Below, one piece after another: positions 1-64,000 of a stretch of DNA of 64,000 bases (the stretch's first letter is position 1; the number at the start of each line of letters is the position of its first letter). The position numbers and the translations under genes were made by a program. The notes under the pieces are model-generated. The model was given only the letters and a program-made list of their open reading frames with translations, was not told where the DNA came from and ran no database searches. This DNA comes from Halobacterium noricense (GTDB lineage Archaea; Halobacteriota; Halobacteria; Halobacteriales; Halobacteriaceae): the NCBI RefSeq assembly GCF_021233435.1, contig NZ_CP089468.1, positions 1,054,001-1,118,000 of the forward strand. The letters run 5' to 3'.

Positions 1-1
1 C

Positions 2-637
2 GGCGTCGAGGAGTGGATGCAGTTCCTCCAGCAGAACCCTCAGGTCGTCCTCTGTCGGCACGGACTCGACGAAGAGACGTGGCGCGAGGAGGTCGCCGAC
101 CCGGTCGCAAAGGCGAACCGCCGGCTCGCTGGCTCGTCGCTGACGGTCATCGACGAGGCGCACTTCGTCGCCCCGCAGCGCGGTAGCGTGCCGGACGGCG
201 TGAAAGGGCTGGCGACGACCGGCCGCGGCGAGGACGCTAGCAGTCTGTGGGTCACGCAGCGACTCACGGAGATGGACGAGACCGTGCTCGCGCAGATGAT
301 GTTCACCATCCTCGGCGGGTTCACGTCCTCGGGCGACCTCGCGAAGGTCAAGAGCATCGTCGAGTACCCGAAGGACCTCCACAACCCCCAGGCGGGGAAG
401 GTCTCGCACTCCCCGGAGGAACTCCAGCGCGTCGACGCGAGCGGCACGAAGGCGAAGGGTGGCTACGTGCCGGCCCTGGAGAAGTTCACCGACGACGATG
501 GGAACACTGTCGGGAGCGAATGGATTTACGCCGACGAGAGCGGCGAAATGGAGCGGAAAGACACTCGCAACGTCTCGATGGAGAGCACCCACTTCGGCGC
601 ACAGGGAAAACAACTGAAATCCCCGGAGGGGGCCTGA
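2..637 (+). CDS. Viral genome-packaging ATPase (HerA/FtsK-like), 3' part
   Basis: The reading frame is already open at the window edge, so the N-terminus and Walker A motif are missing. About 210 residues are visible. A Walker B strand ends in TVIDEAHFVA, with the acidic pair expected for a P-loop ATPase of the HerA/FtsK packaging group, followed by an Arg-rich loop and a segment resembling a C-terminal ATPase lobe (TTGRGEDASSLWVTQR). Membrane-containing viruses of the SH1/PH1 group place such an ATPase just before the capsid genes, as here. Role inferred: pumping DNA into the capsid. The next gene starts 3 bp after the stop codon. Confidence 0.75.
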   Translation, partial: GVEEWMQFLQQNPQVVLCRHGLDEETWREEVADPVAKANRRLAGSSLTVIDEAHFVAPQRGSVPDGVKGLATTGRGEDASSLWVTQRLTEMDETVLAQMMFTILGGFTSSGDLAKVKSIVEYPKDLHNPQAGKVSHSPEELQRVDASGTKAKGGYVPALEKFTDDDGNTVGSEWIYADESGEMERKDTRNVSMESTHFGAQGKQLKSPEGA

Positions 638-639
638 AG

Positions 640-798
640 ATGGCGAAACCAAGCGAATCAATCACGCTCTACGGCGACAAGGCAGAGTTGTTCCGCGACA
701 TCAAGGAGGAGATGGCCGACCGCAAGGGATTCGAGCCAGGGAACTCCGAGGCGGTCGCCGAATTGATGGCCGACTGGCACCAAGAAAATCGGCGCTGA
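640..798 (+). CDS. Small viral protein, 52 aa, unknown
   Basis: ATG lies just downstream of a GGAGGGGG ribosome-binding stretch and 3 bp after the ATPase stop. The protein opens with a short strand (SITLYGD), then a charged helix and a second helix (SEAVAELMADWHQE). That layout recalls ribbon-helix-helix proteins, but no signature is clear. The tight spacing supports expression with the packaging ATPase. I do not recognise a specific family. Confidence 0.5.
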   Translation: MAKPSESITLYGDKAELFRDIKEEMADRKGFEPGNSEAVAELMADWHQENRR

Positions 799-898
799 CA
801 CCCAGCGGGCTCCCGCGCCTCCCGTCGCCTCCTCGCGCCTTCTCGCGCTATCTAAGCCGCATTCGTACAAACAGGCCGGGGCTCGGCTTAGTCGCATC

Positions 899-1195
899 AT
901 GGCAGCTACCGAAGACGCGATGGACGCGCTCGACGAACTCGCCGACCCCGAATTCTGGAGTCAGGCCGGCGCCGTATTCGGCGGCTTCGTCGCGCCCACC
1001 GTCGCCCGCAACCTCATCGAACCGAACACCAACTACGACATCCCCGACGAGACCTATGGCGCTCTCGTCGTCGCTGGCGCACAGTACTCGCCCGCCTACC
1101 AGCGCGAACTGATGCTCGGCGGCGGCCTCTACTCCGTCGACAAGCTCGCGGAGCGCTTCGACCTCAAGCAGCACATCACGGAGGTCGGTAACTGA
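899..1195 (+). CDS. SH1 VP12-like virion protein, 98 aa
   Basis: This 98-residue protein sits between the packaging ATPase and the small capsid protein, the position and length I recall for VP12 of SH1-type haloviruses. A moderately hydrophobic central stretch (AGAVFGGFVAPTVARNLI, about residues 23-40) could associate with the internal membrane. The stop overlaps the start of the next gene by one base, which suggests coupled translation. Assignment rests on gene order and length, not on a catalytic motif. Confidence 0.6.
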   Translation: MAATEDAMDALDELADPEFWSQAGAVFGGFVAPTVARNLIEPNTNYDIPDETYGALVVAGAQYSPAYQRELMLGGGLYSVDKLAERFDLKQHITEVGN

Positions 1196-1722
1196 TGTCG
1201 TCCGCCAACATCTTCCTCGACGAGGGCGCAACCGGCTCCAACGTCGAGGTTCAGGACGGCGACCCCGGCCACGAGTCGGCCGTACTCACCTTCACGCCCG
1301 ACCGCGGCACCGCGGTGCGTCTCCTGAACGCGGTCGCAGCTGGCTCTTCGTCCGGGCTTCCGCTGTACATGAAGCCCCGAGACGGCAACGGCGACCCGCT
1401 CCCGGTCGGCACCACGACCGTCTACCTCGCCGTCAAGCGCGCCGGCCAGAGTTCCTTCCACCGCATCAGCGAGGAGATCACGAACATCGGCCACTACGTC
1501 CGCAACGACATCACCACTCAGCAGGACGCCGACAACATCGACCAGTCGAAGGTTGACCTCCAGTACCCCGAAGCCTCGGGGAAGGAGGGCACGCCGTCGA
1601 GCGTGCTGATTCGTGGCATCGACGAGTTCGCCATCATCGTCGACTCCGCGGTTGCATGGAGCGCCAACCAGTCCGTCGCCCAGCTCGACACCGACGCCGT
1701 CGAGGGGCCGTTCTCCAACTGA
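1195..1722 (+). CDS. Small major capsid protein, VP7-like (single beta-barrel)
   Basis: The protein has 175 residues, close to the roughly 185 of SH1 VP7. It is rich in beta-type segments and small polar residues, as expected for a single vertical beta-barrel capsid subunit of the SH1/PH1/HHIV-2 group. It is immediately followed by a VP4-sized protein; in these viruses VP7 and VP4 together build the capsomers. No signal peptide or membrane segment is visible. The ATG overlaps the previous stop. The family assignment is inferred from order and size, and a structure-based search should confirm it. Confidence 0.65.
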   Translation: MSSANIFLDEGATGSNVEVQDGDPGHESAVLTFTPDRGTAVRLLNAVAAGSSSGLPLYMKPRDGNGDPLPVGTTTVYLAVKRAGQSSFHRISEEITNIGHYVRNDITTQQDADNIDQSKVDLQYPEASGKEGTPSSVLIRGIDEFAIIVDSAVAWSANQSVAQLDTDAVEGPFSN

Positions 1723-1724
1723 CC

Positions 1725-2468
1725 ATGCCCAGCATGTCAGAGAACGTCCGGCAGGCGCTCGCAGAGACCGGCCACGACCGCCGGAACCTCAGCCCGCAGG
1801 CCTTCGACTGGTCCGCGAACGCGATGGGCCAGCGCAGCCGCGTCGCCCGAATCCGCGCCGACACGCCCCACAAGCTGCTCGGCAAGCAGGACGACCGCCC
1901 GCTCGAAATCGCGCTCCCCGCCTACGAGGGCCTCGGACCGACGAACGCGAGCGCGGACGACACCGAGCAGTTCACCGTCTCGCACGGGATTCGGGACTGT
2001 CCGAACACTCAGAACGTCGTCGTCTGGCTCGACGGCGACTACTACGGCACGCCCGACGCAGTCGACCGCTCCACGGGCACCATCGACGTGACCGACCCCG
2101 GCACCGGCTCGACGGTGCACGTCTTCTACATCCCCGACAAGGCGGGGACGCTGGAGGTGGAGAAGGCCATCGAGGGCAGCACGAGCACGTCGAAGACCCT
2201 CAAGACGGTCTCGGTGAAGAACATCCACCGGAAGAACCTCAGCGAGCAGCCAGAGTACTTCGAGTTCAACGACTCGGAGGACCCGCTTGAGGAGTGGGTC
2301 GCCTCCGACATGACCCTCGACGTGTACGTGAACGTGCCGTACATCGCGCGCTTCGAGGACCCGGACGGCGATGGCGCAGTGGCGACGAACGCGCTACTGT
2401 CCTTCTCGGCGCTCCAGGGCCGCGACATCGTGCCCAGCCTGAAGAGCGACGTGAAGGACGCGATGTAG
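1725..2468 (+). CDS. Large major capsid protein, VP4-like (single beta-barrel)
   Basis: About 247 residues from the ATG at 1725 (a second ATG at 1734 is also possible), against about 232 in SH1 VP4. The start lies 2 bp after the VP7-like stop. The body alternates strands and loops with no membrane segment, consistent with a capsid barrel. In this virus group the large and small capsid proteins form capsomers with one or two towers. The frame stays open upstream to 1656, but that part overlaps the VP7-like gene and is not expected to be translated. Confidence 0.65.
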   Translation: MPSMSENVRQALAETGHDRRNLSPQAFDWSANAMGQRSRVARIRADTPHKLLGKQDDRPLEIALPAYEGLGPTNASADDTEQFTVSHGIRDCPNTQNVVVWLDGDYYGTPDAVDRSTGTIDVTDPGTGSTVHVFYIPDKAGTLEVEKAIEGSTSTSKTLKTVSVKNIHRKNLSEQPEYFEFNDSEDPLEEWVASDMTLDVYVNVPYIARFEDPDGDGAVATNALLSFSALQGRDIVPSLKSDVKDAM

Positions 2469-2481
2469 CGAGGGCTGACAG

Positions 2482-2700
2482 ATGAACTCCAATCTTTGGG
2501 ACACCACAGAGACCACCAGCGACAGCACCGACGCGACCGCGTCGGCCACGGCCTCGACCACGGCCGCCAACGGCGAGCAGTCGCCGCTCTCGGCGGCCAT
2601 CGACGCGTCGTCGTGGAGCCGCGCGGACGTCGAGCTCGCGCTCCAACTCGCGCAGGTCGCGCTGCTCGCTGTCTGGCTCTACTCCACCTACGATGAGTGA
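2482..2700 (+). CDS. VP13-like small membrane protein, 72 aa
   Basis: The N-terminal 35 residues are almost only Ser, Thr, Ala and Asp. A single hydrophobic helix follows near the C-terminus (LALQLAQVALLAVWLYS, about residues 52-68). Its position directly after the large capsid gene is that of VP13 in SH1-like viruses. It probably sits in the internal virion membrane with the low-complexity tail exposed. Its last codons overlap the next gene. Confidence 0.5.
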   Translation: MNSNLWDTTETTSDSTDATASATASTTAANGEQSPLSAAIDASSWSRADVELALQLAQVALLAVWLYSTYDE

Positions 2701-2824
2701 CAACACCACCGACGACGAGACGACCTGGAAGGAACAGCGCGAACAGGCAGAAATCCGGGGTGAGAAGCGCCCCATCCCGGACGGCACGCTCAACGAGGCG
2801 CAGAAGCGCCGGGAGGGCCAGTAA
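2693..2824 (+). CDS. Small charged viral protein, 43 aa
   Basis: This short frame starts inside the end of the VP13-like gene (ATGAGTGA overlap) and ends in TAATG, where its stop overlaps the next start. It encodes a highly charged 43-residue peptide (TTWKEQREQAEIRGEKR) with no hydrophobic segment. Overlaps at both ends and a conserved-looking operon layout argue that it is real. Function unknown. Confidence 0.55.
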   Translation: MSDNTTDDETTWKEQREQAEIRGEKRPIPDGTLNEAQKRREGQ

Positions 2825-3189
2825 TGCCCGAACTCATCCCGCCGCCGTCGCCCGACGACCGGCCGTTCTGCGAGCCCACGAGCGTGCTCCTCGGGAGCAA
2901 CACGGAGGCGACGCTGACGTTCGTTCCCGTCCAGAACGACGCCGAGTTTCGCATCGGCACGGTCGCGATGAGCAAGCGCGGCGAATCCGAGTACGTCGTG
3001 CGGATGGACGACGAAGTCGTGTTCGGTCCGGCGCCGATTCCGCCCACCGACATCGACGACCTCGAAGTGACGTTCACGCCGGCACGAGCGTTCAGCCAGA
3101 AGCTCGAACTCACTGTTCGGAATCTCAGCGGCACGACCGGAGAACGCCGGTACAGCATCCAACCGGTCGGCTACGAGGTGATGAGCTGA
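2824..3189 (+). CDS. Putative virion surface protein, 121 aa
   Basis: The protein is strand-rich, with no membrane segment, no cysteine pair and a Pro-rich start (MPELIPPPSPDDRP). Its stop overlaps the ATG of the following gene, which encodes a similar-sized strand-rich protein, so the two may form a complex such as a vertex or spike. In SH1-like genomes small vertex or spike proteins lie in the same gene block. No specific homologue is recognised. Confidence 0.5.
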   Translation: MPELIPPPSPDDRPFCEPTSVLLGSNTEATLTFVPVQNDAEFRIGTVAMSKRGESEYVVRMDDEVVFGPAPIPPTDIDDLEVTFTPARAFSQKLELTVRNLSGTTGERRYSIQPVGYEVMS

Positions 3190-3533
3190 TGGCCGTCGAG
3201 TCTGAGGGCGACTACACCGTTCGCAAGCGTGCCGCCGAAGAGAGCGGCCTCACCGACGGCGAGGAAGACCTCAGCGATGGCGTCGAGGTGGACGTCGGCG
3301 ACGTGTCGGCGTTCACGCTCTACCTCGGTGTGTCGACGGGCACGGCCGTCGACGTGACGGTGATGCTGTCGCCGGACGGCGGGACGAACTTCTACGAGCC
3401 CGACGAGTCGCCGGTGTCGTTCGCGTCCAGCGACGAGTCGAAGGTCGAGCACATCCCGTACAACGCGAACCGGATTCGCCTGAAGGCGAACAACACGACG
3501 CCCGTGAAGGCGCAGCTTCGGGAGGTGGTCTAA
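3189..3533 (+). CDS. Putative virion surface protein, 114 aa
   Basis: ATG at 3189 overlaps the previous stop. The protein is acidic at the N-terminus (SGLTDGEEDLSDGVEVDVGD), then strand-rich with a jelly-roll-like pattern (AFTLYLGVSTGTAVDVTVML) and a C-terminal Arg/Lys-containing strand. The pattern resembles small capsid-decorating or spike-base proteins, but no defining motif is visible. The neighbouring gene starts one base after the stop. Confidence 0.5.
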   Translation: MAVESEGDYTVRKRAAEESGLTDGEEDLSDGVEVDVGDVSAFTLYLGVSTGTAVDVTVMLSPDGGTNFYEPDESPVSFASSDESKVEHIPYNANRIRLKANNTTPVKAQLREVV

Positions 3534-3534
3534 G

Positions 3535-4251
3535 TTGACTGTCTGGGGACAGGGCGGCACCACCGACTTCCAGGGCTACGACTACGTCCAGACCGCGCAG
3601 CCCGCCGAGCCGAAGGAAGGCCAGACGTGGTACGACCTCGACGCTGACAGCGCGATGGTCTACGACGGCGCTGCGTGGAAGAATATGACCGTCACCGACC
3701 ACGGTCAGCTCTCCGGCATCACCGCGGATGCCCACCGGACGGATTCGAACATTATCAGCGTCGTTGACGGCGTTGTTGATGCGGAGACCGTCGACGGCCA
3801 GCACGCCAGCGACCTCGGCGTGTCGACTACGGATCACACAGGAAGCGACAGCACCTCACTCGGATACCCGCCACAGGACTATAGCACGCAGATTCTGTCA
3901 GGGAGCGCGTCCCTCCTGATGTACGTCCGAGTCGACGTGTCTGCAACCCTGCACGGCGGTGAATACGGGAGTGACGGCGCGTACACGAATGCGTCCGTCC
4001 ACATCGACTACGCGGACGGGTCGTCGACGCAAGTAACCAGCGTCGGCACGGGTGTGAACGGCGGCGACACTTACGACACGAACACGTCCGCAATCACCGA
4101 AAACCTCTACACGCAGGGGAGTTGGTCGGCTTCGGCTAAGAGGATTACCGGGGTCAGGGTAGAAGCCTCGTACTCCTCTAACCGCTCGAACTCGGGTGAT
4201 AGGCCGACTGGCTCCGACCACAGCGTGAACGCAACTATCGGTGTTTTGTAG
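3535..4251 (+). CDS. Putative spike or fibre protein, 238 aa
   Basis: Translation probably begins at TTG 3535, one base after the previous stop; no ATG is available nearby. Residues 1-50 are Trp/Tyr-rich (TAQPAEPKEGQTWYDLDADS), a pattern common at the N-terminus of phage fibre proteins. A segment with a QHASDLG-type linker follows. The C-terminal half is a Ser/Thr/Asn/Gly-rich beta domain that could bind a receptor. A host-recognition role is inferred from composition and location. Confidence 0.5.
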   Translation: MTVWGQGGTTDFQGYDYVQTAQPAEPKEGQTWYDLDADSAMVYDGAAWKNMTVTDHGQLSGITADAHRTDSNIISVVDGVVDAETVDGQHASDLGVSTTDHTGSDSTSLGYPPQDYSTQILSGSASLLMYVRVDVSATLHGGEYGSDGAYTNASVHIDYADGSSTQVTSVGTGVNGGDTYDTNTSAITENLYTQGSWSASAKRITGVRVEASYSSNRSNSGDRPTGSDHSVNATIGVL

Positions 4252-4253
4252 CG

Positions 4254-4316
4254 ATGAGCAACAGCACTATCGCGGCCTCTACGGGCCGCACGATGGCGAC
4301 TGGAGGTATCGACTGA
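4254..4316 (+). CDS. Possible 20-aa peptide between spike and VP2-like genes
   Basis: A tiny frame (MSNSTIAASTGRTMATGGID) starts 2 bp after the spike gene stop and ends in TGATGG, its stop overlapping the ATG of the VP2-like gene. It could be a true micro-protein or only a coupling leader that delivers ribosomes to the VP2-like start. Length alone cannot decide. Confidence 0.25.
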   Translation: MSNSTIAASTGRTMATGGID

Positions 4317-5770
4317 TGGACCGCAAGAAGAAGGCACAAGCAGCGTGGGCGCTGTTGCTCGCGCTGCTGAGCCTGCTCGCAGTCGGCGCTACCACGCCAT
4401 CGCCTCCCGGCTCGCCCAGTCCGTCGCCGAGCCCGACGCCCGGCGGCTCCGGCAGCGGCAGCGGCTCTGGGACTGGCAGTGACACCGGCACCGAAAGCCC
4501 GTCTGGTGACGGGACCGGCGACGGCTGGCTGCCGCCGGACGAGGACGGGACTGGCGAGGGTGACGGCTCCTCAACGCCGGCGCCTGACGACTCGCCGACA
4601 ACCGGCCCGGAAGGCACCGAGGACGGCAACACGTACGGGAACCCCGACGTGCCGGGCGAGCCGACCGAGGACTACCCGGACGCAGACGATGGGGACGAGG
4701 ACGTGGCGCCGGTAGACCCACTTCCCGACCACGTCACCGACCCGACTCAGCCCATCGAGGACATCGCTGGCGGCGGAGACGGATCGACAAGCGACGGCAG
4801 CACTACACCGCCCGACGACGACGGCGAAGGCACGACCGACGCGCCCGGCGTCGAGGATTGGGGTCTTATCGGCGACCCCAGCGACCTCCCCGACAGCGTT
4901 GGAAGTGGCGGACTCCCAGCTGCGCTCGACGAACTTCCCGACAGCCTGGCAAGCGACTTCACGACTGCCGCCAGCGTGCTCTCGCTCCCCGCGAGTTCGC
5001 TCTACCAGAAGGCGAAGGACCCCGTAACCTCGACGGGGCACGACGTGGTCTCGTACGCGAAGGAGAACCCCGAGCAGGCAGTCGTCATCGTCGGCGCGAC
5101 CGCGCTGACCGGCGGCGCCATCGTCTACGCCGCGACCGGCTGGACGGTCGTCGGCAGCGGCGTCGCGTCGTCACTCGCGGTCGCGGGTGTCCCGCGCATG
5201 AGCCCGCAGGCTGCTCAGTCGCGCGTCGAGGAACTCACCGGCATCGACGCTGGGGGTTCCGGCGGCTCGTCGAGCGGCGGCGTACCCGATGACCGCGACC
5301 GCTGGCCGACCGACGACCCGCGCAGCCCCGTCAGCGAAGAGCCCGACCAGCCCGACGACGGCACCGGCCAGGAACTCATCGGCGGCGGGAGTGACTCTGG
5401 CAGCTCCACCGACGACGAACCCGAGGGCGACTCCAGCGGCGAGTCGAGCGACCCGTGGGACGGCGCCGACGGGAACGACCCGGACTCGACGAGCGGCGGC
5501 GCAGGTGGGAAGCCTCCGTCGCAGGTGCCCGACCCCGACGGCGTCAACGACGGTAGCGGCTACGAAAGCGACGACAACGACAACGAGGACACAATGCAGG
5601 ACCAACCCGACGACGGAACCGGACACGAACTCATCGGAGGCGCAGGCAGCTCCGACAGTTCCAGCGACGACGACAACGGAGGCATCGACGACGCGCCCCT
5701 CTTCGGCGCGCCAGACCCGACGCCCGGCGAGACGGACAACGGCACGCCGCTGTTCGGGGGTGGTCTCTGA
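4316..5770 (+). CDS. VP2-like long low-complexity virion protein, 484 aa
   Basis: Residues 9-28 form a signal or membrane anchor (WALLLALLSLLAVGATT). A long Pro/Ser/Gly/Asp-rich stretch follows to about residue 245, then two adjacent hydrophobic helices (about residues 253-292), then a second disordered acidic region. Within that region the sequence QPDDGTG(Q/H)ELIGG occurs twice, near residues 345 and 430. SH1 VP2 is likewise long and repetitive and lies in the same gene cluster. A structural, membrane-linked virion role is inferred. No enzyme motif is visible. Confidence 0.5.
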   Translation: MDRKKKAQAAWALLLALLSLLAVGATTPSPPGSPSPSPSPTPGGSGSGSGSGTGSDTGTESPSGDGTGDGWLPPDEDGTGEGDGSSTPAPDDSPTTGPEGTEDGNTYGNPDVPGEPTEDYPDADDGDEDVAPVDPLPDHVTDPTQPIEDIAGGGDGSTSDGSTTPPDDDGEGTTDAPGVEDWGLIGDPSDLPDSVGSGGLPAALDELPDSLASDFTTAASVLSLPASSLYQKAKDPVTSTGHDVVSYAKENPEQAVVIVGATALTGGAIVYAATGWTVVGSGVASSLAVAGVPRMSPQAAQSRVEELTGIDAGGSGGSSSGGVPDDRDRWPTDDPRSPVSEEPDQPDDGTGQELIGGGSDSGSSTDDEPEGDSSGESSDPWDGADGNDPDSTSGGAGGKPPSQVPDPDGVNDGSGYESDDNDNEDTMQDQPDDGTGHELIGGAGSSDSSSDDDNGGIDDAPLFGAPDPTPGETDNGTPLFGGGL

Positions 5771-5949
5771 TGGACACTGACCCGGTCTCGGCGGTCGAGG
5801 CGGTCGTGTTCCTCGCCCTCATGCTCGCTATCGTGAAGATTGCCGTCGATGCCCTGGAAGCCGCGCCGCTCGGCTTCGAGACGCAGGCCGACGACTACAT
5901 CGAGGACGGAGCAGACGCCGTCGGCGACGTCTGGGAGGAATACAACTGA
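5770..5949 (+). CDS. Small virion membrane protein, 59 aa
   Basis: ATG overlaps the TGA of the VP2-like gene. One hydrophobic helix covers about residues 10-27 (EAVVFLALMLAIVKIAVDAL), followed by an acidic tail ending in EDGADAVGDVWEEYN. The stop overlaps the next ATG. It fits the run of small membrane proteins (VP5/VP10/VP9-like) in SH1-type genomes, but an exact equivalence cannot be read from the sequence. Confidence 0.55.
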   Translation: MDTDPVSAVEAVVFLALMLAIVKIAVDALEAAPLGFETQADDYIEDGADAVGDVWEEYN

Positions 5950-6191
5950 TGTCGATGACCGACCTCATCATGGCGGCGTCCGCGGTCGTCACCGCGCTGT
6001 CCGCGTTCGGCGCGTTCACGTACACGCGCCGCGCTGCTCGCGACGCCCGGTGGAGTCGCCGCGCCCTCGAGGGCGAGGAGCACAGCGACGGCCTGATTGA
6101 GACCGTCGCGACGAACCTGAAGCGCTCCCGTCGGAACGCGCGCGCACTCCGCCGTGAGGGCCTCCGTACGGACGGTGGTCGCGATGAGTAG
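5949..6191 (+). CDS. Small virion membrane protein with basic tail, 80 aa
   Basis: It starts in overlap with the previous gene. One hydrophobic helix covers about residues 5-24 (LIMAASAVVTALSAFGAFTY). The remaining 55 residues are strongly basic (RRAARDARWSRRALE, LKRSRRNARALRREG), unusual for a haloarchaeal protein. A basic face inside a membrane virion suggests contact with DNA or with the membrane inner surface. This is inference from charge and place in the operon. Confidence 0.55.
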   Translation: MSMTDLIMAASAVVTALSAFGAFTYTRRAARDARWSRRALEGEEHSDGLIETVATNLKRSRRNARALRREGLRTDGGRDE

Positions 6192-6450
6192 CGACGAGCC
6201 CGGCGACTCGGAGACGACGAACGTGGCGACCCGACACCCGTACACGAACGACGTGCTCGCGGGCCTGGTCATCCTCTCGAACGTCGCGCTGCTCGGCGCC
6301 GGGGCGTACTTCGAGCTCGGCGTGCCAGACGTGCTGTGGAAGACGTTCGCGCTGGCGGTCGGGCTCGCGGCGACGTGGGCGTTCGGCCGCGGCGCGCTGA
6401 AGGACCTGCTCAGCGCCATCAAGGGCGGCAACGGAGGCGGGCAGTCGTGA
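6184..6450 (+). CDS. Two-helix viral membrane protein, 88 aa
   Basis: I chose ATG 6184, which overlaps the end of the previous gene; the frame is open further upstream but only inside that gene. After a polar N-terminus (about 20 residues) come two hydrophobic helices (VLAGLVILSNVALLGAGAYF and WKTFALAVGLAATWAFG) and a short basic tail with a Gly-rich end. It probably spans the virion or host membrane. Four bases overlap the GTG start of the next gene. Confidence 0.55.
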   Translation: MSSDEPGDSETTNVATRHPYTNDVLAGLVILSNVALLGAGAYFELGVPDVLWKTFALAVGLAATWAFGRGALKDLLSAIKGGNGGGQS

Positions 6451-6851
6451 CGTTCCCCGCCGAAGCCATCCCGGACGGCCACGTAATCGCGGGCCACCAT
6501 CTCTACATCGGCGCGCTGGTCATCACCGGGGCCATCCTCGTCGTGATGGACAACTACCGGCATCGCGAACCGTTGCTCGCGCTCGGCGGGCTGATGCTGA
6601 TGTGGTTCGCGTTCGAGCGCCTCTGGCCGTTCTACCCCGGCACGGGCGCGGCGCTGTCGTTCGTCGGGCTCGCGGTCGTCGTCGTCGGCGTCCTGTGGCC
6701 GGGCGGGATGTGGAGCGGCTACCCGCTTCGGTGGCGGGTGGTCGCGCTCCTCGGCGCCGGCATCAGCCTCGACGACCTCGCGAGCCACGCCTTCGGCATC
6801 TGGACGCCGATAGACGACGGCTGGCAGTACATTTGGCCCCTGCTCCCGTGA
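6447..6851 (+). CDS. Multi-spanning viral membrane protein, 134 aa
   Basis: The start is GTG 6447, overlapping the previous stop (GTGA). Four hydrophobic segments are visible (about residues 19-36, 41-55, 63-82, 92-108), with a Trp-rich C-terminus. It is the last gene of the packed viral block: the next 100 bp are AT-richer and the next gene is on the other strand. Function unknown; a virion or egress membrane role is plausible. Confidence 0.5.
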   Translation: MTFPAEAIPDGHVIAGHHLYIGALVITGAILVVMDNYRHREPLLALGGLMLMWFAFERLWPFYPGTGAALSFVGLAVVVVGVLWPGGMWSGYPLRWRVVALLGAGISLDDLASHAFGIWTPIDDGWQYIWPLLP

Positions 6852-6959
6852 TTAGTAACCGACTGTGCGTTTGGGAAAGGCGCGTTACGTGCTCTCTTAG
6901 GCGCGATTAACAGTAGTAGTGAGGGAAAGAAACGATAGAAGCGAAGATAATTAGATGGG

Positions 6960-7839
6960 TTAAATCGCTTTCTGAAGCGTTGTATATAGAATTCTTAGGG
7001 AGAAGAGAAGGAAAACAACTCCGATAAGTCTCCGAAAGTTGCTCTCCAGTTCCTGGCTGAAGGTACTATGATTTTCGGAAGCCCATATGTAGACCACCTG
7101 AATTGTTAGAAATATTCCTATAAGGAAGGACCCGGGTGCTTCCTCAAAGCCGGTAAACAGGGCAGAAACTCCAGCTGCGATAGTCAATATGAAACACGAC
7201 AGGAGCACAAGGACGAAGGAGATCGTCGGGGTTTTCTCCCAATTTAGTAAGTTCAGGTGATCGTCTGCTCTTTCACTTATCGCACCCAAACTGTCGTCTA
7301 GGAGTTCAGCACTCGCTCTAATAGCGACATTCGTCATATTTCCGCTTTCAGTCTGCTTGAGTTGTGTACAGAGCCAAATTTCAGTGACCCAAATAAAGTT
7401 TAGAACTCCAGTTAGGAGGAAAATTGAGGGCACCAATAAGAGTGCGATGATGGAAAGAAGCGCATAGGAACTCGTAGTCTTAGATAGAACCTCGAGTGAG
7501 CCAATAAGAACGGGGCCAACCGGACCAAGTACTAGAGAAGAAAGTGAGCTGATCGGTAGGAAAATCCCCTCTGGAGTATTGAAATCTCCTGAAATCCAGC
7601 CACTGAAAATGACTGGCACGGCAAAATTTGCAACAGCTACAATCGAACCGAAAATTGCCATTGAGTGAACTCCCATTTGGATTGCTGGGCCAACAGAGAG
7701 GGTATCTAATTCAGATACCGGCTTGCTATTTTGCTCGTTCCAAACGCCGCTGGGGAAGAGCTGGAATTGCTCATCGGAGGCGGTATCTTGATAGGGAGGT
7801 GTTCGATACTCCCACTGGCTCTGTAAACCCCGTTTTATC
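6960..7839 (-). pseudogene. Membrane protein, C-terminal part cut off by an insertion sequence
   Basis: Reading leftward from the insertion-sequence edge, the frame is open from about 7838 to the stop at 6960, with no good start codon before the internal ATG at 7676. The N-terminal part of this segment is soluble (SQWEYRTPPYQDTASDEQFQ). Several membrane helices follow, with a mid-region cytosolic loop. Codon use and GC content are lower than in the viral block. The matching N-terminal part is probably the leftward frame at 9240-9464 beyond the element. A shorter protein could still start at 7676. Family not recognised. Confidence 0.5.
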
Positions 7840-7875
7840 CAGTCTCAGTACATCACAAAGCCGGTTAGTTGAGAC

Positions 7876-7916
7876 GTCTGCTTGCTGAAGGTGTGTCTAA
7901 TACCAAGCAAGCAGAC
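7876..7916 (+). promoter_or_regulatory. Stem-loop enclosing the transposase start codon
   Basis: GTCTGCTTGCT (7876-7886) pairs perfectly with AGCAAGCAGAC (7906-7916), leaving a 19-base loop that holds the GTG start at 7893. In mRNA this could limit ribosome access, a common way for insertion sequences to keep transposase low. The structure is seen; the regulatory role is inferred. Confidence 0.4.
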
Positions 7917-9059
7917 GGTGAAATCCACGAGGACCAGCTTCTTAACTTCCTCGTCAACGCTCTTGACGAGGAAGTCGCCCTCACACTCGCTGAAAACGCC
8001 GAGATCGATGCTGAAGACATCTACGAGGTCCTCGTCGGCGCGTGCGCCGACGGGACCTCGGTCTCAACGCTCTGTGAGAAAAGCGAAGATGCTCCCCACG
8101 AAAATTCGGTTCTCTACCATCTCCGCACCAAATTCGATCTTGAGACGCTCGAACAAGTCGGAAACGCGCTCCTTCAGAAGGACGTTCTCGACGTTCTTCC
8201 CCAGCAGGTGGAGGTCGTTTCAGACCTCCACCTGCGGCCCTACTACGGCGATGAAGACGGGACAGACGGCCTGTATCACTCACAAGCGAAGCGTGGAACA
8301 ACTGCGTTCCATGCCTACGCGACACTCTACGCGCGTGTGAAGAACAAACGCTACACGCTGGCGGTGCGCCGTCTCGAAGACGGCGACACCGCCAGCAGTG
8401 TCCTCGCAGAGTTTCTCGGTATCCTCGACGGCCTTGACCTCGAAGTCAAGGCCGTCTTTCTTGACCGCGAATTCTACGACAGTAAGTGTTTGACGCTGCT
8501 TCAGGCACACAACTACGCCTACGTCATGCCGATCGTCCGCTGGGGACAGACGATCAAGCAAGAACTTTCGGAAGGCTGGAGTCGCGTGATTCAACACGAC
8601 ATGACGGCGAAACTCGACGGTCACAGCTGGACCGTCGAGTTTCCCGTCTACATCGACTGTACGTACCAAAACGGACGGTACGACGAACATGGGGTGGCGC
8701 GTCACGGCTACGCCGCTGACGCGCCGTTCATCGACTCACCACGAGACGCTCGATACCACTACGCGAAACGGTTCGGTATCGAGGCCAGCTACCGACTCTC
8801 CGAGCAAAGTATTGCGACGACCTCGACACAAAATCCGGTTGTACGGCTGCTGTACGTCGTGGTGAGCTTGTTGTTACAGAACGTCTGGCGGTATTTACAC
8901 TGGGAGTACGTGGCGACGCCCCGCCGTGGGGGGCGTCGCCTCTGGAAGTGGTCGTTCAAGGAGTTCATCAACATGATTCAACGGGCAGCGTGGACGGCCC
9001 TCGCGACGCGTCGGGCCGTCCCCGCAAACCGACCACCAGACGACCGGTTTACCCGCTAA
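7893..9059 (+). CDS. ISH3-family transposase
   Basis: The 388-residue protein from GTG 7893 matches what I recall of ISH3-family transposases from end to end (TKQADGEIHEDQLLNFLVN near the start, PANRPPDDRF at the end). Likely catalytic acids are the Asp in VSDLHLRPYYGD, the Asp in VFLDREFYDSK and the Glu in RFGIEASYRLSEQ. The frame extends upstream to a TTG at 7869, but family members begin at the SNTKQ/SKTKQ segment. The start codon lies in the loop of an 11-bp stem. The gene is intact, so the element may be active. Confidence 0.9.
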   Translation: MSNTKQADGEIHEDQLLNFLVNALDEEVALTLAENAEIDAEDIYEVLVGACADGTSVSTLCEKSEDAPHENSVLYHLRTKFDLETLEQVGNALLQKDVLDVLPQQVEVVSDLHLRPYYGDEDGTDGLYHSQAKRGTTAFHAYATLYARVKNKRYTLAVRRLEDGDTASSVLAEFLGILDGLDLEVKAVFLDREFYDSKCLTLLQAHNYAYVMPIVRWGQTIKQELSEGWSRVIQHDMTAKLDGHSWTVEFPVYIDCTYQNGRYDEHGVARHGYAADAPFIDSPRDARYHYAKRFGIEASYRLSEQSIATTSTQNPVVRLLYVVVSLLLQNVWRYLHWEYVATPRRGGRRLWKWSFKEFINMIQRAAWTALATRRAVPANRPPDDRFTR

Positions 9060-9095
9060 TCTCCCACCGCGCTAGCCTTCGCCAAGAGTGGCAAC

Positions 9096-9135
9096 GCTGT
9101 CGCTGTTGGCGGCGGCTGCCGCCGACAGCGACAGC
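9096..9135 (+). terminator. 18-bp hairpin after the transposase gene
   Basis: Bases 9096-9113 and 9118-9135 form an 18-bp stem with one G-T pair and a GGCT loop, 37 bases after the transposase stop and inside the element. It could stabilise the transposase mRNA 3' end or block read-through from outside. No T-run follows, so a bacterial-type terminator is not implied. Confidence 0.4.
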
Positions 9136-9239
9136 TCTCCGTCGGTTCGTCGAAGATCTTCTCGTCAAGGCCACCAGCACAACCGTTCCGCCGTGGAACT
9201 CAGGCTTCAGAAACAGCTATCCGAGGATGCTTTGTGAGG

Positions 9240-9464
9240 TACTGAGTCTAGGATTCGATAACCCTCCACGATAACGAGTGCCAATAAAAATCCGCCCCCC
9301 ATTAATGAAATAAGTTGGAAGACGATTAATGGGGCAACTAGATTGATTGCAGCGAATATTCCAGTAACCGACAAAACGCTCAGCGATAATAGAATAAAGG
9401 CAATCACTCGAATTTTCGTAGTTCGCCGAAGATGGCCAGAATGGGCGGGTTTGTTCAAAGACAT
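9240..9464 (-). pseudogene. Membrane protein, N-terminal part interrupted by the ISH3 element
   Basis: The leftward frame starts at ATG 9464 and runs into the insertion sequence after VIVEGYRIL. It encodes a basic N-terminus (HLRRTTKIR) and two hydrophobic helices (VIAFILLSLSVLSVTGIF and APLIVFQLISLMGGGFLLALVIV). Translation would end inside the element at 9207, adding foreign residues. The likely continuation is the leftward frame 7839-6960. The upstream neighbours at 9552-10406 are on the same strand and probably formed one operon with it. Confidence 0.5.
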
Positions 9465-9551
9465 ACTAGCAGTTCGAATTGAACGAATCGTGTTGTAAAT
9501 TCACCGCCGTCGTACTTCACCGGAATCTCAGACACTCACACCTTGAACATC

Positions 9552-10199
9552 TCACTCTTGGGATTCCGCATTCTCCTTTGTGTCTACAACAGTTATTTGC
9601 TGAATATCGTCACCAAAGAGCAGCTCTATGTCAGTCCCAGCGTCTTCGAATCCGTCCATACTGGGCGACTTCCACTCTGCTCCTGTTAGAGAAATTTGTT
9701 TTTCTTTCCCATCGTCACTGTACTGCTTTAGACCCCCGATGACAATTGCTCCATCAGACGTGAGGACTTGTACACGAGCAGCCTCATCAAGTGTTCCCTC
9801 CCACGGTTCGTGGAAGTTCCGGGTTCGATCTCCCGGAACTCGTTCCCAAATCCAATTTCGAACCTGTTTGTGAACATTCGATGCGAGTAAAACTGCTCCT
9901 AGAACTCCCATTCCTGCTGACCCGGTGATGAGAGCTAAAACTAGTTCGGGACGGAATTTTGGAGTGAAAAATACGGCCTGAACCTCTGTAACATCCGTGA
10001 CTTCTGTCCCATTCAGTTGGAGGATTCCCAGAAATAGGGATACGACGAACAGGCTCGTTGATAGGCTAACAATAAGAAGACGCCACTTAGAGATTTCAGT
10101 CCGAACGACACCCAGAGAAACCGCTACATGGGTGGTGATAAATCCCGGAACAACAACGATTAGCGCTAAAAGTAAATTCTGGATCGAACCGAGCGCCAT
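9552..10199 (-). CDS. Membrane protein, DUF6338-like, 215 aa
   Basis: Three hydrophobic helices lie at about residues 7-27, 41-62 and 87-107, followed by a soluble strand-rich domain (ARVQVLTSDGAIVIGGLKQY) of the kind seen in DUF6338 proteins, where a small cytosolic barrel follows N-terminal membrane helices. The ATG is 9 bp downstream of the preceding small gene. GC content is lower than in the flanking viral block, consistent with acquired cargo. Function unknown; proteins of this family are often found in accessory regions. Confidence 0.5.
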   Translation of the reverse strand: MALGSIQNLLLALIVVVPGFITTHVAVSLGVVRTEISKWRLLIVSLSTSLFVVSLFLGILQLNGTEVTDVTEVQAVFFTPKFRPELVLALITGSAGMGVLGAVLLASNVHKQVRNWIWERVPGDRTRNFHEPWEGTLDEAARVQVLTSDGAIVIGGLKQYSDDGKEKQISLTGAEWKSPSMDGFEDAGTDIELLFGDDIQQITVVDTKENAESQE

Positions 10200-10208
10200 C
10201 TACTGAAC

Positions 10209-10406
10209 TTACTCCTGGCTATCTTGGGAGTCGCTGGACTCTGCAGATGGCCGAATGAACCCGTATCCGCCATCTTCACCAGCGTTTTCGTCACCAGTTT
10301 TCCCCTTCTGAGCAATTCCGTCAGTTACTGTTTTCGCGTTCTCGCGGACTTCCTTCGAAAGCGCCTCCGTCTCCCCCTCATCCTTCTTATCGTCGCTCAT
10401 AGACAT
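10209..10406 (-). CDS. Small acidic protein, 65 aa
   Basis: A highly charged, probably disordered 65-residue protein (SDDKKDEGETEALSKEVREN) ends in a Ser/Gln/Asp tail. It begins at the ATG at 10406, and a second Met two codons later is also possible. It lies directly upstream of the DUF6338-like gene with 9 bp between them, so the two are probably co-transcribed. No family recognised. Confidence 0.5.
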   Translation of the reverse strand: MSMSDDKKDEGETEALSKEVRENAKTVTDGIAQKGKTGDENAGEDGGYGFIRPSAESSDSQDSQE

Positions 10407-10654
10407 TAGTTGTCGTGCAGACTTTTAAACATCTAGGCTGGTTGGCAACGCCGTCCTTGTAGTGTTGAAGAAGTACCTCGGTCCGCCCTGTCTTGGAACC
10501 CTCGGGAACCACGACGTCCCGAGAGATTCACTTCTACCGAGATATCCAGAAGCCAGCATGGGACCACCACGTGTAGGTTGAAAGTGAAATTACACTGATG
10601 TTGCTCAAATGAGGGGACGGTAGTATTATGACACTCGAATTATTTAATTGAAAT

Positions 10655-11083
10655 ATGCCCCTAACTAAGTCCGAATTAAGAGAAGCAGTTCTTGACAGTA
10701 ATCCAGACGAGTGGGAGTTTATCGATATGCCGGAAACCTGGGTTCTCCTCTCAGAAGAATTAAAAATTGAGGAAGTCGGATCTCCCAGCTCTGAAGGACG
10801 TAGGGATATCACCCAACCAGACTTTGTAAACCGACCTGATGATGAACATGATCAACGAACTCAGATTCGAGTTTCATACAGAGGGGTTCCTATCGACCAA
10901 CGTCCCGCTCTGTCCCTGGATGGTCATAGAATAATGATGGTCCAACCAGATACAGACCACAGTAGTGGAGACAGGTATCTCACTGAGTATGAGGCCCATC
11001 TGAGTCAAATCATGTCTCAAGATGATTTCCTTCGTAGACAGGGTAATACAATCGACGTTGGAATCCAGGGAAGAGGCGTATAG
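10655..11083 (+). CDS. Hypothetical protein, 142 aa
   Basis: A soluble acidic protein of 142 residues without Cys, membrane helix or signal peptide. The N-terminal 35 residues look helical (SELREAVLDSNPDEWEFIDM). The centre has two strands (TQIRVSYRGVPID) and the C-terminus a helix (YEAHLSQIMSQDDFLRRQ). It stands alone between oppositely oriented cargo genes and the recombinase gene. I do not recognise a family. The 248 bp before it (10407-10654) hold no convincing gene, only short inverted fragments. Confidence 0.5.
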   Translation: MPLTKSELREAVLDSNPDEWEFIDMPETWVLLSEELKIEEVGSPSSEGRRDITQPDFVNRPDDEHDQRTQIRVSYRGVPIDQRPALSLDGHRIMMVQPDTDHSSGDRYLTEYEAHLSQIMSQDDFLRRQGNTIDVGIQGRGV

Positions 11084-11160
11084 CGGACGAGAACGGTCGT
11101 TCTCGTACAGGATGTACGTTTCTCCCGTCTTTTATTAGGTGGGTCCCCGTGTACGGGAAC

Positions 11161-11823
11161 ATGGGCGACGACCAGGTAGCTTGCTACTGTCGAGTTAGTA
11201 CTGACGACCAGAGCCTCGACCGCCAACTCACTGCGACCCAGGAGTACGCTGAGCGCGAGTTCGGTGCCGACCTCGCGGACCTTTCGATCTACCGCGACAA
11301 GTCCACCGGGACAAACACCGAGCGCTCTGGCTACCAAGAGATGATGGCCGACGCCGAGGACGGCGACCTGCGCGCGGTGGTCGTGCACAGCATCTCCCGC
11401 ATCTGTCGGTCCATCTCCGACCTAGAGCGGACTGCCTCGCGGCTCGAAGACGCCGGCACGGAGCTACACATCGTCTCGGAAGGGCTGACGTTGCGGCCCG
11501 AGGAAGAAGACCCCTACCAGACGGCACTCTTCCAGCTACTGGGCGTGTTCGCCGAACTGGAAGCGAACATGGCCCAGCAGCGCACGAAGGAAGGCATCGC
11601 GGCGCGACAGGCCAACGAGGACTACCACCACGGCCCTGCACCGCTGGGCTTCGAGAAAGACGACGGGCGACTCGTCGAGGCCGACGACTACCACGACGTC
11701 ATCTCCGTGCTCGACATGGTGCAGAAAGACGAACTCTCGAAGCGCAAGGCTGCCGAACGGTTGGACAGCTCGCGGCCGACGATTAATCGGGCCCTGGAGC
11801 GAGCGGAGCTGTACGGGTTGTAG
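11161..11823 (+). CDS. Serine site-specific recombinase (resolvase/invertase family)
   Basis: The 220-residue protein starts at ATG 11161 (MGDDQVACYCRVSTDDQSLD). The catalytic Ser is in CRVSTDDQ, followed by the conserved resolvase segments (YRDKSTGTNTERSGYQEM, VHSISRICRS, LFQLLGVFAELE). About residues 180-220 form a helix-turn-helix (LSKRKAAERLDSSRPTINRA) for DNA binding. An alternative ATG at 11149 adds four residues. Proteins like this are common on haloarchaeal plasmids and proviruses. A role in element resolution or inversion is inferred; no paired recombination site was identified. Confidence 0.85.
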   Translation: MGDDQVACYCRVSTDDQSLDRQLTATQEYAEREFGADLADLSIYRDKSTGTNTERSGYQEMMADAEDGDLRAVVVHSISRICRSISDLERTASRLEDAGTELHIVSEGLTLRPEEEDPYQTALFQLLGVFAELEANMAQQRTKEGIAARQANEDYHHGPAPLGFEKDDGRLVEADDYHDVISVLDMVQKDELSKRKAAERLDSSRPTINRALERAELYGL

Positions 11824-11874
11824 AATTCAAGGCACCCGCGTCCACTTTGAGAGTACGAGAGCGAGCTCAGAATC

Positions 11875-11985
11875 ATGATGACCTACGGCGACTGGGAGGA
11901 TTGGGATACGTTCCGTGAGCACTACCTCGGACAGTACTCGGTGAAAGCGCAGCAGCGGGCGCGAGAGAAAGTTCCATGGTTGTAA
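11875..11985 (+). CDS. Small protein, 36 aa, after the recombinase gene
   Basis: The frame starting at two consecutive ATGs (11875, 11878) encodes MMTYGDWEDWDTFREHYLG, then QYSVKAQQRAREKVPWL, a Trp-rich amphipathic peptide. Similar short sequences accompany haloarchaeal recombinase and plasmid genes as far as I recall. It is 51 bp downstream of the recombinase stop and probably co-transcribed. The 150 bp after it (11986-12135) show no gene. Confidence 0.4.
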   Translation: MMTYGDWEDWDTFREHYLGQYSVKAQQRAREKVPWL

Positions 11986-12135
11986 TAGATGGGCGGCCCC
12001 TAGGCATATACGGCTCAACATGCAATATCCGGCACAGGCAACCACGACTCGATAGGCTGGAAATACACCACCAGACTTTAGTGGTGTCCTCCCTGCGTTC
12101 CGAATAGAACTGGCAGGCAACTGGAAAACTGGACC

Positions 12136-12435
12136 ATGACCCCCCAACTCCAACCCGGCGTTGAGCGCCGTCTTGAATCACCAACAGAAGGAGCTACGGT
12201 TACGCTCCTCATCGGCGTTCGTGAGGATACAGAAGAAGCAACGGCTGAACAGATCAGCCATATTGGTGGGGACGTGGAAGAGATTCTGCCGTACAATACC
12301 CTCGCTGTCTCGATCGACGAGACAAGCTTGTCCGAGCTGTGTGCTATCGAAACTGTGGAAACAGTCGAGATCGAAGGGACTTGGGAGGCCGCCGATGACC
12401 CAAATTTTCGCTCCCCAGAAAGTTCGACTCCCTAG
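12136..12435 (+). pseudogene. Subtilase propeptide-like fragment (5' part of a broken gene)
   Basis: The 99-residue frame resembles an inhibitor-I9-type propeptide: TVTLLIGVREDTEEAT, a helix, GGDVEEILPYNTLAVSID and a final strand VETVEIEGTW. It stops at 12433 just where the linker to a subtilisin catalytic domain should begin; that domain continues in the next frame. Restoring one base in the T-run at 12405-12408 would join the two into a single pre-protease (DDPNFSLPRKFDSLDEL). I therefore read it as the front part of one disrupted gene. Confidence 0.55.
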
Positions 12436-12515
12436 ACGAACTTCGGGGAGAACTGCTCGACTTCTATTATAATTTCGTCGGGGGAGTCACCCAACCGGAT
12501 GGCGACACTGTTACT

Positions 12516-13529
12516 GTGGGGATTATAGACTCTGTGTATGAGCCCTCTGACTCTTTTTATGATGCTTATAATGTGGGCCGGACTGTTGACAAAACATCCT
12601 CAGATGAGGACCGTGCTGGGGCGCATGGAGAGATTATTGGTGAGGTAATTGGTGGCTTCAGTGAAAGTGTCCAACTAAACTTCTATAAAGTGATGCAGGG
12701 GGGTGACGATTTGAATATCTGGGGGCGTGATCTTCTGAAAGCTATCGGACACGCGCATAAGCAGGACTCTGTAGATGTTATTAGCCTTTCAGCGGGCAGC
12801 GACCATAGTGAAGATGGAAACGTTGGGTGCCATGCCTATCATCAGCCATGTAGGGTAAGGGCCGCATCTGAGGAAGCTATTGATGACGGAATCACCATTA
12901 TCTCCTCTATCGGAAACAAAAAAGACGTAGACTCAGTCACTTGTCCGGCAACTTCAGACCAAGTCATTAGTGTTGGCTCTGTCACGCCTTATTGCGGTGG
13001 ATCGGTTGAGATTGGGGACACAATAGCTCCGGGTGCTGGAAATGTTAGGCCACCGCTTGCATGCTGGGTTGAAAGGGAAGATGACTGGGGCGTGCAAGAA
13101 ACTCTCTGTTCTGGGCTAGGTTGTACTGTCGGAGAGAGCTGCTCTGCCAACCGCGAAATCGAATATTGGGATGGAAATGCCCCACTTGGAGACAAATTCA
13201 AACCCGATGTCCTCGCCCCACACAACATCCCAACGCATCACGATGGCTCTCCTGGTATACTTTCCGGCACAAGTTTTGCTGTGCCTTGGGTTACGGCAAC
13301 CGTTGCTGAGGCTATTGCAGGCCTGCGGGCCGAGGGAAAAACCGTCTTACCAAGAACAATCCAGGCTGGCATACGGGAAAGCACCAAGGACCGAGGAATT
13401 TCTGTGGCCGGTGTCCTCTACGCTGAGGACGCATTAAATAAAATCGGTAATCGGTTCGGCTTAGAGTTTGAGAGAGACCATTCGGATGACGACTTGTTCC
13501 CGACTACGGATTCGCCTCTAGACGATTAA
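12516..13529 (+). pseudogene. Subtilisin-like serine protease (S8), catalytic part
   Basis: The catalytic triad of the S8 family is present: Asp in GIIDSVY (about residue 5 from the GTG at 12516), His in GAHGEIIGE (about residue 37) and Ser in GILSGTSFAVPW (about residue 253), with the oxyanion Asn in ISSIGNKK. The frame is open upstream to about 12406 without an ATG and encodes the expected linker, so GTG 12516 is only a nominal start. No signal peptide is visible; a cytosolic or element-borne protease is likely. Cys residues near 150-210 could form disulfides. Activity depends on whether the upstream frameshift is real. Confidence 0.65.
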
Positions 13530-13563
13530 GGTCTCTAACTCTCTCGGTATTTGACCGGGGGTC

Positions 13564-14166
13564 CTATTGGCCTGGGGAACGCTGATCGGGGTCTTTTCTC
13601 CAGAACTCGTCTTCGTTCTCGAAGCTACATCGAGTACACCACTCTTCCCTCCGCACCAGGAGGTCGTCCGCTTCGTTCGAGAAATGATCCCGCTCGACTT
13701 CTCGTTCTGTACGTCGCAGTGCGAATGCCGTGTCACAGTTCGGGCACTGGGCCTCGGTTCGAACACTGAAGTAGAACATTCCGAGCAGAACGACGGCTAT
13801 CGCCGGTATCACGTAATTCGGGAACGCGATTGATTCACTCGGGAACTGGGAGTAAACGTTCGACCAGTACCAGTACGCGAATACGAGGAGGCCCCCGAGT
13901 GTCGAGCCGCCGAATAGCCGGTCGAAGTACTGTGGAGGAACAACCTCCGAGAGGAGTTGGAAGATGACTGCGAGGCCGTTGAATTGGCTTGTCCCTTGCT
14001 GATTGTGGGGTTTCGGCTTAGTGTGGCGTTTTGCTTCGGATTGGATATTCACTTGCCCGTGGTCCGTGGCCTCGATGTCACCAACACTCGCTGCATCCCT
14101 TCTGAAGTTCGCGCCCGAGAGTTTTGGTCCCCATCTACCATATAACGAGGCAGTAAGTGAAAACAA
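13564..14166 (-). CDS. Membrane protein with C-terminal zinc ribbon, 200 aa
   Basis: Two hydrophobic helices (LGGLLVFAYWYWSNVYS and PNYVIPAIAVVLLGMFYFSV) lie in the second half. A C-terminal zinc ribbon follows, with CPNC and, about 40 residues on, CTRC. The longest start is TTG 14166; a GTG at 14052 would remove a 38-residue polar N-terminus. The architecture suggests a membrane-tethered sensor or binding module on the cytosolic side. No family name recognised. It converges with the subtilase gene. Confidence 0.5.
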   Translation of the reverse strand: MFSLTASLYGRWGPKLSGANFRRDAASVGDIEATDHGQVNIQSEAKRHTKPKPHNQQGTSQFNGLAVIFQLLSEVVPPQYFDRLFGGSTLGGLLVFAYWYWSNVYSQFPSESIAFPNYVIPAIAVVLLGMFYFSVRTEAQCPNCDTAFALRRTEREVERDHFSNEADDLLVRREEWCTRCSFENEDEFWRKDPDQRSPGQ

Positions 14167-14270
14167 ATGAACTCTTTGTCAAGAATCGACCCCTCAGCTG
14201 GGTGCTTGACGAGCACCGACTAATCTGAATCCAATAAGTAACCAGTGTTGGTTGCTAGCGATAGAAACGA

Positions 14271-14277
14271 GTATATA
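14271..14277 (+). promoter_or_regulatory. TATA box of the winged-helix membrane protein gene
   Basis: GTATATA lies 17 bases before the ATG at 14295. This spacing is typical of haloarchaeal leaderless transcripts, in which transcription starts at or next to the start codon. Confidence 0.4.
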
Positions 14278-14294
14278 GGGTTTCTCGGGGCGAT

Positions 14295-14759
14295 ATGGAA
14301 CGACCAGATTGGGTTGGAATCCTCGAGGTCCTGTATCACCAGTCTCCTCCAGAATGGAATTCAGACGAGCCAGACGGTCACCCTTTCGTCGAGAGAACGA
14401 ATTACCGTCCTGAAGAGGTAGAGCAGGTCTTGGAGGAATTAAAGACTCGTGGCTTGATAGACTGGTCGTACGTAACTGAAGCCGATGAAGAAATTGATAT
14501 GGATGATGAGGAGTATTTGAGCACCAGCAGAGACTATGAGCTGACTAAGAAGGGATTCGATGTCGCGCACGATCGGGAACTCTCGAAGCGCCAAAACACC
14601 CTAAATCGGTCGCTCGTATTCTTTACGTTCGTTCTTGTCATTCCGGAGGTGCTATCCCTGGCGAACCTTTCCGACGCACTGGGTACATTCGCTGCGACGG
14701 TTCTGTTCGCAGGGATGCTATATGTGATTGTGCAGGCCGATTTATTTGCTCAAACCTAA
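14295..14759 (+). CDS. Winged-helix protein with C-terminal membrane hairpin, 154 aa
   Basis: Residues 1-95 form a winged helix-turn-helix (WVGILEVLYHQSPPEW, then a recognition helix EEVEQVLEELKTRGLIDW and a wing ending YELTKKGFDVAHD). Residues about 108-150 are two hydrophobic helices. Haloarchaeal genomes encode many such membrane-bound PadR/MarR-like proteins; the DNA target is unknown. The gene stands alone on the plus strand with its own TATA box and faces a leftward membrane-protein gene, perhaps acting as a local regulator. Confidence 0.6.
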   Translation: MERPDWVGILEVLYHQSPPEWNSDEPDGHPFVERTNYRPEEVEQVLEELKTRGLIDWSYVTEADEEIDMDDEEYLSTSRDYELTKKGFDVAHDRELSKRQNTLNRSLVFFTFVLVIPEVLSLANLSDALGTFAATVLFAGMLYVIVQADLFAQT

Positions 14760-14855
14760 CTGTCTCTTTTATTTTCTCCGAATCCGTAATCACACGGATA
14801 CCTAGGCGATTAGATGGCGAAGTCCAAATGAAGGCCGATCAAGATACTCTCCATA

Positions 14856-15722
14856 TCATAAAATTAGACGAAGAAAGATATCTAGGAAGCCGACTACTGC
14901 AGTCAGTGCGAACAAAACCTGAAGCGAGAATATCAGTCTACTCTCGATTGGTTCAAAATTATTGACGGAGTTAGTACCCGGAATATCGTCTGTAGCAATT
15001 CCGAAGACCGAACCCTCACTAGATTGTGGTTTGGTATTGTTCGAGATGTATCGCTTTATGACGCGAATCAGCGTTGCTAGTGGTAAAAACATAATTACGC
15101 TAAGCTCGAACAACCTCTGTGTTTGAGTATTTGCTATATTTATGTACATTTGGTAGAGAAGACCGGCAACAACAAACCAGACGATAATTCGTAGTACAGC
15201 TCCTTTGAAGTTTTTATGAGCGCGTTGGAGGAGTGCCGTATTCTGATTAACTGCCTGTAGAATTACGTTACTGAAACTTTCTGAATCTAGATTTCCAATA
15301 GATGTGCTGCTACTCGTTCTGAGGAAGAGGGTATTGGAGAAGCGTGGGTACAGTTGTGGCCCGAACGCGATGCTGAAGACCTTTCTGAGTATTTTCATCC
15401 CAACCACAAATAAGATTCCGACTCCGAGAATCACGTTAACCATACTGAGTAGGTATATCAGAGATATGGTTAATCTGTGAAACTGGCTCGACTCGATTAT
15501 CGGGCTAATCCAATCTCCAGAGGGGAGGGTTGGCAGAGAGAAAAGTCCAGAGACATCGACTATAGTAGATAAAACCGCTAAAATCGTCGCGAGAGCTCCA
15601 ATTGTTGCGATAGAGAGTGACCGAAGGTGATGATATTTTTGCTGTTGCCATTCTAGAATGAGTGCTAATTCGTTATCATCTGCATAGACTAATTCACGAT
15701 CTTCGATGTCTTCGTCAGTCAT
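14856..15722 (-). CDS. Membrane protein with about five helices, 288 aa
   Basis: I chose ATG 15722 because the longer frame would overlap the upstream winged-helix gene. After a soluble acidic start (TDEDIEDRELVYADDNELAL) come helices at about residues 35-55, 85-115, 185-205, 210-228 and 265-285. A central polar segment contains a Ser/Thr-rich loop. It is 2 bp downstream of the winged-helix gene and therefore probably in its operon. GC content is low for the region. No family recognised. Confidence 0.5.
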   Translation of the reverse strand: MTDEDIEDRELVYADDNELALILEWQQQKYHHLRSLSIATIGALATILAVLSTIVDVSGLFSLPTLPSGDWISPIIESSQFHRLTISLIYLLSMVNVILGVGILFVVGMKILRKVFSIAFGPQLYPRFSNTLFLRTSSSTSIGNLDSESFSNVILQAVNQNTALLQRAHKNFKGAVLRIIVWFVVAGLLYQMYINIANTQTQRLFELSVIMFLPLATLIRVIKRYISNNTKPQSSEGSVFGIATDDIPGTNSVNNFEPIESRLIFSLQVLFALTAVVGFLDIFLRLIL

Positions 15723-15724
15723 AT

Positions 15725-16009
15725 TCACAGCACCCTCCCCGGCCGTGGTCTCGGCTGATGTCGCGCATCGACCTCGCCTTCCAAGTACAGCCGGCCCCAC
15801 GTCGTCAGTTCGTACATTTCAGTGTGAATCGGCTCTATCAAGTCAGCATCCGCGAGTAGCTGGCAGCGTTCGCGAATCCTATCCTCCGATGCATCCATGC
15901 TAAGCTCGCGCTCCAACACTCGCGGCATCGTCCACGGCTCTTCGTCAAGGTGCTCTAAGATTCGTTCGTCGAGCGAGCACATCCACTCGGCAGGCTTGCG
16001 CATCGTCAT
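15725..16009 (-). CDS. Winged-helix regulator, 94 aa (phiH1-repressor-like)
   Basis: A compact winged helix-turn-helix: the opening helix has the WMCSLDERILEHLDEE pattern seen in phiH1-repressor-like haloarchaeal proteins, followed by MPRVLERELSMDASEDRIRE, a recognition helix (CQLLADADLIEPIH) and a wing ending YELTTWGRLYLEGE. It lies 11 bp downstream of a second, similar regulator, and together they resemble the immunity region of a haloarchaeal virus or plasmid. Confidence 0.7.
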   Translation of the reverse strand: MTMRKPAEWMCSLDERILEHLDEEPWTMPRVLERELSMDASEDRIRERCQLLADADLIEPIHTEMYELTTWGRLYLEGEVDARHQPRPRPGRVL

Positions 16010-16020
16010 GGAGAGCGTGT

Positions 16021-16332
16021 TTAGGAGCCGTTGACTTCCTCGGGCGACGCACTCGGCGAACTCGTCGACTCGTCGATGTAGGTCTCAGTCTCGGCGTTGT
16101 AGTCGCCTTCGAGATAGGCCTCGCCCTCGTCGGTGATGACGTAGACGCCGTTACCGAGATGCTGGAGGAGTCCGTGTTCCGCGAGCTTCCGAAGACGGCG
16201 CGAGATTTGGGACTTAGAGACCTTTAGATACCCAGATTCTTCTAACTCGGCAGGCGAACCTGAGCCTTCCTGCTGAATGTATTCGAGAATTCGGTCGTCC
16301 CAGATTGTCATCCATGAACCCGACTGCCTCAT
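16021..16332 (-). CDS. Winged-helix repressor, 103 aa (phiH1-repressor-like)
   Basis: The best start is ATG 16332 (MRQSGSWMTIWDDRILEYIQ). The W-x-D-RILEYI opening, followed by SPAELEESGYLKVSKSQISR and LAEHGLLQHLGNGVYVITDEGEAYLEG, is the pattern of phiH1-repressor-like winged-helix proteins. The tail is Ser/Glu-rich. Divergent transcription from the zinc-protein/integrase genes suggests that it controls the intervening promoter region (16333-16564). The upstream part of the longest frame (to 16422) is hydrophobic and probably not translated. Confidence 0.7.
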   Translation of the reverse strand: MRQSGSWMTIWDDRILEYIQQEGSGSPAELEESGYLKVSKSQISRRLRKLAEHGLLQHLGNGVYVITDEGEAYLEGDYNAETETYIDESTSSPSASPEEVNGS

Positions 16333-16518
16333 CAACAGCAAATTTGCAGCGATAGCGCCTAATAGTCCGGAAAATAGCACTGTTGCTTTACCTAACGCAT
16401 TTGTATTACTATAGCAGAACAAATACTACAGCGTTGCATTTATGCTGTATGCGCTGATTGGTGGAGGATGCGAAGACCGCTGGCTGGTCGTGCGAGACTC
16501 TTGTTGGTCGTAGAAGAC

Positions 16519-16540
16519 GGGACGTGCTGGAACACGTCCC
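16519..16540. promoter_or_regulatory. Palindrome in the repressor-integrase divergent region
   Basis: GGGACGTG (16519-16526) and CACGTCCC (16533-16540) form a perfect 8-bp inverted repeat with a 6-base centre. It lies between the leftward repressor genes and the rightward zinc-protein/integrase genes, where an operator would be expected. Binding is not shown by the sequence. Confidence 0.35.
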
Positions 16541-16564
16541 GAGAAGCGGTTTCGCGGACGGAAG

Positions 16565-16774
16565 ATGTACGCTGAAACCACCGCGGGGTCAATTCCCCGC
16601 ACGACCAGAGACGCGTCGCTCCCCCAAGAATCCACCGAGAACACCGTCTGCGACGACTGCGGTGTCCGCGAGGCCGACGGGATGAATCCGGGTGGCCGTT
16701 CGCTCTGCCGGCAGTGCGCTCGTCGCGTCGACTGCGACCACAACGCCGCTTTTCAGGGTGGTCGCGATGAGTGA
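16565..16774 (+). CDS. Small zinc-finger protein, 69 aa
   Basis: The second half carries a four-Cys zinc knuckle (CDDCGVREADGMNPGGRSLC, then QCARRVDC), typical of the short DNA-binding zinc proteins of haloarchaeal proviruses. The start at ATG 16565 is uncertain because the first 25 residues are not conserved-looking. The stop overlaps the next gene, so the three genes to the integrase form one unit. Confidence 0.6.
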   Translation: MYAETTAGSIPRTTRDASLPQESTENTVCDDCGVREADGMNPGGRSLCRQCARRVDCDHNAAFQGGRDE

Positions 16775-16910
16775 CCGCGCGAACGCTGCCGACGAGTGGC
16801 GTGCGGCGAGCCTGCGGTCGGCCGGCGAGCTGGAGACCGCGACCGCGTCGCTGGCCATCGCGAGGGCCCGGCACAACCACGCGCTGGCTGAGGGAGCGAG
16901 CTACGCATGA
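16767..16910 (+). CDS. Small helical protein, 47 aa, before integrase
   Basis: ATG 16767 lies within the end of the zinc-protein gene and the stop overlaps the integrase ATG (ATGA). The protein is a single Ala/Arg/Glu-rich amphipathic helix (SDRANAADEWRAASLRSAGE, then LETATASLAIARARHNHALA). The overlaps support translation. It could be an excisionase-like accessory factor, but the sequence gives no proof. Confidence 0.45.
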   Translation: MSDRANAADEWRAASLRSAGELETATASLAIARARHNHALAEGASYA

Positions 16911-17935
16911 GCCAGCAGCCCGAGGACCTCACGCCACGCGAGGCGTGGCAGCGGTACATCGACCGTCGGCGGCCGGAGTCCACCGACCACTCGATGAAGA
17001 CGTACTACTATCGGCTGAAGCAGTTCGTCGAGTGGTGCGAGCGCCAGCAAATCGAGCGCGTGAGCGAACTCGACGGCTGGACGTTCGAGAACTACGAGAC
17101 TCACCGCGCTGGCGAAGGGCTCGCGCCCGTCACGCTGAACGGCGAGATGAAGGACCTGCGGCTGTTCGTCGAGTACCTCGAACGCATCGAGGCGGTCGAG
17201 GACGGCCTCAGTGACCGCATTCACATCCCGAAGGTCAGCGACAACGAGGCGAGCAGCGACAAGAAACTCGCCACCGAGGACGCGAAGCCGCTCCTGGAGT
17301 ACTACCGACGCTACGACAAGGGCTCTCGGAGCCATGCGCTCCTGGAGGTGTTCTGGAACACGGGGGCTCGTCTCGGTGCGCTCCGCGCGCTCGACGTCCG
17401 CGACTACCATTCGGACGAGCAGTACCTGGAGTTCGTCCACCGCCCGGAGAGCGACACGCCGCTGAAGAAGAAGGTGAACGGCGAGCGGCCTGTTGCGCTC
17501 TCGGACGCCGCAGCGGACGCCCTCGACGCCTACCTCGTGAGCGATGACCGCTGGGATAAGCACGACGACCACGGCCGCGAACCACTGTTCACCAGTCGTC
17601 TCGGACGTCCGGGACAGAACACCGTTCGCTGCTGGAGCTATCTTGCGACGCTGCCCTGCCTACACTCGGAGTGTCCGCACGGACGGAAGCGCGAGACCTG
17701 CGAGTTTACGGAGCGAAACAAGGCCAGCCAGTGCCCGAGTTCGCGGAGCCCCCACCAGATTCGGACGGGCTCGATTACCTATCAGCTCGACTCCGGGCTG
17801 CCGCCGGAGGTCGTGGCGACGCGGGTGAACGCGAGCGTCGAGACCATCAAGAAGCACTACGACAAGGCGACGCCCCGCCAGCGGATGCAGCGGCGCCGTC
17901 GCCGGTACGTTGACCGCCTCGAATTCGACTCATGA
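16907..17935 (+). CDS. Tyrosine recombinase / integrase of the provirus
   Basis: The 342-residue XerC/D-like integrase has an N-terminal SAM-like DNA-binding domain (about residues 8-90, with YRLKQFVEWCERQQI). Its catalytic domain has Arg in NTGARLGALRAL (about 153), His-x-x-Arg in SPHQIRTGS (about 281-284) and the nucleophile Tyr in IKKHYDKA (about 316). A Cys/His cluster (CLHSECPHGRKRETC, about 244-266) may bind zinc, as in several haloarchaeal integrases. It should integrate and excise the viral element. The gene lies at the element edge, the usual place beside an attachment site. Its end overlaps a small frame. Confidence 0.9.
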   Translation: MSQQPEDLTPREAWQRYIDRRRPESTDHSMKTYYYRLKQFVEWCERQQIERVSELDGWTFENYETHRAGEGLAPVTLNGEMKDLRLFVEYLERIEAVEDGLSDRIHIPKVSDNEASSDKKLATEDAKPLLEYYRRYDKGSRSHALLEVFWNTGARLGALRALDVRDYHSDEQYLEFVHRPESDTPLKKKVNGERPVALSDAAADALDAYLVSDDRWDKHDDHGREPLFTSRLGRPGQNTVRCWSYLATLPCLHSECPHGRKRETCEFTERNKASQCPSSRSPHQIRTGSITYQLDSGLPPEVVATRVNASVETIKKHYDKATPRQRMQRRRRRYVDRLEFDS

Positions 17936-18045
17936 GCTACCCCGAGACACCACACCAGAACCAGACGTATCACCCGAGTAGAATGCACGAAATCGGCAGA
18001 GGGCGAAGGCCCTCCGGCCCCACTCACCTGTTCCTCAAACGCTGA
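17932..18045 (+). CDS. Possible 37-aa protein after the integrase
   Basis: A short frame begins at the ATGA overlap with the integrase stop (MSYPETPHQNQTYHPSRMHE). It is basic and contains no motif. The overlap supports translation, but it may be noise. It ends 75 bp before the first CRISPR repeat of array 1, so the provirus boundary must lie very near. Confidence 0.3.
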   Translation: MSYPETPHQNQTYHPSRMHEIGRGRRPSGPTHLFLKR

Positions 18046-18119
18046 GCGTGCCGAACAGAAGCGCCCAGTATTTGGCCTATAAAAGCATTTCTGAGGTTAA
18101 CTCACTTGTTCTTGGGTTC

Positions 18120-21100
18120 GCTTCAACCGTACTAGAGTTCTGCTGTAACGGGGCGGTGTGACCGAGCGAAGCGAGGGAGACCCCGCTTCAACCGCACTAG
18201 CGTTCTGCTGTAACCGGGCCTGCTGGACGAGGGCGTCATCCCGGCAACCGCTTCAACCGCACTAGCGTTCTGCTGTAACTCCTCTATTCGGTATTCAGTA
18301 CCAAAATTCACACCAGGCTTCAACCGCACTAGCGTTCTGCTGTAACCCCAATCCGACTACTGCCGAAGACACTCTTCGTGTCGCTTCAACCGCACTAGCG
18401 TTCTGCTGTAACTACTTCCAGACGAGCAGGAAGCCGACGAGCGCGCTTCAACCGCACTAGCGTTCTGCTGTAACTGTCCTCAACTCCCTCTATAGCATAG
18501 TCTAGGACCTGCTTCAACCGCACTAGCGTTCTGCTGTAACTGCTCTTCCTTCGCCGTGCCCTTGTACTGCCGGCGGCTTCAACCGCACTAGCGTTCTGCT
18601 GTAACCCGTCGAGCGCTGCGGTGTCGTCGACGTGCTGCTCGCTTCAACCGCACTAGCGTTCTGCTGTAACTCTGCCTGTTCCACGGGTTCCGCGTCCTCG
18701 ACGACGTGCTTCAACCGCACTAGCGTTCTGCTGTAACCGCGCCTCCACGACGGCCTCGTGAGTCTCCGCCTGCTTCAACCGCACTAGCGTTCTGCTGTAA
18801 CAGGAGTGCGGGGCGCGGTCGAGGTCGCCCATCTGGGCTTCAACCGCACTAGCGTTCTGCTGTAACGCCGTCGACGCCGACGGCCCGGCATCCGACTCGC
18901 GGCTTCAACCGCACTAGCGTTCTGCTGTAACGGTTCGTCACGGTCCGCAAGGGCGGGAAACTCCCCAGCTTCAACCGCACTAGCGTTCTGCTGTAACTAC
19001 CAGCGCGGTCTCTCGGAGGATTGGCCGGACTATGGCTTCAACCGCACTAGCGTTCTGCTGTAACGCACGTCTGGGGCGGCGAACTCACCGAACCGCACCC
19101 GCTTCAACCGCACTAGCGTTCTGCTGTAACGGGTCGTAATCTCGCGGAGGAGTTTGCGGTCCCGGCTTCAACCGCACTAGCGTTCTGCTGTAACTGCTAC
19201 GCCGCTACGGACGGCGGAGTCGTGACGGTGCTTCAACCGCACTAGCGTTCTGCTGTAACGGCGGCACGGCAACGAGCAAGGCCATGCAATACAAGCTTCA
19301 ACCGCACTAGCGTTCTGCTGTAACGCGTTTCAGGTGACGGCGACAGTCGGCAACTCGTCGCTTCAACCGCACTAGCGTTCTGCTGTAACCCCGCATTCTA
19401 CCGGGCGAGGAACTTCGAGACGGCGCTTCAACCGCACTAGCGTTCTGCTGTAACGAAAGCGCCCGGCTACGTCGCCGACCCGATCACCTGCTTCAACCGC
19501 ACTAGCGTTCTGCTGTAACCAGTTAGACGGCAACACGCTAACTGTCCAGTTCGGGCTTCAACCGCACTAGCGTTCTGCTGTAACCTGGAAGTCAACCAGG
19601 TGGAAACCGAGATTGAGATTGGCTTCAACCGCACTAGCGTTCTGCTGTAACTAGCCGCGATTCTTGACGAGGACGACCCCGACAGCGCTTCAACCGCACT
19701 AGCGTTCTGCTGTAACCGCCGAGCGCATAAGGAACTTCGGCTGACCCGCACGGCTTCAACCGCACTAGCGTTCTGCTGTAACTAGTTGCACGGTTCCAAG
19801 ACCTTCGGCTTTACCCGCTTCAACCGCACTAGCGTTCTGCTGTAACGTTGATTTGCGTATCGGCGCATAGCCGGCATTTCAGGCTTCAACCGCACTAGCG
19901 TTCTGCTGTAACGCGGTCCAGCGATATGCCCTTCGAGCCGTCGCGGAGGCTTCAACCGCACTAGCGTTCTGCTGTAACGAGCGACCTCGTCGACACGTTC
20001 GCCACGCTCACGGCGCTTCAACCGCACTAGCGTTCTGCTGTAACTCACCGACCACGACGACCCGGCCGAGGGTGCCGAGGCTTCAACCGCACTAGCGTTC
20101 TGCTGTAACTAGTTGCACGGTTCCAAGACCTTCGGCTTGACCCGCTTCAACCGCACTAGCGTTCTGCTGTAACTCCGCAGGTGAACGACCCTGGCCGCGT
20201 GCCGGACGCTTCAACCGCACTAGCGTTCTGCTGTAACGCTGACTGTGACGACTTCCGGGCCGACGCTGACGTCGCTTCAACCGCACTAGCGTTCTGCTGT
20301 AACGACGTCGGACGTCGTCGGTTACTCGTCGCAGGACTCGCTTCAACCGCACTAGCGTTCTGCTGTAACTCGTCGCGACGTCGGTCGCGACGGCTTCGAC
20401 GATCGCTTCAACCGCACTAGCGTTCTGCTGTAACGGTCAAGAGGTCTGGTGGCCCCATGACGGCCTGGAGGCTTCAACCGCACTAGCGTTCTGCTGTAAC
20501 GACGAGTCGACCACAGAGTCCAAGAGTAGCGGCCGGCTTCAACCGCACTAGCGTTCTGCTGTAACTCGGAAGACCGTGCGAAGTCGTCGTCTTCGTGGTC
20601 GTCGCTTCAACCGCACTAGCGTTCTGCTGTAACTGCGGCGTGAGCGAGTGGGTGGAGTTTGACGACAAGCTTCAACCGCACTAGCGTTCTGCTGTAACCA
20701 GAGTATGTGAGAGGGTTTCGGGTAGCAATCAGACGGCTTCAACCGCACTAGCGTTCTGCTGTAACAAGACGACCTCGTCGGCGGCGTACTCGTCGACGAC
20801 GGCTTCAACCGCACTAGCGTTCTGCTGTAACGACTCGTCAACGCAGATACAGTCTACTACGTTGGCGGCTTCAACCGCACTAGCGTTCTGCTGTAACCAG
20901 GGGCTTGATGGGCGGTGGGACCAACTCGCGCAGGCTTCAACCGCACTAGCGTTCTGCTGTAACTTTGCGGTGTCTACCACCGGGTCAACGTCATACACCG
21001 CTTCAACCGCACTAGCGTTCTGCTGTAACACCGCCGAATGCAACAACTACCCCGACAACCCACCGCTTCAACCGCACTAGCGTTCTGCTGTAACGCTGGC

Positions 21101-21808
21101 CGACGAGCGCGCTCTGTGCGGAGTCGAGGCTTCAACCGCACTAGCGTTCTGCTGTAACGGTGGGGTGTCGCTGGCGCGATGGACGCATGGGTCGCTTCAA
21201 CCGCACTAGCGTTCTGCTGTAACTCGGGACACCACCAGACGCCTAACTCGCGGTTGGCGCTTCAACCGCACTAGCGTTCTGCTGTAACTCTCACCGTCGT
21301 CTTTCCGCGACGCGCCGAACAGGCTTCAACCGCACTAGCGTTCTGCTGTAACAGCAACTTCACCTACACAAGGGGGAGCAAAACCCTCGCTTCAACCGCA
21401 CTAGCGTTCTGCTGTAACTCGTCCGTAGACGCCGCGCCAGCGATCCGCCGACAGCTTCAACCGCACTAGCGTTCTGCTGTAACCACGTAGTCGGTGGCGT
21501 AGCCGGCGAGGTTCCGAAAGCTTCAACCGCACTAGCGTTCTGCTGTAACGACGTGTCCGACGTACTCGTTGAGAGTGGGGAGAATGCTTCAACCGCACTA
21601 GCGTTCTGCTGTAACGGGGTTGGGTCCGCGGACGCACGCGTCGAGTACGTGCTTCAACCGCACTAGCGTTCTGCTGTAACGGCTCTCATGGCTGACCTGA
21701 CGGCCATGCAGAAGGCTTCAACCGCACTAGCGTTCTGCTGTAACCGGGCGCTTCCTGCGTCCCCTGGTTGCGTGGGAGGCTTCAACCGCACTAGCGTTCT
21801 GCTGTAAC
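18120..21808 (-). CRISPR. CRISPR array 1: 57 repeats, 56 spacers, transcribed leftward
   Basis: The 30-bp repeat begins GTTACAGCAGAACGC and ends GTGCGGTTGAAGC on the minus strand, and it is identical to array 2. Spacers are mostly 34-38 bp. The leader lies at the right end (21809-21904), so the newest spacer is at 21745-21778 and the oldest at 18150-18184. The repeat farthest from the leader (18120-18149) has two substitutions, the usual decay of a terminal repeat. Spacers 26 and 31, counted from the left, differ by one base. Two spacers match or nearly match array 2. crRNAs should be processed by the adjacent Cas6. Confidence 0.98.
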
Positions 21809-21904
21809 CATGCCCAATTTCGGGCATTCAACGGTGCTACAGCGCGTACACACTTCCCTGTTTTCGTCGACCCCGAATAGTCCCTAAACCCCCAGGGGTC
21901 GATG
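21809..21904 (-). promoter_or_regulatory. CRISPR leader of array 1
   Basis: These 96 bp are the exact reverse complement of the leader of array 2 (31322-31417); identity ends at the next base. It should contain the array promoter and the adaptation signals read by Cas1-Cas2. It lies between array 1 and the cas operon promoter. Confidence 0.9.
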
Positions 21905-21993
21905 GAAAGAAGCGTTTCCTGCGGTAGCTTATCGTGAAGACGTTGCCTTCCCAATATTTTATTACATTAGTGTGATTTAGCTGTTGTATGCCG

Positions 21994-22000
21994 TTATATT
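21994..22000 (+). promoter_or_regulatory. Putative TATA box of the cas operon
   Basis: TTATATT lies about 32-38 bases upstream of the cas6 ATG, inside a relatively AT-rich 127-bp gap between leader 1 and cas6. The spacing suits a short 5' leader mRNA. No other promoter-like site is clear between cas6 and cas2. Confidence 0.4.
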
Positions 22001-22031
22001 CGGAGTGTAACGACCGGGGTGATTCCCCACG

Positions 22032-22853
22032 ATGCGCGTAATGCTTGACTTGTGCGCAGAGCGGGATGCAGAATACAGAACCAACTACCACCATAAACTT
22101 CGAGGACGAATCTGGCGAGCACTCGATGGGTCAAAATACAGCAGCGAACACGGCAACAGTAGCCCGCTAGGACTGTCCTTCTCGAACATCTTCCCGTGGG
22201 GAGAAATCGAGGAAGGAGATACACGAAAGCTCCTGCTCGCCTCGCCTCGCGAAGGGCTGCTGGCCACGATCGCCGAAGACGTCCAAGCGAATCCCGAGTT
22301 TAATGTCGGCGACATGCCGTTCACCGTGACCGACGTTCGGTCACTCGACGTCGACGTCGGCGAACCAGGCAGTCGTGGCGTCATCGAAACGGCAACCGGT
22401 GTCGTCGTCTCGCTTTACGACCACCACCGCCAAGAGTACGGTCTCGAAACCGACCACGAGGGCAGTAGTGATCCGACGTACTGGCGGCCGAAACACACAG
22501 TTGAGCCGTTCCGGGATGCGATTACGGACAATCTCCAGACGAAACACGAACGGTTCGCACCCGACTACGCCCCGGGGCCGACAGAGGTTGACTCGCCACT
22601 CTTCGATGGGTACGACCTCATCAAGACGTACGCGCTTCCAGTCACCGTCACAGAAGGCGTCGAACTTGACATGATTGTGAGCAAGTGGCGCTTCGAGTAC
22701 ACCGTCCGCGACGACACGCACCGCCGCCACCTCAACCTCGCACTCGACACCGGCCTCGGCGGGCGGAACGGGCTCGGGTTCGGATTCGTGAACATCGTCG
22801 ACCGAACGAAGCCCGGCGAAACCGAACTGGAGGGCGAGAATGCTTTCGCCTGA
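22032..22853 (+). CDS. cas6: Cas6 CRISPR RNA endoribonuclease
   Basis: A 273-residue RAMP protein with the C-terminal Gly-rich loop typical of Cas6 (GLGGRNGLGFGFVNIV) and an early His in TNYHHKLRG that could serve catalysis. It cuts the repeat RNA of both arrays to give crRNAs. It is the first gene of the operon, as in Haloferax type I-B loci. Its stop overlaps the cas8b start by 14 bp, implying coupled translation. The first ATG is used; the context upstream is the leader-promoter region. Confidence 0.9.
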   Translation: MRVMLDLCAERDAEYRTNYHHKLRGRIWRALDGSKYSSEHGNSSPLGLSFSNIFPWGEIEEGDTRKLLLASPREGLLATIAEDVQANPEFNVGDMPFTVTDVRSLDVDVGEPGSRGVIETATGVVVSLYDHHRQEYGLETDHEGSSDPTYWRPKHTVEPFRDAITDNLQTKHERFAPDYAPGPTEVDSPLFDGYDLIKTYALPVTVTEGVELDMIVSKWRFEYTVRDDTHRRHLNLALDTGLGGRNGLGFGFVNIVDRTKPGETELEGENAFA

Positions 22854-24960
22854 CGAGTTCGACGATGCGTACGACGACGACGAGCTTCGGTCGGAACTTC
22901 CGGACTCTCCGATTGCGTCGCTTCGCGACCTCCAGTACCTCTACGGGAAGCTCTACACGCTCGCTACCGCGGGTGGCGGGGACTACGCTCCATACCTTAC
23001 GCCCGACGCCGCGGGCGACCTCGTCGACACCGACGACAGCCTCATCGTCGTTCGCGTTGACCTCTCCGGCGACGAACCCCAGCTCGCGGACGATGAGCAA
23101 GGAGCGATCAAAGTGACACGGTATAGCGCCGACCTCGTGTCGAAGGTCGCGCACTCCAAATATCCGGCCGCACGGGGTATCGACCATAGCGTCACCCATC
23201 AGGCTGGCCGGAACAGCGACCCGGAAAAGCTCGCGCGGTACGCCAAAGAACGGCTGACGAAGTGGGCAACGGACGGGGTCGTTCAGAACGCCGCTGACGA
23301 CCACGAGGACGGCTCGCTGGTTAATGCGCTTGCGGACCTCGGCGAGGATGAAGATGTGCCCGACACCATCGAGGACGCAGTAACGCGGGCACTCGACGGC
23401 GAGTCGGCGACGGCGCTCCTCACGGTCCAGGTGAAGACCGAGCCCGACGGTGAGTATCGCTGGCCGGGCGAGGTTGACGTGTTCCAGGCCGCGATGCGAG
23501 CACGGAAGCTCTCGAAGCTCGTTTCGAAGGGGCAAGCAACTGAATCCGCGGGCGACGCGGTCGACATCGTAACTGGCGAGGCCACGCGAACAGTCGGGAC
23601 GTCCGAGGACCCACTGAACTACTATCTCGGCAAGCAACTCGAAAAGTTCCCCGGGTTGGACGTCGACGAGGCGTGGCGGACACACCCGCTATCGGAGGAT
23701 GCGGCAGTGACGGTGATGAACGCGGAGCCGTTCGTCGAAGCCTGCACGTATCGGACGTTCGGCGCGAAAGTCTACTCACTGCCGTATTTCTTCGGAACGC
23801 CGACGCCCGCTGATGCGCGCGAATTGTATCAACTGCTCTACCTCGCCGTAGACGCAGAGGACGATAGTCGAGTCACGTCGATCGAACGCGCGTACCAACG
23901 AGAAGATTGGACCGTCGACGAGAATCGGCTTCGGTTCTACGTGTCCGCCGTGATGCCCCATCAGATGTCGCGGTACGACGTGTTTGGGGAGACGTTGAAC
24001 GCGCTCCTGCAGTACCCCTCAGCGGTCGCAGTCGCGCACGCCGAAACCCAGCAAACGGAAGCGTTCCGAGGGTCAGACGACCGGTCGGCCGCGTTCCCGA
24101 CGGTGGACTGGCCAGTGTTCGGCAGTAACACCGGGGCGTTGCTCGGGGAGATCACGTCCGGCTGGTACTTCGGGCAGACGTTCCCCGAGGGCGACGACGA
24201 TACGGACGCGAGCGCCGACGACCCTCGAATCGAGGCGTTGGTGAACGTGTTGAGCGGCACGCCCATCTCGGTGTCGTTGTTGCTCGACGCGTACGTCACC
24301 CGCATTCTCGATGAAGCGTCGCACGATGACGTCGACGGATTTCCGTCGCTTCGCGTCTCCTCGCAGTTCGCGCAGTTGTGTGCGCTCGCGAGCGCGGAGG
24401 GGAACTTCCTGACAGCCGATGGCGAGCAAGCATCGATTACTGAATCACCGAGTTACGAACTACGAATTATGGATGAACCAGGGCCTGAAGCCCTTACAAC
24501 GGATGGCGGATTCGCCGGCGAACAGAAACTCGAAGCGTTCATCGAAGGAACACCCGCTCTAAACAACGACCAGCGCTGCGGCGTCTTCCTCCTCGGTACA
24601 CTCGTCGGGGCAGTCGGAAACTACCAGGAGTGGCACGAAGACCGTTCGACGACACTCGTCGACCAGTTCCCGGTGAAGTCGATCACGACGAGTCGAATCA
24701 AGAAGGTGACACAGGACGCAATCGAGAAGACACTCACCTACACGCGCCAGGAGAAAACGCGCCAAGGACGGAACTATCCCGGAACGAAGTTTGACTATAT
24801 CGTGGACCGACTCCGCGACCGCGTACTGAACCCCGATCCGGACGACTGGACGCTTGAAAAGACGGACCTTCGATTCTACTACGCACTCGGAGTTACCTAC
24901 GGGATGAACGACTACTCGCCGTCGAGCGACGAATCAACCGAATCCACTGAGGAGAACTAA
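22840..24960 (+). CDS. cas8b: Cas8b large subunit of the type I-B Cascade
   Basis: A 706-residue acidic protein in the position of haloarchaeal Cas8b (Csh1-type), between cas6 and cas7. Cas8b recognises the PAM and holds the crRNA 5' region in the interference complex. The family diverges too fast for short motifs, so the call rests on length, place and overall composition. No zinc-finger Cys cluster is seen. cas7 starts 2 bp after the stop. The C-terminal tail is Ser/Glu-rich (SPSSDESTESTEEN). Confidence 0.9.
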   Translation: MLSPDEFDDAYDDDELRSELPDSPIASLRDLQYLYGKLYTLATAGGGDYAPYLTPDAAGDLVDTDDSLIVVRVDLSGDEPQLADDEQGAIKVTRYSADLVSKVAHSKYPAARGIDHSVTHQAGRNSDPEKLARYAKERLTKWATDGVVQNAADDHEDGSLVNALADLGEDEDVPDTIEDAVTRALDGESATALLTVQVKTEPDGEYRWPGEVDVFQAAMRARKLSKLVSKGQATESAGDAVDIVTGEATRTVGTSEDPLNYYLGKQLEKFPGLDVDEAWRTHPLSEDAAVTVMNAEPFVEACTYRTFGAKVYSLPYFFGTPTPADARELYQLLYLAVDAEDDSRVTSIERAYQREDWTVDENRLRFYVSAVMPHQMSRYDVFGETLNALLQYPSAVAVAHAETQQTEAFRGSDDRSAAFPTVDWPVFGSNTGALLGEITSGWYFGQTFPEGDDDTDASADDPRIEALVNVLSGTPISVSLLLDAYVTRILDEASHDDVDGFPSLRVSSQFAQLCALASAEGNFLTADGEQASITESPSYELRIMDEPGPEALTTDGGFAGEQKLEAFIEGTPALNNDQRCGVFLLGTLVGAVGNYQEWHEDRSTTLVDQFPVKSITTSRIKKVTQDAIEKTLTYTRQEKTRQGRNYPGTKFDYIVDRLRDRVLNPDPDDWTLEKTDLRFYYALGVTYGMNDYSPSSDESTESTEEN

Positions 24961-24962
24961 CC

Positions 24963-26030
24963 ATGTCCGAATCCACCACTGTCGAGAACCGCTCCGAGAT
25001 CGTCTTCCTGTTCGACGCTGTCGACGCGAACCCGAACGGTAACCCCCTCAGCGGGTCGAACCGGCCGCGTATCGACCCGCAAACCCAGCAAGCCATCGTG
25101 ACCGACGTCCGACTGAAGCGCTACCTCCGCGACCAACTGGACGACGACGGCCACGGCGTCTACATTCGCAACGTGCAGAATCAGGCGGGCTACCAGTCGA
25201 CTCGAATCGACCTCCTCGAGGACCGCCTGAAAGAAATCGACCTCGACGACTACGACCCCGACGACGACGACGACGAGGACGCGGAGCGCCTCCGCGAGGA
25301 CGTCTTCGACGAATTCCTCGACGAGAGTGCGGACGTCCGGTACTTCGGTGCAACCATGAGCGTCGACACCGACGCAGGGTACGAGGACGCGCTCCCCGAC
25401 CACTTCACGGGGCCGGTGCAGTTCTCGCCCGGGAAGTCGATGCATCCTGTGAACGAGAACGAGGAGTACGACAGCCTCACGAGCGTCATCGCCACGCAGG
25501 GTGAGAAAGAACAGGGCGGATTCGACCTGGACGACCACCGCATCCAGTACGGACTCATTCGATTCCACGGTCTGGTGGACGAACACGGCGCGGCGGACAC
25601 GAAGCTCACTAAGAGCGACGTACAGCGGTTGGACACGCTCTGCTGGCGTGCGCTGAAGAACCAGACAGTGAGCCGGTCGAAGGTCGGCCAAGAACCCCGG
25701 CTGTACTGTCGCGTCGAATACGCCGACGAGAGCTATCACCTCGGCGGCCTCGACAAAGACCTCGCCCTCGACGACGCCGAATCGAAACCGGCGGTGGAAC
25801 TTCGGAATATCCGCGACCTGACGCTCGAAATCGACGACTTCGTGGACCGGATCGCTGACGCAAGTGACCGCATCGAACGGGTGCGTGTCGTCGCGAGCGA
25901 CGTCCTCGACGTCTCCTACGACGGAGCGGTTGGCGGCCCGGCGGTGCTCTACGAGGCTCTGGAGAACGCTGTTGGCGCGGACGCGGTCGATGTCATCGAC
26001 GTGTACGACGAGTACCCCGAAACCCTCTAA
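24963..26030 (+). CDS. cas7: Cas7 (Csh2) backbone subunit
   Basis: 355 residues with the Cas7/Csh2 opening (EIVFLFDAVDANPNGNPL, then NRPRID) found in type I-B proteins, and YFGATMSVD and GPVQFSPGKS segments in the centre. Multiple copies coat the crRNA spacer in Cascade. An acidic insertion (DDYDPDDDDDEDAERLRED) near residues 94-112 fits a halophile. It is followed 2 bp later by cas5. Confidence 0.93.
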   Translation: MSESTTVENRSEIVFLFDAVDANPNGNPLSGSNRPRIDPQTQQAIVTDVRLKRYLRDQLDDDGHGVYIRNVQNQAGYQSTRIDLLEDRLKEIDLDDYDPDDDDDEDAERLREDVFDEFLDESADVRYFGATMSVDTDAGYEDALPDHFTGPVQFSPGKSMHPVNENEEYDSLTSVIATQGEKEQGGFDLDDHRIQYGLIRFHGLVDEHGAADTKLTKSDVQRLDTLCWRALKNQTVSRSKVGQEPRLYCRVEYADESYHLGGLDKDLALDDAESKPAVELRNIRDLTLEIDDFVDRIADASDRIERVRVVASDVLDVSYDGAVGGPAVLYEALENAVGADAVDVIDVYDEYPETL

Positions 26031-26032
26031 TC

Positions 26033-26878
26033 GTGTCCCAAGAATCGCTCGACGGCTGGTTCGACGGCGAAGATGGGGAGAGTGACGACACCGACGCGCC
26101 CGCGGACGGTAACGGCGGCACGGGTGAGTTCCCTCGACGTTGCCTGTCGTTCACGGTTCGCGGGCCGTGGGGTCACTTTCGGCGCGTCGAAGGGAACATC
26201 GTCAAGCAGACGTATCGAATCATCCCCCGAACGACGGTCGCGGGCCTGCTCGCCGCAGTGCTCGGGATTGGCCGGGACGAGTACTATGGGCTGTTCGCGC
26301 CGGACACGTCGGCGGTCGCTATCGAACCCGTGCGCGAATTGCGCACGTTAAACATGCCGATGAACACGCTCTCGACCGCGAACGAGTCGATGCAGTCGCT
26401 GAACTCGCGCGGGAAGCTGAGCATGAAACTTCCGGACCCGACGAAGCCCCGCCAACAACACAACTACGAGGTCCTCGTCGAGCCAGCCTACCGTATCGAC
26501 GTCGCGCTCGCCGACGATGCCCGCTACCGGGAACTTCGCAGCCATCTCGAAGCAGGAACGTCGCACTACGTGCCGAGCCTCGGCCTGTCAGAACATCTCG
26601 CGCAACTCGACTACCACGGCGAGTTCGCAATTGAACCGAGGACAAACGACGATACCGTGTCGGTCGATTCAGCCGTTCCGAACGCTGTAGATTCGGTAAT
26701 TCCGGAGCCGGAAACGCGGTGTCAGGTTGAGGAGTCACCGGCGTTCATGGCCGCAGATGCGGGCGGGCGGACGACGCGGTCGTTCACAGCGTACGCCTAC
26801 AACCCCGACACAGGGCCGCTGTCCGTACGGGGTATCAGCGCTGCGACTGTGGATGGGCGGACTGTGGTGTTCGTCTGA
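26033..26878 (+). CDS. cas5: Cas5 (Cas5h) Cascade subunit
   Basis: 281 residues from GTG 26033, 2 bp after cas7. After an acidic N-terminal extension of about 38 residues comes the RAMP domain with the Cas5 pattern FTVRGPWGHFRRVEGNIVKQ and TVAGLLAAVLGIGRDEYY. Cas5 caps the 5' handle of the crRNA. The last base overlaps the cas3 ATG. The N-terminal extension is low-complexity and may be dispensable. Confidence 0.92.
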   Translation: MSQESLDGWFDGEDGESDDTDAPADGNGGTGEFPRRCLSFTVRGPWGHFRRVEGNIVKQTYRIIPRTTVAGLLAAVLGIGRDEYYGLFAPDTSAVAIEPVRELRTLNMPMNTLSTANESMQSLNSRGKLSMKLPDPTKPRQQHNYEVLVEPAYRIDVALADDARYRELRSHLEAGTSHYVPSLGLSEHLAQLDYHGEFAIEPRTNDDTVSVDSAVPNAVDSVIPEPETRCQVEESPAFMAADAGGRTTRSFTAYAYNPDTGPLSVRGISAATVDGRTVVFV

Positions 26879-29502
26879 TGGCGCTAGACCCCAGGCAGCG
26901 ATACTCGCATCCGCCGGAGAATGGACGGGACGGCCGGCTCTTACTGGACCATCTCCGTGACGTTGCGGCCCGAGTCGACCACGTCGTTCCGGAGCATGCG
27001 ACAACGCCGAACGGGGAGCCGTTACGTGAGGTGGTGCGGCGACTCGCGCTCGTCCACGACCTCGGGAAGGCGACAACGTGGTTCCAGCAGTACATCGACT
27101 CGGACCGCCGGGACCCGTCAAACGACGCGTTGCGGTATCACGCACCACTCGGGTCGTTTGCGGCATACTTCGTCCTCGACGACGCTGGCTACGACGCGGA
27201 AACGTGTCTGGCGGGATTTATTGCGGTTGCGAAACACCACGGCCAGCTCCCGGACGTTCTCGGGTACGTGTACAATCGAACAGTCAGTGACCAACAGGGA
27301 CGCGGCGAACGCATTACTGCCCTGAAGAAACAGGCGGTCGATATCAACGACGAAGCCACCGGGGTCGCAGAAGACGTGTTTGCGGACGCCGCTGGCGATG
27401 CCGATGCGTGGCTGGCATTCGCACAGACACTTCTCGATGATTCGCCTGAGTCGTTGTGCAACCAGCTCTCTGGGCTGGTTTCTCGGAACGGCCAAGAAGC
27501 CCGTGGGGGCGTCTCCGATTCGTGCTACGGGCTTGTACTCCGGTGCTGGAGTGCACTCGTGTTCGCGGACAAAACGAGCGCTGCACGGGCAGTATCAGGA
27601 TCAGAGACATACGCGGCTGAGACTCCTGCACTCGATACACTGGACGACTACGTGGACAGTTTGGATGCCGACCCGAAACAGGAGGGAACGCGCTCGCAGC
27701 GTCTCGATTACTGCCGCGACCGTGCGCGCCGGACCGTTATCTCCGCAGCACGTGACTTCGCGGAATCAGGGGGCGGAGTGGCCACCCTGACACTTCCAAC
27801 TGGGATGGGAAAGACACTCACTGGACTGTCCGCGGCCTTCACGATACGGGATGCGTTGGACGGCGAGCGCGTAGTGTACGCGTTGCCGTTCACGAGCATC
27901 ATCGATCAAGTGGTAGACGAACTCAAAAGCATCTACGAGACAGACGGACTCGGGCAACTCCTCACCGCTCACCACCACTTGGAAGCTGCCGAGATTTACG
28001 ACGAACCGGGGAACGACGAGGATGCTGCGGACGAAGCCGATCGGACTGGTGATATTGCCTCCATACTCGGTGAGGCGTGGCGCGCAGGGCTGACTGTGAC
28101 GACGTTCGTACAGCTGTTCGAGAGTCTCGCTGGCCCGCAGAACACGCAATCGATGAAGCTCCCCGCGTTGCAGAACAGCGTTATCGTGCTGGACGAGCCG
28201 CAGAGTCTGCCGCTCGACTGGTGGAAACTCGCCCCACGGCTCGCAGAGGTACTCGTAGACCAGTACGATGCGACGGTCATCGCGATGACAGCGACGCAGC
28301 CACGGCTGTTCGAGAACTCGCTCGGGGAGGTTCCGGAACTCGTCGACGACGAGTACGACTACTTTGACGCTGTCGAGCGCGTCGCATACGAATTCGATGA
28401 CTCGGCTGAACGGTACATCGACACTCAGGATGGCCCAAAGTCGTACCGGGACGCTGCGAGCGAACTCCGCGACACACCCGAGTCCGAGTCGGTGTTAGCA
28501 GTAACGAACACCATCGATAGTGCCCGCGAACTCACGGATTGCGTATCGAAAACGGGGGAATTTGTCGACGTTGGCGGCGTGTACGCACAACTTCTCGACC
28601 GACTTGGCGGTGACGCGGATGCATCCGCTATCGAAGCAGATGCGGTCGCCAAGGCCGTCCGCAACGAGGGTGGGCGCCCACTTCTCCACCTTTCGACGCG
28701 CCTTCGTCCCGTCGACCGGTTGACGCTGGTGGAGACCGCAAAAGAACTCACCGGTAGCAACTGCGGGCTCGTGGTCGTGTCGACGCAGCTCATCGAAGCA
28801 GGCGTCGACATCAGCTTCAACCGCGTATACCGGGATTTTGCGCCACTCGACAGTATCGTCCAGGCCGCCGGCCGTTGCAACCGGTCCTTCGAGCGTGAAC
28901 GTGGCCGTGTCGTCGTCTGGTGGTTGGATGCGCCCGATGAGGAAAGTGAGACCACACCAGCGGCCGCGGTCTACAACCGCGGGACGAAACTGCTGCCCGT
29001 CACGGCAGACGCGATTGCAGCGGTTCGCAAACGCGTCGACGAACTCGACGAGACCGCCCTCGCAAAGACCGCCGTCGAAGAATACTACGAGCGACTAGGT
29101 AGTGAAGGACGTGACGTCGGAAAACAAGAGTACGCGGACTACGTAGACGACGCACGAGCTGACGAACTCGGGGACCTCTCGCTTATCGACCAGCGTCGTT
29201 CGGTTGACGTCCTCGTGACGCGGACTAGCGGAGAGCGTGCCCTTTCGGAAGCGCTCGGCGAAGCTAATCAAACGTATGATTACGACGCACTCAACCGGCT
29301 CCGTGATGCGGTGAAGCCGTTCACGGTGTCCATTCCGCTCTATCGGGGGGACGAGGAAACTCGGGACGCCGTCGGCAGTCTCACGCCTCTTCTTCCAGAC
29401 GATGGACTGTACCAGCTAGACACCCGACAGCACGGCGCGTACTTTGACGCCACGACCGGGTTCGTCGTCCCTGAGAGTACGGTTGACCACCAGTTCTTAT
29501 GA
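26878..29502 (+). CDS. cas3: Cas3 nuclease-helicase
   Basis: 874 residues. An N-terminal HD nuclease domain has the His-Asp pair in LVHDLGKATTWFQQY (about residues 58-60) and further metal-binding His residues in AKHHGQLPD. A superfamily 2 helicase follows, with Walker A LPTGMGKTLTG (about 306), motif II VLDEPQSLP (about 437), SAT-like motif AMTATQP and motif VI QAAGRCNR. It is recruited by Cascade to nick and degrade the target. Its stop overlaps cas4 by 4 bp. All key motifs are intact. Confidence 0.95.
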   Translation: MALDPRQRYSHPPENGRDGRLLLDHLRDVAARVDHVVPEHATTPNGEPLREVVRRLALVHDLGKATTWFQQYIDSDRRDPSNDALRYHAPLGSFAAYFVLDDAGYDAETCLAGFIAVAKHHGQLPDVLGYVYNRTVSDQQGRGERITALKKQAVDINDEATGVAEDVFADAAGDADAWLAFAQTLLDDSPESLCNQLSGLVSRNGQEARGGVSDSCYGLVLRCWSALVFADKTSAARAVSGSETYAAETPALDTLDDYVDSLDADPKQEGTRSQRLDYCRDRARRTVISAARDFAESGGGVATLTLPTGMGKTLTGLSAAFTIRDALDGERVVYALPFTSIIDQVVDELKSIYETDGLGQLLTAHHHLEAAEIYDEPGNDEDAADEADRTGDIASILGEAWRAGLTVTTFVQLFESLAGPQNTQSMKLPALQNSVIVLDEPQSLPLDWWKLAPRLAEVLVDQYDATVIAMTATQPRLFENSLGEVPELVDDEYDYFDAVERVAYEFDDSAERYIDTQDGPKSYRDAASELRDTPESESVLAVTNTIDSARELTDCVSKTGEFVDVGGVYAQLLDRLGGDADASAIEADAVAKAVRNEGGRPLLHLSTRLRPVDRLTLVETAKELTGSNCGLVVVSTQLIEAGVDISFNRVYRDFAPLDSIVQAAGRCNRSFERERGRVVVWWLDAPDEESETTPAAAVYNRGTKLLPVTADAIAAVRKRVDELDETALAKTAVEEYYERLGSEGRDVGKQEYADYVDDARADELGDLSLIDQRRSVDVLVTRTSGERALSEALGEANQTYDYDALNRLRDAVKPFTVSIPLYRGDEETRDAVGSLTPLLPDDGLYQLDTRQHGAYFDATTGFVVPESTVDHQFL

Positions 29503-30053
29503 GCGACACTGACCCAGTAGAGAAACTCCGTCGAACGGCTCAGGATGAAGCAACGACGGACGAGTTCCGGGTGACGGGCGTGATGATGCAGTACTACGAG
29601 GTTTGTGAGCGCGAACTCTGGTTTGCGTCTCGTCACCTCGAAATCGACCGAGACAACGCCGCCGTCGTGCGCGGTACACAGGTCGACGACTCCGCGTACG
29701 ACGAAAAGCGGCGGAACGTCTCGATTGACGGCATGATTGCCATCGACGTGCTCGAAGATGGTCGAGTGATGGAGGTCAAGCCGTCATCTTCGTTGGTTGA
29801 TCCAGCCAAACTCCAACTGCTGTACTATCTCTGGTATCTCGAACATATCGTCGGTGTTGAGCGTGAGGGCGTACTCGCGCATCCGACAGAACGCCGTCGG
29901 GAAGCCGTCGAACTCACACCCGAAAACGAGCAGTGGGTCGAAGACGCGATTCGGGGCGTCCACGACATCGTCACGCAAGAAACACCACCGGGGGCGGAGG
30001 AAAAGCCGTTCTGTGAGTCGTGTGCGTATCACGACTTCTGCTGGAGTTGTTAA
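29499..30053 (+). CDS. cas4: Cas4 RecB-type adaptation nuclease
   Basis: 184 residues. It has the RecB nuclease core (MIAIDVLEDGRVMEVKPSSS, with the Asp and Glu-x-Lys near residues 82-93) and four Cys for an iron-sulfur cluster: one near the start (YEVCERELWF) and three at the end (CESCAYHDFCWSC). Cas4 selects PAM-containing prespacers and sets their orientation with Cas1-Cas2. It overlaps cas3 by 4 bp and precedes cas1 by 2 bp. Confidence 0.94.
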   Translation: MSDTDPVEKLRRTAQDEATTDEFRVTGVMMQYYEVCERELWFASRHLEIDRDNAAVVRGTQVDDSAYDEKRRNVSIDGMIAIDVLEDGRVMEVKPSSSLVDPAKLQLLYYLWYLEHIVGVEREGVLAHPTERRREAVELTPENEQWVEDAIRGVHDIVTQETPPGAEEKPFCESCAYHDFCWSC

Positions 30054-30055
30054 CG

Positions 30056-31048
30056 ATGACCGAGAACTACCACGTGTTCAGCGACGGACGACTCGAACGG
30101 CACAACGACACGGTCCGCCTCGTGACCGAGGACGACGAGAAGAAATACCTCCCGGTTGAGAACGCGGAGGCTGTCTTCCTCCACGGCCAGATCGACTTCA
30201 ACACCCGATTGGTTTCGTTCCTCAACGACCACGGTGTCGCCGTCCATATCTTCGGCTGGAACGATTACTACGCCGGTTCTGTGATGCCGGAACGCGGCCA
30301 GACCTCCGGTCGGACAGTCACCGAGCAAGTCCGAGCGTACGACGACCCGGAGCATCGGCGACAACTCGCGCGGAAGTTCATTCGCGCAAGCATCCACAAC
30401 ATGCGGGCGAACGTCTCCTACTACGACAACCGCGATCACGACTTTGGGAGCGTTATTACACGTCTCGATACACAGCAGGAGCGGCTCGAACCGGGACTCG
30501 AGATAAACGAACTGATGGGCGTCGAAGCGACCGCTCGTCGCGCATACTACTCGACGTTCGACGACATTCTCCCCGATGGATTCGTCTTCGGGGGTCGAGA
30601 GTATAATCCGCCGAAGAACGAGGTGAATAGTCTCATCTCGTTCGGAAACTCACTCGTGTACGCGAATGTCGTTTCCGCAATTCGGGCAACGGCGCTCGAC
30701 CCAGCGATTAGCTTCCTCCACGAACCAGGCGACCGCCGATACTCACTCTCACTCGACATCGCAGATATATTCAAACCACTGCTCGCTGATCGCGTTATTT
30801 TCCGTCTAGTGAACCGCCAACAAGTCGACATGGGTGACTTCGAGGAGCGGCTGAATGGATGCCTACTCACGGAATCAGGCCGCGAAGCATACTTGAAGGA
30901 ATTTGAACAGATGCTCGATCAAACCGTCGAACATCCGCGATTGAATCGAAAGGTGAGCTACCAGCACCTCCTTCGTGTCGAAGTATACAAGCTGAAAAAG
31001 CACTTGCTGACTGGCGAAGAATACGCCCCCTTCGAGCGATGGTGGTGA
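30056..31048 (+). CDS. cas1: Cas1 spacer-integration enzyme
   Basis: 330 residues from ATG 30056, 2 bp after the cas4 stop. The metal-binding residues of Cas1 are present: Glu in GVEATARRAYY (about 157), His in SFLHEPGDRRYSL (about 220) and Asp in SLDIADIFKP (about 234). Together with Cas2 it inserts new spacers at the leader-repeat junction. Intact Cas1, Cas2 and Cas4 and two identical leaders suggest that both arrays can still grow. Confidence 0.96.
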   Translation: MTENYHVFSDGRLERHNDTVRLVTEDDEKKYLPVENAEAVFLHGQIDFNTRLVSFLNDHGVAVHIFGWNDYYAGSVMPERGQTSGRTVTEQVRAYDDPEHRRQLARKFIRASIHNMRANVSYYDNRDHDFGSVITRLDTQQERLEPGLEINELMGVEATARRAYYSTFDDILPDGFVFGGREYNPPKNEVNSLISFGNSLVYANVVSAIRATALDPAISFLHEPGDRRYSLSLDIADIFKPLLADRVIFRLVNRQQVDMGDFEERLNGCLLTESGREAYLKEFEQMLDQTVEHPRLNRKVSYQHLLRVEVYKLKKHLLTGEEYAPFERWW

Positions 31049-31052
31049 CTAG

Positions 31053-31316
31053 ATGGCGTATTTAATCGTGGTGTACGACGTTGAGGCGGATCGAACCTCG
31101 AAATTTCTGAAGTATCTGCGGCAGTATCTCGTCCACGTCCAGAACTCAGTCTTCGAAGGAGAGCTCACAGCCGGCCAAGCGGTTGACGTCGAAAACACCC
31201 TTGAAGAGATGCTCGAACCCGGCGAGTCGGTAATGGTCTACCAGATGGCCGGCGAAAGCTACGTCGAGCGTTCTGTCTACGGTGAGGACCCGATGGACGA
31301 CCAGCAATTCCTGTAA
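31053..31316 (+). CDS. cas2: Cas2 adaptation protein
   Basis: 87 residues with the Cas2 ferredoxin-like start (AYLIVVYDVEADRTSKFLKY) and the SVFEGELT segment. It bridges two Cas1 dimers in the integration complex. It is the last gene of the operon; its stop is 5 bp before leader 2. Confidence 0.95.
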   Translation: MAYLIVVYDVEADRTSKFLKYLRQYLVHVQNSVFEGELTAGQAVDVENTLEEMLEPGESVMVYQMAGESYVERSVYGEDPMDDQQFL

Positions 31317-31321
31317 GCACT

Positions 31322-31417
31322 CATCGACCCCTGGGGGTTTAGGGACTATTCGGGGTCGACGAAAACAGGGAAGTGTGTACGCGCTGTAGCACCGTTGAAT
31401 GCCCGAAATTGGGCATG
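31322..31417 (+). promoter_or_regulatory. CRISPR leader of array 2
   Basis: These 96 bp lie between cas2 and the first repeat of array 2 and are the exact inverted copy of leader 1. The leader ends in GCCCGAAATTGGGCATG, a short inverted repeat directly before the first repeat that could be an integration-host-factor-like or Cas1 recognition feature. Confidence 0.9.
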
Positions 31418-34400
31418 GTTACAGCAGAACGCTAGTGCGGTTGAAGCGACAACACTGATCGTCACCTCGCTCGTGCCGGTCATCGTTACAGCAGAACGCT
31501 AGTGCGGTTGAAGCCCCCCACTGGTTGGTCTTCGCGACGGCACGGCCGTCGTTACAGCAGAACGCTAGTGCGGTTGAAGCGGCGAAAAAGCCGGGCAAGC
31601 ATGGGGCGCCACCAAGGTTACAGCAGAACGCTAGTGCGGTTGAAGCGTGCTCGCGGACACCGCCGGCGAAATCACCGAGGTGAGTTACAGCAGAACGCTA
31701 GTGCGGTTGAAGCCTGCGGAAGGCTCGGGATGCGACCCGGTGAGCTCGTTACAGCAGAACGCTAGTGCGGTTGAAGCGTCTCCGGGGATGTTCTCGCCCA
31801 GGGCCTCCGCGAGGTTACAGCAGAACGCTAGTGCGGTTGAAGCCTCCCACGCAACCAGGGGACGCAGGAAGCGCCCGAGTTACAGCAGAACGCTAGTGCG
31901 GTTGAAGCACCGCCGCACCAAGCACCCGGACGGTAGCGGGAACCGGGTTACAGCAGAACGCTAGTGCGGTTGAAGCATGTCGTCTAGTTCACCGGCAAGC
32001 CCAACGCGGTTCGTTACAGCAGAACGCTAGTGCGGTTGAAGCCGCCTGCCGGCTGTCGAGGTCGTCGTCGAGGTCGTGTTACAGCAGAACGCTAGTGCGG
32101 TTGAAGCGACTACTATCACAAACCGGGCACGCATCTAGTAGGTCTGTTACAGCAGAACGCTAGTGCGGTTGAAGCGCACGGTGGGAGTACGTGGAACCGC
32201 GAGGAATAGGGTTACAGCAGAACGCTAGTGCGGTTGAAGCCGCGCAAGCGACGAATAGCGATCTCTACCACGGGGTTACAGCAGAACGCTAGTGCGGTTG
32301 AAGCGAGTTCGGCGGCGGTCACCTGTGCGCGCTGGTTCGGTTACAGCAGAACGCTAGTGCGGTTGAAGCCCGAACTCCGGTGTGTACGTGGATTGGAATA
32401 TTGATGTTACAGCAGAACGCTAGTGCGGTTGAAGCAGCTTGTGAACTTCAACACGCCGCCCGGCGAGGGGCGTTACAGCAGAACGCTAGTGCGGTTGAAG
32501 CCAGGAATTGGAGTTCACGGAGCGCATGAAGTGGTAGTTACAGCAGAACGCTAGTGCGGTTGAAGCCTCTCACTCCCGGGACAACTCCGTGGGGTGGCGC
32601 TTGTTACAGCAGAACGCTAGTGCGGTTGAAGCAAGATGGATCTAACGACGGGGGACCTCCAAATCGGTTACAGCAGAACGCTAGTGCGGTTGAAGCGACC
32701 CCGGCGATACTCTCGCCGTGGGTCTGGACGTGGTTACAGCAGAACGCTAGTGCGGTTGAAGCCACCCGAGCGCCACACCGCACGCACTCATACATCTCGT
32801 TACAGCAGAACGCTAGTGCGGTTGAAGCGACTTGATGGCGATGCGGCCCGACGGCCTTGTGTTCGTTACAGCAGAACGCTAGTGCGGTTGAAGCGGATGA
32901 CGAGCGGGGTAAGCTCAAGGTCCGGCCCGGTTACAGCAGAACGCTAGTGCGGTTGAAGCGGATGGCGACGGAAGCGGGGCATGATGAGGCGAAGGGTTAC
33001 AGCAGAACGCTAGTGCGGTTGAAGCACAGTCTGGGGTGCCCCCACGACGGCGACACTGAGTTACAGCAGAACGCTAGTGCGGTTGAAGCGCGTGGGTTGT
33101 CGGGGTAGTTGTTGCATTCGGCGGGTTACAGCAGAACGCTAGTGCGGTTGAAGCCATCGCCTGCCCCTCCTCGACGCCGGGCGGCGGTCGGTTACAGCAG
33201 AACGCTAGTGCGGTTGAAGCCCGTGTTGTCCCGTGCCGCCCGATACCCCGAGGCCGTTACAGCAGAACGCTAGTGCGGTTGAAGCGAGGTCGCATCCCCA
33301 GAGGACGCGGGCGAACTGGAGTTACAGCAGAACGCTAGTGCGGTTGAAGCGCCCGCCCGTGTCAAGTTGCGGGAGTCGGAGCGACCGTTACAGCAGAACG
33401 CTAGTGCGGTTGAAGCACGATGAACGCGTCGCCTTCGGACCCGACGGTCCGGGTTACAGCAGAACGCTAGTGCGGTTGAAGCGACCAGAAGCCATCCGGT
33501 GGGCTCAGGTCGAACCCCGTTACAGCAGAACGCTAGTGCGGTTGAAGCACAGCTGACGCACCTCCATGTACAGCAGCGCAATCCAGTTACAGCAGAACGC
33601 TAGTGCGGTTGAAGCAGGGATCGTACTGCAGCCACGAATGCTATCTTCGAGTTACAGCAGAACGCTAGTGCGGTTGAAGCGTTACCGGGGGCATCCGTCA
33701 GCCCCCATCCTGTCCGTGTTACAGCAGAACGCTAGTGCGGTTGAAGCTTGCGGTGTGTGGGCCTTCGCGGTCCATCTCGGTGGTTACAGCAGAACGCTAG
33801 TGCGGTTGAAGCGTCGATAAATCCGATGCTGGCCCGCAATACGTCTCGTTACAGCAGAACGCTAGTGCGGTTGAAGCGACGCTGACGTGTCGATCGACGC
33901 CACCGCGACTGAGTTACAGCAGAACGCTAGTGCGGTTGAAGCCGTCGGCGTACGACATCACGCACGGCGACCTCGTTACAGCAGAACGCTAGTGCGGTTG
34001 AAGCGACCGACCCGGCGACGTCGCCCGCCTCCGTGATGGAGTTACAGCAGAACGCTAGTGCGGTTGAAGCCTCGCGGGACTCGCGCCGGCAGTGCCGGTG
34101 TTGACAGGTTACAGCAGAACGCTAGTGCGGTTGAAGCCCGGACCTCGTGACCTACGAGGAAACCGAGGACGGGGTTACAGCAGAACGCTAGTGCGGTTGA
34201 AGCCAGCTCGTGCAACGCCATCCCGTTCCACGACTCCTGTTACAGCAGAACGCTAGTGCGGTTGAAGCCTCGCGGGACTCGCGCCGGCAGTGCCGGTGTT
34301 GACAGGTTACAGCAGAACGCTAGTGCGGTTGAAGCCCGGACCTCGTGACCTACGAGGAAACCGAGGACGGGGTTACAGCAGAACGCTAGTGCGGTTGAAG

Positions 34401-36111
34401 CCAGCTCGTGCAACGCCATCCCGTTCCACGACTCCTGTTACAGCAGAACGCTAGTGCGGTTGAAGCCTCGCGGGACTCGCGCCGGCAGTGCCGGTGTTGA
34501 CAGGTTACAGCAGAACGCTAGTGCGGTTGAAGCCCGGACCTCGTGACCTACGAGGAAACCGAGGACGGGGTTACAGCAGAACGCTAGTGCGGTTGAAGCC
34601 AGCTCGTGCAACGCCATCCCGTTCCACGACTCCTGTTACAGCAGAACGCTAGTGCGGTTGAAGCCAGACCGCGAGAAACGAGACGCGAAGCGTGACCTCC
34701 GTTACAGCAGAACGCTAGTGCGGTTGAAGCTCCTCGACGAGTTCGACGCCGACGAAGTCCTCGCGGGTTACAGCAGAACGCTAGTGCGGTTGAAGCCGGG
34801 GACGTCGTCGAGACTAACGCCGACGACGTCGAGTTACAGCAGAACGCTAGTGCGGTTGAAGCGCGACCCGTTCGTGAGCTCGATTTTCGCGCCGGGTTAC
34901 AGCAGAACGCTAGTGCGGTTGAAGCGGCAAGGTCACAAGCAACTAACCCTGCCCGGATGTTACAGCAGAACGCTAGTGCGGTTGAAGCAAGCGACCGGGG
35001 ACGCCGGCGACCTCGTCGAACAGTGTTACAGCAGAACGCTAGTGCGGTTGAAGCAGGCATCGACTTCCTCCTTCCATTCTCGCAGGTGTTGTTACAGCAG
35101 AACGCTAGTGCGGTTGAAGCATTACGGTGTTCGTATGTGACACTGATACGTCCGAGTTACAGCAGAACGCTAGTGCGGTTGAAGCCACCAGTAGGCTCGA
35201 CTGGAGTCAATTCAGCGGTTGTTACAGCAGAACGCTAGTGCGGTTGAAGCTCGCAGACGGCGAAGTGTCGGGGACTAAGCAAACGCGTTACAGCAGAACG
35301 CTAGTGCGGTTGAAGCGACCCGAGCGACGCGCCCGAGTTCTCGGCAGCCCACGTTACAGCAGAACGCTAGTGCGGTTGAAGCAGACGGCGGCTTGACGGC
35401 ATGGAAATTGTCGTTCCGGCCGTTACAGCAGAACGCTAGTGCGGTTGAAGCCGCACACGATTTCAGCCTTCGATACGACGTCGCCGCGTTACAGCAGAAC
35501 GCTAGTGCGGTTGAAGCCGAACTGTACTGCGACCCACGGGGAAGATTACCAGAGTTACAGCAGAACGCTAGTGCGGTTGAAGCGGATTCGCATACTCGAC
35601 TCGTACACACGAGCCCTCGTTACAGCAGAACGCTAGTGCGGTTGAAGCTCGTCGGCCACCTCACTGGTAGCGCCATCGTCGCTCGGTTACAGCAGAACGC
35701 TAGTGCGGTTGAAGCACTCGCGAACCGGGGGTGTCCGAGAACACTCAACGAGTTACAGCAGAACGCTAGTGCGGTTGAAGCCCGTCGCGCTCGTCGCCGC
35801 GCATGTCCGGGAAAGGTTACAGCAGAACGCTAGTGCGGTTGAAGCTCTCTTAAGGCTCGCTGGAAGCCGTGACGAATATACCCGTTACAGCAGAACGCTA
35901 GTGCGGTTGAAGCACTCGGCATCGCCCCGCCCGTCTAACGCCGTGACCCGGTTACAGCAGAACGCTAGTGCGGTTGAAGCCTCCACGACGACGACTGCTC
36001 GTACGACGGACCCGCGTTACAGCAGAACGCTAGTGCGGTTGAAGCTACCAGCGATAACCGACCAACGACCCCTTTCAGCCGGTTACAGCAGAACGCTAGT
36101 GCGGTTGAGGC
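31418..36111 (+). CRISPR. CRISPR array 2: 72 repeats, 71 spacers, transcribed rightward
   Basis: The 30-bp repeat begins GTTACAGCAGAACGC and ends GTGCGGTTGAAGC, identical in all but the last copy, in which GAAGC reads GAGGC (36082-36111). Spacers are mostly 34-38 bp. The newest spacer is 31448-31484. Spacer 7 (31844-31878) matches the newest spacer of array 1. Spacer 26 (33090-33124) nearly matches spacer 45 of array 1. Repeats 41-49 with their spacers form a triplicated block. With array 1 the locus carries 127 spacers. Confidence 0.98.
34041..34634 (+). repeat. Three tandem copies of a 198-bp block of three spacers
   Basis: Spacers at 34071, 34138 and 34204 recur unchanged and in the same order at 34269, 34336 and 34402, and again at 34467, 34534 and 34600. 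The unit of three repeats plus three spacers is 198 bp and 594 bp in total. It arose most simply by unequal recombination between repeats, not by new acquisition. Confidence 0.97.
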
Positions 36112-36170
36112 CGAGGAAAAGACGCGACCTCAACGTTGATTTCGGGTTCAGTTTAGCTGAATACAGGAGC

Positions 36171-36237
36171 TAAGCCCCCACCCTCAACGAGTACCGCAGT
36201 CCGCGCAAGCGGACACGGACCGCAGTAGGGTGGGGAT
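36171..36237 (+). repeat. IS200/IS605-type right-end hairpin at the array 2 trailer
   Basis: CCCCACCCT (36176-36184) pairs with AGGGTGGGG (36227-36235), enclosing an inner hairpin (GTCCGC at 36199, GCGGAC at 36209, loop GCAA). The shared core CCCTCAACGAG...AGTAGGG also occurs in the right end of the tnpB element at 63760-63813. It is therefore probably the remains of a transposon right end or guide-RNA scaffold beside the CRISPR trailer. No attached tnpB frame is visible on its left. Confidence 0.5.
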
Positions 36238-36246
36238 ACAGCGTCC

Positions 36247-36807
36247 CCAGAAATCGAAGATTTCTGGTGTGCGAACGAGACGCGAAGCGTTTCATCAACG
36301 CCGTCATCACCTTTCCGATACTGTGCGTCGGCAGGCCGGCGGTGTTCAGATAAGGACTGAAACTGGCTTGATGTGCTCGCCGATACAGCCGATTTCCGGC
36401 GGATTGAAAGGGCGAGGCGCGCGTGGCGGCTTCGCCGCCACGTTTTGCGGCGGTCGGTGCAGCCGACCGCCCACTCGACGAACCCCGGCGTTCGGAAGAC
36501 GCGGCGCGTCTTCCGCGCCCATCAGAACCCGACGGGTTCTGAGGACGAAGTAAGCACGTGAGCGACCACCGGGAGCGAACGCGCGTGGTCCGAGAGACGC
36601 GGAGCGTCTCTCGTCGCAATTCGCGAGGGCGGCGAACGCTTCGCGTTCGCCTGCTCTCGAAAGAGCGCTGTGCGCTCTTTCGGCGACAGAGAGGGAGCAA
36701 GCTCCCTCAGGCAGCCGGCGGGCTATGCCCGTCGGCGACAGCGAGCCGCGGGAGTGTCGTGAGTGCAACGAACGAGACCACGGGAGACGAGCACTGCGAG
36801 TCTCCCG
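36247..36807. repeat. Cluster of at least eleven short-loop hairpins
   Basis: This 560-bp stretch has no credible gene. Perfect or nearly perfect 6-11-bp stems, most with loops of 2-5 bases, follow one another: 36247-36267, 36422-36442, 36450-36470, 36494-36514, 36523-36541, 36592-36612, 36632-36650, 36658-36682 (11-bp stem), 36691-36708 and 36714-36736, plus wider-loop stems at 36564-36590 and 36781-36807. The stems differ in sequence, so it is not one repeat copied many times. A 20-bp inverted repeat flanks the cluster (36339-36358 and 36866-36885). Origin and role unknown. Confidence 0.8.
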
Positions 36808-36885
36808 ACAGTCGAGACAGCCGAGGGCTTTCAGCTGTTCCCCACAACTCTGCTGCTGGAAACTGCTTATCTGAACACCGCCGGC
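36339..36885. repeat. 20-bp inverted repeats 507 bp apart (candidate element ends)
   Basis: GCCGGCGGTGTTCAGATAAG at 36339-36358 is exactly repeated in inverted orientation at 36866-36885. The interval contains most of the hairpin cluster. The arrangement suggests a small non-autonomous element inserted in older transposon debris, but no transposase or target duplication is identified. Confidence 0.5.
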
Positions 36886-36989
36886 AGGCCCACGCAAGCA
36901 TTTATATTGTCAAACGCCGAACAAACTGCCAAGATGGGCGTTCCGACATGTCGGCTTCGACTCGATCCTTGCGAAGCTGACGGACACGG

Positions 36990-37187
36990 ACAGCGTTCAA
37001 ACGCAACAAGAAGCGTGCGTTGTCCCACGGAATTATCCCGTCGCGCACTAGGAGTGGGACACTCCGAATTAATGCCTGTGGAGACTGCACTCTTTGTGGA
37101 TACACCTGTATCTGCAAATCGCGTCGTGGAAGCAGGAAACCGCGCCCTGCTCGGCCTGACGGCCTCGCTGAGGGCGGGGTGGTTCAC
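36990..37187 (+). pseudogene. tnpB 3' remnant with transposon right end
   Basis: A plus-strand frame reads GVGHSELMPVETALFVDTPV, then SANRVVEAGN, which I recognise as the usual C-terminal tail of haloarchaeal IS1341-type TnpB proteins. The rest of tnpB is absent. Downstream a hairpin (37143-37148 with 37171-37176, inner GGCC/GGCC) and the end GGGCGGGGTGGTTCAC match the right-end style of the intact tnpB element (GGGGAGGGTAGTTTAC). The end overlaps the stop codon of the neighbouring protease gene. Confidence 0.55.
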
Positions 37188-37726
37188 TCCGCCCCTTCCC
37201 TTGCTTCCCGAGCGTACAGACTCCCACCACACCCGCCACACCGATACTCCTCGGAATTCTTCACGAGCTTGGATTTCCGGTAGCGCGCCATCTCGCTCCC
37301 ACAGGATTCACAGACGACCCACCAGTTCGGGTCGGCGAAGTGCTTGCAGGTGACGGACGTCCGGAGTTCGGTCGCGAGTTCGCGGAACGCCTCGCCGTGG
37401 CTGGCGTCGCCCGCTTCGTTCAGCAGGTGGACGTGAATCAGTTCGTGACGGACGACGTCGGCGGTGGCACCCCAGCCGTGCTCCTGGAAGTACTCCCAGG
37501 TTAGCGAGACGGTTTCGGGGTGCTCGCCGTGGTATTTGACCGCGCCGGCGCGGCGCTTCGCGCGCTTGCTGACCTCCCACTCCAGCGCGCTCACGGTCAC
37601 CGCGAGGTCGTAGGCGTCGACGACGTCCCGGGCGTACACTTTCGCGACTGCGAGGAACTCCGGGACGGAGACGTCTCGGTCGACCGCGTAGAAGTCCGTC
37701 TCCAGCGTCGGCGTCCCGGACATCAT
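37184..37726 (-). CDS. SprT-like zinc metalloprotease domain protein, 180 aa
   Basis: I start at the MMSGTP double Met (37726 or 37723); the longer frame upstream lies across other features. The zinc-protease motif HELIHVH is central (VVRHELIHVHLLNEAG), with a third ligand likely in SHGEAFRELA. A C-terminal zinc ribbon follows (CESCGS, then CGGCGG). This is the SprT/Spartan layout, a family linked to DNA-protein crosslink proteolysis in eukaryotes. The archaeal role is inferred. The TGA stop lies inside the transposon right end described next to it, so the last residues may have been changed by insertion. Confidence 0.85.
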   Translation of the reverse strand: MMSGTPTLETDFYAVDRDVSVPEFLAVAKVYARDVVDAYDLAVTVSALEWEVSKRAKRRAGAVKYHGEHPETVSLTWEYFQEHGWGATADVVRHELIHVHLLNEAGDASHGEAFRELATELRTSVTCKHFADPNWWVVCESCGSEMARYRKSKLVKNSEEYRCGGCGGSLYAREAREGAE

Positions 37727-37907
37727 CAGTAGGTCGGGCGTGAATTGTGCCCCGGGGATAGTATCGTTGTGGGTCGGCAGTCGGCGTTCAAGGCCACGCC
37801 CTCGAACCGCCCCGGTGCTCACCACTGGCTGGTCGACAGGAACGCTGCCCTTGCGACTATCACTCCGAGCGGGCAAACCTCGGGAACAGAACGGCGCACT
37901 CGGACGC

Positions 37908-38042
37908 TCAGTCGGCTTCGATTTCCTCGACGTCGAACAGCTCGTTGCAGCTGTTGCACTCGTAAACGTTGGTCGTACCGCGGGAATCACTGTTGTCGGC
38001 CGAGACGACGAGTTCGCCGCCGCAGTCGGGACACTCTGGCAT
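37908..38042 (-). CDS. Small zinc-ribbon protein, 44 aa
   Basis: ATG 38042. Two CxxC pairs (CPDCGGELV and ECNSCNELFD) separated by a Ser/Asn/Thr loop make a complete rubredoxin-like zinc ribbon. The tail is acidic (VEEIEAD). Haloarchaea encode many such mini zinc proteins, some of them regulators. The longer frame to 38198 is low-complexity and not used. The 181 bp between it and the protease gene show no gene. Confidence 0.7.
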   Translation of the reverse strand: MPECPDCGGELVVSADNSDSRGTTNVYECNSCNELFDVEEIEAD

Positions 38043-38149
38043 ACGTGGCCGTTCGGCGGCGTGGGTGTCGAGGTTTGTGGCCGACCGGCGAGCGAGGCTG
38101 TGCGGCGACCGTCGTGGCGCAAGCGAGCGGTCGCGTGCCGACGAGGGAA

Positions 38150-39163
38150 CTATCGAAGGCGATCGCGGACTTCGACGACGCCGACGACGGCCGTGCACGC
38201 GACGAACGCAGTCGTGCCGAGTTTCCCGCCGGCCCCGCCGAACACGCGCGAGGTGAGGAGATAGATGACCGCCGCGAGGGCGCCCGCGAGCGCGACGACG
38301 CGGCCGTCGTGGAGGCGCCGCGGCGCGGACATGCCGACGAACGACGCGCAGAACGCGACCGCGGCGAGCGGTGCATCCGTCGCGAGCGAGAACGCGGGGC
38401 GGAGCGCGACAGCGAGCACGCCGACGAGCGCGGACGCGACGACCGTGCTGTGGCCGCGTTCGGCGTGGAGGTAAAACGCCACGACGGCCGCCACGGCGGC
38501 GACAGGCGCGGTAACGAGAAGCACGCTCGTGGGGAGTGTGGTCGCCGAGTGGAAGGTGGCGGTCGTCGCGGCGGCGGCAGCGAGACAGCCCGCAAACGCG
38601 AGGGTTCCGAGTTTCCCACCGACGCCGTCGAAGACGCCGTCGGCGGTGACGAGGCCGATGCCCGCAGCGAATCCGCCCGTCGCGACGCCGACGGACGTGG
38701 GGAAGAGCGCGGGCGACGCCATACCGACGAACGACCCGCAGTAGACGGCGACGGCGATGGACGGGGCGGCGAGCCCGGCAACGAGCCCGACGCCTGCGGA
38801 GGCGAGCACGGGGCCGAGGCCGGCGTGCACGCTGAGCGCGTACGTCGCGACGCTACCGAGCACAGTAGCGGCGACGGTGACGCCCGCGTCGCGGACGTGA
38901 AGCGGGGCAGCGAGCCGTACGGCGTCGAGGGCGTCGCGTTCCGCGGCGACGGCCGCGCCGGCCGCGAGCACGATGGCGGTCCGGGCTGCCGTCGCGCCGC
39001 CGGTGAAGGGCTGCGTCGTAACCGCGCCCGCGAGGAGGACCGCAGGTGCAACCGACAGCGCGGCGAATCCGGCACGGCGACGCAGTTCGAGCACGCAACT
39101 GTCTATCTGCAGTCGGCGGTTGGGGGTTTCGATTCGGGAATCGACGGCAGGCGCTGCCGCCAT
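38150..39163 (-). CDS. Ten-helix membrane protein with internal duplication, 337 aa
   Basis: ATG 39163 was chosen because the open frame further upstream runs antisense to the GTP cyclohydrolase gene. The protein is almost wholly hydrophobic, with about ten helices. Two halves share the pattern GSFVGMASP...GGKLGTLAFAGC and ASFVGMSAP...GGKLGTTAFVAC, showing an ancient duplication as in many transporters. A KxGT motif between helices might line a pore. I do not recognise the family; the protein is divergently transcribed from the cyclohydrolase gene. Confidence 0.6.
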   Translation of the reverse strand: MAAAPAVDSRIETPNRRLQIDSCVLELRRRAGFAALSVAPAVLLAGAVTTQPFTGGATAARTAIVLAAGAAVAAERDALDAVRLAAPLHVRDAGVTVAATVLGSVATYALSVHAGLGPVLASAGVGLVAGLAAPSIAVAVYCGSFVGMASPALFPTSVGVATGGFAAGIGLVTADGVFDGVGGKLGTLAFAGCLAAAAATTATFHSATTLPTSVLLVTAPVAAVAAVVAFYLHAERGHSTVVASALVGVLAVALRPAFSLATDAPLAAVAFCASFVGMSAPRRLHDGRVVALAGALAAVIYLLTSRVFGGAGGKLGTTAFVACTAVVGVVEVRDRLR

Positions 39164-39229
39164 CTTACCGTCATTTTTGGAACGCAATCCACAACCGATA
39201 TACTTCCGCGGGGCCGAGTGTCGGTAACC

Positions 39230-39997
39230 GTGACGAACACGCAGGTCACCCTCGTCCAACTCGACAACTACGGCCCGTGGACCGTGACGCCATCGCCGCG
39301 ACGCGAAGTCGACCTCCAGACGATGCAGTCCCGCCTCTACGCCGACCTCTCGCAGGCGTTCGGGATGCGGGACGGCTACGTCTTCTTCACGCGCTTCGAC
39401 AACATGATCGCGGTCAGCAACGGGCTCGACCTCGAAGACCACGCCCGGATTCAGGAGTCCATCCGGAACCGCTACCCCGTCACCGTCAGTCTCTCCATCG
39501 GCACCGGTGCGTCGCCCGCCGATGCGCTCGTCGAGGCGACCGCTTCCCTCCAGGAACAGGGCAGCGCGCAGGACGCCGACCGCCGCGAAGCACTCCTCGG
39601 CCAGCCCATCGACGAGACCGCACGCACCGACGAGGACGTCCAAATCGCGCACTTCGACGTCGTCGACGCTACCGGCACGTACACCGACGAACTCGACGCC
39701 TACTCGTCGTTCGTCCACATCGAGCAGGGGTACGCCGCGCTCATGCAGCACATGCACGACGCCCACGACTCCCTCTCGTTCTTCGTCGGCGGCGACAACA
39801 TCATCGCGGTCTGCCCGGACCTCACGCCCGCGGACTACGAGGAGGCCATCGAGCACGTCCACGACACCGCCGGCGTCGACGTCCGCGTCGGCGTCGGTCA
39901 CGGCGTCTCCCCGCACGACGCCGGCATGGGTGCCAAGCACGCGCTCGAAGACGCCCGCGAACACGAGACCGACGTCGAAGTCGTCCCCGAACCCTGA
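39230..39997 (+). CDS. gch3: GTP cyclohydrolase III
   Basis: 255 residues from GTG 39230 (TNTQVTLVQLDNYGPWTVTP). The archaeal GCH III fold consists of two GGDEF-like halves: FFTRFDNMIAV (about residue 55) and FFVGGDNIIAV (about 186). The enzyme opens the imidazole ring of GTP to a formamidopyrimidine, the first step of riboflavin/F420 precursor synthesis in archaea. A TATA-like GATATACT lies about 25-30 bases upstream. An earlier GTG at 39218 would add four residues. Confidence 0.9.
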   Translation: MTNTQVTLVQLDNYGPWTVTPSPRREVDLQTMQSRLYADLSQAFGMRDGYVFFTRFDNMIAVSNGLDLEDHARIQESIRNRYPVTVSLSIGTGASPADALVEATASLQEQGSAQDADRREALLGQPIDETARTDEDVQIAHFDVVDATGTYTDELDAYSSFVHIEQGYAALMQHMHDAHDSLSFFVGGDNIIAVCPDLTPADYEEAIEHVHDTAGVDVRVGVGHGVSPHDAGMGAKHALEDAREHETDVEVVPEP

Positions 39998-40040
39998 CCG
40001 GACCGGCCGTTTTTTGCTCGTCGCGCCCGAATCACGCGTG

Positions 40041-41294
40041 ATGGTCGACGGCGAGCGACTCCCAGGTGCGCCAGCACGCGAGGAGCGCATCGTCTTGCAC
40101 GTCGACATGGACTGCTTTTACGCTTCCTGCGAGCGCCGCCGCGAACCCGAGTTACGCGGCGAACCCGTCGTCGTCGGCATGGGCTACGAGCCCGGTGAGA
40201 CCGTCGGCGCGGTCGCGACCGCGAGCTACGAGGCCCGCGAATACGGCGTCGAGAGCGCGCAAGCCATCGGTGCCGCCCTCGACAACCTCTCGCGGAAGGC
40301 CGACGATCCCGACAACCCGGACGCGGGCTACTACCGGCCCGTCGACCTCGACTTCTACCAGGACGTCGGCAGTTCGGTCAAGGAAATCCTCTACGACCTT
40401 GGCGACACGGTCCGCGAGGTGAGCATCGACGAGGCGTACCTCGACATCACTGACCGGACCGCGTGGGACGTCGCCGACGGGTTCGCGCGCCACGTCAAAC
40501 AGCGCATCCACCGCGAGGTCGGCGTTCCCGCGAGTGTCGGCGTCGCGCCCGACATGAGCACCGCGAAGCTCGCCAGCGACTACGACAAGCCCGACGGCCT
40601 CGTCGTCGTCGAGCCCGACGACGTCCGGAAGTTCCTCGCACCCATCGACGTCGCGGACGTCCACGGCATCGGCCCGGTCCGCGCGCGGGAACTCCGCGAG
40701 ATGGGCATCGAGACCGCGGGCGACCTCGCCAGCGCGGACCCTTACGAACTCACCGACAAGTTCGGCGACCGCGGCCGCGACCTCTACCGGCGCGCCCGCG
40801 GCGAGGACAACCGCCCCGTCGAGCCCCGCGGGAAGCCCAAGAGCCTCTCCCGGGAGTCCGCCTTCGACGGCGCGACCGACGACTTCGAGCGCGTGCGCGA
40901 GCAAGTCGCGACGCTCGCGGAGGCAGTCGCGGACCGCGCCACCCGGAAGGACGCTTTCTACCGCACCATCGGCGTGAAGGTGGTGACGCCGCCGTTCGAC
41001 GTCCACACGCGCGCCGAGTCCCTACCCGGGCCCGTGGACGACCCCGGCCTCGTGGACGACGTCACGCAGGACCTCCTCGGCGAGTTCGAGGGCGAGTCCG
41101 TGCGGAAGGTCGGCGTGCGCGTCTCGAATCTGGACTTCTCCGAGCGCGAGCAAGCCAGCCTCGACGGCTTCGAGAGTGACGGCGACACAGACGACGGCCG
41201 CGCCGGGAGCGGGAGTAGCGACTCGACACGAGGACTCGAGTGCGCCGGAGACAGGCAGCGAGACGGTCAGATTTCGCTGGACGACTTCGAGTGA
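40041..41294 (+). CDS. dinB: DNA polymerase IV (Y-family, DinB)
   Basis: 417 residues from ATG 40041. Y-family palm motifs are complete: HVDMDCFYASCE (catalytic Asp, about residue 20) and VSIDEAYLDIT (Asp-Glu, about 134). A helix-hairpin-helix thumb (DVHGIGPVRARELREMGIET) and the little-finger domain follow. The C-terminus is GQISLDDFE, a PCNA-interacting (PIP-like) box after a long disordered linker. It copies past damaged bases at low fidelity. The open frame further upstream is antisense-type noise. Confidence 0.95.
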   Translation: MVDGERLPGAPAREERIVLHVDMDCFYASCERRREPELRGEPVVVGMGYEPGETVGAVATASYEAREYGVESAQAIGAALDNLSRKADDPDNPDAGYYRPVDLDFYQDVGSSVKEILYDLGDTVREVSIDEAYLDITDRTAWDVADGFARHVKQRIHREVGVPASVGVAPDMSTAKLASDYDKPDGLVVVEPDDVRKFLAPIDVADVHGIGPVRARELREMGIETAGDLASADPYELTDKFGDRGRDLYRRARGEDNRPVEPRGKPKSLSRESAFDGATDDFERVREQVATLAEAVADRATRKDAFYRTIGVKVVTPPFDVHTRAESLPGPVDDPGLVDDVTQDLLGEFEGESVRKVGVRVSNLDFSEREQASLDGFESDGDTDDGRAGSGSSDSTRGLECAGDRQRDGQISLDDFE

Positions 41295-41359
41295 ATGCGA
41301 ACCAACCTGCGCCTCGTCGTTTGTGGCCGTCTCCAACGATCGAACCATTACTTGAAAAC

Positions 41360-41380
41360 CCAATAAAAACTTTTTTAGGG
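41360..41380 (+). terminator. T-rich terminator after dinB
   Basis: A run of six T (41371-41376) follows the dinB stop by about 75 bases in an AT-rich patch of otherwise GC-rich DNA, the pattern of archaeal transcription termination. It also lies just upstream of the permease gene. Confidence 0.35.
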
Positions 41381-41409
41381 CGCTGGGGGTGCCTGATAAA
41401 GCGTAACAG

Positions 41410-42804
41410 ATGGCAATTGAATTCGCACACAGTCCACTGCTCACGTTCGCGGCCGGGCTGGCCGTGGTCGTGTTGTTACTGGTCGTGTTGGACCTCCCGG
41501 CGTTCGTCGGGCTAGCTATTGCGGCGTTCACTGTCGGCCTCGTCAACGCCGTCTTCGTCCCCGACTTCGCGATGGCGGACGCGGCGACGAGAACTGCAAC
41601 GGCCTTCGGTGACGGCATGGCCGGCATCGGTATCCCCATCCTGATGGCCGCCATCATCGGGAAGTCGATGCTGGAGAGCGGGGCCGCCCAGCGCATCGTC
41701 CGCGGCTTCCAGTCGCTGGTCGGCGAAGGGAACTCCGACCTCGCGCTGTGGGGGAGCAGTTCCATCCTCGCAATCCCGGTCTTCTTCGACAGCGTGTTCT
41801 ACCTCATGGCACCGCTGGCCCGCTCGATGCGCGCCCGCGTCGGGAAGAACTACGCGCTGTACATCGTCGTGGTCGGCGCCGGTGCGGCGACGACACACGT
41901 GTTCGTCCCACCGACGCCCGGCCCGCTCGCGGTCGCGAACGAGATCGGCGTCGACCTCGGCATCACGATTCTCGTCGGCGTCGCCACCGCGATTCCCGCG
42001 GCCATCGCCGCCGGCCTCGTCTACGGCCGCTGGATCAACGCCCGCCTCGACATCCCGCTGCGGGACGCGATGGGCACCACCACCGAGGAACTGGAGGAGC
42101 GCGCTCAGCGCGAGACCTCGAACCTCCCCGGCGTCCTCGAAGCGCTCGCCCCCATCTTCCTCGCAGTCGCACTCGTCGGCTCCGCGACCGCCGTCGACAC
42201 CTTCCAGGAGTGGTACCCCGTCCTGGAAGCCGTCCAGCCGGTCATCGCGTTCGTCGGCGACAAGAACGTCGCGCTCACCATCGCCGCGATGGCAGCCGCC
42301 GTCACCTACCTCCGCTGGACCGGCCTCTCGCGGTCCGTCTGGGAGGACGAACTCACGGAAGCGCTGAAGAGCGGTGGCAACATCGCGGCCATCACCGCGA
42401 TGGGTGGCGCGTTCGGCGCGCTGCTCGCCGCCTCCGGTATCGGCCCGTACATCGCCGACCTCCTCCAGAACTTCGGCATCGGCCTGCTCGTCACCGCGTG
42501 GCTCATCGCCGCTGTCGTCCGCATCGCACAGGGTTCGGCGACCGCCGCGATGCTGACCGCCGCTGGCATCATGGCACCGCTGGCCGGCCAGCTCGACGTC
42601 AGCGCGGCGTACCTCGTGATGGTCATCGGCGCGGGCGGGAACATCTGCTCGTGGTACAACGACTCGGGCTTCTGGCTCGTCAAGGAAATCGGCGGCCTCA
42701 CGCAGGCGGAGACGCTGAAAACGTGGACCGCGCTGACGACGGTCATCTCCGTCACCGGGCTAGTGACGGTGCTGATTCTGTCGTCGGTGCTGCCGCTCGC
42801 GTAA
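41410..42804 (+). CDS. GntP-family gluconate/organic acid permease
   Basis: 464 residues with about 12-13 membrane helices. Motifs typical of GntP proteins are seen: GKSMLESGAAQRI, FFDSVFYLMAPL, THVFVPPTPGPLAVA, QGSATAAMLTAAGIMAPL and NDSGFWLVKEIGGLT. The family imports gluconate and related sugar acids with protons. The substrate here cannot be fixed. A Usp-type gene 64 bp downstream on the same strand may be co-expressed; a permease-UspA pair is common in haloarchaea. Confidence 0.9.
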   Translation: MAIEFAHSPLLTFAAGLAVVVLLLVVLDLPAFVGLAIAAFTVGLVNAVFVPDFAMADAATRTATAFGDGMAGIGIPILMAAIIGKSMLESGAAQRIVRGFQSLVGEGNSDLALWGSSSILAIPVFFDSVFYLMAPLARSMRARVGKNYALYIVVVGAGAATTHVFVPPTPGPLAVANEIGVDLGITILVGVATAIPAAIAAGLVYGRWINARLDIPLRDAMGTTTEELEERAQRETSNLPGVLEALAPIFLAVALVGSATAVDTFQEWYPVLEAVQPVIAFVGDKNVALTIAAMAAAVTYLRWTGLSRSVWEDELTEALKSGGNIAAITAMGGAFGALLAASGIGPYIADLLQNFGIGLLVTAWLIAAVVRIAQGSATAAMLTAAGIMAPLAGQLDVSAAYLVMVIGAGGNICSWYNDSGFWLVKEIGGLTQAETLKTWTALTTVISVTGLVTVLILSSVLPLA

Positions 42805-42868
42805 GCGACCGGCCGCACTCGTCGCATCGTCCCGAAACCAAATCACACCCCACAACGAGAACACACTC

Positions 42869-43315
42869 ATGGACCGCGCACTCGCAGTCATCGACCCGAC
42901 CGACGCAGCGAAAGACCTCCTGCACGAAGCAGGCACGCTCGCGGCGGGCGTCGACGCCGACCTCGTGGTGATTCACGTCACCACCGAGGAGGAGTACGGC
43001 GGCCGCCGCGAAGCGATGGAAGCGATTCCGAACGGCTCAGCGAGCTACTCGCCCGGTGAAGCCGAAGCGGGGGCCGCGCAGTTCGCGCAGGACCTCGCCG
43101 ACGAGATTCTCGGTGACCTCGACGTCGAGTACGAGACCGCCGGCTACCTCGGTAACAAGGCCGGCAAGACCCTCGACGCGGCCGCGGAGTACGGCTGCGA
43201 CCACGTCTTCCTCGCGGGCCGCAAGCGCTCGCCGACGGGGAAGGCCATCTTCGGCGACGCGACGCAGAAGGTCATCCTCGACTACGACGACCCCGTCACC
43301 GTCCTGACCGCGTAG
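42869..43315 (+). CDS. Universal stress protein (UspA family)
   Basis: 148 residues of Usp fold: DRALAVIDPTDAAKDLLHEA at the start, a helix-rich centre, and an ATP-binding loop GRKRSPTGKAIFGDATQKVI near residues 110-129, before VTVLTA. The single-domain size is usual. It follows the GntP-type permease and may regulate it, as is proposed for Usp proteins linked to transporters. Confidence 0.9.
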   Translation: MDRALAVIDPTDAAKDLLHEAGTLAAGVDADLVVIHVTTEEEYGGRREAMEAIPNGSASYSPGEAEAGAAQFAQDLADEILGDLDVEYETAGYLGNKAGKTLDAAAEYGCDHVFLAGRKRSPTGKAIFGDATQKVILDYDDPVTVLTA

Positions 43316-43340
43316 CTTCCCACCGCACTTTTTCGACGCG

Positions 43341-43523
43341 TCAGTCGCTGCTCGACACCAGCGTGCCGAGGAGCGCGAGCCCTAGGCCGACGAACAGCCC
43401 GAGGTAGAAGATGGGCGTGGAGCCGATGCCGCGGCCGCCGTACCGCAGGCGGTCGTGGAGGAGGACGAAGCCGCTGGTGAGGACGACGGCGATACCGAAC
43501 AGGGCGAGGTCGCGGGCAGCCAT
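43341..43523 (-). CDS. Small two-helix membrane protein, 60 aa
   Basis: Two hydrophobic helices (LALFGIAVVLTSGFVLLHD and FYLGLFVGLGLALLGTLV) flank a short basic loop (RLRYGGRGIG). It follows tpiA by 42 bp on the same strand and ends near the convergent uspA gene. No family recognised; size and hydropathy support a real gene. Confidence 0.55.
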   Translation of the reverse strand: MAARDLALFGIAVVLTSGFVLLHDRLRYGGRGIGSTPIFYLGLFVGLGLALLGTLVSSSD

Positions 43524-43565
43524 ACCGGGAGGTCGCCCGTCTGCGTCTTCAGGATCGTGCTGGCG

Positions 43566-44213
43566 TTACGCGAGCGGTTCGACGAGGTCTTCGAGGGCTG
43601 CACGCGGGTCGTCGGCCTTGGCGACGCCGCTGGCGAGCAGCACGCCGCTGGCACCCAACTCGCGGGCGGCTTCGAGGTCGTCGCCCGTGCTGATGCCGGC
43701 ACCACAGTAGACGTCGACGCTCGGGTCGACGGCCTCGGCGGCCGCGACCGCGTCCTCGACGATGCCCGGGTCGGCCTGCGAGACGGGCGTCCCGGTGCCG
43801 ATGAGTTCCGGCGGTTCGACGGCGACGGCGTCGGGGCCGAGCGCGGCGGCGGCCGCGACCTGCTCGGGGTTGTTCGCGCACACGACGGTGTCGAGGTCGA
43901 CGCGCTCGGCGGCGTCGAGGCTGTCGTCGATGTCCGCGAGCTTGCGGCGGTGCTCGGAGTGGTTGAGGAGCGTGCCGACAGCGCCGTTGTCCGCGACGGA
44001 TTCGGCGAGCACGCTGCCCGTGTGGCTGCCGTGCTCGACGGGGCTGACGTGCTGGGCGTACGTCGTCGCGCCCGTCTCCGCGACCCGCGCGAGGTCTGCG
44101 GGCTGCGGGGCGACGGCGATGGTCGTGTCTGTCGATTCGGCGACGTCGGCGGCGGCCTCCGCGACCGCGACCGGGTCGCAAGGGTACGCCTTCAGATTGA
44201 CGAGTACGAACAC
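43566..44213 (-). CDS. tpiA: Triosephosphate isomerase
   Basis: 215 residues, the short archaeal form of the TIM barrel. Catalytic residues are visible: Lys in VLVNLKAYP, His in [10 protein letters not shown] and Glu in [12 protein letters not shown], plus the phosphate loop [11 protein letters not shown]. It interconverts dihydroxyacetone phosphate and glyceraldehyde 3-phosphate. It is 39 bp downstream of mbf1 on the same strand. All catalytic residues are intact. Confidence 0.96.
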
Positions 44214-44252
44214 GTCAACACCGGCGTTCTCCCGCGCGAAAAAACTGTAGGT

Positions 44253-44786
44253 TTAGCTGTCGTCGCTCTTCCGGCGGACCTTGTCGCCGAGCGTCAGCCC
44301 CGCGCTGTCGCTGTCCGAGGACCAGTCCTCGTCGGCCTCGCCGCCGGACTCCGTCAGGGAGATGCCGAGCTTGCTCTCGAGCTTCTCGCGGACGTCGTCG
44401 CTGGGGAGGCTGTCGCCGCGTTCCAGCTTCCGGATGACGCTGGCCTTCTCGTTGAGGTCGTCGGCCAGTTCCTCCTGGCTGAGTCCCTCGGTCTCGCGGG
44501 CCTTCCGGATGCGGTCGTCGTAGTCGCTGGCGAGCTCTTCCATCTCGTCGAACATGTCGCGGCGGCGGCGACCGCCCGAGGAGCCGCCGCTGGACGAGGA
44601 CGTAGAGCCGCCCGAGGACTGACTAGATGAAGACGTCGAATACTTCGTGCTGGTGGTGCTGGAGGACTCCGTTTCGACTGTCGTTCCGAACTCCGAACAG
44701 TCGTCGCAGACGTCGATTTCCGCCCCCTCGATTTTGACGGTCTTCGGGGACGAGACCTCCTTGCCACACATCTCGCACTGAGCCAT
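44253..44786 (-). CDS. mbf1: Multiprotein bridging factor 1 (MBF1)
   Basis: 177 residues from ATG 44786 (MAQCEMCGKEVSS). Archaeal MBF1 layout: N-terminal zinc ribbon (CEMC and CDDC), a Ser/Gly-rich linker (about residues 45-75), and a Cro-type helix-turn-helix (ARETEGLSQEELADDLNEKA, then SVIRKLERGDSLPS). Archaeal MBF1 associates with the ribosome or the transcription machinery. The Met further upstream at 44822 adds a non-conserved basic leader. Confidence 0.95.
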   Translation of the reverse strand: MAQCEMCGKEVSSPKTVKIEGAEIDVCDDCSEFGTTVETESSSTTSTKYSTSSSSQSSGGSTSSSSGGSSGGRRRRDMFDEMEELASDYDDRIRKARETEGLSQEELADDLNEKASVIRKLERGDSLPSDDVREKLESKLGISLTESGGEADEDWSSDSDSAGLTLGDKVRRKSDDS

Positions 44787-44834
44787 ACCAACAGGTAGCC
44801 GCGGACGACGCTTAAATGGCACGCCGCGGGGACC

Positions 44835-45434
44835 TCAGGAGAGCTGGCGCCACGCGGAGACGAACCGCTGAATCGCGGTGAGGTGGCCGACGACGGCGAA
44901 CAGCGCGAGCAGCCACGCGACCAGCGAGAACCCACCGGCAGCAGGAATGAACACGGAGAGTCCACCGGTGATTCCGACGAGCGCGAGGCGGTCCGCGCGC
45001 CCGAGTAGGCCGCCGTACACGCGGTCGAGGCCGACGGCTTGCGCTTGCGTGCCGAGGTACGACGTGAGCAGCACGCCCGTGACGGCGGCGAGCCCGAGGT
45101 CGTAGCGGCCGATACCGGCGGCGAGCCCGGCGACGATGACCACGTCGGCGTACCGGTCGAGGACGTGGTCGAGGAGGTCGCCCGCCACCGAGTCCGTGCC
45201 GAGTTCCCGCGCGAGCGCGCCGTCGAGGAGGTCCAGCCAGCCGTTGACGACGACGCAGAGCGCGCCGACCGCGTACATCGACGGCGACGCGACGTAGAAC
45301 ACGGCGGCGGCCGCGACCGCGAACAGGAACGCGACGACGCTGACCGCGTTCGGGGTCGCGCCGACGCGCACCGCCGCGCGCACCCACGGCCGCATCAGCC
45401 GCGTCGCGAGGTCGCGGTAGGTGTCGAGCGTCAC
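44835..45434 (-). CDS. CDP-alcohol phosphatidyltransferase family enzyme
   Basis: 199 residues with about six membrane helices and the family signature D-G-x2-A-R-x8-G-x3-D-x3-D, here DGALARELGTDSVAGDLLDHVLDRYAD split over about residues 70-96. It joins a CDP-activated lipid to an alcohol head group at the membrane. In archaea this is probably an archaetidylinositol-phosphate-type synthase, but the head group cannot be told. The gene is 13 bp downstream of the adenylate-kinase-like gene, in a run conserved in haloarchaea. Confidence 0.85.
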   Translation of the reverse strand: MTLDTYRDLATRLMRPWVRAAVRVGATPNAVSVVAFLFAVAAAAVFYVASPSMYAVGALCVVVNGWLDLLDGALARELGTDSVAGDLLDHVLDRYADVVIVAGLAAGIGRYDLGLAAVTGVLLTSYLGTQAQAVGLDRVYGGLLGRADRLALVGITGGLSVFIPAAGGFSLVAWLLALFAVVGHLTAIQRFVSAWRQLS

Positions 45435-45447
45435 GCGCGGTCACCCG

Positions 45448-45954
45448 TCATAGGTACTCCGTGAAGTCCACCTCGCCCGCGGAGGGGTCGCGTTCGCCCG
45501 CGAGCACGGCCGCGACGTCGTCGGCGACCGCCTCCGGGTCGCGGTCGGTGGTGTCGATTTCGTAGACGTTGGGCTTCCCGTGGTCGCGGACGGCCTCCGA
45601 GAGGATAACATCCAGCGCTTCGCTCTCGGCGTTCTCCTCGGCTTTCTCGGCGGGTTCGCCGCGCTCGATGAGGCGGCGCTCCAGTTCGCCGGGTGCGCAC
45701 CGCAGCACGACCACGCGGTCCGCGTCCAGCAGGTGCGAGAGGTGCGACTCCACGAGCACGTCCTCGCGCCCCTCCAGCCAGTCGCGGACGGCGTCGAGGT
45801 CCGCGACCTTGCTGTCGCGGGCTTCGTCGACCTCCGTGTAGAGGTCTTCCGCCTGGATGACGTCGTTGAGGTGGACGATGTCGAGGCCGGTGTCGAGGTG
45901 CTCGGTGGCGGTCGTCTTCCCGGTGCCCGGCGTCCCGGTGACGGCGACTCTCAT
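45448..45954 (-). CDS. Adenylate kinase-like ATPase (Fap7/AK6 type)
   Basis: 168 residues beginning with a P-loop at the N-terminus (RVAVTGTPGTGKTTATEHL), then the LNDVIQ segment, DADRVVVLRCAPGELERRL and a short lid region. This is the Fap7/AK6 group, which has adenylate kinase activity and a role in small ribosomal subunit maturation in eukaryotes and archaea. The ATG overlaps the hisC stop by 4 bp. Confidence 0.85.
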   Translation of the reverse strand: MRVAVTGTPGTGKTTATEHLDTGLDIVHLNDVIQAEDLYTEVDEARDSKVADLDAVRDWLEGREDVLVESHLSHLLDADRVVVLRCAPGELERRLIERGEPAEKAEENAESEALDVILSEAVRDHGKPNVYEIDTTDRDPEAVADDVAAVLAGERDPSAGEVDFTEYL

Positions 45955-47024
45955 TCCGCGAGCACCTCGTTGAGCACGGCGACCGCGCGCTCGGTCTCCT
46001 CGCGGGTGCCGCAGGTGATGCGGACGTGTTCGGGGAGCCCGAAGCTGGAACAGTCCCGAATCAGGACGCCCTCGCGCTTGGCGGCGTCCGCGACCTCGGT
46101 GGCGTCGCCGACGTTCGCGAGCACGAAGTTCCCGTGGCTCTCGTACGTCCGCGCATCGAGTTCGTCGTACATGTACTGCCGCGACCACTCGACGCTGTCG
46201 ACGGTCTGCTCGACGTGCTCGTCGTCGTCAAGCGCGGCGGTGCCCGCCCGGCACGCGATGGCGCTCGCGGCGAACGGCGTCTGCACGCGAGCGTACGCGT
46301 CCGCCCACGCCTGCGGTGTGACGGCGTACCCGAGGCGGATGCCCGCGAGCCCGTACGCCTTCGAGAACGTCCGCAGCACCGCGACGTCGTCGCGTTCGTC
46401 GAGCAGCGAGACCGCGGAGGGCGCGTCCGTGAATTCGCCGTACGCCTCGTCCACGACGACGAGCGTGTCCTCGTCGGTCTCGTCAGCGACTTCCTCGACC
46501 GCGTCCAGCGTGAACCGGTGGCCGGTCGGGTTGTGCGGGCTCGTCAGGTAGACGACGCGCTCGCCGTCGTACGCGTCCAGCACGCTCTCGGCGGTGAGCG
46601 CGAATCCGTCCTCGGTGCGGACGTCGTACTCGGCGACCTCGCCGTGGTGGAAGCGCGCGCTCATCCCGTAGTACGTGAAGCCCGGCGTCGGCACGAGTAC
46701 GCGGTCGCCCGGCGCGAGCGTCGCCCGCGCGAGGTAGTCGAGTGCGCCGTCGCCGCCGTTCGCCAGCCACACCTGCTCGTCGGCGACGTCCCACCGGTCG
46801 GCGAGCGCGGCCGTGAGGTCGGCGTGGACGGCCTTCGGGTAGCGGTGGACCCCCGAAGCGGTCTCGCGGATGGCGGCTTCGGCCTTCGGACTCGGGCCGT
46901 GGGGGTTCTCGTTCGAGGAGAGCTTCACGAACTCCGCGGGGTCGCGCCCGAGTTCGCGCGCGACCTCCTCGATTCCCCGACCGGCCCGGTACTCCACGTG
47001 GTCGGAGAGGTCCCGTAGTTCCAT
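45951..47024 (-). CDS. hisC: Histidinol-phosphate aminotransferase
   Basis: 357 residues from ATG 47024 (MELRDLSDHVEYRAGRGIEE). Fold-type I PLP enzyme: LSSNENPHGPSP, the PLP-phosphate segment ANGGDGALDYL, LTSPHNPTGH, the Asp/Tyr pair VVDEAYGEF and the Schiff-base Lys in RTFSKAYGLAGIRLGY. It makes histidinol phosphate in His synthesis. The open frame upstream belongs to other genes. Stop overlaps the next gene by 4 bp. Confidence 0.95.
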   Translation of the reverse strand: MELRDLSDHVEYRAGRGIEEVARELGRDPAEFVKLSSNENPHGPSPKAEAAIRETASGVHRYPKAVHADLTAALADRWDVADEQVWLANGGDGALDYLARATLAPGDRVLVPTPGFTYYGMSARFHHGEVAEYDVRTEDGFALTAESVLDAYDGERVVYLTSPHNPTGHRFTLDAVEEVADETDEDTLVVVDEAYGEFTDAPSAVSLLDERDDVAVLRTFSKAYGLAGIRLGYAVTPQAWADAYARVQTPFAASAIACRAGTAALDDDEHVEQTVDSVEWSRQYMYDELDARTYESHGNFVLANVGDATEVADAAKREGVLIRDCSSFGLPEHVRITCGTREETERAVAVLNEVLAE

Positions 47025-47061
47025 GCCCGAGTCGAGTGGCGGGCGCGCCTTAAGACTGCCT

Positions 47062-47214
47062 TCACGGAGTTGTCCGCCGATACCCCGTCGTTTTACCGGT
47101 TTCTGGATGCGTGTATTTGAGAATCGCGTGGTCGCCCCGAGTTCGGTCGTGGCGGTAGCCGAACTGCTGCAGGACGGAGACGATTTCCCGTCCCGAGAAG
47201 TCGTGCGACCCCAT
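47062..47214 (-). CDS. hicA: HicA-like toxin, shortened (50 aa)
   Basis: The frame starts at ATG 47214 directly after the hicB stop (TGAATG). It encodes the HicA core DFSGREIVSVLQQFGYRHDR and GDHAILKYTHPETGK, including the catalytic His in GDHAIL. It then ends TTGYRRTTP, whereas full HicA proteins continue for about 20-25 more residues with the third strand and last helix. I read it as truncated and probably less toxic or inactive. Confidence 0.65.
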   Translation of the reverse strand: MGSHDFSGREIVSVLQQFGYRHDRTRGDHAILKYTHPETGKTTGYRRTTP

Positions 47215-47418
47215 TCAGGCGTCGAACCACGGCGCGTCAGGTTCGGGTGACGGCGATTCGTCCTCGCGGGCGTCCTCCGTGAGTGCGACGGCTTCGTCGA
47301 GATTCGCCAGCGCCTCCTCGCGGGTCGCACCCTGGCTCGCCACACCCGTGTCCTCGTCGATGGCGGACCACCAGCCGTCGTCCTCCTCGACGAGGCGAAT
47401 CTCGCGTCCCGTGCTCAT
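47215..47418 (-). CDS. hicB: HicB-family antitoxin
   Basis: 67 residues from ATG 47418. It has the partial RNase-H-like HicB fold: REIRLVEEDDGWWSAIDEDT, GVASQGATREEALANLDEAV, and a disordered acidic tail. It precedes hicA with a TGAATG junction, so the antitoxin is made first. No C-terminal DNA-binding domain is present. Pairing with a shortened HicA is noted under findings. Confidence 0.8.
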   Translation of the reverse strand: MSTGREIRLVEEDDGWWSAIDEDTGVASQGATREEALANLDEAVALTEDAREDESPSPEPDAPWFDA

Positions 47419-47538
47419 ACCTGCTCGTACGTCGGTATCGCGTATAAACTTCCGGCCGGGTTCGGTTTCGGCCTGATTGAATTCCCGCTCGCCGCCGCGA
47501 CCGTGAGAACTAACGGGGTCGCCGCCGCCTGTCAGGCT

Positions 47539-47676
47539 ATGACGAGTCGCTATCGCGTGACGAGCGTCGCAGACGTTCACGAGGAGGGCGGCTGGGTGTT
47601 CACGGTGCGGGACGAGCACGGCGGCGACGAGGAAGTGCTGTTGGTGCCCTGCGGGGACGGCGTGGAGGCGTGGTGA
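47539..47676 (+). pseudogene. Rieske protein, N-terminal part (frame ends early)
   Basis: The 45-residue frame MTSRYRVTSVADVHEEGGW...VLLVPCGDGVEAW is the normal start of small haloarchaeal Rieske proteins and ends at TGA 47674. The Rieske cluster domain continues at once in another frame (VNRCTHEAQ). One extra G between 47671 and 47674 would restore a single protein (EAWVNRCTHE). So this is either a recent deletion, a sequencing error, or a split pair joined by the GTGA overlap. Confidence 0.65.
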
Positions 47677-47960
47677 ACCGCTGCACGCACGAGGCCCAGT
47701 GGCTCTACCGCGAGGGCGTCGGCGCGGTCGTGCGGAACGGCGAGGTCGTCTGCCCGAAGCACGGGTCGATGTTCGACGCGTGCAGCGGCCACTGCGACAA
47801 CGGCGAAGCCGCGGACACGACGCTCGTCGACGTGGACGTGACCGTCGAGGACGGCCAAGTGTACCTCACGGACGACGACGTGCGCTACCTCCACGACGGG
47901 CTGAAACAGGACGACAAAGACGACGGCGGCCCGAGTTCGACCTCGCACCTCCGGTTCTGA
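47670..47960 (+). CDS. Rieske [2Fe-2S] domain, C-terminal part
   Basis: A frame starting at GTG 47670 or 47673 contains both Rieske ligand boxes: CTHEAQWLY (Cys-x-His) and CPKHGSMFDACSGHC (Cys-x2-His), then the strands VDVTVEDGQVYL and a hydrophilic tail. It could bind a 2Fe-2S cluster if folded with its N-terminal strands, which lie in the preceding frame. Soluble proteins of this type serve as ferredoxin-like electron carriers; no oxygenase subunit is nearby. Confidence 0.75.
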   Translation: MVNRCTHEAQWLYREGVGAVVRNGEVVCPKHGSMFDACSGHCDNGEAADTTLVDVDVTVEDGQVYLTDDDVRYLHDGLKQDDKDDGGPSSTSHLRF

Positions 47961-48007
47961 GGGCGGGACGCGCACCTTTTAGCCCGTCCGCAAGAACGGA
48001 CTCGTAC

Positions 48008-48973
48008 ATGAGTGGGAAGGAGTGGCTGCAGCGCCGCCAGGTCGGCGTCTACGCGGTCGCCGTCGCGCTCGCCGTCAGTGTCGCCGCGAGCCGCCCAGCC
48101 GCCGCGCGGGCCGTCGAACACATTATCGACCCCGTGTTGGCCGTGCTGCTGTACGTGACGTTCCTCGAAATCCCGTTCGTGCGGCTCCGTCGCGCGTTCA
48201 CGAACACGCGCTTCGTGGGCGCGGCGCTCGCGATGAACTTCCTCGTCGTCCCCGTCGTCGTTTGGGTACTCACGCGCGTGCTCCCGCAGGAACCGGTCGT
48301 GCTCGTCGGGGCGCTGATGGTGCTGTTGACGCCGTGCATCGACTACGTCGTCCCGTTCACGAAGCTCGCGGGCGGCGACGCGGAGCAGTTGACCGCGACG
48401 ACGCCCGCGCTGATGCTCGTGCAACTCCTGTTGCTCCCGGTGTACCTCTGGCTGTTCGTGGGGCCGCGCGTCGCGGAGGTCGTCGAAGCAGGGCCGTTCG
48501 TCGAGGCGTTCCTGCTCCTCATCGCGTTGCCGTTGACGCTGGCGTGGCTCACCGAAGCGTGGGCGGAACGCTCCGCGGCTGGTTGCCAGTGGCAGGCAGC
48601 GATGGGGTGGCTGCCCGTGCCGATGATGGCCGCGACGCTGTTCGTCGTCGTTGCTTCGCAGTTCCCGCGCGTCCGCAGTTCCATCGACCAGGTCGCGGCC
48701 GTCGTCCCCGTCTACGTCGCGTTCCTCGTCGTCGTGCCGCTGCTCGCGCGTGTGGCCGTGGGCCTGCTCGAATTGGGCGTCGGTGAGGGGCGCGCGCTCG
48801 TGTTCACGTCGGTGACGCGAAACTCGCTGGTCGTGCTCCCGCTCGCACTCGCGCTCCCCGCCGGCTACGAACTAGCGCCCGCGGTCGTCGTGACGCAGAC
48901 GCTCGTCGAACTCGCGGGGATGGTCACGCTCACGCGCGTCGTGCCAGCGTGGCTACTCCCGAAGAACGGGTAG
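48008..48973 (+). CDS. ACR3/BASS-type transporter (arsenic resistance family)
   Basis: 321 residues with about ten membrane helices. Family features: LYVTFLEIPFVRLRRAF, LLTPCIDYVVPFTKLAGGD (with the Cys typical of ACR3-like proteins) and a C-terminal SVTRNSLVVLPLALALP. It probably exports arsenite or transports a sodium-linked anion. The Cys in TPCIDY supports the arsenite group, but no ars regulator or reductase is adjacent. Start ATG 48008 follows the Rieske gene by 47 bp. Confidence 0.8.
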   Translation: MSGKEWLQRRQVGVYAVAVALAVSVAASRPAAARAVEHIIDPVLAVLLYVTFLEIPFVRLRRAFTNTRFVGAALAMNFLVVPVVVWVLTRVLPQEPVVLVGALMVLLTPCIDYVVPFTKLAGGDAEQLTATTPALMLVQLLLLPVYLWLFVGPRVAEVVEAGPFVEAFLLLIALPLTLAWLTEAWAERSAAGCQWQAAMGWLPVPMMAATLFVVVASQFPRVRSSIDQVAAVVPVYVAFLVVVPLLARVAVGLLELGVGEGRALVFTSVTRNSLVVLPLALALPAGYELAPAVVVTQTLVELAGMVTLTRVVPAWLLPKNG

Positions 48974-48978
48974 TCGGT

Positions 48979-49380
48979 TCAGTCCTCGCGCCGGTACGCT
49001 TCCCGGAGGAAGACGAGCACGCCGCCGAGCATCGCGAGGTTCCCGAAGAACGCGAGGCGCTCGCCGCTGGCGTCCTCGGCGTCGGCGTTCCAGAAGTCGT
49101 GCATCGTCGCGGTGACGACGGTGAGGAACGTCGCGGCCGCGCCGGTGGCGAGCTTCGGGAGTCGCCAGAGCGCGATACCGAGACCGGCGGCGACCATCGT
49201 GCCCGACGCGAGCGGCGCGGCGAGGTCCGGCATCGGCACGCCCGCGGAGTCGGCGTACTCGACGGTGTCGTCCATGTCGCGGAAGTCCTCGCTGGCCTGC
49301 AGCGCGAGCCCGAGGCCGAGCGCGACGCGGCCGAGGCGGGACAGCGAGTGGGTCTCGTTCTCGGTGGCCTCGTCAGTCAT
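48979..49380 (-). CDS. DoxX-like membrane protein, 133 aa
   Basis: Four hydrophobic helices, with the DoxX-type pattern LSRLGRVALGLGLALQASED at the start, ASGTMVAAGLGIALWRLPKL and LAFFGNLAMLGGVLVFLREA near the end. DoxX proteins are small membrane components linked to redox processes in some archaea. It converges with the ACR3 gene. The assignment is by pattern only. Confidence 0.65.
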   Translation of the reverse strand: MTDEATENETHSLSRLGRVALGLGLALQASEDFRDMDDTVEYADSAGVPMPDLAAPLASGTMVAAGLGIALWRLPKLATGAAATFLTVVTATMHDFWNADAEDASGERLAFFGNLAMLGGVLVFLREAYRRED

Positions 49381-49427
49381 GGGACACCTGTTCGACTGGC
49401 GGCCCCAAAAGTCTGACTCGGGCGCGG

Positions 49428-52400
49428 TCAGTCGTCGGCCGGCGAGGACTGCTCGTCGCCGTCGAACTCGCCTGCTGCGACGCTGCGAGCGCGCTTCGCG
49501 TGGGCGTGTGCCGCCGCGTCGTCGCCGACCTCGACGAGGAGCGCGACGAGTTCGTCCAGCGCTGCCGTCATCGCGTTCGTGTCACCGCACGCCGCGAGCG
49601 CCTCGACCGCGATTTCGAGTTCCTCGATAGCCGCGTCGTGGCGTCCCTCCCGCTGGTGGACGTCCGCGAGTACGGTCCGCGTCACTGCGACCGAGCGCGT
49701 GTTGCCGGCCTCGTCGAGGTGCGCCATCGAGTCCTCGAGGTACGCGGCCGCCTCCTCGAGGTCACCGGCTTCGAGCGCGCAGACCGCGAGGTTGTGCTCG
49801 CTCATCCCGAGCGCGTGCGGGTTCCCGATGTCCTCCCGAATCTCGTAGGCCTCCTCGTGGGCTTCGCGCGCGCCCTCGACGTCCCCCTGATTCTTCTTGA
49901 CGATGCCGACGTTGTTGAGACAGATGGCACGCCGGTAGTCGTCGCCGATGCGGCGGTACAGCGACTCCGCACGCTCGGTGTACGTCAGCGCGGGCTCGTA
50001 GTTGCCGCGGAGGCGTTCGAGGTCGCCGAGGTTCGTCAGCGCGCCCGCGATGCCGGGGTCGCGGCCGAGTTCGGTGTCGATGTCGAGCGCGCGGCGGTAC
50101 TGGGCTTCCGCCTCGTCGTCGTCGCCCGTTCGGGTCAGCGCGTTGCCGAGGTTCGAGCGGACTTTCGCCTCCCAGAGGCGCTCGTCGTGGCGCTGGTAGC
50201 TGTCGAGCGCGCGGCGCGCGTAGTCGGCGGCCGCGTCGAAGTCGCTGCGGCTGTGCGCCGCGTTGCCGAGGTTGTGCAGCGCCCTCGCTTCCGCGAACTC
50301 GTCGTCGAGACTCCGGGCGTAGTCGTGGGCGGCCTCGTACTGTTTCTCGGCCTCGTCGAACGCCCCGCGCTTCTCGGAGACCGAGCCCAACTGGAGCAAG
50401 CATTCGAAGACCAGCTCCCGTTCGTCGCCACGCACGGCGAGCGCGAGCGCCGCCGCCAGCCGCGCCGCCGCGTCGTCGTACCGGGACTGCTGTTTGGCGG
50501 CTCGCCCGAGGCCGCGCTCCGCCGCAGCCTCGTGTTCGACGCTCCCGCGCGCGGACGCTGCCTCGTGGAGGCGTTCGAAGACGTCGATTGCGCGCTCGGG
50601 GTTGCCCGCGTCGAGCGCGAGGTCGCCCGCCCACCGGTACCGTCGTAGCGGCTGAATCTGTTCGGGGACCTCCGCGAGCACGTCCTCACCGACGAGCGGG
50701 GCGAGTCGCGGCCGGTTGCCGAGCCCGTCGAAGATGTCCGCGACGAACTGCTCGCGCCAGCCGCGTCCGTCGTCGTCCAACCGGTCCAGCAGCGGGCGGT
50801 GGCCGTCGGCGCGAGTGCGGAGTGCGTCACGCAGTTCCGGGGACGCCGCGAGGTCGAGTGCGGCGCTCAGTCCTCGGCCGACGGCCTCCTGGGTCGCGTG
50901 CTCGCCGAGCTGGTCGACGACGTGGTCGAGGAACGCGAACGACCACGTCTCGTGGACGGTGTTCGGAACGGCGTCGAGGCCGTCCGCCGCGGCGGACCCG
51001 AACAGCGCGACGCCGTCGAGCACGCCGAGCGCGTCGTCGACGAACTCCTCGTCGCCGGCTGCGTACACCAGCGACGGCCACACGGGGACGACACAGACGT
51101 TCAGGAGGTTCACGAGCACGCCGACGTCGAGCGCGGTCTGTCCGCGCGACCGGAGCCGGTCGAAAGTCTCGCGAGCGGACGCCGACAGCGTCGTCGCGGG
51201 GCCGCTCCCGGAGACGCCGAGCGGGTCGGCCAGCCGAGCGACGTGGTGGATGGCGACGTAGAATGCGCCGCGTTCACTGCCGGCCGCGTCGTGGACCGCC
51301 TCGTACAGCTCCCCCGCGTCGAGCGCGAACTCGGTGCCGACGCGGTCGCTGGCGCGGTCGAGCAGGCGCTCGCACTCCGCGACGGTCAACTCGGGGACGG
51401 CGTACTCGTGGAGGCCGGTCGTCTCGCGCCACGATTCGCGGTCCGCGAACTGCGTCCACTCGCGCTCCCGGGCGTCGAAGAGGAACGTGACGTCGTCGGC
51501 ACCCGCGAACTCGCGCGCGAGCCGGAGCGCCGCGTTCGCGTCTTCTCCCACGACATCCTCGACGACGACGAGCACGTGCCCGTCGCGCGCTTCGAGGTGG
51601 CGTTCGAGCGCGACGACGGCGTCGAACTCGTCGCCGCCGGCGGCCGCGCGGTAGAGCACCGGGTCGTGGTCGTGCCAGCGCGCGGCCACCTGCTTGCAGA
51701 GCGTGCTCTTCCCGGAGCCGGGTTCGCCGACGACCACCGTGTCCCGTCCGTCACGGAGGCGGTCGTGGAGTTCACTCGCCGCATCGACTGTGGTGCCGTC
51801 GTCTCGCGTCCGCCGGCGCGGAATGGCGTGGCCGGCGGTGACGCCGCCGAGGGAGATGCCGGTCCGCCACGAGACCAGCAGGGGCGCGTGCCCGCGGCGT
51901 TCGAGCAGGGCGTCGGTCACCTCGACGAACCCCGCGGATTCGACCTCGCGTGGGAGCCTGTCGTCGGGGTCGCTCCGTTCGGCGTTGGCGGCGTCGGTGG
52001 CCGCGTCCGGGAGTTGGGCGAAGTCCTCGGTGCAGTCGGTCGCGGCCGCGACGTGGTCGGCGACGCGCTCGGCCGCCCACTCGACGGCGTCGCTGGTCGT
52101 GTGCTCGAAGATAGCTGCGATGCCGCCCGAGTCCGCGTACGCGACGACGTAGACGGCGTCAACGTCGCCCTGTACGTGTACGACGCCGAGCGGCGGCAGG
52201 TCGCCGTTGTACACTCTCGTGCCGTCCGCGGTCGCGATGTCGTGGAGGTGTGCGGGGAACCGCTCCCGGAGCGTGGCCGCCAGCGGTGCCGAAAGGACGA
52301 TACGCGAACTGGTGTCGGGCCGCCGCCCCTGCGAGCGGTACGCGTCCAGCATCCGGGAGTCAGCGAGGCGCGGGAGGACGGCGTCGACGGCGGTCGCCTC

Positions 52401-52808
52401 CCGGACCGCGTCCCCGACCAGCGAGAGCGGGCGCTGGCGGTCGTGGTCGGTGAGGTGGACGTCGGCGTTCGCGACGACGGACGCGTCGAGCGTAACTTCC
52501 TCGGGGAGTGCCCCGAGCACGTCGGCGTTCGCGGCGACGTCCCGGAGTTCCGTGCGGTAGGCGTCGTGGCGTTCGAGCGCGAATTCGCCCGCCCGCGTCG
52601 TCCGGTAGCGGCCGTCGGCGGTCTCCACGAGGTCGAAGTCGACGAGTTCGGCGACCGCGCGGTCGACTGTCGAGCGCGACGCGTCGAGTTCGTCGATGAG
52701 GTCGCGTTTGTACTGGGGTTGCTCGGCGAGCGCCGCGAGGAACGCCCGCCGCTTCGCGACGACTTCCCGGAGCATCTCGACGTCGAGATGGTCGTCGCGG
52801 TCGGTCAT
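49428..52808 (-). CDS. Winged-helix / FilR1-like / P-loop NTPase / TPR protein, 1126 aa
   Basis: Domains in order: an N-terminal winged helix (about residues 10-75, KRDLIDELDASRSTVDRAVA), and a FilR1-like middle domain (about 76-265, VYVVAYADSGGIAAIFEHTT, then DAVEWAAERV) as in haloarchaeal regulators. A linker leads to a STAND-like NTPase with Walker A VVVGEPGSGKSTLCKQ (about 360) and Walker B HVLVVVEDVVGED. At least eight TPR repeats follow (about 720-1100), each with the A-x3-Y/L pattern. This is the plan of a MalT/NLR-like ligand-gated regulator: TPRs sense, the NTPase switches, the winged helix binds DNA. It is transcribed divergently from the Hsp70-like gene. Target and ligand unknown. 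Confidence 0.8.
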   Translation of the reverse strand: MTDRDDHLDVEMLREVVAKRRAFLAALAEQPQYKRDLIDELDASRSTVDRAVAELVDFDLVETADGRYRTTRAGEFALERHDAYRTELRDVAANADVLGALPEEVTLDASVVANADVHLTDHDRQRPLSLVGDAVREATAVDAVLPRLADSRMLDAYRSQGRRPDTSSRIVLSAPLAATLRERFPAHLHDIATADGTRVYNGDLPPLGVVHVQGDVDAVYVVAYADSGGIAAIFEHTTSDAVEWAAERVADHVAAATDCTEDFAQLPDAATDAANAERSDPDDRLPREVESAGFVEVTDALLERRGHAPLLVSWRTGISLGGVTAGHAIPRRRTRDDGTTVDAASELHDRLRDGRDTVVVGEPGSGKSTLCKQVAARWHDHDPVLYRAAAGGDEFDAVVALERHLEARDGHVLVVVEDVVGEDANAALRLAREFAGADDVTFLFDAREREWTQFADRESWRETTGLHEYAVPELTVAECERLLDRASDRVGTEFALDAGELYEAVHDAAGSERGAFYVAIHHVARLADPLGVSGSGPATTLSASARETFDRLRSRGQTALDVGVLVNLLNVCVVPVWPSLVYAAGDEEFVDDALGVLDGVALFGSAAADGLDAVPNTVHETWSFAFLDHVVDQLGEHATQEAVGRGLSAALDLAASPELRDALRTRADGHRPLLDRLDDDGRGWREQFVADIFDGLGNRPRLAPLVGEDVLAEVPEQIQPLRRYRWAGDLALDAGNPERAIDVFERLHEAASARGSVEHEAAAERGLGRAAKQQSRYDDAAARLAAALALAVRGDERELVFECLLQLGSVSEKRGAFDEAEKQYEAAHDYARSLDDEFAEARALHNLGNAAHSRSDFDAAADYARRALDSYQRHDERLWEAKVRSNLGNALTRTGDDDEAEAQYRRALDIDTELGRDPGIAGALTNLGDLERLRGNYEPALTYTERAESLYRRIGDDYRRAICLNNVGIVKKNQGDVEGAREAHEEAYEIREDIGNPHALGMSEHNLAVCALEAGDLEEAAAYLEDSMAHLDEAGNTRSVAVTRTVLADVHQREGRHDAAIEELEIAVEALAACGDTNAMTAALDELVALLVEVGDDAAAHAHAKRARSVAAGEFDGDEQSSPADD

Positions 52809-52830
52809 AACACCATCCTCGGTGGATGAT

Positions 52831-52856
52831 TAGTTGAATATTTTTGTGATTAATCG
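52831..52856. promoter_or_regulatory. AT-rich divergent promoter between NTPase and Hsp70-like genes
   Basis: Within the 165-bp divergent gap a sharply AT-rich island contains GATTAGTTGAATATTTTTG and then TGATTAATC, offering TATA-like elements in both directions, with two similar GATTA boxes 19 bp apart. It is the obvious site for control of both genes, perhaps by the winged-helix protein itself. Confidence 0.4.
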
Positions 52857-52973
52857 AACACGACTGCGGGCGTATGCGCCCGGCGACGCCTCCCGGTTCG
52901 ACGTTCGTCACGGCGTGACGAACTGCGTCGGTGCGTGAGCTAACGATGGCTGCGTCGCAACTGTCGGTCGCTT

Positions 52974-54113
52974 ATGGGACTGTTCAGTAGTTCGCCGGAC
53001 GACCGCGTCTGCGGCATCGCAGTCGACGACTACGGGCTCCGGATTTCGACGATGTCCTGCACGGACCGCTCGCTCAGCAGCCCGGCCGACGGCGAGTTCG
53101 TACCGCTCGTCGACACCGTCGGCAGCACGCAGCCGTCGGGGCTCGCGGAGACGATTACCGCGCTGGCCGGGCCCGCGGGGCCGATACTGCAAACCGAGGA
53201 CAACGGCGAGTTCGGGCGGACGGTGACCGTCGGCGACGGCTTCGGGCAGCGGCTCACGCAACTCCACGACGCCATCGACGCGGACGGCTGGGACGGCGAC
53301 ACCGTCGTGTCGATTCCAGCCGACTACGCCGACAGCGCGGAACTGAGCATCCGCCAACACGTCGAGGACAGCGGGTTCGACGTCCGACAGGTCGTCTCAC
53401 ACGACGTCGCCACCAGCGTCATCGGTGCCGTGGACTACGAAGTCAACAACGAGGAGTACGGCAGCCACCCCATCGTGGTGGTCGACGTCGGGCTCTGGGA
53501 AGTCACCGTGACGCTGGCAGCGGTCAACCTCGACGAGGGCCGCGTCCGAGTGCGCGCCCGCGACAGCGTCGAAGCCGGCCTCGTGGACTTGCTCGAAACG
53601 GCGGCGCAGAACGCGCTCGTCGGCATGGGAATCCCCGAGGAGGAAGTCGACCTCTCGACGACGGCGGCGCTGCACCCGCTCGTCCGCGAGGCCTTCGACC
53701 CGGACACCGACTCGGCGTCCGGCACCGTCGAAATCGGCGGCGAACGCGTGCACGCCCGCGTCGGCACCGAACACTTCATCGACCTGCTCGCGGACATTTC
53801 GTCGGTCGCGGAGTCGTTTGCCACCGAGTTCGTCCTCGAAGCCGGCTACTCGACGAGCGAGGTCCACCGCGTGCTCGTCTCCGGGTTCGGCAGCGAGGGG
53901 CGTTCGGGTGCCGACCTGACCATGCAACTGGCGGCCACGTTCACGAGCGCGGATTCGATGGCCGCCGAACTAGGCGGCGGGTACGCGCCCGAACGCGTCT
54001 ACTTCGGCAACGAAATGATGCCCGAGGTCGGTGCCGCGGACGTCGCGCGGGAGGCCCACGACCTCGAACGGGACATCGAGATACTGGAGACTCTCGACGT
54101 GGAGGCGTCGTGA
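52974..54113 (+). CDS. Degenerate Hsp70/actin-fold protein, 379 aa
   Basis: The fold order of an Hsp70 nucleotide-binding domain is visible: an opening RVCGIAVDDYGLRIS (phosphate-1), VVSIPADYADSAELSIRQHV (like the VPAYF segment), QVVSHDVATSVIGAVDYEV (like the NEPTAAALAYG segment), VVVDVGLWEVTVTLAAV (phosphate-2) and HRVLVSGFGSEGRSG (adenosine loop). The glycine-rich phosphate loops are altered, DLGGGT reading DVGLWE, so ATP hydrolysis is doubtful. No substrate-binding domain follows. The stop overlaps the ATG of a DnaJ-zinc protein, implying a working pair. No membrane segment. Confidence 0.65.
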   Translation: MGLFSSSPDDRVCGIAVDDYGLRISTMSCTDRSLSSPADGEFVPLVDTVGSTQPSGLAETITALAGPAGPILQTEDNGEFGRTVTVGDGFGQRLTQLHDAIDADGWDGDTVVSIPADYADSAELSIRQHVEDSGFDVRQVVSHDVATSVIGAVDYEVNNEEYGSHPIVVVDVGLWEVTVTLAAVNLDEGRVRVRARDSVEAGLVDLLETAAQNALVGMGIPEEEVDLSTTAALHPLVREAFDPDTDSASGTVEIGGERVHARVGTEHFIDLLADISSVAESFATEFVLEAGYSTSEVHRVLVSGFGSEGRSGADLTMQLAATFTSADSMAAELGGGYAPERVYFGNEMMPEVGAADVAREAHDLERDIEILETLDVEAS

Positions 54114-55153
54114 TGTCGTCGAACGCCAGCGACGCGCTCGGCGGGAGCACGGCGGGAGCGGCCGAGCAGGTCGGCCGTGATCTCCTCGAACAGTACACCG
54201 AGAGTTGGAGCGTCGCCGACGACCTCCCGGCAAAGGCGTCCATCCGGGACGTCCAGAAGTGGGACGCCATGAAGGAAATCGAGCGCACGCTCACGGTGAC
54301 CGAGTCGCAGCGGCAAAGTTCGGTGCCGCCGTCGGAGGCACCGTCGCGGGGGGACGCGGTGCCGATAGACGAGCGCTACGACCACGCGCCGGACGGCTTC
54401 GAGGAGAAGACCGTCGCCTTCGCGGACTTCGAGGGGGCGTCGCTCGTCCGGTGTACCGGCTGTGGGGGTAGCGGGAAGGAGGGGTGTAGCACCTGCGACC
54501 AGCGCGCCGTCGTGCAATGCGACGACTGCGGGGGCGACGGGACGACCGACTGCGGGGAGTGTTCGGGCAACGGCACGCAGACGTGCCGGGACTGCAACGG
54601 CACGGGGGAGTCCGGCGACGCGACGTGTCGCCGGTGCAGCGGCGCGGGAGAGACGGTCTGTCAGGCGTGCAGCGGGGCGGGCAACCAGCGGTGTGCGCGC
54701 TGCAACGGCGCTGGTGAGGTCACGTGTCCGGACTGCGCGGGAACGGGGGAAGTTCCGTGTAGCCGGTGCAGCGGCGCGGGGGAACTCTACGAGACGACGC
54801 GGGGGACGCTCGAATTCGAGCCGTCGTCCTCGTTCTCGGTCGACGACTTGCGGGGGGCGGACAGCGAGTGGTTCGCGGAGGTCGACGGCGACCGCCTCGA
54901 CAAGACGGTCCGCCAGACGCCGAGCCGAGCGGGCGACGACGGCTCCGCGACCGTCGAGCACGAGGTGGAGCAGCGCGCGGTACCGGTCACGAAAGTCACC
55001 TACGAGTACGGTGGCGACGACTACGCCCTCTACGAGGTCGGGCGCAACCTCCACAGCCACGGCTACCCGAAGTCGACGACGCGGCGTCTCATCCCGGTCG
55101 TCGTCTCGCTCCTCCTCGCCGCGGGCGCGGGCTACTACTACTTCGTCCTCTGA
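54113..55153 (+). CDS. Membrane-anchored protein with ten DnaJ-type CxxC motifs, 346 aa
   Basis: After a soluble helical N-terminus (about 115 residues) come ten CxxC pairs, nine of them followed by the xGxG of DnaJ zinc domains (CDDCGGDG, CGECSGNG, CRDCNGTG, CRRCSGAG, CQACSGAG and others), more than twice the four of DnaJ. A soluble strand-rich domain follows, and a single C-terminal membrane helix (LIPVVVSLLLAAGAGYYYFVL). No J-domain (HPD) is present. One-base overlap with the Hsp70-like gene suggests a complex at the cytosolic face of the membrane. A holdase or disulfide role is inference. Confidence 0.75.
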   Translation: MSSNASDALGGSTAGAAEQVGRDLLEQYTESWSVADDLPAKASIRDVQKWDAMKEIERTLTVTESQRQSSVPPSEAPSRGDAVPIDERYDHAPDGFEEKTVAFADFEGASLVRCTGCGGSGKEGCSTCDQRAVVQCDDCGGDGTTDCGECSGNGTQTCRDCNGTGESGDATCRRCSGAGETVCQACSGAGNQRCARCNGAGEVTCPDCAGTGEVPCSRCSGAGELYETTRGTLEFEPSSSFSVDDLRGADSEWFAEVDGDRLDKTVRQTPSRAGDDGSATVEHEVEQRAVPVTKVTYEYGGDDYALYEVGRNLHSHGYPKSTTRRLIPVVVSLLLAAGAGYYYFVL

Positions 55154-55240
55154 GCGCGCGTTCGACCCCGCCCGTTCGGGGTCGCCGCCGGTGTCGGAAG
55201 CGTAGACGGTATGACCCCCAGTCCCCTCTGTAGGGGTAAG

Positions 55241-56017
55241 ATGAAACACGTCAGCGTCATCGGCTGCGGAAACATGGGCGGGGCGTTCGTACGAGGCCTC
55301 TCGAAGGCGGGCGGCTACGAAGTGACGGCAATCGACCTCGACCCCGACGCGCTCGAAGGCGTGGCGGACGCCGCGGACGAGACCACGACGGACAGCGCGG
55401 CGGCGCGGGACGCGGACATCGTCGTGCTCGCGGTGAAGCCCAGCGTCGCCGCGGCGGTCCTCGACGACCTCGACCTGCGCGCCGACCAGACCCTGATTAC
55501 GCTCGCGGCGGGCGTCCCCCGGGACTTCGTCGCCGCGCAGACGGACGCCAACGTCGTGCGAACCATGCCGAACCTCGCTGCGGAGACGCGGGACATGGCC
55601 GCCGCGGCCACACGAGAAGGCATTACTGACGACGTGCGCGCGCTCCTCGACGACCTCGGGGAGTTCGTCGTCGTGGACGAGGAGCAGATGGACGTCGCGA
55701 CCGCGGTCAACGGCAGCGGCCCGGCGTTCGCGTTCTACCTCATCGAGGCGATGAAGGAAGCCGGCGTGGACGCTGGGCTGGACGCCGAGCAGGCGGAGAC
55801 GCTCGCCGCCCAGACGTTCAAGGGGGCTGCCGAGACGGTGCTCCAGGACGAGCGCAGCGTCGACGAACTCATCGACGCGGTCTGCTCGCCGAAGGGGACG
55901 ACCATCGAGGGCATGGACGTGCTGTGGGACAGCGACGCCGACGAGGCCGTGCGAGCGGCCGTCGAGGCGGCAGAGCGACGCTCTCGGGAGCTCGCGGAGG
56001 AGTTCGAGGATGAGTGA
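55241..56017 (+). CDS. proC: Pyrroline-5-carboxylate reductase
   Basis: 258 residues from ATG 55241 ([20 protein letters not shown]). NAD(P)-binding GxGxMG at the start, [16 protein letters not shown], and the C-terminal dimer motif [16 protein letters not shown] with [11 protein letters not shown] near the end. It performs the last step of proline synthesis. An ATG at 55211 would add ten residues, but the conserved N-terminus begins at 55241. It overlaps proB by 8 bp, making a proC-proB-proA operon. Confidence 0.94.
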
Positions 56018-56858
56018 GCAGGTGCAGACGAACGCGGCGGACACCGAAGCCGTCGAGCGCGCGCGCCAGCGTGCGACGGACGCCCAGCGCGTCGTCGTGA
56101 AGGCGGGGACGAACTCGCTGACCGACGACCAGTCGCGCCTCGACCGCGAGAAGTTGGACAAGCTCGTCGACGACATCATGGACCTCCGCGAGCGCGGGAA
56201 GGACGTCCTACTCGTTTCCTCGGGCGCGGTCGGGGCCGGGACGGGGCGCGTCGACCACGACGTCGAGACCGTCGAGGAGAGTCAGGCGCTGGCCACGGTC
56301 GGGCAGAGCCACCTGATGCGCCACTACACGGAGAGCTTCGACCGCTACGACCAGAAGATCGCCCAGCTGTTGTTGACCGAGCACGACCTCTCGAACCCCG
56401 AGCGGTTCACGAACACCCGCAACACCATCGAGACGCTGCTCGACTGGGGCATCGTCCCCATCATCAACGAGAACGACGCGGTCGCCACCGAGGAGATTCG
56501 CATCGGCGACAACGACATGCTGTCGTCGTCGGTCGCCATCGGCGTGGACGTCGACCTGCTGGTGACGCTGACCGACGTCGGGGGTGTCTACACCGCGAAC
56601 CCGAAACACGACGAGACCGCCCAGCGCATCGAGTCCGTCGGCGATAACTACGGCGGGGTCCAGCAGCTGGTCAGCGAGAGCACGCCCGAGCAGTTCGGCG
56701 GCATCCAGACGAAAGTCGAGCGGGCGCGCGCGGCCGCCGAACACGACATCCCCGCCATCATCGCGCAGTCCACGGAGCCCGACGTACTCGAGAAAATCGC
56801 TACTACCAAGCCCGTCGGCACGCTATTCGTTCCCACGAATGGTGAGTACGATGAGTGA
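56010..56858 (+). CDS. proB: Glutamate 5-kinase
   Basis: 282 residues of the amino-acid kinase fold: [55 protein letters not shown] and [17 protein letters not shown]. The C-terminal PUA domain of bacterial ProB is absent. A helical N-terminal extension (about 25 residues) precedes the core. The enzyme phosphorylates glutamate for proline synthesis and is usually feedback-inhibited by proline. Overlaps both neighbours. Confidence 0.94.
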
Positions 56859-58182
56859 ACGCGACACCGACGCCCAGGTGACCGAGGCACAGCGCGCGGC
56901 GCTCGACCTCGCGAACGTCGACGAGGCGGCGCGCAACGACGCGCTCCAGTCGATGGTGGACGCGATTCGCGCCCACGAGGACGAGATTCTCGCCGCCAAC
57001 GAGAAGGACGTCGAGGCCGCCGAGGAAATGCTCGAACGCGGCGAGTACACGCAGGCGCTGGTCGACCGGCTGAAGCTCGACGACGCGAAACTGGAGAACA
57101 TCGCGGAGATGGTCGAATCCGTCGCGGGGCAGGACGACCCGCTCGGCGAGACGTTGGAGGCCCGAAAACTGGACGACGACCTCGAACTGTACGAGGTCGC
57201 GGTGCCCATCGGCGTGGTCGCGACGGTCTTCGAGTCGCGGCCGGACGCGCTCGTCCAGATTGCGGCGCTCGCCCTGAAGTCCGGGAACGCGGTCATCCTG
57301 AAGGGCGGCAGCGAGGCCAGCGAGTCCAACCGCGTGCTCTACGACGTCATCCGCGACGCCACCGAGGACCTGCCGACCGGGTGGGCGCAACTCGTCGAGG
57401 CCCGTGAGGACGTCGACCGGCTGCTGGAGATGGACGACGAGGTCGACCTCGTGATGCCGCGGGGGTCCTCGGCGTTCGTCAGCTACATCCAGGACAACAC
57501 CCAGATTCCCGTGCTCGGCCACACGGAAGGCGTCTGCCACGTCTACGTGGACGACGACGCCGACCTCGAGATGGCCGAGGACGTCGCCTTCGACGCGAAA
57601 GTCCAGTACCCCGCGGTGTGTAACGCCGTGGAGACGCTGCTCGTGAACGAGGCCGTCGCCGACGAGTTCCTCCCGGGGATGGTCGAGCGCTACGAGGACG
57701 CGGGCGTGGAACTGCGCGGTGACGAGGCCACCCGCGAAATCGTGGATATTGACCCCGCGACCGAGGACGACTGGGACACCGAGTACGGCGACCTCGAACT
57801 CGCCATCAAGGTGGTCGAGGACGTCTACGACGCCGTCGATCACGTCAACGCGCACGGCTCGAAGCACACGGAGTCCATTCTCACGGAGGACGAGGACGCC
57901 GCCGCGGTGTTCATGCGCGGTATCGACGCCGCGAGCGTCTTCCACAACGCGTCGACGCGGTTCGCGGACGGCTACCGCTACGGGCTCGGCGCGGAGGTCG
58001 GCATCTCGACGGGCAAAATTCACGCGCGCGGCCCGGTCGGTCTCGAAGGCCTGACGACGTACAAGTACTACTTGGAGGGCGACGGCCAGCTCGTGGCGAC
58101 GTACAGCGGCGAGGACGCCGTGCCGTTCAGCCACGAGGACTTCGACGCGGAGTGGCAGCCGGGCCGCCTCCACGACGAGTAA
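56851..58182 (+). CDS. proA: Glutamate-5-semialdehyde dehydrogenase
   Basis: 443 residues from ATG 56851 ([20 protein letters not shown]). Aldehyde-dehydrogenase fold with ProA signatures: [65 protein letters not shown], and the catalytic Cys in [13 protein letters not shown]. It reduces glutamyl phosphate to the semialdehyde used by ProC. Overlaps proB by 8 bp. Confidence 0.95.
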
Positions 58183-58388
58183 CTTTAGCCGGCGATCTCT
58201 TTATCGAGGATGGAATTGAAATTCGAAGAATTCGGTACGTAGGGGCACCTATTACCAGCTATCCCGGTATCACTTCGGCGAAGGTTGAGTCGTTCGACAC
58301 GGGCAGGCGTACGTCTGCAACGACCGCTCGGTAGCCCTGCGAACGCATCGGTGGGTTCGGGACGTCGAACCCGGCGAAACGATTAACA

Positions 58389-58406
58389 GTATTACTAACG
58401 TATTAC
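58389..58406 (+). promoter_or_regulatory. Direct repeats before the RHH antitoxin gene
   Basis: GTATTAC occurs at 58389-58395 and 58400-58406, 11 bp apart (one helical turn), ending 6 bp before the ATG at 58413. Such phased repeats are typical operators for ribbon-helix-helix antitoxins that repress their own operon. The 200 bp further upstream contain no gene. Confidence 0.4.
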
Positions 58407-58412
58407 GCCCGT

Positions 58413-58694
58413 ATGTCCGAAGCAGCCACGGGAAGGGACGAAGAGGACGAAATCGTCACCGTGAATTTCAAAGCCACGCAGTCGTTCCTCGACGAAATCG
58501 ACGAGGCGTGGCAAGGCCGCGGGTTCAACAGTCGGAGCGAGTTCATTCGATACACGCTCCGCGACGCCGTCGAGAACCCGACGTTCGACCGCGACGAACT
58601 CATCGCACTGCTCGCTGCTGAGTCAGATAGTCGCGAGGGAACGACGATGGACGCCGAGCAAGCGCGCGAGACGTTCGGAACGAGCGATGAGTGA
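58413..58694 (+). CDS. Ribbon-helix-helix antitoxin
   Basis: 93 residues. An N-terminal ribbon-helix-helix (EIVTVNFKATQSFLDEIDEA, then GFNSRSEFIRYTLRDAVEN) is followed by a disordered C-terminal half likely to wrap around the toxin. It overlaps the RelE-type gene by 8 bp, the standard antitoxin-first layout, and probably represses its own promoter through the repeats just upstream. Confidence 0.85.
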   Translation: MSEAATGRDEEDEIVTVNFKATQSFLDEIDEAWQGRGFNSRSEFIRYTLRDAVENPTFDRDELIALLAAESDSREGTTMDAEQARETFGTSDE

Positions 58695-58971
58695 CGAGGA
58701 GTGGACGTGGGAACTCTCCTCGACGGCGCAAAGCGACCTCGACTCGCTCTCACCGACTGAGCAAGACCGAATCCTCGACAAACTCGACGAGATAGTCAAT
58801 TCCCCGTGGCGCGACCCGCCGGATTACGGCGAACCGCTGCAAAACAGCCCGCACAGGAAAATCCGGGTCGGGGGGTTCCGTCTCGCCGCGACGTTCCGCC
58901 AGGACGAACAGCGACTCGTTATTGCCCGAATCAAGCGGCGTGGCGGCGCATACACAGCTGACGACGACTGA
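58687..58971 (+). CDS. RelE/ParE-family toxin
   Basis: 94 residues with the RelE/ParE pattern: WELSSTAQSDLDSLSPTEQD, ILDKLDEIVNSPWRDPPDYG, then HRKIRVGGFRLAATFRQDEQ and LVIARIKRRG. The Arg-rich central strand and C-terminal basic residues are those used for ribosome-dependent mRNA cleavage in RelE; a gyrase-type ParE action cannot be excluded. Complete in length. Confidence 0.85.
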   Translation: MSDEEWTWELSSTAQSDLDSLSPTEQDRILDKLDEIVNSPWRDPPDYGEPLQNSPHRKIRVGGFRLAATFRQDEQRLVIARIKRRGGAYTADDD

Positions 58972-59061
58972 GACGGGTCGTAGCGGTTCGTTCTCTACAC
59001 TGAACGCCGGTTTCAGCCTTCACGCTGAACAAAGAAATCGCATCGCCGACTACTGATTGGG

Positions 59062-59301
59062 TTAGCCGGCGGTCTCTTCTGCGTAGAGCGCCAGCGGGTC
59101 CCAGCGAACGCCACGGTAGGCCGCGACGCCGCGCTGGATGCCGAGGACGACGACTGTGGTCGCGGCGACCGTGGCCGTGGTCCCGGGGGCGACTGCCACG
59201 GCGACCGTGGCGAGCGTGACGGCGACGACCAGTGCCGCGGCCGCGACAGTCGTTCGGAGGCTGTGCGCGTCGGCCGGGGCGTGTGCGGTTCCTGGTCTCA
59301 T
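59062..59301 (-). CDS. Small two-helix membrane protein, 79 aa
   Basis: ATG 59301. Two hydrophobic helices (TTVAAAALVVAVTLATVAVAVA and TTATVAATTVVVLGIQRGVAA) sit between a polar start and a soluble tail (YRGVRWDPLALYAEETAG). It lies 90 bp downstream of the GMC dehydrogenase gene on the same strand. The longer frame through 60822 is antisense noise. Family unknown. Confidence 0.5.
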   Translation of the reverse strand: MRPGTAHAPADAHSLRTTVAAAALVVAVTLATVAVAVAPGTTATVAATTVVVLGIQRGVAAYRGVRWDPLALYAEETAG

Positions 59302-59360
59302 CACGGATAGACGATGGACCCCACACCCCATAAGGATAAGATGAACGATATTTCTGTAAG

Positions 59361-59378
59361 CGAATTTGCTGAAATTCG
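59361..59378. terminator. Inverted repeat after the GMC dehydrogenase gene
   Basis: CGAATTT (59361-59367) and AAATTCG (59372-59378) form a 7-bp AT-rich stem with loop GCTG, 13 bases after the leftward dehydrogenase stop. It could mark the mRNA end or the promoter of the small downstream gene. Confidence 0.3.
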
Positions 59379-59390
59379 TTTCTGTACGAG

Positions 59391-60989
59391 CTACAGGCGC
59401 TCCGCGACGTGGTCGGCGGCCTTCAGCGCGAGCGCGGCGATGGTGAGCGTCGGATTCATCGCACCGCCCGTCGGGAAGACGCTGGACGACGGAATCGTGA
59501 GGTTCGCGAGGTCGTGCGTGCGTAGCTGGGCGTCGACGACGCTCGTCTCGGGGTTGTCGCCCATTCGCGTCGTCCCCATGTGGTGGTACGCCGGTCCCGT
59601 TGCGTCGGGGCCGACCGTCCACTGAACGTCCGCGCCGAGTTCGGCCAGAATCCCGCGCTGTATCTCGTTCGCGCGCTCGATGGTTCGGCGCGTCCGGTCG
59701 GAAAGCGACCACACCACGTCCGGCACGGGGTTGCCGTGGTCGTCGGTGCGCTCGGGATGGAGGCGAATCTGGTTCTCCTTCTTCGGGGGTTGCTCGACGA
59801 GCGCGCCCACTGCGACGTGCGTGCCGTAGCCGTCGCGGATGCGGTCGAGCATCGCGTCGCCCCAGTCGTCGCCCGACAGCGCCATCTCCACCGGCGAGGG
59901 ACCCGCGTAGTTGAGGAATTCGAGCTTGATGGCTCCCCGCGAGTCGTCCACCCGGTCGTAGAACTGGTGGCTCTCCGTGGTGTTGAAGCCGACGTGGTTC
60001 TGCCGGGTGGGTTCGTCGAGCGTGCCGCCGACGCCCGCGAACAGGTGGTCCATGAAGTACCGGCCGACCAGCCCAGAGGAGTTCGCGAGCCCGTCCGGAT
60101 ACTGCTCCGATTCGGAGAGCAAGAGCAACCGTGGGTTCCCGACGCCGCCCGCGGCGAGCACGAACTCGCGGGCCTCTTGGCGGTGTTCGGTGCCGTCGGG
60201 CGTCGCGTAAACGGCTGCTGTCACGCGCTCGCCCGCGTCGCCGTGTTCGAGGCGCTGGACCGGCGCGCGGTCCACGACACGGGTACCCTGTTCCTCCGCT
60301 CGCGCCACGTGAATCGTCGCGTCGTACTTCGCGCCCGACGGACAGACCGGCTGGCAGGTGCCGTAGCCCACGCACGCGCTCCGGTCGTTCCGGGACTCCG
60401 AAAGCCGGGCGTTCGGCACCGAGTGTGTCGTCACACCGACTGCCTCGCAGGCCTCCGCGAACAGCGAGTCGGAGTAGCTCGGCGGGAACGCGGGCAGCGG
60501 GTGGGGCTGCTCGCGTGGCGGCGCGAATGGGTTGTCGCTCGCGCCCGCGACGCCCAGTTCTTCCTCGGCGCTGGCGTAGTACGGCCGCAGGTCCTCGTAG
60601 CGAATCGGCCAGTCCGTGCCGACGCCGGTCTCGCTTTCGAGCCTGAAGTCCTGCTCGTGCAGGCGCATCACCATCCCCTGCCAGTGCAGCGTCGACCCGC
60701 CGACGCCCTTCACGCGGGCCGCGTTCAGCGGATAGTGGCGATCGCCTGTCGACGCGTACGCGTCGCGTTCGCCGCCCATCTCCCAGACCGAGTCCGGGCC
60801 GTGCGCGGGCCGAATCGAGCACTCCATGCGCTGCTCGCGCTCGTCGTCGTCGAATCGCGGCCCGGCTTCGAGGACGACCACGTCGTAGCCCTCCGTAGTG
60901 AGTTTGTCCGCGACGATGCCGCCAGCGGGGCCAGCGCCGACGACGCAGACGTCCACGCGGTCGGAAGGCTCCCGGTTCGGCTGCATCAC
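59391..60989 (-). CDS. GMC-family FAD dehydrogenase (gluconate/glucose dehydrogenase-like)
   Basis: 532 residues. FAD-binding start VDVCVVGAGPAGGIVADKL with VVVLEAGPRFDDD; GMC signatures GVGGSTLHWQGM and the active-site His pair region GPAYHHMGTTRMGDN; C-terminal PTGGAMNPTLTIAALAL. A Cys cluster SACVGYGTCQPVCPSG (about 220-236) resembles the Fe-S site of FAD glucose dehydrogenases. It overlaps by 4 bp the Tat-signal subunit gene and lacks its own signal, so it is probably exported with it. Substrate probably a sugar or sugar acid. Confidence 0.85.
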   Translation of the reverse strand: MMQPNREPSDRVDVCVVGAGPAGGIVADKLTTEGYDVVVLEAGPRFDDDEREQRMECSIRPAHGPDSVWEMGGERDAYASTGDRHYPLNAARVKGVGGSTLHWQGMVMRLHEQDFRLESETGVGTDWPIRYEDLRPYYASAEEELGVAGASDNPFAPPREQPHPLPAFPPSYSDSLFAEACEAVGVTTHSVPNARLSESRNDRSACVGYGTCQPVCPSGAKYDATIHVARAEEQGTRVVDRAPVQRLEHGDAGERVTAAVYATPDGTEHRQEAREFVLAAGGVGNPRLLLLSESEQYPDGLANSSGLVGRYFMDHLFAGVGGTLDEPTRQNHVGFNTTESHQFYDRVDDSRGAIKLEFLNYAGPSPVEMALSGDDWGDAMLDRIRDGYGTHVAVGALVEQPPKKENQIRLHPERTDDHGNPVPDVVWSLSDRTRRTIERANEIQRGILAELGADVQWTVGPDATGPAYHHMGTTRMGDNPETSVVDAQLRTHDLANLTIPSSSVFPTGGAMNPTLTIAALALKAADHVAERL

Positions 60990-61516
60990 TGCGGCCCTCG
61001 CTGGTAGCTCGCCGTGCCGCCGGGGTGGCCCTGCGGGTTCTCGATGCCAGCGAGTTCGCCGCCGGTCGGCGTCGAGAACAGCGCGTACAGCAGTTCGTTC
61101 ACGAGGTAGTAGCGGACGCGCTCGCGGTCGGCACCCTCGGGTACGGAGTCAGCGATGTCGACTTCCATCCCGGAGAGCCCCTCCTCGCGCGCGTCGGCGT
61201 CGAGGCCGACGAACGCCGTGTCGTGCCAGGTTCGCGTGTACTCGTCGAGCGCAGCGATGGCGTCCGCGACGCCCGCCGCGTACTCGGGCCGGTCGGCGAA
61301 GCGGGCGACGCTGTACTCCCGGACGAACGACTCGACTCCCTCGACTTCGCTGGGGTAGACGACGCCCGCGACCGCGACGAGCGTCGCTACCTCGTGGTCG
61401 CCGACAGGATTCTCGGCGTCGTCGCGCTGGGAGCGCGTGAGCGCGCCAGCGCCGACCGCACCTGCGGCACCCGCAGCGGCGAGCGCGGCGAGCACGTCGC
61501 GTCGCGTCAGCTCCAT
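60986..61516 (-). CDS. Gluconate 2-dehydrogenase subunit 3-like protein with Tat signal
   Basis: 176 residues beginning with a twin-arginine signal (MELTRRDVLAALAAAGAAGA). The body matches the subunit 3 family (VATLVAVAGVVYPSEVEGVE, AIAALDEYTRTWHDTAFVGL, YLVNELLYALFSTPTGG). In this enzyme class the small subunit carries the Tat signal and co-exports the catalytic GMC subunit. Here the two genes overlap by 4 bp, which supports that. No cytochrome c subunit is nearby, so the electron acceptor is unknown. Confidence 0.85.
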   Translation of the reverse strand: MELTRRDVLAALAAAGAAGAVGAGALTRSQRDDAENPVGDHEVATLVAVAGVVYPSEVEGVESFVREYSVARFADRPEYAAGVADAIAALDEYTRTWHDTAFVGLDADAREEGLSGMEVDIADSVPEGADRERVRYYLVNELLYALFSTPTGGELAGIENPQGHPGGTASYQRGPQ

Positions 61517-61563
61517 TCGGCCGAGTCTTAGGCCGGCCTAATCTTCAGCGTTGTCCTTCGTCC

Positions 61564-62292
61564 TCAGCGGCGTTCGACGTCGTGGGAGAGCGTGCCGACG
61601 CCCTCGACTTCGACCTCGACGCTGTCGCCGTCCTCCAGTTCGTTCACGCCCTCCGGCGTTCCCGTGATGATGACGTCGCCGGGTTCGAGGGTCATGTACT
61701 CCGTAATCTCGGCGACGAGCTCGGGGACGGTGAAGATGAAGTGCTCGATGGACGACGATTGGCGCGTCTCGCCGTTCACGCGCAGTTCGACGCTCGCGTC
61801 GTGGGGGACTTCGTCGGGCGTCGCGAGCACCGGACCGAGCGGGCACGCGCCGTCGAAGGCCTTCCCGCGCACCCAGTTCTTCTCCTGGGACTGGTCGGTG
61901 CGGTTCGAGACGTCGTCGGCGGCCGTGTAGCCCGCGACAACGTCGAGGGCGTCCTCGACGGCAACGTTCCGACACTGCTCGCCGATGACGACCGCGACCT
62001 CCGCCTCGTGCTCGATGTAGTTGTCGCCGGGCAGCGTGACGGTGTCGCCGTCGCTGGCCACGGCGTTCGGCGGCTTCAGGAAGAGCAGCGGGCGGTCGGG
62101 GACTTCCTCGCCGCGCTCCTCGGCGTGCGCGGCGTAGTTCCGGCCGACGCAGACGACTTTCGACGGCTCCGCCGGCGGCAACACTTCGACGTCGTCGACG
62201 TCGTACGTGCGCCCGCCGAAGGAAACGGTGCCGTCCTCGTACTCGCCGCGTCGGACTGCGCCTGCCGGGTCGCGGAAACGCATCCAGTGCAT
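61564..62292 (-). CDS. Fumarylacetoacetate hydrolase family protein
   Basis: 242 residues with the FAH fold: VVCVGRNYAAHAEERGEEVP, LFLKPPNAV, the metal-binding Glu residues in YIEHEAEVAVVIGEQCRNV, GYTAADDVSNR, and VITGTPEGVNELEDGDSVEV. These enzymes hydrolyse or decarboxylate acylpyruvates and related catabolic products. The substrate here is open. ATG 62292 follows a short promoter region. Confidence 0.9.
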   Translation of the reverse strand: MHWMRFRDPAGAVRRGEYEDGTVSFGGRTYDVDDVEVLPPAEPSKVVCVGRNYAAHAEERGEEVPDRPLLFLKPPNAVASDGDTVTLPGDNYIEHEAEVAVVIGEQCRNVAVEDALDVVAGYTAADDVSNRTDQSQEKNWVRGKAFDGACPLGPVLATPDEVPHDASVELRVNGETRQSSSIEHFIFTVPELVAEITEYMTLEPGDVIITGTPEGVNELEDGDSVEVEVEGVGTLSHDVERR

Positions 62293-62399
62293 GCCCGCGG
62301 CTTTCCGGGGTGGCCGCGTAAGCGTTCCGGGTGCGGCAAACGAGCGCGGGCGCTCCGTTACCTAATTCGATGTGGAGGCCCCACCTTCAAGGAGCGCCG

Positions 62400-63820
62400 G
62401 GCTTCCGGCTCCGGCGGAAGCACGAGCGAGCAGGATGGGGAGGAAGTCGACACGGTCCTGACCAGCCACCAGACTGTTGCCTTCTATCCCCAACTATTAA
62501 GCAACCACGCGTGTATATGTGAAAACTATCGTGGAGTACCGTCGAACCGCCGTCATCAAGCTCGACACGCCCGAAGGCGCGGATATACACCTTCGAGAGA
62601 CTGTCGAGCAATTCAAATACTGCGCTAACACCGCGAGCGAGTGGTGCTGGCACGGCGACGATGGCTACCACGTCACATCGAAAGCCAAGGCCGAAGGTGC
62701 ACTGTACGACCAGCTACGCGAGGACACGGAGTTAACCGCGAATCTCGTCCAGAAGGGGATTCGCCAAGCTGTCGAATCAGTCAAGAGTGGCGTCGAACGG
62801 CTTAAGAATGACCAAGATACGTCTCGTCCGACCTTCACGGCTGATACCGCCGTCTACGACAAGCGAAGTGCCACCTTCCACCGCGACCACGTTTCACTGT
62901 CAACACCGGACGGACGAATCGAGTGCGACTACATTCTTCCCGACGACACCGAGACACCGCCAACAAAGTACGTCGCCAACGAGGACTACGAGTTTCGGCG
63001 GGCCACACTCCATCGACGCGACGGCGACTGGTATCTCCATGCGTCGATGCTCAAAGAGGACGACGACACCGACTCCACTACCGAGCACAGAACAGTCCTT
63101 GGTGTGGACCTCGGTGTGAATCAACTCGCGGTCGCTTCGACCGGACGGTTCTGGTCGGCAGACGAGTTTACCCACTGGAAACGAGAGTACGAGAAACGGC
63201 GTGGCGACCTCCAACAGTGTGGGACACGAGCCGCCCACGACGCGATAGCAGGCGTTGAGCGCAAAGAGGACGGACGCTTCGAGATATTCCTGCATCGTGT
63301 CGCCAACGAAATCGTCGCCGAAGCCCGCTCTCAGGACTGTTCGCACATCGTGTTCGAGGATTTGACCGACATTCGTGAGAGCGTCCCACAGGCGTCGTGG
63401 CACCATCTGTGGGCGTTCCGCCGTCTCTACGAGTGCGTCGCTTACAAAGCCAAAGAGCAGGGCGTCAAAGCCGTGCAAGTAGACCCACGGAACACCTCGA
63501 AGCGGTGTTCGACCTGTGGGTTTACCCACGACGACAACCGCGATGGCGAGGACTTCCAGTGTCAGAATTGCGGCTACCAGAACCACGCCGACTACAACGC
63601 CAGTAAGAATATCGGCTTGCAGTATCTCCGTCGTCGGCAAAACGCAGACGACGGAGGCTCACCCGTAGACGTGCGCTTGAATCGCGGGACGCTGAACGTG
63701 AGTGGAGAGTACAACCTTCCCGCCTCATCCGAGGCGTAGAACGGGAGTCCACGCGAAAGCCCTCCCCTCAACGAGCGAGCGGGGCTATTGCCCCCGAGCG
63801 AAGTAGGGGAGGGTAGTTTA
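62400..63820. mobile_element. IS200/IS605-type element with tnpB only (IS1341-like)
   Basis: It contains tnpB without a tnpA, so it needs a transposase in trans. The right end carries CCCTCCCCT (63760-63768) pairing with AGGGGAGGG (63805-63813), an inner GGGGC/GCCCC stem, and finishes at GTTTAC near 63820. The left border is uncertain; a hairpin at 62404-62420 (GCTTCCG...CGGAAGC) may mark it. The right-end RNA should form the guide-RNA scaffold for TnpB. The end supplies the stop codon of the adjacent gene on the minus strand. Confidence 0.65.
62519..63739 (+). CDS. tnpB: TnpB RNA-guided nuclease
   Basis: 406 residues from GTG 62519 (KTIVEYRRTAVIKLDTPEG). The RuvC-like active site is complete: Asp in VLGVDLGVNQLAVAS (about 200), Glu in HIVFEDLTDIRES (about 285) and Asp in YQNHADYNASKNIGL (about 362). 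A zinc ribbon (CSTCGFTHDDNRDGEDFQC, then QNCG) lies between the last two. TnpB proteins cut DNA guided by an RNA from the element's right end and help retain the transposon. All motifs are intact, so it may be active. Confidence 0.92.
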   Translation: MKTIVEYRRTAVIKLDTPEGADIHLRETVEQFKYCANTASEWCWHGDDGYHVTSKAKAEGALYDQLREDTELTANLVQKGIRQAVESVKSGVERLKNDQDTSRPTFTADTAVYDKRSATFHRDHVSLSTPDGRIECDYILPDDTETPPTKYVANEDYEFRRATLHRRDGDWYLHASMLKEDDDTDSTTEHRTVLGVDLGVNQLAVASTGRFWSADEFTHWKREYEKRRGDLQQCGTRAAHDAIAGVERKEDGRFEIFLHRVANEIVAEARSQDCSHIVFEDLTDIRESVPQASWHHLWAFRRLYECVAYKAKEQGVKAVQVDPRNTSKRCSTCGFTHDDNRDGEDFQCQNCGYQNHADYNASKNIGLQYLRRRQNADDGGSPVDVRLNRGTLNVSGEYNLPASSEA

Positions 63821-64000
63821 CCAGCGGTGGTGGACGTGTTCTTCGACGTACTTCTCGTAGACGTCGCGGGTCGCGCCGTGGGCCTGATGTTCGAGCGGGC
63901 GGGCGTTCGACGCGGCGACGTTGCTCCGGATGTGCTCGGGCGAGGTCGACCCCGGAATCACGGTGGAGACGGCGTCGAAGTCCAGGATCCAGCGGAGCGC
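63818..64000 (-). CDS. Aldo/keto reductase, C-terminal part
   Basis: The leftward frame enters from the window edge and reads ALRWILDFDAVSTVIPGSTS, PEHIRSNVAASNARPLEHQA and ends VEEHVHHRW. The VIPGSTSPEHIRSN stretch is the NADPH-binding segment of aldo/keto reductases. About 60 residues are visible. The stop TAA lies in the transposon right end (GTTTAC), so the last residues may reflect the insertion. Confidence 0.8.
   Translation of the reverse strand, partial: ALRWILDFDAVSTVIPGSTSPEHIRSNVAASNARPLEHQAHGATRDVYEKYVEEHVHHRW

Follow-up and report, generated by a model that had tools for sequence, protein, structure and literature searches.

The window analysed here, a stretch of 64,000 nucleotides (C1:1054001-1118000), belongs to the 3.3 Mb genome of the haloarchaeon Halobacterium noricense and carries two adjoining genes, designated ORF1 and ORF2, whose features are collected in Table 1. 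Both open reading frames were found where the initial annotation had placed them. The one-base overlap it described holds exactly with the ATG start of ORF2, the shared base being the A of TGATG, while use of an upstream GTG as the start would make the overlap four bases. The TGATG is kept in the window, in Halolamina rubra, in Halolamina pelagica and in genome G332, together referred to here as the window-type members. Codon positions 1 and 2 are far more conserved than position 3 in both genes, and dN/dS is ~0.30-0.39 for each of them (a rough estimate, as dS is high). On these grounds both ORF1 and ORF2 look selected.

Table 1. Positions of the features of the ORF1-ORF2 locus, numbered from the first base of the window
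Feature	Position	Strand	Remarks
Accessory insertion between doxX and proC (approximate extent)	49411..55178	.	absent from five sister genomes
HTH(HVO_A0261_N)-FilR1_middle-nSTAND5-TPR gene, 1126 aa	49428..52808	-	co-inserted with the pair
Palindrome TTCGTCA-CGGCG-TGACGAA	52904..52922	.	candidate operator of the pair
GTGAGCTAAC, promoter-like block	52935..52944	+	conserved upstream of the pair
ORF1, pseudo-Hsp70 (NBD-only, Hsp70-like), 379 aa	52974..54113	+	degenerate nucleotide loops, without substrate-binding domain
Phosphate-1 remnant, CGIAVDDYGLRI replacing VGIDLGTTNS	53010..53045	+	alignment with haloarchaeal DnaKs
Phosphate-2 remnant, VVVDVGLWEVTVTL replacing LVYDLGGGTFDVSL	53475..53516	+	Asp D171 kept (= DnaK D194)
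Adenosine-motif remnant, SGFGSEG replacing VGGSTRMP	53880..53900	+	DnaK alignment
ORF2, CxxC-array tail-anchored protein, 346 aa from ATG	54113..55153	+	TGATG overlap with ORF1
Cysteine-free N-terminal domain of ORF2	54113..54451	+	homologous to N-domains of DnaK/J-linked CxxC proteins
Ten-CxxC array, nine CxxCxGxG, spacing mostly 11 residues	54452..54781	+	
Cysteine-free C-terminal domain of ORF2	54794..55072	+	conserved in the wider CxxC family
C-terminal hydrophobic tail anchor, RR before	55088..55150	+	conserved in relatives

In five sister genomes proC directly follows doxX, whereas in the window ~5.8 kb lies between them, with the pair and an HTH-FilR1-nSTAND5-TPR gene inside. A role of this STAND-TPR gene as a third member of the unit was weighed and set aside; it belongs to a widespread stand-alone family and is absent from the Halolamina and G332 pair loci. 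Its relatives, full or partial, occur in 49 of 391 haloarchaeal genomes, nearly all of them without the pair, and the nearest one (48%) belongs to a Halolamina-genus genome that lacks the pair. The gene is probably independent, and not an obligate part of the pair unit. A short HVO_A0261_N-FilR1 regulator adjoins the pair of G332, and the Halolamina pairs have no such regulator. A foreign composition of the island was also discarded, its GC of 0.705 not being distinctive against 0.694 and 0.661 in the flanks, and no shared sequence of at least 8 bases was found at the two island ends. Elsewhere in the window, positions 8001-16000 are a possible foreign stretch (GC 0.50-0.54 versus 0.63 for the window), and two overlapping small ORFs at 58413-58971 (+) have the appearance of a toxin-antitoxin pair of ribbon-helix-helix and RelE type.

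A perfect palindrome, TTCGTCA-N5-TGACGAA, is present ~50-70 bases upstream of ORF1 in the window and in H. rubra, and diverged copies occupy the same place in H. pelagica and G332. The palindrome was counted once in the window and not at all in 100 shuffles, and the 1.04 Mb of sequence fetched, part of it redundant, contained no other exact copy.

Searched alone against PF00012, ORF1 gave an E of 0.053 over residues 109-195, with 12.2 bits, below the curated cut-off of 20.6; the H. rubra orthologue reached 19.4 bits against the same cut-off. Neither Pfam nor PDB searches were informative with ORF1 as the single query. Two profiles were used, one of the window, H. rubra and G332 proteins (A3) and one to which a distant homologue from genome G424 was added (A5). 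With A3, the best PDB chain was the Hsp70 nucleotide-binding domain (NBD) 3kvg (E 0.0044), colinear over 109-304 with 157-355, and A5 matched the NBDs of BiP/Hsc70 with E about 1e-3. When A5 was run over 391 haloarchaeal genomes, ~150 ORFs were matched at columns 109-214; among 17 loci fetched from this match list, 16 were canonical DnaK (GIDLGTTNS) and one was a degenerate Hsp70. Alignment of the ORF1 family by hhalign gave E 4.8e-4 with the short haloarchaeal DnaKs (110-304) and E 3.1e-6 with the G424 NBD. ORF1 is a homologue of the Hsp70 nucleotide domain, an assignment that is solid once relatives are included. Weak matches to the Hsp70-like profile at two other loci were set aside, one being a homoserine-dehydrogenase-like gene (L002) and the others unrelated membrane proteins (L061).

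The predicted fold of ORF1 was compared with known structures using Foldseek. An AlphaFold model from a three-row alignment without any DnaK had a pLDDT of 44.5, too poor to be used as a structure; its top 50 matches were nevertheless all Hsp70-family structures (E 3e-8, probability 1.0, TM only 0.28). With 17 rows including haloarchaeal DnaKs, the pLDDT rose to 81.0 and the pTM was 0.83. The best match of this second model was the ribosome-associated complex (RAC) structure 5mb9 (E 1.8e-16, TM 0.65), followed by many Hsp70 NBDs and Ssz1 (4gni), at TM-scores of only about 0.6-0.7. The 17-row model is partly circular, as DnaK rows are in its alignment, and the three-row model is not. Among the matches listed, ORF1 resembled Hsp70 and not MreB or actin, both in sequence and in fold. 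ORF1 is thus predicted to have the Hsp70-type actin-like NBD fold, the confident model being the one that includes DnaK rows, and a fold unrelated to Hsp70, which would have spoken against the initial annotation, was not what emerged.

We compared the nucleotide-binding loops by aligning the ORF1 family with haloarchaeal DnaKs in MAFFT. In window-type members phosphate-1 reads CGIA(V/I)DDYGLRI, as against GIDLGTTNS in DnaK, connect-1 reads SHDVATS or THDAASS (DnaK NEPTAA), phosphate-2 reads VD(V/L)GL(W/R)(E/A)(V/I)TV (DnaK DLGGGTFD) and the adenosine motif reads SGFGSEG or SGLGSEG (DnaK VGGSTRMP). The phosphate loops are lost in all window-type members. The catalytic site of E. coli DnaK includes D8, K70, E171, D194, T199 and D201, and a clear ORF1 equivalent exists for about one of these six, D194 (= D171). 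ORF1 therefore does not qualify as an Hsp70 by its phosphate-1, connect-1, phosphate-2 and adenosine motifs and catalytic residues. It also has no substrate-binding domain (SBD), the protein ending with the NBD at 379 aa. The alignment bears out the proposal that ORF1 is an Hsp70 nucleotide-domain homologue which has lost the glycine-rich phosphate loop and has no SBD. Judged from these residues, ORF1 is likely to have lost ATP hydrolysis. The G424 homologue retains GVDIGSS, VDMGATFID and ITGGF, and by its sequence appears to be an intermediate in loop degeneration.

E. coli DnaJ has four CxxC motifs. ORF2 has ten, located at residues 114-219 at a spacing of 11 except for a single gap of 14, and nine are of the form CxxCxGxG. 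It scored 17.3 bits against the PF00684 cut-off of 32.7. This sets it apart from DnaJ with its four CxxCxGxG repeats and a PF00684 match above cut-off. Profile matching detected no J-domain with HPD in ORF2. A hydrophobic segment (KD19 1.78 at 327-345) lies at its C-terminus, preceded by RR. Hydropathy alone is weak evidence here, because the phosphate-2 hairpin of ORF1 scores equally high; the position of the tail and its basic flank are conserved. ORF2 had been described as carrying DnaJ zinc repeats in more than double number, no J-domain and a C-terminal membrane anchor, and this description agrees with the ten motifs, the lack of a J-domain match and the predicted hydrophobic tail. All window-type members, and G424 too, have the ten CxxC motifs. 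To assess homology beyond the cysteines, two profiles, of the N and C domains, were run against 2046 ORFs. The N-domain profile matched proteins of loci L037, L038, L041, L047 and L063 (E 6e-12 to 4e-8), and the C-domain profile matched those of L041 (1.7e-14), L063 (1.5e-13) and L047 (1.9e-11) and, more weakly, L037 (1.5e-8), L053 (1.5e-7) and L038 (1.6e-5). Homology within the CxxC family thus rests on the cysteine-free domains. The C-terminal domain may resemble eukaryotic SSUH2.

Genome contig scans revealed a full-length ORF1 orthologue in H. rubra (L003), with 70% identity, and one with two frameshifts in the H. pelagica assembly examined (L004). In the latter (L004 6001-7135) the partner gene is intact, and the frameshifts may be sequencing error or real decay. 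Whole-genome searches found a further orthologue in G332, a member of another family, with 64% identity. The Hsp70-like gene was absent from 12 other genomes of the same genus, so that the pair occurs in one of 13 genus members, and from the remaining examined genomes of three families (26, 146 and 170 genomes). No ORF1 relatives were detected in plasmid and phage collections, nor in viral contigs searched with the window-type profile. A survey for fixed pairing had been proposed in the initial annotation, and its outcome was one-sided. The Hsp70-like gene was always beside its partner in the five genomes that have it (window, H. rubra, H. pelagica, G332 and, distantly, G424), which span three families, whereas the CxxC family is wider and mostly without an Hsp70-like gene.

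The relatives of ORF2 point to a chaperone context for the pair. In G424 the distant pair has the reverse gene order to that of the window, and the genes after it encode a J-domain-like membrane protein (PF00226 E 0.002, no HPD) and a short DnaK. In L041 and L047 both a J-domain protein (7e-21, HPD) and a DnaK of ~520 aa are encoded close to a six-CxxC member, and in L038 a degenerate, HPD-less J-domain (1.2e-5) is fused to an eight-CxxC membrane protein. The case for this context rests mainly on the independent DnaK/J-domain linkage in the G424, L041/L047 and L038 lineages, and the chaperone origin suggested earlier is upheld by these clusters and this fusion. CxxC proteins beside J-domain genes in L049, L050, L052 and L054 show little relationship to the ORF2 family once the cysteines are left aside (no match, or E about 0.01) and were not counted as firm evidence. 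The host genome has one canonical DnaK and no short DnaK, and no J-domain was found in the pair or elsewhere in the 64-kb window.

Several of these loci have further genes. L041 (5518-10579) and L047 (2108-7330) represent a conserved haloarchaeal cluster of a six-CxxC tail-anchored protein, a small membrane protein, a protein of 222 aa that matches nothing in Pfam, a J-domain protein and a short DnaK of ~520 aa. In L038 (3934-9382), PP2C-like, vWA and protein-kinase-like genes are near the J-domain/eight-CxxC fusion. Clusters L084, L087 and L130 contain vWA, TerY_C and P-loop genes and resemble GAP1-N2-type systems in haloarchaea; they include a short DnaK (L084 and L130), a degenerate Hsp70 (fused to GrpE in L084) and J-like proteins without HPD, which in L084 carry Ig-like domains. 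On a Halobiforma lacisalsi plasmid, a CxxC gene not annotated in the record (L134 4596-5630) lies between SNF2 and DUF1156, possibly in a defence island. The Halobaculum-type CxxC proteins of L042-L046 are ~810 aa long, have membrane helices and end in a winged-helix-like C-terminus; GMC oxidoreductase genes lie next to them, and a GMC oxidoreductase is also present in the window (59391-60989).

In RAC, Ssz1 binds ATP with little or no hydrolysis and is tethered by Zuo1 (PMC8476630). The Ssz1 NBD positions the canonical Ssb, and Ssz1 retains an SBD-beta-like part (PMC8476630). The pair resembles RAC in that an atypical Hsp70, probably with little or no ATP hydrolysis, is paired with an Hsp40-class protein that would tether it to a site, and 5mb9 is the top structural match. 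However, Zuo1 has a J-domain and binds ribosomes, whereas ORF2 has no J-domain and has a membrane anchor, and Ssz1 binds ATP and keeps its SBD-beta-like part, whereas ORF1 has no SBD. Gene pairing in the five genomes does associate a degenerate Hsp70 with an Hsp40-class partner, one of CxxC class and without J-domain, and the pair offers no J-domain to stimulate a canonical Hsp70. The defining features of Hsp70 proper, of DnaJ and of RAC are thus not all present. The short-DnaK clusters (L041, L047 and L063), for which no published description was found in open-access text, share with ORF2 the CxxC architecture, homologous N and C domains and the tail anchor, but still have a J-domain protein, and the loops of their DnaK are intact. 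The DnaJ cysteine-rich domain, BSD2 and other CxxCxGxG proteins (PF00684, PF25436) have similar zinc-type repeats; ORF2 differs in scoring below the Pfam cut-offs and in its ten motifs mostly 11 apart, extra N and C domains and tail anchor. That no system of this form had been described proved right in part. NBD-only Hsp70s (PMC7159879) and pseudo-Hsp70/Hsp40 pairs, as in RAC (PMC8476630), are known, whereas the J-less tail-anchored version was not found described in open-access papers.

We tentatively propose that the pair is a membrane-tethered auxiliary chaperone unit working like eukaryotic RAC (pseudo-Hsp70 Ssz1 and Hsp40 Zuo1). ORF2 would be tail-anchored with its body in the cytoplasm, and clients, either unfolded or nascent (membrane) proteins, would bind to its zinc-type array and C-terminal domain. 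ORF1, without ATP hydrolysis, would form a complex with ORF2 as a fixed docking subunit, and may position the single canonical DnaK of the cell by NBD-NBD contact, as Ssz1 does Ssb. Because ORF2 has no J-domain, it would be unable to trigger DnaK as Zuo1 triggers Ssb, and the rare and patchy occurrence of the gene, unlike that of core chaperones, also counts against a RAC-like role. Rather doubtful is the larger claim that the pair belongs to a class not described before, namely pseudo-Hsp70 machines that are tethered to the membrane, lack a J-domain and use the Hsp70 fold purely as a docking subunit. Such a machine would have arisen from a haloarchaeal DnaK/J/CxxC cluster when ATP-site residues were lost, and would have spread as a small accessory island.

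The main rival, in our judgement an unlikely one, is that the pair serves as an accessory module in conflict or stress. It would be a smaller relative of the GTPase-centred GAP1-N2-type systems, whose Hsp70, NBD-only Hsp70, GrpE and DnaJ-fusions assemble near the membrane on invasion or stress. Kaur et al. (2020, PMC7159879) describe Hsp70s consisting of the NBD only, next to DnaJ/GrpE genes, in these conflict systems, and the Hsp70 domain without peptide-binding domain, the linked chaperone-derived genes and the membrane-proximal setting are shared with the pair. The restriction to a single genus member and the insertion at an empty site with a STAND-TPR gene fit such a module, as do the vWA, Hsp70-GrpE fusion, TerY_C and GTPase-like genes around relatives of the parts (L084, L087, L130), the PP2C, vWA and kinase genes near the L038 relative, and the CxxC protein between SNF2 and DUF1156 genes (L134). 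Yet the GTPase, GAP1, FNIII/DnaJ fusions and GrpE of those systems are not recognised beside the window-type pair: a GTPase, GAP1 or FNIII gene was recognised next to it in none of the four window-type genomes, and no DO-GTPase or GAP1 gene was recognised among the pair neighbours, although such genes may have been missed. Neither ORF1 nor ORF2 was matched in PADLOC, and the STAND gene family is mostly found away from the pair and is missing from its loci in Halolamina and G332.

It is improbable that ORF1 is still a nucleotide switch or an actin-like filament former with ORF2 as its membrane anchor, in the manner of salactin and volactin. Its fold is actin-like (ASKHA), haloarchaeal actin homologues form filaments touching the membrane (PMC10869688), and in the distant G424 homologue a large part of the loops survives; but the phosphate loops are lost in every window-type member. 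With salactin and volactin ORF1 shares the actin/Hsp70 superfamily fold in haloarchaea, and the matches listed for ORF1 are to Hsp70 and not to MreB/actin. We give even less credence to ORF2 as a membrane-surface thiol or zinc sensor with ORF1 as its signalling partner, the chaperone ancestry being historical only. The constancy of the ten CxxC motifs in the window-type members and G424, and an upstream palindrome suggestive of regulated expression, would suit a sensor, whereas the CxxCxGxG repeats are of the structural-zinc type of DnaJ/BSD2-type proteins and no redox enzyme gene is linked. That two unrelated proteins are merely co-transcribed as chance neighbours is very improbable, for although the CxxC family usually occurs without an Hsp70-like gene, the latter was never seen apart from its partner across three families, and in G424 the order of the two is reversed.

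If the RAC-like reading is true, the pair would be an archaeal membrane-bound parallel to RAC. The G424 protein, with much of the loops kept and with J-domain and DnaK genes adjacent, would offer a natural intermediate between an Hsp70 ATPase and a non-catalytic subunit. The pair also draws attention to a haloarchaeal family, apparently not described so far, in which tail-anchored CxxC proteins are linked with short DnaKs and with J-domain proteins, not all of the latter having HPD.
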